IMG/VR virus record: IMGVR_UViG_3300012920_000335
Span: 1 to 21,472 of that record
Direction: 5' to 3' (one strand)
Origin: a virus
Length of the DNA: 21,472 nt
Below, piece by piece: positions 1 through 21,472 of this stretch. Each line of letters opens with the position of its first letter. Positions within the stretch are counted from its first letter, which is position 1. Under the pieces are notes generated by a model that saw only the letters and a list, made by a program, of their open reading frames with translations, was not told the DNA's origin and searched no databases. A program made the position numbers and the translations under genes.

Positions 1-185
1 GCTAGTTTATCTACTACTAAAACATCTTCAATAACTTTACCTACACTTGTATCATCTGTAAAAGTCCATTCGTATTCGAATCCAGTACATCCACCACCTT
101 TAATACTAAGATAAGCATATGTCTTATCTTGTTCTAGTATTTTTTCAGTGATGTAGTCTTTCGCTTTGGAAGTAATACTAAGCAA
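1..185 (-). CDS. IscA/HesB-like A-type iron-sulfur carrier, partial (3' end outside window)
   Basis: The reading frame leaving the left edge matches the start of A-type Fe-S carrier proteins (IscA/SufA/ErpA/HesB). It opens MLSITSKAKDYITEKI, then has a beta segment ending KGGGCTGFEYEW, which fits the family's GGGCSGF(Q/E)Y block with its first conserved cysteine (Cys33). The C-terminal CGC pair that would complete the cluster site lies beyond the window. No ATG is available near the expected N-terminus. I chose a TTG at 185-183, which overlaps the last 8 bases of the upstream fibre gene and has AGGAAAG just upstream. By family, it would bind or deliver Fe-S or iron to client proteins in the host cytoplasm. 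Its place behind tail-fibre genes suggests late expression with them. Relatives occur in marine cyanophages and pelagiphages. The family call is firm; the exact start is less so. Confidence 0.85.
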   Translation of the reverse strand, partial: MLSITSKAKDYITEKILEQDKTYAYLSIKGGGCTGFEYEWTFTDDTSVGKVIEDVLVVDKL

Positions 186-753
186 AGGTCTTTCCTGTAA
201 ATTGAGCTGAACCGCTTGTATCTTGAATAGTAAATGTATTAAATGAAGATACTGGTGTTCCACCTAATGTCAAAGAAGAAGCTGTTATACTTGAAAATGT
301 AGCTCTTGTAGCTGTCAGTGTACTATTAGTATCAAATGTAAGATTAGGTAAATTGACATCTGTCATAAATGTAATAGTGCCAGAAGATTTTACATTTAGA
401 GAACCTTCAATATCTACACTACCTCTGAGATATGTTTTTCCTACCTGGTTTGTTGTACCATAGTTTGTCCAAACATCATCAGAATCTGTACCATAGAATA
501 TTGCACAACCATTAAAACTATCTGAATCAGAACCAAGAAAAATACCACCTTGTTTAATATCAATTGTGGAGCCAGTGAATACAGTATTATTTACAACACC
601 AATATTTCCATTAAAGATAGATTGACCTGTGACTTCTAATCCTGGAAGTGTGACACTCTCAGGATTTTCAAAACCAGTTAAATTACCAGCATCATCAAAT
701 GATAATGAGCTGATTATATCTGCATGTTTTCTAGTTTTACTTTTCTGTGGCAT
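178..753 (-). CDS. Small tail-fibre-like protein (191 aa)
   Basis: I do not recognise a named family. The 191 residues open MPQKSKTRKHADIIS, the KTR(R/K) N-terminus shared with three neighbours. The rest is rich in Gly, Ser, Thr and Asn in alternating beta-type segments (LEVTGQSIFNGNIGVV, GSVDIEGSLNVKSSGTITF, SITASSLTLGGTPVSSF), as in the shafts of trimeric phage fibres. VGKTYLR at 104-110 matches VGKSYVR at 307-313 of the 414-aa neighbour, so the two are probably related. DSD occurs twice (76-78 and 90-92). There is no signal peptide or membrane segment. The stop overlaps the proposed start of the IscA-like gene. Its own ATG lies 13 bases after the preceding stop and has an AT-rich box in place of a Shine-Dalgarno sequence. 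I infer a tail-fibre or virion-surface role. Confidence 0.65.
   Translation of the reverse strand: MPQKSKTRKHADIISSLSFDDAGNLTGFENPESVTLPGLEVTGQSIFNGNIGVVNNTVFTGSTIDIKQGGIFLGSDSDSFNGCAIFYGTDSDDVWTNYGTTNQVGKTYLRGSVDIEGSLNVKSSGTITFMTDVNLPNLTFDTNSTLTATRATFSSITASSLTLGGTPVSSFNTFTIQDTSGSAQFTGKTFA
190..196 (-). promoter_or_regulatory. Shine-Dalgarno sequence supporting a TTG start
   Basis: On the minus strand AGGAAAG lies inside the end of the upstream fibre gene. The AGGA core is 7 bases before the proposed TTG start at 185. This decides the start of the IscA-like gene, which otherwise has only TTG or ATT as candidates near the family's N-terminus. Because the site lies inside the previous gene, translation of the two may be coupled. 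Confidence 0.5.
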
Positions 754-757
754 ATAT

Positions 758-765
758 TATTTAAT
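758..765 (-). promoter_or_regulatory. ATTAAATA box four bases before a start codon
   Basis: On the minus strand ATTAAATA is followed by four bases (ATAT) and then the ATG of the 191-aa gene. It differs by one base from the AATAAATA/GATAAATA boxes in front of other genes here. No purine-rich Shine-Dalgarno sequence is present. If it acts as a T4-type late promoter, transcription would begin at about the start codon. It may equally be AT-rich spacer. Confidence 0.3.
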
Positions 766-766
766 C

Positions 767-2011
767 TTAACTTGGGTCTAAAAATTGAAATGTAGCTACT
801 GTAGAACCAGCAGCATTTATGACGGTAAGATTATATTTACTTGGTATTGATACTTTAGTACTACCAATTGTAAACCCATCACTATCAAAGTTTGCAAAGC
901 CTTCATTACCTTGTAATGCTAGAGTACCATCAGAGTCTGCAATATTACCGGTGACGGTCATATTAGTTCTTCTTGACCTATTTCCAAAACTGCCATCACC
1001 ATCTGAATCATATAATGGTGCAATTTTAAATGTACCACTTCCAGTAAGTGGACTTGAAGTAGAGTTTAAAAATCTTACATATGATTTACCAACTACTTGT
1101 TTTGGTTGAATGAATTCTTCCACACCTTGGTTTCCACCTTGACTAAACATATTTTGTCTGTTTTGACCACCTTTTGCTGCATCATAAGAGCCATCATCTT
1201 GTCTTTCAAGAAAGAATCCTGAGTCTGAATCTGAATCATCTCCTAAGAATCCAAATGTGACATCAGTTGCTTTAAAGATTACTCTTCCTTGTAAGTCTAA
1301 TGTACCAAAGCTTGTGAATACAGTCTCCTCAGAGTCATGTCTGAGTCCAGCATTATCACCACCGAATCCACCGCGTGGATAACCAAATTGTATTGGTGTA
1401 GTTTCACCTGACACTCTAGCAATATTAATAGTTTGGCCACCTTGCTTTCTTCCAAAAATTACATTACCACGGTTTGTAAATCTACCTATCTTCTTCTTTA
1501 CTAGAAAATCATTTGTAATGTTTGTACCGTTAGCAAAGATTGAATCAGAGTCAAGTGGAAACTTTCTATGCAGATTTATATTTCTATAACTATAATTTGA
1601 GGGAAAAACGGCATCAGATTTAAAAAAATATGTTCCATTAAAAAATGTAGTTGTATCTGAATCAGTACCAAGAATAGCGTCTCTAAAACCTGTTGAATTA
1701 ACTTGAGCTATGTATTCTGGTGTTTCTTCATGTGGCTCTACAAAGGGAGGTATAGGAGTTGATGTAAATCTATTGTATTCTTCATCTGTGGCTGCTGGAA
1801 GATTCTCTAAAACACCTCTTGTTGTTCTATAAAAATTATTTGAACCATCTACCTGCTGGCCAACTGAGAGAGCTCCAAATTTTATTGATGTATTATTATT
1901 GTTACCGTAGAGTACGGCATCAGAATCAGTTGATAAAAAGAACTTTCCACCAGAACCGTTTGGGTTTACCGCATTTGCGATTCTTCTAGTTTTTGAAATT
2001 TTATCTGACAT
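767..2011 (-). CDS. Tail-fibre-like protein with DSD motifs and a DxDxDG loop (414 aa)
   Basis: I cannot name the family. The N-terminus MSDKISKTRRIANAV carries the KTRR motif shared in this block. The body is a low-complexity, Gly/Asn/Ser-rich beta-type sequence, with a Gly-Gln-Asn-rich stretch around 280-297 (KGGQNRQNMFSQGGNQGVEE). It then has VGKSYVR (307-313), found also in the 191-aa neighbour. DSD occurs at about 29, 117, 154, 259, 261, 335, 359 and 376, with DSE at 226. DSDGDGSFG at 335-343 has the D-x-D-x-D-G spacing of calcium-binding loops. The ATG follows the previous stop by 6 bases, and the AGGA of TAGGATGTT is a possible ribosome site. I infer a secreted-side virion component, probably a fibre or adhesin, from context and composition; homology is not shown. 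Confidence 0.65.
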   Translation of the reverse strand: MSDKISKTRRIANAVNPNGSGGKFFLSTDSDAVLYGNNNNTSIKFGALSVGQQVDGSNNFYRTTRGVLENLPAATDEEYNRFTSTPIPPFVEPHEETPEYIAQVNSTGFRDAILGTDSDTTTFFNGTYFFKSDAVFPSNYSYRNINLHRKFPLDSDSIFANGTNITNDFLVKKKIGRFTNRGNVIFGRKQGGQTINIARVSGETTPIQFGYPRGGFGGDNAGLRHDSEETVFTSFGTLDLQGRVIFKATDVTFGFLGDDSDSDSGFFLERQDDGSYDAAKGGQNRQNMFSQGGNQGVEEFIQPKQVVGKSYVRFLNSTSSPLTGSGTFKIAPLYDSDGDGSFGNRSRRTNMTVTGNIADSDGTLALQGNEGFANFDSDGFTIGSTKVSIPSKYNLTVINAAGSTVATFQFLDPS

Positions 2012-2017
2012 AACATC

Positions 2018-2422
2018 CTAAAAATTAAAGATTCTGGGTAAGTCACTTTTATTACCATTTACTAAATCAACTGGTCCATTAAAAGCATTCCTTACTGCTC
2101 CTGAAGAAGCACCACCACCTCTGATTAATCCATCTCCCCACGGTCTAATTTTTGTGTTCTGTGCATGATTCTGAACTCCACCACCAGAACCATAACCACC
2201 AGCACCAAGTATATTGCCATCAACTACTAGTTTAATATAGTTTGCATTTGGAAATTCTGGAATTGTAAGTGCAGCAACACCTGGTAAAGATGTAATATTT
2301 ACACTTTCAGGTATTTCAATAATAACAGCAGTAGCATTTAAACGCTCTTTTTCAGAGGGTTCAACTAGATAACCCACTTGGTCTGATGTTATTTTTTTAT
2401 AGTATTGAGTGTGAACATGCAT
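2018..2422 (-). CDS. Small glycine-rich putative adhesin (134 aa)
   Basis: This is an unrecognised 134-residue protein. The N-terminal half (from MHVHTQYYKK) includes a short hydrophobic segment, AVIIEIPESVNITSLPGVAA. The C-terminal half is glycine-rich (ILGAGGYGSGGG and GDGLIRGGGASSGAV), which resembles the glycine-rich loops of phage receptor-binding tips such as T-even gp38 in composition only. I chose the ATG at 2422, one base after the stop of the preceding gene (TAA-A-ATG). A longer frame starting at 2494 would run through the end of the 146-aa gene and is less likely. It contains no DSD, unlike its larger neighbours. Its small size, glycine loops and position after a fibre-like gene fit a fibre-tip adhesin or fibre accessory protein. 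This is inference. Confidence 0.55.
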   Translation of the reverse strand: MHVHTQYYKKITSDQVGYLVEPSEKERLNATAVIIEIPESVNITSLPGVAALTIPEFPNANYIKLVVDGNILGAGGYGSGGGVQNHAQNTKIRPWGDGLIRGGGASSGAVRNAFNGPVDLVNGNKSDLPRIFNF

Positions 2423-2423
2423 T

Positions 2424-2864
2424 TTAGCTAGCCGATGCTTCAGAGAAGAACCATTTACTACCGTCAAAAGTTCCTGAAGCCATCTTAGCAGCATTGCCTA
2501 ATGATGTTCCTTTAGCACCGGTTCCCCAATCAATTGTTAGTGTACCATTGGAGACTATGGATATTTGTGAACCAGTTATCCAACCTGAAAGAGGGACTGT
2601 GACTGTGCCCACACCGGTGTGTATTACTGTTGTCACAAAAGTTCCGGCAGTGACAGTATCATTTGATGTTAAATTTTGTACACTTCCGAGAGAACCAGTC
2701 ATAGATAAACTATTAAACGCACCATCACCAGCACTTACATTTCCACTCACTGTCAAAGTGTTTGATGTAATACCCTGTGTAATGATATTCGTTATATTAG
2801 CATTCGCATCTTGTTGTACCAAATTTGGTAATTCTGCGAATCTTCTAGTTTTTGACTTTGCCAT
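2424..2864 (-). CDS. Small fibre-like protein with KTRR N-terminus (146 aa)
   Basis: This 146-residue protein of unknown family opens MAKSKTRRFAELPNLV, nearly the same N-terminal motif as the 414-aa and 191-aa proteins. It continues with beta-type repeats typical of phage fibre shafts (NTLTVSGNVSAGDGAFNSLSM, GSVQNLTSNDTVTAGTFVTT). It ends in a compact Ser/Trp-containing segment (GTFDGSKWFFSEASAS). LTVSGNVS resembles MTVTGNIA in the 414-aa protein and LEVTGQSI in the 191-aa protein. It has no DSD or DSE. The start has the best Shine-Dalgarno site of the fibre block (AGGAG, 5 bases upstream), preceded by AATAAATA. The stop is one base from the next ATG, so the 134-aa gene is probably translationally coupled to it. 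I infer a short fibre or fibre-attachment protein. Confidence 0.65.
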   Translation of the reverse strand: MAKSKTRRFAELPNLVQQDANANITNIITQGITSNTLTVSGNVSAGDGAFNSLSMTGSLGSVQNLTSNDTVTAGTFVTTVIHTGVGTVTVPLSGWITGSQISIVSNGTLTIDWGTGAKGTSLGNAAKMASGTFDGSKWFFSEASAS

Positions 2865-2869
2865 ATTTT

Positions 2870-2886
2870 CTCCTACTATATTTATT
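2870..2886 (-). promoter_or_regulatory. AATAAATA late-promoter-like box plus AGGAG ribosome site
   Basis: On the minus strand AATAAATA (2886-2879) differs from the T4 late box TATAAATA in one base. AGGAG (2874-2870) follows it, and then five bases (AAAAT) to the ATG of the 146-aa gene. The box overlaps the stop codon of the 703-aa gene. The ribosome site is clear. A promoter role rests on resemblance and on repetition of the same octamer before other genes in the window. Confidence 0.5.
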
Positions 2887-4996
2887 ATCCAGACTGTCGC
2901 TTAAACCAGACCTGCACGTTTATTTGTATCGGGTCTATTGGGTTTGAACTAGCATCCCAAGTTCTTACTCTAATTGCTCTATTATTAGGATTAGCTATAA
3001 GTGGTTTACCACCAAATACATCTATTGTTCTACCAGTTTCTGAATCTGCTCCAGGTCCAGGTGCTACTGCATCAGCTCCTTGAGCATCAATTGATTGGAA
3101 TATAGGTTGTCCCTGTGGAGCACAAGATGATACTGCCATGGACATATAGAATCCATTTGTATCATTTACTGGTACTACCTCAGAATCTAGTAAGAAGTAA
3201 TAAACACCTTCTGCATGTCTAGAATATTTCAATTGGTCTGAGTCAAATCCATAAGTAGCTCTATCAATAATCTTGTTAGGATTAGGACCATTATCTGAAT
3301 CAAAAGAAACTCTCATCCAAGCAGATGTTAGTGGTGTTTCTTTAATTTGGTCTGAGAATTGGTGTGTCCATTGTCCACCAGAGTATACTAATGCTTCACC
3401 AATACTTGGTTGTTGACCGTCTACAGCTTCATCAACATTTGATAATTGACCCAAAGTACTGACACCAGCTGTTGGTCCACTAAATGAGTAAATAGCTACA
3501 AAGTCATTTACATTAAGTTTAGATGGGAACAATATGTCATTACCATTTACTTGATATTCTAATACTGGTGATTGTGATAGTAGTACTCCATTTAAAAACA
3601 CTAGAACATTGAATGGGTCATTAGATGTTTGTAATACTGGTGAACAATCTACAAGTCCTGTAGTAAATCCTGGGTGGTCAGAATCATTTACAGTAAATGT
3701 ATGTTCTAGTGTTTGGAATGCTTCAGAAGGCAGTCTGTTTCCACCTAACTGGTTTGATACATTTCTTATCCATACAGCAGATAATTCATCTGAGTCTTTT
3801 AAGAATTGGTCTGAATCAAATGCAATTATTCTAGAAGTCTTATAAGTATTTACTTGGTCAGAATCTGAATCCCAGAAGTAAAAGTCTCCTTGTGCTTGAG
3901 ATAAGTTAATACCATTCAAGAAGATAAGAGGATTACCACCCACTCTTGCAACAATTAAATCAGAGTCATTGTAAATATCTGAATCAATCATTCTAAATGT
4001 TTGGTGTGTACCATTAGGACTTAAATCAGCTCTTCTTGATTTACGCATAACTACAAAGTCAGAATCAGCAAATCTAAAGTTTTTGTAGAAGTGTGCTACA
4101 GTTTCATCAATTGGTGATATGACTGATACTTCATCATTGGCTTTTAAACTACCATAAAACTTAATAGCATCTGAAGGACCAGACACTACTTGGTCAACAT
4201 CTTTAGTTGTGACATTTGCTAATATCTTATAGTCAATAATTGCGTACTTATCTGAATCTGAATCTCTTGTTGTGGTACCTGCACCTGTTGGAGACTGGCC
4301 ATCACCAAATGCATCTGAATCTACTGGTTGTAAGTGTCCATTTACAAATACTAAAGCGTTAGCATTTGAAATTACTTTTGAGAAACCAATTTTTGTATCT
4401 GAATCTGTGATTGCTTGTGGAGATACAGCGGCTGATTGAAAGTCAATAGTGAAATTACCAGTTGCATCTGGGTCTTGAGGTTCATACTTATTACCAGTCC
4501 ATCTTAAATACTGACCAACTGTAGGACCTTTATCAGCATTCATATCACTCATTAAACGAGTAGCCATTTCAGCTTGAAGTTCTCTTAGTTTTGGATTGTA
4601 ATTAGTATTTGTTGCAGATAAATCATTTCTACTCTTAGCAATAACAGCATCTACAATTGCATCCATGATGTCACTATCAAAGTGTTGTCCAGCACGAATG
4701 TTTACAGTTCCACTTACGTCTTTTGCTACTTTTCTATTATCATCTGCCTGTACTTTTGTAAATACAAGCTTATCTTTAATTTGTGTTGAATGTCTTGTTT
4801 CAATTGTGGGATTTGCTTGGTCGGGATTAACAACAAAAATATCACTATCTTTACCAGAATTATAAGTAGCATTATCTCTTTTTACTGATAAGGTGGTAAA
4901 TGTTTCAATGGTATTATCACTATCAATACGTGATTTAGTTCCATCTACAACAAAACCAGCTCCTAGTTTTGATAAATCTCTTGTCTTAGTTCCCAT
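2885..4996 (-). CDS. Large tail-fibre-like protein with repeated NG-beta modules and many DSD motifs (703 aa)
   Basis: I do not recognise a named protein, but the architecture is fibre-like. The N-terminus is MGTKTRDLSKLGAGF. Two short modules, GQYLRWTGNKYEP (161-173) and GEALVYSGGQWTHQ (533-546), fit the G-x-x-L-x-(W/Y)-x-G-x-x-(W/Y) pattern common in phage fibres. Three modules begin with a (V/I)F(V/L)NG turn: LVFVNGHLQ (215-223), LIFLNGINL (357-365) and LVFLNGVLL (465-473). The third runs on through NGNDILF to NDFVAIYSF. DSD occurs about 15 times without overlap (including DSDSD at 245 and 376), with DSE at 603 and 651. There is one Cys pair (451, 624) and no membrane segment. Its ATG follows the 769-aa gene's stop by 12 bases. 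I infer a distal or proximal tail-fibre subunit beside the baseplate genes. Confidence 0.7.
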   Translation of the reverse strand: MGTKTRDLSKLGAGFVVDGTKSRIDSDNTIETFTTLSVKRDNATYNSGKDSDIFVVNPDQANPTIETRHSTQIKDKLVFTKVQADDNRKVAKDVSGTVNIRAGQHFDSDIMDAIVDAVIAKSRNDLSATNTNYNPKLRELQAEMATRLMSDMNADKGPTVGQYLRWTGNKYEPQDPDATGNFTIDFQSAAVSPQAITDSDTKIGFSKVISNANALVFVNGHLQPVDSDAFGDGQSPTGAGTTTRDSDSDKYAIIDYKILANVTTKDVDQVVSGPSDAIKFYGSLKANDEVSVISPIDETVAHFYKNFRFADSDFVVMRKSRRADLSPNGTHQTFRMIDSDIYNDSDLIVARVGGNPLIFLNGINLSQAQGDFYFWDSDSDQVNTYKTSRIIAFDSDQFLKDSDELSAVWIRNVSNQLGGNRLPSEAFQTLEHTFTVNDSDHPGFTTGLVDCSPVLQTSNDPFNVLVFLNGVLLSQSPVLEYQVNGNDILFPSKLNVNDFVAIYSFSGPTAGVSTLGQLSNVDEAVDGQQPSIGEALVYSGGQWTHQFSDQIKETPLTSAWMRVSFDSDNGPNPNKIIDRATYGFDSDQLKYSRHAEGVYYFLLDSEVVPVNDTNGFYMSMAVSSCAPQGQPIFQSIDAQGADAVAPGPGADSETGRTIDVFGGKPLIANPNNRAIRVRTWDASSNPIDPIQINVQVWFKRQSG
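3482..4360 (-). repeat. Three degenerate F-x-NG beta modules within the 703-aa protein
   Basis: LVFVNGHLQ, LIFLNGINL and LVFLNGVLL recur at residues 215, 357 and 465, roughly 108-142 residues apart. A fourth relative, SVFLNGVLQ, is near the C-terminus of the adjacent 769-aa protein (residues 707-715). The repeat is visible in protein, not as DNA identity. It suggests duplicated fibre domains exchanged between neighbouring genes. Confidence 0.6.
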
Positions 4997-5000
4997 GTTC

Positions 5001-5008
5001 TATTTATC
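5001..5008 (-). promoter_or_regulatory. GATAAATA late-promoter-like box before the 703-aa gene
   Basis: The 12-base gap between the 769-aa stop and the 703-aa ATG is GATAAATAGAAC on the minus strand. It is a T4-late-type octamer followed by four bases and then ATG. An AGGA overlaps the preceding stop codon but is 11 bases from the ATG. The same box-N4-ATG spacing occurs before gp25. It may be a promoter giving a near-leaderless transcript, or simple AT-rich spacer. Confidence 0.35.
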
Positions 5009-7318
5009 CTATTTCTGATATGTTGTATACTTAATTGTTATTACATCTGCAATTGGAACGTTTACAGCAAAGTTAATTGTTATGATTCCAGTAGCTGAAA
5101 CAGCAGATGATGATATATCTACAGTGTGATTTACTGCAGCTGTACCAAGTTTATTTTGTGATGTTGAATTCATTTGTAATACACCATTTAAGAATACTGA
5201 TATATCTGTATTTGCTGGTGTGTGATTACCTTTTGGCATTGTAAACTGGAATGATGAATAACTGCCTTCAGAATCATTTACAATATGTTCTTGAGTAATT
5301 GTTTTTAACTTACTTCTTAAAGTACTTAACTGAGTTTTGAGGATATCACTATCATCTCTCATTGCTTGGATAGCACCTCTAGCAGTACGTTTTTGTAAAT
5401 CAGAATCTGAGTCAAATGTCTGTATATAGTTTTTACGTAATGTAGCTTTTAAGTTTGTACCAGTGTTTAAATCATCAGAGTCTAGTCTTTGTACTCTGTC
5501 TAAAACTAAATTATCAAACCTTACTCTCAGGTCTGAGTCTCTACCCATAGAATCAGAATCAGCTGGTACTGAACTTTCAGATATTCTGTTTAGTAATGAA
5601 GTAAATGTTCTTGAAACTAACTCAGAGTCTGAGTCCATTTTAAAGATTTCTTTTCTAGCAATTCTTCCTATTAAGCTATTCTCAGAATCTTGATTTACAA
5701 GTTGGTTTACAACTATATCTGTCAGTCTATTTTTAATATTCAATCCATCATCAGAATCAGAGTCAATAGCTCTCATTACTACATCATTAGCAATAGTGAC
5801 TCTATCTGAATCATTTAGTGATGTTAAGATACTTCTTCTGAATAATTCTAAATCTGAATCATTATTTCTTACATACTCACTTAGTGGCTGCCATATTTTA
5901 CTTCTATGTAAGTTTTTATCAGAATCTTCTACTCTATTTAGATAACCTAAGAGTTGTCTTTCAGTAAAGCTCTTATTAATGTTTTTAAATGCTTTTAAGA
6001 AAGATGGGTGATAACTATAATAGTTTGAATTAGGTCTCTTACCGCCACCAGTAGTTCTTGATGTATAATCAGAATCTAAGAGTAAAGCAAGTTTATCTGA
6101 ATCAGTAGCTCCAAGTCTTAAACCCATGAATCCCCAGTAGAACTGGTTCCTTGCGACTACTATTCTTACATAGTCTGAGTCTGAAAGAGTCGTTAAGGCC
6201 ACACCTGGTGTGACATGTTTACTATAATTAAGAGAATATCCTCTATCATCTGAATCTACAAGATTACCTTTACCAAAGTTATCATCAATCACACCACCAA
6301 CACCAGCAGAACCAGAAAACTCTGAGTCTCTAGCAATCCAATCAAAATTTAGATATTCATAAAATAAATTAAAATTACCTTGGTGAAGTGGAGCACTTCT
6401 TCTTGTGACTGTTTGATAAGTACCACCTAATCTACTAGCTAATAAGTTTGCACCATAAGTTCTTGTATGTCCAGCATCTGTAAAATCAGAATCTAGCATG
6501 ATACCAGCAACAACTGCTGTAGCTAGTTTTCTTCTAATATAGTATAGTCTACCTCTATTCGTATCTGAATCTGAGAAATTGTTTGTATCAGAGTCATTAA
6601 TAATAGCACCATAAGCTATATCTCTGTTAAATGCTACCGTGTTTCTTTCTGTTGTACTAGCATTAGGTCTAAATCCATATACTGTTTCATCAAAATATGT
6701 AAGTAAACTTTCTAGTAAGTCTGTAGCTGTTGGTTGGTCTGAATCTAAATGGTTTGGAAGGTTTTGAGCTACAGATTTGAAACCTTCACTATCATTTTTT
6801 ACTACATTTAATTCACCTTGCATTCTTCTAAGTTCAACACGGTCAAACTTTAAGAAGTTAAGCAAGTAGCCTTTTAATAATGTAAGTATACTAACCCATC
6901 TTGCAGAGCCATCTGAATCAGCAGTTAAGACAACATGAGGCGAACCAGCATATTGATTACCAGCTCCATCATTATAAGCTACAGGAATTGCATCTAAGAA
7001 TGTACGTAGTTTAGCCCATTCAGTATCACCTATATTTGTATTATTATCAATTGCACTTAGTCTATTCCAAGTGTTAGGTTTACCGAAAAATTGTACTAAA
7101 GAATCTGAGTCTACTCTTTGGTCGATACCTGATATAGTATCTGAATCCATATTTCTAGCGATGTATTTTACATAGGCTTTTAGGTCGTCAGAAAGACGTT
7201 TCTCATCCATTGCGGTAATCCCGCGTTTATCATATATTTTTGAGACTTTCGCCCAACTTGTTCTTAGACCGCTTACATCAGCCTGAAAGGGAGTTATCTC
7301 GGAATCGTTATAAGCCAT
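5009..7318 (-). CDS. Large DSD-rich tail/fibre-like protein with helical repeat region (769 aa)
   Basis: I cannot assign a named family. DSD occurs 21 times without overlap and isolated DSE five times. Residues 1-460 are mixed, with a Tyr/Asn/Gly-rich middle (FNLFYEYLNFDWIAR, KRPNSNYYSYHPSF). Residues about 464-660 look mainly helical, with a DSD or DSE roughly every 16-25 residues followed by a Leu/Arg-rich amphipathic segment (LELFRRSILTSLN, ELVSRTFTSLLNRI). The C-terminus (about 680-769) is a beta domain containing SVFLNGVLQ, also found in the 703-aa protein. The start ATG is preceded by GGTGATAA, a weak ribosome site, and lies on the minus side of the divergent intergenic region shared with gp25. 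Because it is divergently paired with baseplate genes and leads the fibre block, I infer a baseplate-associated fibre or connector. Confidence 0.65.
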   Translation of the reverse strand: MAYNDSEITPFQADVSGLRTSWAKVSKIYDKRGITAMDEKRLSDDLKAYVKYIARNMDSDTISGIDQRVDSDSLVQFFGKPNTWNRLSAIDNNTNIGDTEWAKLRTFLDAIPVAYNDGAGNQYAGSPHVVLTADSDGSARWVSILTLLKGYLLNFLKFDRVELRRMQGELNVVKNDSEGFKSVAQNLPNHLDSDQPTATDLLESLLTYFDETVYGFRPNASTTERNTVAFNRDIAYGAIINDSDTNNFSDSDTNRGRLYYIRRKLATAVVAGIMLDSDFTDAGHTRTYGANLLASRLGGTYQTVTRRSAPLHQGNFNLFYEYLNFDWIARDSEFSGSAGVGGVIDDNFGKGNLVDSDDRGYSLNYSKHVTPGVALTTLSDSDYVRIVVARNQFYWGFMGLRLGATDSDKLALLLDSDYTSRTTGGGKRPNSNYYSYHPSFLKAFKNINKSFTERQLLGYLNRVEDSDKNLHRSKIWQPLSEYVRNNDSDLELFRRSILTSLNDSDRVTIANDVVMRAIDSDSDDGLNIKNRLTDIVVNQLVNQDSENSLIGRIARKEIFKMDSDSELVSRTFTSLLNRISESSVPADSDSMGRDSDLRVRFDNLVLDRVQRLDSDDLNTGTNLKATLRKNYIQTFDSDSDLQKRTARGAIQAMRDDSDILKTQLSTLRSKLKTITQEHIVNDSEGSYSSFQFTMPKGNHTPANTDISVFLNGVLQMNSTSQNKLGTAAVNHTVDISSSAVSATGIITINFAVNVPIADVITIKYTTYQK
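5339..5929 (-). repeat. Degenerate DSD-capped helical repeat array, about 10 units
   Basis: Within the 769-aa protein, DSD or DSE recurs at residues 465, 487, 503, 519, 543, 562, 587, 594, 613, 636 and 656, mostly 16-25 apart. Each is followed by a segment with Leu/Ile/Val and Arg spaced as in amphipathic helices. Asp and Ser are common helix N-cap residues. The units share pattern but not DNA identity. The array may form a helical bundle or coiled shaft. Confidence 0.5.
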
Positions 7319-7375
7319 TTATCACCAAATATAAAAAGTATTACGTTTTATTTATTCTATGTGAATAAATAATTC
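7319..7375. promoter_or_regulatory. Divergent intergenic region with late-promoter-like boxes
   Basis: This 57-base AT-rich gap separates the leftward fibre block from the rightward baseplate block. The minus strand has AATAAATA at 7356-7349, about 30 bases before the 769-aa ATG. The plus strand has TATAAAAA at 7330-7337, 38 bases before the gp25 ATG, and AATAAATA at 7364-7371, four bases before it. All are one base from the T4 late box TATAAATA. Divergent genes require promoters here; which boxes are used is inferred. No inverted repeat resembling a terminator is obvious. Confidence 0.6.
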
Positions 7376-7783
7376 ATGGCGATACAAGAGACATTTCAAA
7401 GAAAAAGCAAGTATATCGATTTTGATTTAAGCTTTACTAAACACCCTCTTACTAATGATTTAGTACAGAAAAAAGGTGCTGCGGCTATTAACCAATCTCT
7501 AAAGACTATTGTGCAAACATCTTTCTATGAGAGACCTTTTAATCCTACTTTTGGTTCTGATGCAAGAGCATTACTTTTTGAGCCAGTTGATAGTATCACC
7601 ATAGAGAATATGAGACGTGTAATCGAAACAGCTATTAGAAACCATGAGCCAAGAGTAAACGTAATCAAGATAGCTATTGGAGATTTAGTTGATGCGAATG
7701 CATACAATATAGGAATTACCTATGAGTTGCTAGATGTAAACACTAATAACGAGGTAAACCTCGTACTTGAAAGATTGAGGTAA
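7376..7783 (+). CDS. 25: Baseplate wedge protein gp25
   Basis: The 135-residue product is close to the length of T4 gp25 (132 aa) and matches it across the core. NQSLKTIV aligns with T4 NSLLGIIT, and ERPFNPTFGSDARALLFEP (52-70) with the RPFDPEFG...LFE block. ETAIRNHEPRV (84-94) carries the diagnostic EPR seen in T4 as SAVRNYEPRI. In T4, gp25 joins the inner baseplate, bound to gp6 and gp53, and helps set the sheath-contraction trigger; its relatives are the gp25-like proteins of contractile injection systems. It starts the rightward operon. Its ATG has no convincing Shine-Dalgarno sequence, but an AATAAATA box lies four bases upstream. gp6 follows after 2 bases. It contains no DSD motif. Confidence 0.95.
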   Translation: MAIQETFQRKSKYIDFDLSFTKHPLTNDLVQKKGAAAINQSLKTIVQTSFYERPFNPTFGSDARALLFEPVDSITIENMRRVIETAIRNHEPRVNVIKIAIGDLVDANAYNIGITYELLDVNTNNEVNLVLERLR

Positions 7784-7785
7784 TA

Positions 7786-9600
7786 ATGCCAGACGATAGA
7801 CCAGTAGTAGCCAATCCTGATTTTAATGATATTAAACAGGACATAATCACTTACTTTAAAAACGATGCTACGTTTTCAGATTATGATTTCACTGGCTCAT
7901 CTCTAAATGTACTAGTAGATATTTTAGCTTACAACACACATTATAATAACTTAACAGCAAACTATCTAGTAAATGAGATGTTCTTAGATACGGCTCTCAT
8001 GAGAAACAATGTGTTGTCTATTGCTAAGATGTTAAATTATCAGCCTCGTTCAGCTCAAGGCGCAAAAGCTACTATCACATTAAGAATTCCTAAAGTCGGT
8101 GGTAATAATCTTTATCAATTACCAATAGGCTCTCTTTTTACAGCAACTGACGGAGCTGAATCATATAATTTTTATACTACAAAAGCTTATTCAGTACAAT
8201 ATGATTCTAGTGAAGCAAATGGTACTACAAAAGACTTAGTTATAGAAGTTGTAGAAGGTAATTCAATTACACAAAGATTTGTTGCTAACTCATCTAATTT
8301 ATCTTTTCCAAAATTTGATTTGCTAAATAAAAATATCGACACAACCACAATTGTAGTTTCAGTCAATGGTGCAAAGTGGACTAGTGTTACGAATGAAACT
8401 CAAGGTACAACTGATGTTAATAATCTTAGTACAATATACTTTATAGAAGAGACAAGAGACCTTACTCATAGAATTATGTTTGGTAATGGTGTTTTAGGAA
8501 AAGCATTACAAGCGGGTGATGAAGTATTAGTTTCTTATATTGTGACAAACGGCTCAGAAGGAAATGGTATTAGTACTTTTACACCAGCAATTGCTGGTAG
8601 AACAGATATTACAATTGTAAGTACTGTAAAAGCTCAGGGTGGTGGAGCAATAGAAACTATTCAAGAAATTAAAGACAATGCACCTAATTTTTTCCAAGCA
8701 CAATTTAGAGCTGTCACAGAAAATGACTACAAAGCTATTTTGAAAAAAGAATATGCTGATATACAGGCACTAAACGTATATGGTGGAGAGACAGTAGGTA
8801 AGCCTGGTAAAGTTTTCTTTTCCATCAAACCAAAATCTGGTGATAAATTAACTGACCAAGCAAAACTAACTATTACAAGAGATATACTTTCAAAATTTAA
8901 TTTAGTCACAGTCACACCTCAAGTTGTTGACCCACAAATAACTAGAATTATAGCTAAAACAATTGTTCAATATGATTCTTCAAAATTAACAACTAGTAAA
9001 GAAGTATTGGAAGCAAAGGTATTATCACTTTACAATGTACTAAATACGACTTATATTGGTGATTTCTTAGAAAGTTTTTCAGTATCAAAACTTACACAAG
9101 AGATATTAGCACTTGATAAAGCCATCGTATCTGCTAATCCAAGAATTAATTTAAGATTTGATGTAAATGCTGAAAATAGACTTTTAGATAATGCTTCATT
9201 CAGTTTTAACAATAAGCTTTTCACAGCACCTTTTGCTGGTGAAGCTTCGGTGGGTGGTGTAATAAATTCAACTTTATTTCAGAGGTCTGGCAGAACAAAC
9301 TTCTCTAAATTTGTAGATGATGGTAAAGGAGTTCTGAGATTAGTAGATGTAATTGGTGATGATAATATTATTGTGAATACTACTGCAGGTACTGTAGATT
9401 ATCAAACTGGAGAAGTTAATGTCAGTGAATTTGACCCTGAAGACGGAAAGATAGGATTCATAGCTATACCAGATTCATTTGATGTACTAACATCAGGAAA
9501 TTACTTATTACAAATATCAGTTGGAGATTCAACAGTGACAGCCATCGATAAAGATGATACAGCTTCACTAAACTTGTTTAATGCATCGAGAGCTAAGTAA
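7786..9600 (+). CDS. 6: Baseplate wedge protein gp6 (baseplate J-like)
   Basis: The 604 residues compare with 660 in T4 gp6. The N-terminal signature is very clear: SDYDFTGSSLNVLVDILAYN (residues 31-50) aligns with T4 LDYDFEGSRLNVLCDLLAYN, followed by a match to the T4 segment on to the MLNYQPRSAQGAK region. Other matches are the AVTENDYKAIL segment (T4 CVTATDYDTFV) and PGKVFFSIKPKSGDKLT (T4 PGYAFIAAKPKSGLYLT). T4 gp6 forms dimers that bind gp25 and gp53 and build the continuous inner baseplate ring, with the iris-like motion on contraction. AGGT lies a few bases upstream of the ATG, overlapping the end of gp25. The stop overlaps the next start by one base (TAATG). It has no DSD or DSE in 604 residues, unlike the next genes. 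Confidence 0.95.
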   Translation: MPDDRPVVANPDFNDIKQDIITYFKNDATFSDYDFTGSSLNVLVDILAYNTHYNNLTANYLVNEMFLDTALMRNNVLSIAKMLNYQPRSAQGAKATITLRIPKVGGNNLYQLPIGSLFTATDGAESYNFYTTKAYSVQYDSSEANGTTKDLVIEVVEGNSITQRFVANSSNLSFPKFDLLNKNIDTTTIVVSVNGAKWTSVTNETQGTTDVNNLSTIYFIEETRDLTHRIMFGNGVLGKALQAGDEVLVSYIVTNGSEGNGISTFTPAIAGRTDITIVSTVKAQGGGAIETIQEIKDNAPNFFQAQFRAVTENDYKAILKKEYADIQALNVYGGETVGKPGKVFFSIKPKSGDKLTDQAKLTITRDILSKFNLVTVTPQVVDPQITRIIAKTIVQYDSSKLTTSKEVLEAKVLSLYNVLNTTYIGDFLESFSVSKLTQEILALDKAIVSANPRINLRFDVNAENRLLDNASFSFNNKLFTAPFAGEASVGGVINSTLFQRSGRTNFSKFVDDGKGVLRLVDVIGDDNIIVNTTAGTVDYQTGEVNVSEFDPEDGKIGFIAIPDSFDVLTSGNYLLQISVGDSTVTAIDKDDTASLNLFNASRAK

Positions 9601-12600
9601 TGGCAAAACACATACTGCCAATAATAAAAAAGCAGCTACCGGAGTTCATAAAATCTGAACATCCTAATTTTCAGTTATTTGTCGAAGCTTATTATGAATA
9701 TCTTGAACAACAAACAGATAGTGATTCTACATCTGCACTAAACCTTTTTAAATCAGTACCAAATGCTGGTGACTTAATACAAAATGCTGAAGCTTATAGA
9801 GATGTAGATACTACACTTACAGCTTTCAAAGAATATTTTCGTAAACAATTAACACCTTTTACTATTAGTGGTAATTCAGTCACTGATGAAGTAATTTTTA
9901 AGAAAGCAAGAGATGTTTATTTAGCTAAAGGTACTCCAAATGCATTTAAGCTTTTATTTAGAATGCTATTTGGTAAAGAGGCAGATGTATTTGAACCAAA
10001 GACTCAGATTATACAAGCTTCAGAATCTCTTTTTACATCCTTTACTCAGATTAAAGCTGAAGTAGTTTTAAATGAAGCTAATCTTAGTGACTTTAACTAT
10101 GAGTTATCTACAATTCGTTTAGATAGTGATACTGTAGATAGTGATGCATCAGCAAATATTCTTACAGTACTTGACGGTACATTTACAGGTGTCACAAAAA
10201 ATAACAATACAGTTCTGACTTTATATCTTACTAAAAATCCAGATTCAGATATTGGTGGAAGACTAGTAAAAGGTAGAGAAGTATTTTTAAGAGACTCTAC
10301 TGACACTTCAAAAGTAGTAAGAGTAAAACTTTTAAATCATATTGGTAATACCACAATTGTGGAAGGTGGTGCTGGTTTTAGAGTAGGTGATAAGTTTTTT
10401 GTAAAAGATACAGCAAATAGTATTCCAGTACAGGTGACTAAAGTTCAGTCTGGTGAGATTGATAGAGTCATGATAAGAAATCGTGGTAAAAATTACAGAG
10501 TTGGTGACACAATTGAGTTTATTAGTGAAGGTGGAGTTGATGGTGCTGGTGCTCTAGCTTTCGTAACTGCTGTAGATGCAGAAGGTGCTGTCACTGAGAT
10601 TGACGGTAGTCAAGTAAGACTTGGTGGAACTGGATATTTAGCTGAAGATTTTGAACCTGTTGTAGTACCAATTATCCAAAAAGGACAGTACACACATATT
10701 CCAGAACCTTTCATAAGAACAATTGATGGAGCTGGATTAGATGCTAGAGGTCTTTCATCTGAAGTCGGTAGAATATTAGAAGTATCTACACCTCAAACAG
10801 GTTTCTTTGATTCAGACCAATTTGGTGTACCACAAATTGAATCACCATTTGCTGTCAGGATTGCAAATCAAGAGTCCATTGATATTGGAAATGTAATCGA
10901 ATTCCAACACTTTTCACCAGATTCAGATGCTGGTAGTATGAGACATGATAGCGAAGTTATTACAATTAATTTGACCTTGCAAGATTCTGATGGTATTACA
11001 AATGATAGTGATACTTTATATTGGGCTGGTACAGAAGAACTTGGTACGAACTACTTATATGAAGGTAAAGAAAATAGTGACTTTGAAGTGAGATATGCTC
11101 CAGGTAGTGCTCTTGATTCAGATAAAAATTTGACCAACTCTTTTTACAACCCTTTGATAGGTTCATTTCCTGGAAACTTCGACTTACACAAAAGTCAGTT
11201 TCATAAAAATGGTATTAGAAGTATGCAATATGCTCATGGTAAAGTTCGTTCAACCTTTGCATTTGGATTAAACGCTCAGACAAGAATTGATGACCATTAT
11301 GTAAACTATTCATCTAACAGGAAATACTTCTTTAAGAGTGGTAATAAATTTAAAATAATTAAAATGCCAGTGGCATGGGATTCAGAAAATTATGTTTGGA
11401 AAATTAGAAGTATAAAGTATTACGATTCAGATGGTGATAGTGACTTTATAGAAAGATGGAAATCAGATTCAGAGTTTGATATTCAAGGTATCACACCAAC
11501 CTACTATTCATGGAATGAAGGAGAAAAAGGTCCTCGAAAATGGGCTAGATGGGTAAGTGCCTGGGCCGGTGCTGAAGAACCAATAAAAGATGTGGATTCA
11601 GATGGAAGAGGTAATTTACGGAAAGTAGCATCTATCACAGGAGCTGAAAATGCTCAAAATGGTGCTATTGCTACAGCTCGTTGGGACAAGATTACAGCAA
11701 CTACAAGAGTTGCAGGTAAACCAGGACAAAAATATGGTTATCCTTCAAACGTTCGTGGTAATGATTCTGAAATTTATGATAGTGATAATAGTTATGAGTT
11801 TGGTGAATTATCTAATGGTCTTGCAACAGGAACTTGGAATAAAACACACTCTTTTGGAAGAGACAGTGATAGAACAACTGTAGCATTAGACTCAGATTCT
11901 TTTACTGAAAACATTAATCATAATAATGGAAACCAAATCTTTGATGTTTTAGGTGGCACAAATGTAAGTGGTTCAGTTAGTATACCTTTTGTTCAAAACC
12001 CATTACCAAGACATGCAGTACAAGCTTTTCCAGTTCAAATTAATGACCCAAGACTTTATAGATTAGATAAGTTTCATATTAATCAATTACAAAATTCAGC
12101 TGCAAATGATTCAGAGCTGACTCAAACTTATTCTTCTCAGGTCTTTGTATCAGCCGATGAAGCTGATTCTGATGGAACTGGTAAAGGTACATCTAAAAAT
12201 ATTGGTACATTTGTTAGCACAGGATATGGTGGTGTAGTCACAACTAAATCTACAGATGGTACAAGCTTTACACTAAGTAGAGCTGATAGTGAACAAGTTG
12301 TGTCAACACTAAATGTCGCTATGAAGTTTCCGAAAGATAGTGATATTGATAGGTTTGATAAAATACCACATGCATTATTAAGAGTTATTAAAGTAAATCC
12401 ACAAGATGGTACTAAACTTTCACAAGAAACTTTCCCAGTATCTAATACTGTAGTGCAGTTTGAATCACCAAAAATTAATGTTCAATTCCCTCTTACTACA
12501 GAAACAGAAAAAACATTCTTAAATGAGAGTGGATTCTTAAGTTCTGTATCAGGTGGTGTACTCAGAGATAACTTTACAGTTTCAGAATATTCTTATATTA

Positions 12601-13943
12601 TTCAGTCAAGCTTAAACATGAATAAGTGGCGTGGACCAATTAAAGATACATTACATCCAGCAGGACTTTACTTATTTGGTGAATTGAATGTAAATACACT
12701 AGCAGACTCTAAAACATCTGAAACTGTAAAACCAACTTCTAATATTGGTAGTGAAACTGCTAATCTTACTTTTGATGCAGATGATGATTACTTTAATGAT
12801 AAGTCTACCGAAGGTGTAGCTGTATTTGCTGATTCTATAGAATTTGGTGCCAACCCTTTTAATATTGTATCACCTACAAATGATGCTTCTGGCACATTCT
12901 TAACTGCAGACTATACACAAAGAAACGTTCAATCATCAATTCTTTCTCAAAGAGGTAATTCATTCTTTGATTATGAACCAGTTGGACTAGTACATAAAGT
13001 ATGGTCAGTGTTTGATAGTGAAGGTCATTATAATTATGTAAGAGGTGCCATTGATTCTGATTCAGATTTAAAAGTAAAATTTGGTATGTACTTTACACCA
13101 AGACAAGGCGATGGTAAATTAATACTTGGTTCAGGATTTGATTCAGATTTCTTTAAACGAGAAATGACTACACAAAAACATGATAGTGAAATTACACGTC
13201 AATCAAGAGTAAATAATAGAAGTCAACACTATGTACCAAGTGAATTTCATAGTGCTAAGAGATATGACAATATAGAAACTATTGGTATTAACCAAATTAA
13301 GTATGAAGACTTTGAACAATTTAGAGTCTATGATTCAGACATACCTGCTGATATATTCCAAAGATTTGATGCTTTAACTGCTTCTACTTTTGAAAAGATA
13401 GATTATACAAGAATTAAAGATAGTGATAATGACCTAGACACATTTAACCAAGCTATTGATAGAACAAGAGAGATTAGAATAGGTAAGTCTGAAGACTTTA
13501 ATACAGCATTAAGACTAAACAATGAATTAGTATTTGAAGAAGGTGATACTAAGTACTATGATATAGATGCTTATGAGAGAAAATATAATATCTTTAATAG
13601 CTTAAGAGACTCAGAGTTTAATGAAGGTTGGAGAATACCAGGTAAAGATGTAGCACTTGGTAATATTAATTTTATTGCTCCAGACTCAGAAATGGATTCT
13701 GATTTAATTGCAAGAGATAGTCAGATTAGAAATAGATTTGCAATAGAAAAAGTAAGAGGTTTCTCAGATGTAAAATCACCAAGAACAGCTAGAGCATTTG
13801 GGGATTATTTAACTGGTGGTAGCACTATTATTGTTAATGCTACATTTCCTTCCGGTGCTGGAATAAATAATACAACGCAACAACTGGGTGTTATTTCAGA
13901 CTCTGACTATAAAGAGAATCTTGAATTTAAGAGAAAAAATTAA
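9600..13943 (+). CDS. gp7-like baseplate wedge protein, greatly expanded and DSD-rich (1447 aa)
   Basis: Two parts match the C-terminal third of T4 gp7. Residues 20-130 (HPNFQLFVEAYYEYLEQ and KARDVYLAKGTPNAFKLLFR) align with T4 DSNFEAFCEAYIQYLSDG and SYDFYSTKGIEASYKFLFK. Around 995-1030, YSYIIQSSLNMNKW...HPAGLYLFGEL aligns with T4 YYVMKIKSNLPSSRW...HPVGFGFIAI. T4 gp7 (1032 aa) is the wedge subunit linking gp10 to gp8 and gp6. Here the T4 N-terminal domains are absent. About 850 residues separate the two modules, where T4 has roughly 150-200, and some 420 residues follow. The insert starts with beta repeats (GGAGFRVGD, KNYRVGDTIEF) and has an aromatic region (PTYYSWNEGEKGPRKWARW). DSD occurs 23 times without overlap and DSE 10 times, mostly in the insert and the C-terminal extension. 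Its ATG overlaps the gp6 stop by one base; its own stop overlaps the next start the same way. Confidence 0.8.
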   Translation: MAKHILPIIKKQLPEFIKSEHPNFQLFVEAYYEYLEQQTDSDSTSALNLFKSVPNAGDLIQNAEAYRDVDTTLTAFKEYFRKQLTPFTISGNSVTDEVIFKKARDVYLAKGTPNAFKLLFRMLFGKEADVFEPKTQIIQASESLFTSFTQIKAEVVLNEANLSDFNYELSTIRLDSDTVDSDASANILTVLDGTFTGVTKNNNTVLTLYLTKNPDSDIGGRLVKGREVFLRDSTDTSKVVRVKLLNHIGNTTIVEGGAGFRVGDKFFVKDTANSIPVQVTKVQSGEIDRVMIRNRGKNYRVGDTIEFISEGGVDGAGALAFVTAVDAEGAVTEIDGSQVRLGGTGYLAEDFEPVVVPIIQKGQYTHIPEPFIRTIDGAGLDARGLSSEVGRILEVSTPQTGFFDSDQFGVPQIESPFAVRIANQESIDIGNVIEFQHFSPDSDAGSMRHDSEVITINLTLQDSDGITNDSDTLYWAGTEELGTNYLYEGKENSDFEVRYAPGSALDSDKNLTNSFYNPLIGSFPGNFDLHKSQFHKNGIRSMQYAHGKVRSTFAFGLNAQTRIDDHYVNYSSNRKYFFKSGNKFKIIKMPVAWDSENYVWKIRSIKYYDSDGDSDFIERWKSDSEFDIQGITPTYYSWNEGEKGPRKWARWVSAWAGAEEPIKDVDSDGRGNLRKVASITGAENAQNGAIATARWDKITATTRVAGKPGQKYGYPSNVRGNDSEIYDSDNSYEFGELSNGLATGTWNKTHSFGRDSDRTTVALDSDSFTENINHNNGNQIFDVLGGTNVSGSVSIPFVQNPLPRHAVQAFPVQINDPRLYRLDKFHINQLQNSAANDSELTQTYSSQVFVSADEADSDGTGKGTSKNIGTFVSTGYGGVVTTKSTDGTSFTLSRADSEQVVSTLNVAMKFPKDSDIDRFDKIPHALLRVIKVNPQDGTKLSQETFPVSNTVVQFESPKINVQFPLTTETEKTFLNESGFLSSVSGGVLRDNFTVSEYSYIIQSSLNMNKWRGPIKDTLHPAGLYLFGELNVNTLADSKTSETVKPTSNIGSETANLTFDADDDYFNDKSTEGVAVFADSIEFGANPFNIVSPTNDASGTFLTADYTQRNVQSSILSQRGNSFFDYEPVGLVHKVWSVFDSEGHYNYVRGAIDSDSDLKVKFGMYFTPRQGDGKLILGSGFDSDFFKREMTTQKHDSEITRQSRVNNRSQHYVPSEFHSAKRYDNIETIGINQIKYEDFEQFRVYDSDIPADIFQRFDALTASTFEKIDYTRIKDSDNDLDTFNQAIDRTREIRIGKSEDFNTALRLNNELVFEEGDTKYYDIDAYERKYNIFNSLRDSEFNEGWRIPGKDVALGNINFIAPDSEMDSDLIARDSQIRNRFAIEKVRGFSDVKSPRTARAFGDYLTGGSTIIVNATFPSGAGINNTTQQLGVISDSDYKENLEFKRKN

Positions 13944-15355
13944 TGGCGACAATTGGTAAAATAACAAACGAATTAAAAACGCTGATAGCAAAATCTACTC
14001 GTGATGAAGTTCGTAATACAAAAAGTGATGACACTTATTATGCCTATATTGCGTACACTGATTCAGAAGATTATCCATTCCATGATTCTGATTTATCAGA
14101 AAATGTCACAGATTCAGACTTAATAAACGTTTATAGAAATATAGTCACAATGCACCGTGTTTTACCTGGTGGTGTATCAAGAGTAATTAAAAGAAAAAAT
14201 TGGGTAAGTAATAGAACATATGTTGGTTGGAATACAGATACATCCAATGATAGTGATTACTATGTCATGTCTACTGAAATTGTTCAAGGTGTGCCTAGAC
14301 AAAATGTATATAAATGTTTATTTGCTCCATCTGGAGTAAATTCAACTGTTGCTCCGACTGGTTCATCATCATTACCTTTTAAAACATCTGATAACCATTG
14401 GTGGCAGTACATGTATACCATTACAAATTCAGATGCTATTTTATTTATGACTGAAGATTTTATGCCTGTACCAGAAAGAGTATCAACTGAAGAATCTCAA
14501 ACAGTGACAAGTGGTACATCAAGATATGACCAATTGCAAGTACAAAATAATGCTATTGCAGGCTCTATCTTTAATATAAGAATCAAACACGGTCCAAATG
14601 AAAGACCAGATTCAGATAAACTAAGAGGTTTTACATCTAAAAATACTGTAAAAATTAGAGGTGTTGATGGTACTGGTGCTACACCTACGCAAGTATTCAA
14701 AGCAACTGCTACTAGAGATAGTGAACAATCTGCAGTTTGGAAATTTACTGTACAACAATATGGTAAAGGGTATACAGCTTTACCTTATGCTATAGATTCT
14801 GAAAATGATTCAGAACTAAGATGTTATAGATTAGACTTGTCACCTGGATTGGGACATGGAGCTGATGCAGGAGATGAATTACAAGCTAGAGATGCTATGT
14901 TAACCTCAAGGGTGATACCATTAGAAAATGGATTTGCTGATTTAGCAGTTGGTGAATTCTCTATGATTGGTCTATTAAAAAACCCAATTGATGCTTCCAC
15001 TAATTTGATTGGTGCTAAAGACTATTACTCAGTGGCACAAAAAATAACCTGTGATAATACAGCACTCTTCAGCATCAATGATACTTTCTTTAAAGACGGT
15101 GATTCAGATACAGCTGGTAAAGTAGTTGCTGTCAAAGGTAAAGAAGTTTACTATATAAACACTGGTAAACTAAGAAAGAATTTTAGTGATAGTGATTCAA
15201 TTATTTCAACTGCACATAACAATACTATTAAAAAAGTTACGAGTGCAGAAATTAAATTTAACAGTGGTAGATTCCTATCTGTAGACTACTTAGAAAAAGC
15301 TCTACAAAGGTCAAAAGACCAGATAGAATCTTTGAATATACTATTGAGATTGTAA
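13943..15355 (+). CDS. 8: gp8-like baseplate wedge protein (470 aa)
   Basis: The product resembles T4 gp8 (334 aa) in order along its length. HRVLPGGVSRVIKRKNW (71-87) aligns with T4 KVLPSMLDAVIPRRDW, NVYKCLF (121-127) with LVYRCLD, and HWWQYMYTIT (152-161) with YVWEYLFEIP. SMIGLLKNPIDA (340-351) aligns with QISIITNPLEA, and the C-terminus GRFLSVDYLEKALQRSKDQI to T4 GEMIYMENRPPIIMAMDQTE. T4 gp8 is a dimeric wedge protein bound to gp7 and gp10 at the baseplate periphery. GHGADAGDEL (304-313) resembles the GHG segment of marine T4-like homologues. The extra length includes DSD-bearing loops, notably an acidic stretch at 40-59 with DSE, DSD and DSD; in all six DSD and four DSE. The gene overlaps the gp7-like stop by one base. 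Confidence 0.88.
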   Translation: MATIGKITNELKTLIAKSTRDEVRNTKSDDTYYAYIAYTDSEDYPFHDSDLSENVTDSDLINVYRNIVTMHRVLPGGVSRVIKRKNWVSNRTYVGWNTDTSNDSDYYVMSTEIVQGVPRQNVYKCLFAPSGVNSTVAPTGSSSLPFKTSDNHWWQYMYTITNSDAILFMTEDFMPVPERVSTEESQTVTSGTSRYDQLQVQNNAIAGSIFNIRIKHGPNERPDSDKLRGFTSKNTVKIRGVDGTGATPTQVFKATATRDSEQSAVWKFTVQQYGKGYTALPYAIDSENDSELRCYRLDLSPGLGHGADAGDELQARDAMLTSRVIPLENGFADLAVGEFSMIGLLKNPIDASTNLIGAKDYYSVAQKITCDNTALFSINDTFFKDGDSDTAGKVVAVKGKEVYYINTGKLRKNFSDSDSIISTAHNNTIKKVTSAEIKFNSGRFLSVDYLEKALQRSKDQIESLNILLRL

Positions 15356-15371
15356 TAAATAGAATGAAGAG
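15354..15371 (+). promoter_or_regulatory. AATAAATA late-promoter-like box and GAAGAG ribosome site
   Basis: AATAAATA (15354-15361) overlaps the gp8-like stop codon. GAAGAG (15366-15371) lies 8 bases before the ATG at 15380. The octamer is one base from T4 late TATAAATA and identical to those at 2879-2886 and 7349-7356 on the other strand. It would give the large tail gene its own late promoter, with a leader of about 13 bases. The ribosome site is moderately convincing. Confidence 0.5.
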
Positions 15372-15379
15372 ATTTATAC

Positions 15380-18300
15380 ATGTCAACAATTAATTTAAAC
15401 GTATCGCCTTATTTCGACGATTATGACCCGGAAAAGGATTATTTAAGAGTCCTGTTTAGACCAGGCTTCGCGGTACAATCTCGTGAACTCAGTCAGCTAC
15501 AAACAATCACTCAAAATCAGATTCAAAGATTTGGTGACCACATATTTAAAGATGGCTCTAGAGTAAATGAAGGTAATATTCATGTAAACTTTGAAGTACA
15601 TGCCATGACCCTAATTTCTGGTGCTGGTAATGTTAATTTCCCACTTTCTGGTGCTGATACTGGAACAGTTGAAGCTAACATCGGTAATTTTTCAGAGACA
15701 TTAATTACAAACCAAGCTGGTGATGTACAAGCTAAAGTTATAAAAACACCCACAGGTATAAATGAGAGTTCTACATCTGGTACTATCTTTTTTACATATA
15801 TCTCAAGTAAAAAATTTAGTGATAGTGATGAAGGATATATCTATTCAAAGACTGCAGATAATCCAGGAACTACTACATCGTTTGTAAACGTCTTTTCAAA
15901 AGTTTCTCCAGCGACTGTAGCTACTGTTAAAAGTGGTGTTTATTATATTGATGGATTTTTTACAAGAGTAAATGAACAAAATGTAGTGGTATCATCTACT
16001 ACAAATACACCTACTGCAGCAGTTGGGTTTTCTATCACTTCAAAAGCGATAACAGCTAATGATGATGCAACACTATTTGATAATGCTCGTGGTAGTACTA
16101 ATGAAGGTGCACCAGGTGCAAACAGATTACAAAATTCTATAAGTGTACTAATTAAGAGTACTCTTGACCAAGGTTCTGACCCAACTTTCTATAAGCAAAT
16201 AGAAATCAATAATGGTGTAATAGTTGGAGATACTGAGAGAGCTGTCAAAGGTCGTAGTAATAGTCAAAACCCACAATATAATTTCTTAGGTGATGAGTTA
16301 GCTAAAAGACGAGCTGAAGAATCAGGTTCTTACTATGTAAAAAAATTCTTACCTAAAATTAGAGAAAACCAATGGGATGACTCTGATAGATTTGGTGTTT
16401 CATTTTCACCAGGTATTGCTTATGTTGATGGTTATCGTTTAGAGACAAATGCACCAAGAGACCTTTATATTAATAGAAGCACTGAAGCTAAAAAAGAATT
16501 TAACTCAAAACTAGCTGTAAAAGGAGCACCTTACGTCGATGTTAAAAATATGTCTGGTGGAGTTTTATCAGGCATGTTGCTAACACAAGCTGGTGGTATT
16601 GGTTCATTCCAAAACAAACTAGCCCTTCAAGATTCAGATGGTATCACTATTGGATTTGCTAGACCTTATGGTGTACAAGTCACAGATGCTGGTAATAATG
16701 TAGGTAGATTATATCTACATGATATAAAAATGTTCCAGCATATTACTTTAGGTGACTCTGATAATTCAAATTTTGATTCTGACCACACTATTTTACACAA
16801 AGATTCTTATTTAAGTGGTGAAGAAATTAAAGCTGAACTTATTGGTAAAGTACAAACTGGTCATGTTATTAAGTTAAATGGTGCAAGAAAAAATGATTCC
16901 GATTGGACTGATGTTCCAGGTACAAAAACAATTGCTGGAGAATCACAACAAAGAAATGGAATCTTAGTCACTAACTCATCAGCACCATTTGCTGTTGGTG
17001 CCAGACTTTCAGGTGATGTACCAAGAACTGCACTCACTGCAGTAAAATCAAAAATTAAAACTGCAGTTGTTTATGACTTTTCATCAGTAAGACAAATTAG
17101 AGCTGCAAAAGATGATTCAGATAATGTAGCATTTACTGCTACTACAGAATGGACTCCAGGTTCTGGTGCTACACTTAAAAATGTAGGTGGTGAACTATTA
17201 GGTGGCTCAGGTAAAACATTTAAAACATTAAGGTCTGGTACAGTTCCATTTGATAATGACTTTGAAGTCATGTATAAATCTCCACCTACTATTACTTCCA
17301 CTGAAGGTGGATTATCAGTAACACCTAACTTAACTGATGGTCAATGGAGTCATAATAGAAATGGTGATTACAAGAGAACAAGAATTGATGATGCTGTAGA
17401 GATTACAAAGACTCTAAAATATGCAGTCTTAAAAATTAGAAACACTGATAATACAAGAACTACAGCAGTCACATCATCTTGGTCAGCACAAGATAGAAGA
17501 ATTAATCTTTACTACCCAGACATATATAAAGTATACAAAATTGTACAAGCAACTGATAATAATTCATTTACTGAGAGCACAACAAACCCAAGTCCTGCTT
17601 TTAGTCCAATAAAACTTTCTATATCTGGTGGTGCTACAATTCCACAAGGTACATTAATTATAGGTAAACAATCTAAAACTAGAGCAAGAGTTGCACTATC
17701 AAATACAGTAGCAACTGGCGAAAGTACACTAGCAGCTTCTACAGGTTATCATATTACTAAATCTGGTACTGGTCTTGCTGATGAAGTACAAGTTTGTTTT
17801 GAAAAAGGTAAAGCATTTGTAGAGGGTGAAGCTCTTACATTGAAAGTTCCTGATAGAGAAACTGCTATTACTGATACTATTACATTTACTTCAGTGGGTA
17901 CTACAAAACCTGGTACTGATATTACAAACAATTATTTACTTGATAATGGTCAAAGAGCTGATTACTATGGTATTGGTTCTATAATCCGTAAGAAATCAGT
18001 ACCTGCACCTGCAAATGGAGACATATTAGTATTCTATTCTTACTTTGATGCTGACCCATTTGAAGGTTTATTCTATAGTGTAGATTCATATGCGGCTGAT
18101 GGTTTTTATTCAGTCGACCCAAGATATTTTAAAGACCCTCAAGAAATTAACGGTTATGAACCTCTAGCAGGTGTTAATTTAAGAAACTTTGTAGATTTTA
18201 GATTTAGACAAAGATTAGGTTCTAATTATTCCACTGCACAAAATCCACTATCATTTAGATGGAGAGAACTAGAAAACACTGGTACTCATGTAATGCCTGA

Positions 18301-21300
18301 TGGTCAATTCTCTACAGATGCAGAGTTTTTCTTAGGACAAAAAATATCATTTGTTCTTAATAAAGATGCTGAAATTAAAACAGTTCCTGGTGTAGGTGCT
18401 ACAGCTGATGCTGACGAACCTGATTTAGCTCCAGGCACTATGTTATTAGCAACTATTGATGTACCACCGGCTGTCAGATATCCAGAAAAAACTATTTCTA
18501 TATCTGAAGGACAACAACGTGGTTTCACTATGAAAGATATTTCTAAAATCGAAAAACGTGTTAGAAATCTTGAAAGTGCAGTTTCATTATCATTACTTGA
18601 ATCGCAAGCATTACATGATAATGTTGGAACAAGATTAAAATCAGGATTTATAGTAGATGACTTTTCATCAGTTATAAGTACTCCTGGTGATTTAACTAAT
18701 AATGAATTTAGAGCTTCAATTGATACACAATCAAATAATTTAAGAGCTCCATCAGTAGAAAGAGATGTACAATTAGAAAGAACAGATGCTGGTACAAATA
18801 TTGACCCGTACTACTTAACTCAAGGTCCAGGTTATATTATAAAATCTTATACTGAACAAGCGATGTTAGAACAAACATTTGCTTCTGAAACTGTAAGAAT
18901 TAATCCTTATGCTGCTTGGACTTATAGTGGTATTATATCTTTAACACCAAATCAAGATTTTTGGAGAGACCCATCTTGGAATATCGTTGAAAACTTCTTT
19001 ATTGATAGAACAGAGTTTGGTGGAGGTACAACTTCTGTATCAGAAGACGTCTTTAATAACTTAACACCAGTGACAAGAGATATTCCAAATACAGAATTTA
19101 ACACTACAGAAACTAACTGGACTGGACAAACTACTACTACAACTACTACTACTGGTAACTGGTGGAATAATTTAATTTTTGGTCCGGGCCGACTGGCTGG
19201 AGCGTTAGGTACTACAACAACCACCACCGAAACTGAAAGTGGTACTGAAACAACAAGAAATTTCATAGCACAAGAAGAAGAATTCACTAGTAGTAATAAT
19301 TTTAACATTAGAGAAGTAAGAGAAAGAGATGATGCTTTCATCAGGTCAAGAGTAATAGAATTTGTAGGTACAGGTTTTAGACCAAATACTGATTTGAAAG
19401 CGGTATTTGATTCTGTTGATGTTTCTAATAATTGCCAACAAACAGATTACTTACCAATTGAAACTACTACTTCTAGAACTTATGGTACAGTCGGTGTTCT
19501 TAAAACTGATGGTAAAGGACAAATTAGAGGTAGATTTACTATACCTGCACAGACATTTAAAACAGGTACTAAAACTCTGATATTAACTGATAAAGACGGC
19601 TCAGCAACAACTGAAGGCCAGGTCACTTATGAAGCAAGAGGCTTCTTTGAAGTTGGTGATTTAGTATCAATAAGAGCTACAAGAGAAGCTGGTAATAGAC
19701 TTATATCTACATCAAATTCAGATGTCACAAGGTCGACAGTCACTACAACGACTACACCTTTTGTATGGCCAATCTTTGACTGGAATTTTGGTGACCCAGT
19801 AGCACAATTATTTACATTACCTCTTGACCCAGGAAATGACCCTAACAACTTTAATCCTGCTAATCAAAATGCAAGAGCAACTGGTTCTTTCATAACTTCA
19901 GTGGATGTTTACTTAGGATTTGTAGATACTAGAGTAAACAATGACCATGTGTTAATGGAAATTAGAAGCACTGAAAACGGCTATCCTGGTAGACAAATTT
20001 TAGGTAGAGCAAGAGTAGATGTCACAAAGGCAAATGAGAACTTAACAAAACCAACTACTAAAACAAACTTTAGATTTGATTCACCAGTATTTTTAAGAGA
20101 ACAAACTGAGTATGCAATTGTCTTACTTAGTCCATCAGATACTACATCTGTTTGGACTGCACAACAAGGCCAAGAAGATGTAAACACTGGTGGTAAAATT
20201 GATAAGCAACCAAATGTTGGAGGCTACTATGGTTCATTCTTTAGTTCACAAAACGGTAGTACTTGGACACCAGAACAAAACAGAGATTTAACATTTACAG
20301 CAAATAGAGCTGAGTTTACTACTAGTGATTCAGTAATTACTATGAGAGATAAAGCTAATTTCTATGGACAACCAATTGGTCAAGCTGCTCAGGGATTAGC
20401 CATTGAAACATTTGATAAGTCATATTACATAAAAGTACATCATCCAAACCATGGTATGTACGGCCCTGATGATACTCACCAGGTAAGAATTCTTGGTGTA
20501 AGTGGAAATGGTACTATTGGTAATAATGCTGACTCAGACTTAGTAAGATTTAGAGGTGAAGCATCACTAAATGGTATTCCAATTTCATTAATTAATAATG
20601 TTGATGGACTTACAAACCTAACACAATCTACTGTGGGAGCAAGACATAAAGTTAAGAATGCTACTCAAGACAGTTATATGATTGACTTGAGTGAACAAGA
20701 TTCAGATGCTTCAGCAATTCAAACTAATCCAGTCACAGGTGGTTGGCACAAAACTGTTAGAGCTGGTAGAGGTGGTGGAGATAATGTAGTTGCTACAAGT
20801 AGTATACAATTTGACGCAGTAAGAACAAATACATCACCAATTATCCTTGATGAAACAACAGTTGAATCTAAAATTAAAACAACTAGTGGAGCTAACTTAA
20901 TATTGAGAGCTGCATCAAATTTATTTGGTTATAGTACAGGTGACCAGTATTATGATTCACCTCAGGTAAAAGAAACAGATTTTGCAAATGCTCCAACAGA
21001 TAGAATTTTAAACTTTACATCACCAAGATTAATTAATGGTTCAATGAATAGAACTGCAACTGCAGATTTTGAACAACAATTAACTTTAAAAACAACTAAT
21101 AAGTTCGTGTCACCTGTCATAAGATTGGATGCAGCTAGTACTATGTTTGCTTATAAAAATAACATAGGTACATATATTGATGATTCAGATGTGAGTGCTT
21201 TAGTTTCTACTCCAGTCACTGGTGTTTCAACAGCAACTGCTCAAACTGAATTTGCAGCTTTCCAAGCTGGTATATCAAGTAGGTCTGAACAAGCTGGATA

Positions 21301-21472
21301 TATTACTAAGATTATCAAATTGGATGTACCTGCATCTCAAATTAGAATCTTCTTTGATGCTGATATGGACCCATCTGGTGAGTTTAATATTAGATACAAA
21401 ACAAGAGCTGTGGGAGATAACACAGAATTTGGTGAAATTGAATTTGAAACATTCCCAAGAAATCAAATTGTA
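15380..21472 (+). CDS. Giant DUF4815-type tail/fibre protein, partial (over 2031 aa)
   Basis: The frame from ATG 15380 stays open to the last base, so at least 2031 codons are present. The N-terminus STINLNVSPYFDDYDPEKDY...VLFRPGFAVQSRELSQLQ...QIQRFGDHIFKDG is the opening of the DUF4815 family of marine T4-like phages. Near residue 1050 is MKDISKIEKRVRNLESAVSL, with LLESQALHDN and GFIVDDFSS further on, also typical. Thr runs occur at 1251-1258, 1278-1283 and 1455-1459. After these comes a fibre-type domain with GDPVAQLF, GSFITSVDVYLGFVDTR, NGYPGRQILG, TEYAIVLLSP and STWTPEQNRDL, then HHPNHGMYGPDDTHQVRI near 1690. DSD occurs 10 times: seven before residue 590 and three after 1710. I infer a structural tail component at the baseplate rim or fibre root; the biochemical role of DUF4815 is not known to me. 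Confidence 0.85.
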   Translation, partial: MSTINLNVSPYFDDYDPEKDYLRVLFRPGFAVQSRELSQLQTITQNQIQRFGDHIFKDGSRVNEGNIHVNFEVHAMTLISGAGNVNFPLSGADTGTVEANIGNFSETLITNQAGDVQAKVIKTPTGINESSTSGTIFFTYISSKKFSDSDEGYIYSKTADNPGTTTSFVNVFSKVSPATVATVKSGVYYIDGFFTRVNEQNVVVSSTTNTPTAAVGFSITSKAITANDDATLFDNARGSTNEGAPGANRLQNSISVLIKSTLDQGSDPTFYKQIEINNGVIVGDTERAVKGRSNSQNPQYNFLGDELAKRRAEESGSYYVKKFLPKIRENQWDDSDRFGVSFSPGIAYVDGYRLETNAPRDLYINRSTEAKKEFNSKLAVKGAPYVDVKNMSGGVLSGMLLTQAGGIGSFQNKLALQDSDGITIGFARPYGVQVTDAGNNVGRLYLHDIKMFQHITLGDSDNSNFDSDHTILHKDSYLSGEEIKAELIGKVQTGHVIKLNGARKNDSDWTDVPGTKTIAGESQQRNGILVTNSSAPFAVGARLSGDVPRTALTAVKSKIKTAVVYDFSSVRQIRAAKDDSDNVAFTATTEWTPGSGATLKNVGGELLGGSGKTFKTLRSGTVPFDNDFEVMYKSPPTITSTEGGLSVTPNLTDGQWSHNRNGDYKRTRIDDAVEITKTLKYAVLKIRNTDNTRTTAVTSSWSAQDRRINLYYPDIYKVYKIVQATDNNSFTESTTNPSPAFSPIKLSISGGATIPQGTLIIGKQSKTRARVALSNTVATGESTLAASTGYHITKSGTGLADEVQVCFEKGKAFVEGEALTLKVPDRETAITDTITFTSVGTTKPGTDITNNYLLDNGQRADYYGIGSIIRKKSVPAPANGDILVFYSYFDADPFEGLFYSVDSYAADGFYSVDPRYFKDPQEINGYEPLAGVNLRNFVDFRFRQRLGSNYSTAQNPLSFRWRELENTGTHVMPDGQFSTDAEFFLGQKISFVLNKDAEIKTVPGVGATADADEPDLAPGTMLLATIDVPPAVRYPEKTISISEGQQRGFTMKDISKIEKRVRNLESAVSLSLLESQALHDNVGTRLKSGFIVDDFSSVISTPGDLTNNEFRASIDTQSNNLRAPSVERDVQLERTDAGTNIDPYYLTQGPGYIIKSYTEQAMLEQTFASETVRINPYAAWTYSGIISLTPNQDFWRDPSWNIVENFFIDRTEFGGGTTSVSEDVFNNLTPVTRDIPNTEFNTTETNWTGQTTTTTTTTGNWWNNLIFGPGRLAGALGTTTTTTETESGTETTRNFIAQEEEFTSSNNFNIREVRERDDAFIRSRVIEFVGTGFRPNTDLKAVFDSVDVSNNCQQTDYLPIETTTSRTYGTVGVLKTDGKGQIRGRFTIPAQTFKTGTKTLILTDKDGSATTEGQVTYEARGFFEVGDLVSIRATREAGNRLISTSNSDVTRSTVTTTTTPFVWPIFDWNFGDPVAQLFTLPLDPGNDPNNFNPANQNARATGSFITSVDVYLGFVDTRVNNDHVLMEIRSTENGYPGRQILGRARVDVTKANENLTKPTTKTNFRFDSPVFLREQTEYAIVLLSPSDTTSVWTAQQGQEDVNTGGKIDKQPNVGGYYGSFFSSQNGSTWTPEQNRDLTFTANRAEFTTSDSVITMRDKANFYGQPIGQAAQGLAIETFDKSYYIKVHHPNHGMYGPDDTHQVRILGVSGNGTIGNNADSDLVRFRGEASLNGIPISLINNVDGLTNLTQSTVGARHKVKNATQDSYMIDLSEQDSDASAIQTNPVTGGWHKTVRAGRGGGDNVVATSSIQFDAVRTNTSPIILDETTVESKIKTTSGANLILRAASNLFGYSTGDQYYDSPQVKETDFANAPTDRILNFTSPRLINGSMNRTATADFEQQLTLKTTNKFVSPVIRLDAASTMFAYKNNIGTYIDDSDVSALVSTPVTGVSTATAQTEFAAFQAGISSRSEQAGYITKIIKLDVPASQIRIFFDADMDPSGEFNIRYKTRAVGDNTEFGEIEFETFPRNQIV
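19130..19228 (+). repeat. Two threonine runs flanking a Trp/Gly segment
   Basis: ACT/ACA codons encode eight Thr (19130-19153) and ACT/ACA/ACC codons six Thr (19211-19228). Between them are 19 residues starting GNWWNNLIFGPG. A third run of five Thr begins near 19742, before PFVWPIFDWNFGDP. Codon mixing, especially in the second run, argues for protein-level selection over simple slippage. A flexible or surface linker is the likeliest role. Confidence 0.7.

Follow-up and report, generated by a model that had tools for sequence, protein, structure and literature searches.

A shared N-terminal peptide on four neighbouring fibre-like proteins of a putative marine T4-like phage: a candidate docking tag

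Several phages hold their receptor-binding proteins by means of very short N-terminal sequences. According to the relevant sections of Latka et al. (2019, PMC6872550), such "conserved peptides" serve in phages K1-5, SP6, G7C, KP32 and KP34 to anchor a receptor-binding protein, either on an adaptor or on a first receptor-binding protein. The branched Klebsiella-type systems treated in those sections and in the account of KP32 gp38 (PMC13082707) combine very short conserved N-terminal peptides (a heptapeptide, an undecapeptide) with different bodies in one module. In pelagiphages, C1q-domain proteins adjoin the tail fibre and represent a second receptor-binding type (Mizuno et al., 2014, PMC3909814); the section concerned deals with HTVC010P-related podophages and names no N-terminal motif. 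The locus described here shares with the branched systems a short conserved N-terminal peptide, different bodies and a single module holding several genes with predicted receptor-binding function (P1, P2, P4 and P5). Unlike them, it has four neighbouring genes bearing one peptide in a T4-like myovirus setting, and the peptide is unrelated in sequence to the MALxxLV heptapeptide given in those sections.

The window, that is, the whole stretch of DNA analysed, comprises 21,472 nt (positions 1 to 21,472 of IMG/VR record IMGVR_UViG_3300012920_000335). Its relevant features are as follows:

178..753, minus strand: P1, 191-aa fibre-like protein (ORF, N-terminus MPQKSKTRKHADI), retained in relatives
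715..741, minus strand: SKTRKHADI, the P1 motif, invariant in six contigs with synonymous codon changes
767..2011, minus strand: P2, 414-aa fibre-like protein (ORF, N-terminus MSDKISKTRRIANA), body variable and mosaic across relatives
1970..1996, minus strand: SKTRRIANA, the P2 motif, with S-K-T-R and A-N invariant in six contigs and varying flanks
2018..2422, minus strand: P3, 134-aa protein lacking the motif, with a glycine-rich stretch
2424..2864, minus strand: P4, 146-aa fibre-like protein (ORF, N-terminus MAKSKTRRFAEL)
2829..2855, minus strand: SKTRRFAEL, the P4 motif, the same in all six contigs
2885..4996, minus strand: P5, 703-aa fibre-like protein (ORF, N-terminus MGTKTRDLSKLG)
4964..4990, minus strand: TKTRDLSKL, the P5 motif, identical at 8/9 residues to TKARDLSKL of Pelagibacter phage HTVC025P
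5009..7318, minus strand: P6, 769-aa protein lacking the motif (ORF), first in the block
7376..15355, plus strand: T4-like baseplate wedge genes gp25, gp6, gp7-like and gp8-like (Pfam/PHROGs), divergent from the fibre block

The genes for P1, P2, P4 and P5 lie nearly back-to-back and adjoin the baseplate wedge genes, whose order is that of HTVC008M and P-SSM2, a T4-like neighbourhood. We regard the source as probably a marine T4-like myovirus and these four products as its fibre or adhesin proteins, both being part of the docking reading developed below. None of the four has a Pfam or PHROGs domain above threshold, and P2 is hypervariable. P3 shows profile matches to phrog_10745 (unknown function) and, weakly, to a tail-fibre family, and P6, which may be the proximal or hub fibre, has a sub-threshold match to DUF4183 at 703-736.

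The earlier note had described a shared S-K-T-R core at the starts of four proteins, and our analysis bears this out for the 191-, 414-, 146- and 703-aa products in length, strand and coordinates, as well as for its absence from the 134-aa and 769-aa proteins. The form KTR(R/K) proposed there holds for three of the four only, as the 703-aa protein reads KTRD; in relatives of the 414-aa protein, moreover, the residue after KTR is R, K or L. The common part exceeds KTR and can be written as [ST]-K-T-R-x-[IFLH]-[AS]-x-[LIA], a basic stretch within the first dozen residues.

Across six aligned contigs this core is fixed, while the codons inside it change synonymously (TCA/TCT, ACT/ACA) and adjacent residues are replaced. 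Such invariance combined with codon variation identifies the peptide, not the DNA, as the conserved unit and shows selection on the motif at the protein level. A conserved short N-terminal peptide followed by a variable body is found across the relatives: mean pairwise identity in P2 is 58.3% for the body versus 73.5% for columns 1-15, with smaller gaps in P1 (81.0 versus 87.8%), P4 (88.2 versus 97.8%) and P5 (90.5 versus 100%). P6 is also more conserved at its N-terminus (90.7% versus 72.5%) in spite of lacking the motif, and the trait is therefore not special to the motif proteins. A recombination site in the DNA, serving the exchange of bodies right after the start codon, would fit the 10-mer AAAACTAGAA common to the motifs of P1, P2 and P4 in the window, as well as the mosaic nature of P2 in relatives. 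This 10-mer is lost in relatives, however, where AAAACAAGAA or AAAACAAGAC stands in its place with K-T-R unchanged, and codon variation inside the core rules against an explanation that we consider very improbable.

Chance was also considered, either as such or as a side effect of early codons being rich in A where the genome is AT-rich; the motif codons are A-rich, and genome GC is about 34%. KTR falls within residues 2-12 in 4/6 block proteins, as against 7/1045 ORFs overall, four of which lie in the counterpart of this block in a 152-kb relative, leaving 3/1041 non-block ORFs. We further examined neighbouring ORFs in groups of six along related or T4-like loci, counting only ORFs that start with ATG and have 100 aa or more, which gave 609 sextets. 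One N-terminal tripeptide was common to four proteins in 2/609 sextets, both corresponding to this block in the 152-kb relative, and sharing by at least three proteins was confined to four overlapping runs, all from that block. Random sextets reached four sharers in 11 of 200,000 draws from a pool that itself contains the relative's block. Chance sharing is thus ruled out by the neighbouring and random sextets, and we assign it a negligible likelihood.

The earlier note had also asked whether the motif is common on cytoplasmic phage proteins. In the 152-kb relative, a similar start (NKTRTIIDL) occurs in one of about 195 ORFs outside the block, on a radical-SAM protein, which argues that it is not. 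When 200 ORFs of this relative are ordered by BLOSUM similarity to TKARDIADL, its block proteins rank 1, 3=, 3= and 6. P2 taken alone has a modest similarity to the consensus (score 17, a value that 7/807 background ORFs reach).

This consensus belongs to a wider class of starts of fibre-like genes for which we coin the name KARDIA, defined by the pattern M-x(0-4)-[ST]-K-[AT]-R-x-[ILF]-[AS]-x-L. P5 fits the pattern in full and P4 fits it with F, whereas P1 and P2 fit only partly, agreeing in the K-T-R core and A-[DN], because P1 has H at the hydrophobic place and P2 has A at the last. Among the matches listed, M[ST]KARDIA[DN] or M-x-K-[AT]-R-D-I-A-[DN] opens stop-preceded fibre-like ORFs at 71/80 virus-collection loci, these 80 being drawn from at least 120 matching stretches. 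Loci were accepted when the start was preceded by a stop within 15 codons, the ORF had at least 60 aa or was open, and K-[TA]-R was read as such; the other nine were internal, fell below the length limit or had K-[TA]-S. In a collection of bacterial and archaeal genomes the same start was found at 2/44 loci, both in Pelagibacteraceae records. Neighbouring genes gave a match at 69/80 KARDIA loci, 35 of them, among the matches listed, to T7-like pelagiphage references without T4-like ones and 17 the reverse, although the latter are no proof of a myovirus, since the T4-like set takes in small accessory genes of Melnitz.

In the cultured phages HTVC109P, HTVC022P, HTVC025P, Eistla, Baldr and Eyrgjafa, the KARDIA gene comes after the tail-fibre gene, separated from it by two others, near the position of the C1q-domain proteins as given in the section cited from Mizuno et al. 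(PMC3909814), which, unlike the window, does not concern a T4-like baseplate neighbourhood. Pelagiphage KARDIA proteins bear lectin-like and Ig domains, the lectin-like domain being present in the products of HTVC022P and Eistla. In cultured pelagiphages, proteins of the second receptor-binding type begin with a peptide that is almost the same as the P5 copy of the motif.

Common ancestry alone might account for these observations, if duplication or recombination had spread the 5' ends of fibre genes and the peptide itself had little function. In line with this notion, the N-termini of P1 and P4 match across about 40 residues (hhalign E 2e-4, probability 46.5%), and profile comparison matches part of the P1 body with the C-terminal half of P2, so that the varied bodies claimed in the earlier note are not all unrelated. 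On the other hand, S-K-T-R stays fixed although adjacent residues and internal codons change, and in other phages the same class of peptide heads unrelated bodies: after removal of residues 1-14, the 67 of the 71 KARDIA proteins longer than 90 aa fall into five groups with no blastp link across them, i.e., the same tag on different bodies, although single-linkage grouping may have chained the group of 54 through shared domains. We consequently find ancestry alone quite improbable. As to the nearest outgroup, its single fibre shows no real similarity to P1 or P2 by blastp, and its start, MAKNNRRITN, is a mere resemblance to the motif.

The peptide could instead be an assembly signal, acting in trimer nucleation or recognition by a fibre chaperone and making no contact with the tail. 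The motif looks amphipathic, models of very low confidence show one short helix each in P2 (residues 6-11) and P5 (residues 8-11), and at 13/80 KARDIA loci at least a neighbour of the fibre gene matches the Melnitz tail-fibre assembly protein. Fibre chaperones, however, mostly act on C-termini, and Pfam and PHROGs recognised no chaperone-like gene within the window; we judge an assembly role to be unlikely.

The docking peptide proposed in the earlier note is the best-supported reading, in view of protein-level conservation, the N-terminal position on fibre-like genes and the precedents described above. We place a probability of roughly 0.55 on the motif being an N-terminal docking peptide that mounts P1, P2, P4 and P5 on a common tail part, as suggested by sequence comparison and by analogy. 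The peptide would act as a plug for a pocket on that part (the fibre hub or a gp9/gp10-like connector), one virion could carry several adhesins on sites of the same kind, and their bodies would remain free to change. What does appear doubtful is that the fibres are "alternative": all four motif genes occur together in the 6/6 contigs with a full block (the window and L005, L006, L008, L009 and L010), pointing to a set rather than to alternatives. In addition, the listed KARDIA loci hold at most one copy each, which makes four in a row peculiar to this clade.

None of the six block proteins showed a T4gp10-like branching domain or any match to gp9/gp10 in Pfam or PHROGs; the block is therefore likened to the branched systems in its working and not classed as a member. 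While the window lacks a T4 gp9/gp10-type connector, the near-complete relative G007 has, outside the block, a gene whose product matches both T4_gp9_10_N and the PHROG family "baseplate wedge tail fiber protein connector" and is a possible candidate for the socket of the motif. More tentatively, and with considerable doubt, [ST]K[AT]R-x-[ILF]-[AS]-x-L may be a plug common to marine T7-like podoviruses and T4-like myoviruses. With a plug common to both tail types, receptor-binding proteins could pass from one phage family to another while the mode of attachment stayed as it was, and this clade would mount four different fibres at once on sockets of one kind. Should the tag be a plug, it would predict which fibres have a common attachment site and help to find, by sequence, the second receptor-binding proteins of marine phages that lack annotation; the cultured KARDIA genes are mostly annotated "hypothetical protein".

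Tag-based attachment of fibres is a known type of arrangement, and the tag itself seems undescribed: a literature search with the motif letters gave no phage paper among the matches listed, which is weak evidence. By tblastn against 50,697 phage records, P2, P4 and the P4 N-terminus had no match, and P5 had two weak ones (E 0.2; one Pectobacterium phage, annotated kinase) that we take as noise. Searches of PDB sequences, for which the profiles of P1 and P5 as well as three KARDIA-type proteins served as queries, returned no phage fibre, the top match being an arabinanase stretch (E 0.0026), and the AlphaFold models were unusable (mean pLDDT 29.5 for P2 and 27.7 for P5). The strict pattern M-x-x-[ST]-K-T-R-x-[IFLM]-A-x-L retrieved eight virus contigs, six of them known relatives (through P4) and two with chance matches away from the start of any listed ORF. 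As a separate observation on composition, the virion proteins are about 18-fold enriched in DSD/DSE.

Four of the six proteins encoded in the minus-strand block begin with a shared peptide that is real, non-random and conserved. The N-termini of P1 (MPQKSKTRKHADI), P2 (MSDKISKTRRIANA), P4 (MAKSKTRRFAEL) and P5 (MGTKTRDLSKLG) have in common the unit [ST]-K-T-R-x-[IFLH]-[AS]-x-[LIA], with a net charge of +2 or +3 in residues 1-12 and an acidic remainder, whereas the P3 and P6 starts are without the motif, confirming the basic core that the earlier note had described at four starts. The genes lie in a complete IMG/VR record of 21,472 bases:

Minus strand, divergent from the plus-strand genes: six-gene block of P6 (769 aa), P5 (703 aa), P4 (146 aa), P3 (134 aa), P2 (414 aa) and P1 (191 aa)
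From 7376, plus strand: gp25, gp6, gp7-like, gp8-like and a very long DUF4815-containing virion protein

The plus-strand gene order from gp25 to the DUF4815 protein is the same in Pelagibacter phage HTVC008M and cyanophage P-SSM2. Judged by its sequence, the window phage is a marine T4 relative, since its gp6 is 33-35% identical to gp6 of HTVC008M, Melnitz, Mosig and P-SSM2; identity rises to 76-99% in nine IMG/VR contigs. A further minus-strand ORF (3-263), occupying the same place in relatives, overlaps the end of P1 and carries a CTGFEY motif; it presumably resembles a small iron-sulphur carrier.

Chance sharing of such starts is rare. Among 609 six-ORF neighbour runs, a tripeptide within residues 2-12 was common to at least three members only in four overlapping runs, which represent the same block in a relative, and four members shared one in 11 of 200,000 random sextets. 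KTR occurred within residues 2-12 of 7 of 1045 ORFs, four of these being the block of that relative. When 200 ORFs of the near-complete 152-kb relative G007 were ordered by BLOSUM62 similarity to TKARDIADL, the block proteins ranked 1, 3=, 3= and 6; second came a radical-SAM protein starting MTNKTRTIIDL, and fifth an unrelated ORF. This radical-SAM protein (G007 47631-49148; L020:9631-11148) is the sole non-fibre protein of G007 near the motif.

Alignment of six contigs (window, L001, L005, L006, L008 and L010) shows no change of S-K-T-R in P1, P2 or P4; in P5, T-K-T-R is found in six contigs, L002 among them. The peptide is, on this pattern, a target of selection, because S-K-T-R stays fixed while the core codons of P1 and P2 and the flanking residues vary (MPQK/MAK in P1; D/R/Q, I/L, R/K/L and I/V in P2); P4 core codons are the same in all six. 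Identity is higher in columns 1-15 than from column 31 onward in P1 (87.8 v 81.0%), P2 (73.5 v 58.3%), P4 (97.8 v 88.2%) and P5 (100 v 90.5%), but likewise in motif-free P6 (90.7 v 72.5%), so N-terminal conservation by itself is not the argument. All four genes occur together in the six contigs with a complete block (window, L005, L006, L008, L009 and L010), and L001 has P1, P2, P4 and a cut P5. They therefore look like a set, and "alternative" fibre proteins, as they had been called, is probably the wrong word.

The "varied bodies" previously proposed hold in part. Profile comparison gave no match of P4 with P2 or P5; the profiles of P1 and P4, however, align along 41 columns at the N-terminus (E 2e-4, probability 46.5%), so that their common N-terminus exceeds the motif, and the P1 body matches the C-terminal half of P2 (E 2.5e-6, probability 88.8%), with DSD motifs contributing in part. 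No domain above curated threshold was found in P1, P2, P4 or P5, whose probable fibre identity draws on position, variability and the company of similar proteins elsewhere. P2 is hypervariable and mosaic among relatives, as would be expected of a host-range protein; in P2 (767-2011) and its homologues in L001, L005, L006, L008 and L010, sequence blocks switch partners while the ends and DSD sites are kept.

Starts of the form M[ST]KARDIA[DN], found in marine phage proteins, resemble the window motif and prompted a wider scan. The start-anchored pattern M-x-K-[AT]-R-D-I-A-[DN] gave at least 120 stretches over all virus contigs; in 71 of 80 loci examined among the matches listed, a likely ORF start lay at the match, all 71 reading KAR and 68 having a Shine-Dalgarno-like stretch upstream. 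Bacterial and archaeal genomes totalling 257 billion bases yielded 44 stretches with this pattern, two of which passed, both in records titled Pelagibacteraceae. Stripped of 14 residues, the 67 longer KARDIA proteins among the matches listed fell into five groups (54, 8, 3, 1 and 1), none of which blastp linked to another. Tail-fibre families were among the PHROGs matches of three of seven such proteins, and Pfam found Ig-like, glycine-rich or concanavalin-like lectin domains in three of six and nothing in the other three.

Cultured carriers, the firmest anchor for this class, are HTVC109P, HTVC022P, HTVC025P, HTVC200P, Eistla, Baldr, Eyrgjafa and Roseobacter phage CRP-810. The gene follows the annotated tail-fibre gene in seven of the eight, with two genes between (one in CRP-810); the HTVC200P stretch examined ended short of the tail-fibre gene. 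Because these proteins were picked for their related bodies, the variation at their starts is unselected: TKARDIAD, TKARDLAD, TKARDLSKLL, TKARVFAD, TKARDISKLL, TKARNIANLL, TKARNIADLL and SKARDLANLL, with ARNRDLSKLL in an uncultured relative. P5 (TKTRDLSKL) equals HTVC025P (TKARDLSKL) at 8 of 9 positions. T4-like Mosig has a related body whose start is MADLRDFTG, and the start also differs in a Melnitz protein from that body family; one body family with differing starts would fit modular attachment. The window peptide belongs to a broader N-terminal signature that marine phage fibres share and that is apparently undescribed. The tie between its KTR form and the KAR form is strong in P5, moderate in P4 and weaker in P1 and P2.

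In this regard, a section of Latka et al. (2019; PMC6872550) describes receptor-binding proteins whose attachment relies on very short conserved N-terminal peptides: K1-5 and its relatives have a heptapeptide and an undecapeptide, and KP34 viruses have MALxxLV. The peptide joins its protein to a T4gp10-like part, carried either by an adaptor or by the first receptor-binding protein, a scheme repeated in part of a 2026 KP32 gp38 paper (PMC13082707). According to a passage of Mizuno et al. (2014; PMC3909814), a receptor-binding-type protein near a pelagiphage tail fibre showed good read recruitment at the N-terminus and poor recruitment across the recognition domain. By analogy with the conserved peptides of branched receptor-binding proteins, the KTR/KARDIA peptide would most likely act as a plug. 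Of the docking peptide first proposed, the conserved, non-random shared N-terminus stands, and we infer attachment itself from the known arrangement. A candidate socket is the gp9/gp10-N-like connector of G007 (122660-124084); a second, by position, would be block-leading, tag-free P6. Monomer models of P2 and P5 were uninformative (mean pLDDT <30). The connector (L024:8660-10084) resembles the N-terminal part of T4 gp9/gp10, and other marine T4-like proteins have short starts similar to its own (GTGD..R.GG.KIN), another recurrent N-terminal tag.

A side finding is perhaps of greater interest than the tag. Window proteins of at least 100 aa contain 113 DSD/DSE against about 6 expected (about 18-fold), written with 22 different codon spellings; in the six richest proteins, DSD by itself was counted 88 times, with 3.7 expected. 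The rich proteins are P1, P2, P5, P6, gp7-like, gp8-like and the DUF4815 protein:

Window 178-2011, 2885-7318 and 9600-21472; G007 loci L018-L025: DSD/DSE-rich regions

In G007, the motifs also occur in ORFs resembling neck, sheath and connector genes; gp25 and gp6 are free of DSD/DSE, and ORFs resembling tail tube and portal have no excess. Among 186 loci compared, the excess is limited to the clade (L001-L010 and G007 stretches L023 and L024; 9 to 19-fold) and the nearest outgroup, L026 (9-fold), the next locus showing 4-fold on 3 counts; HTVC008M, Melnitz, Mosig and P-SSM2 show no enrichment. Since a minimal DSD peptide receives GlcNAc from staphylococcal SdgB, as described in part of PMC8561734, one testable idea is that DSD/DSE may be sites of surface modification such as glycosylation. 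No SdgB-like sugar-adding enzyme was identified among eight G007 proteins scanned. Additionally, a G007 protein (65337-66665; L021:8337-9665) matches DNA alpha-glucosyltransferase (AGT, E 7e-29), which suggests glucosylated phage DNA in the clade.
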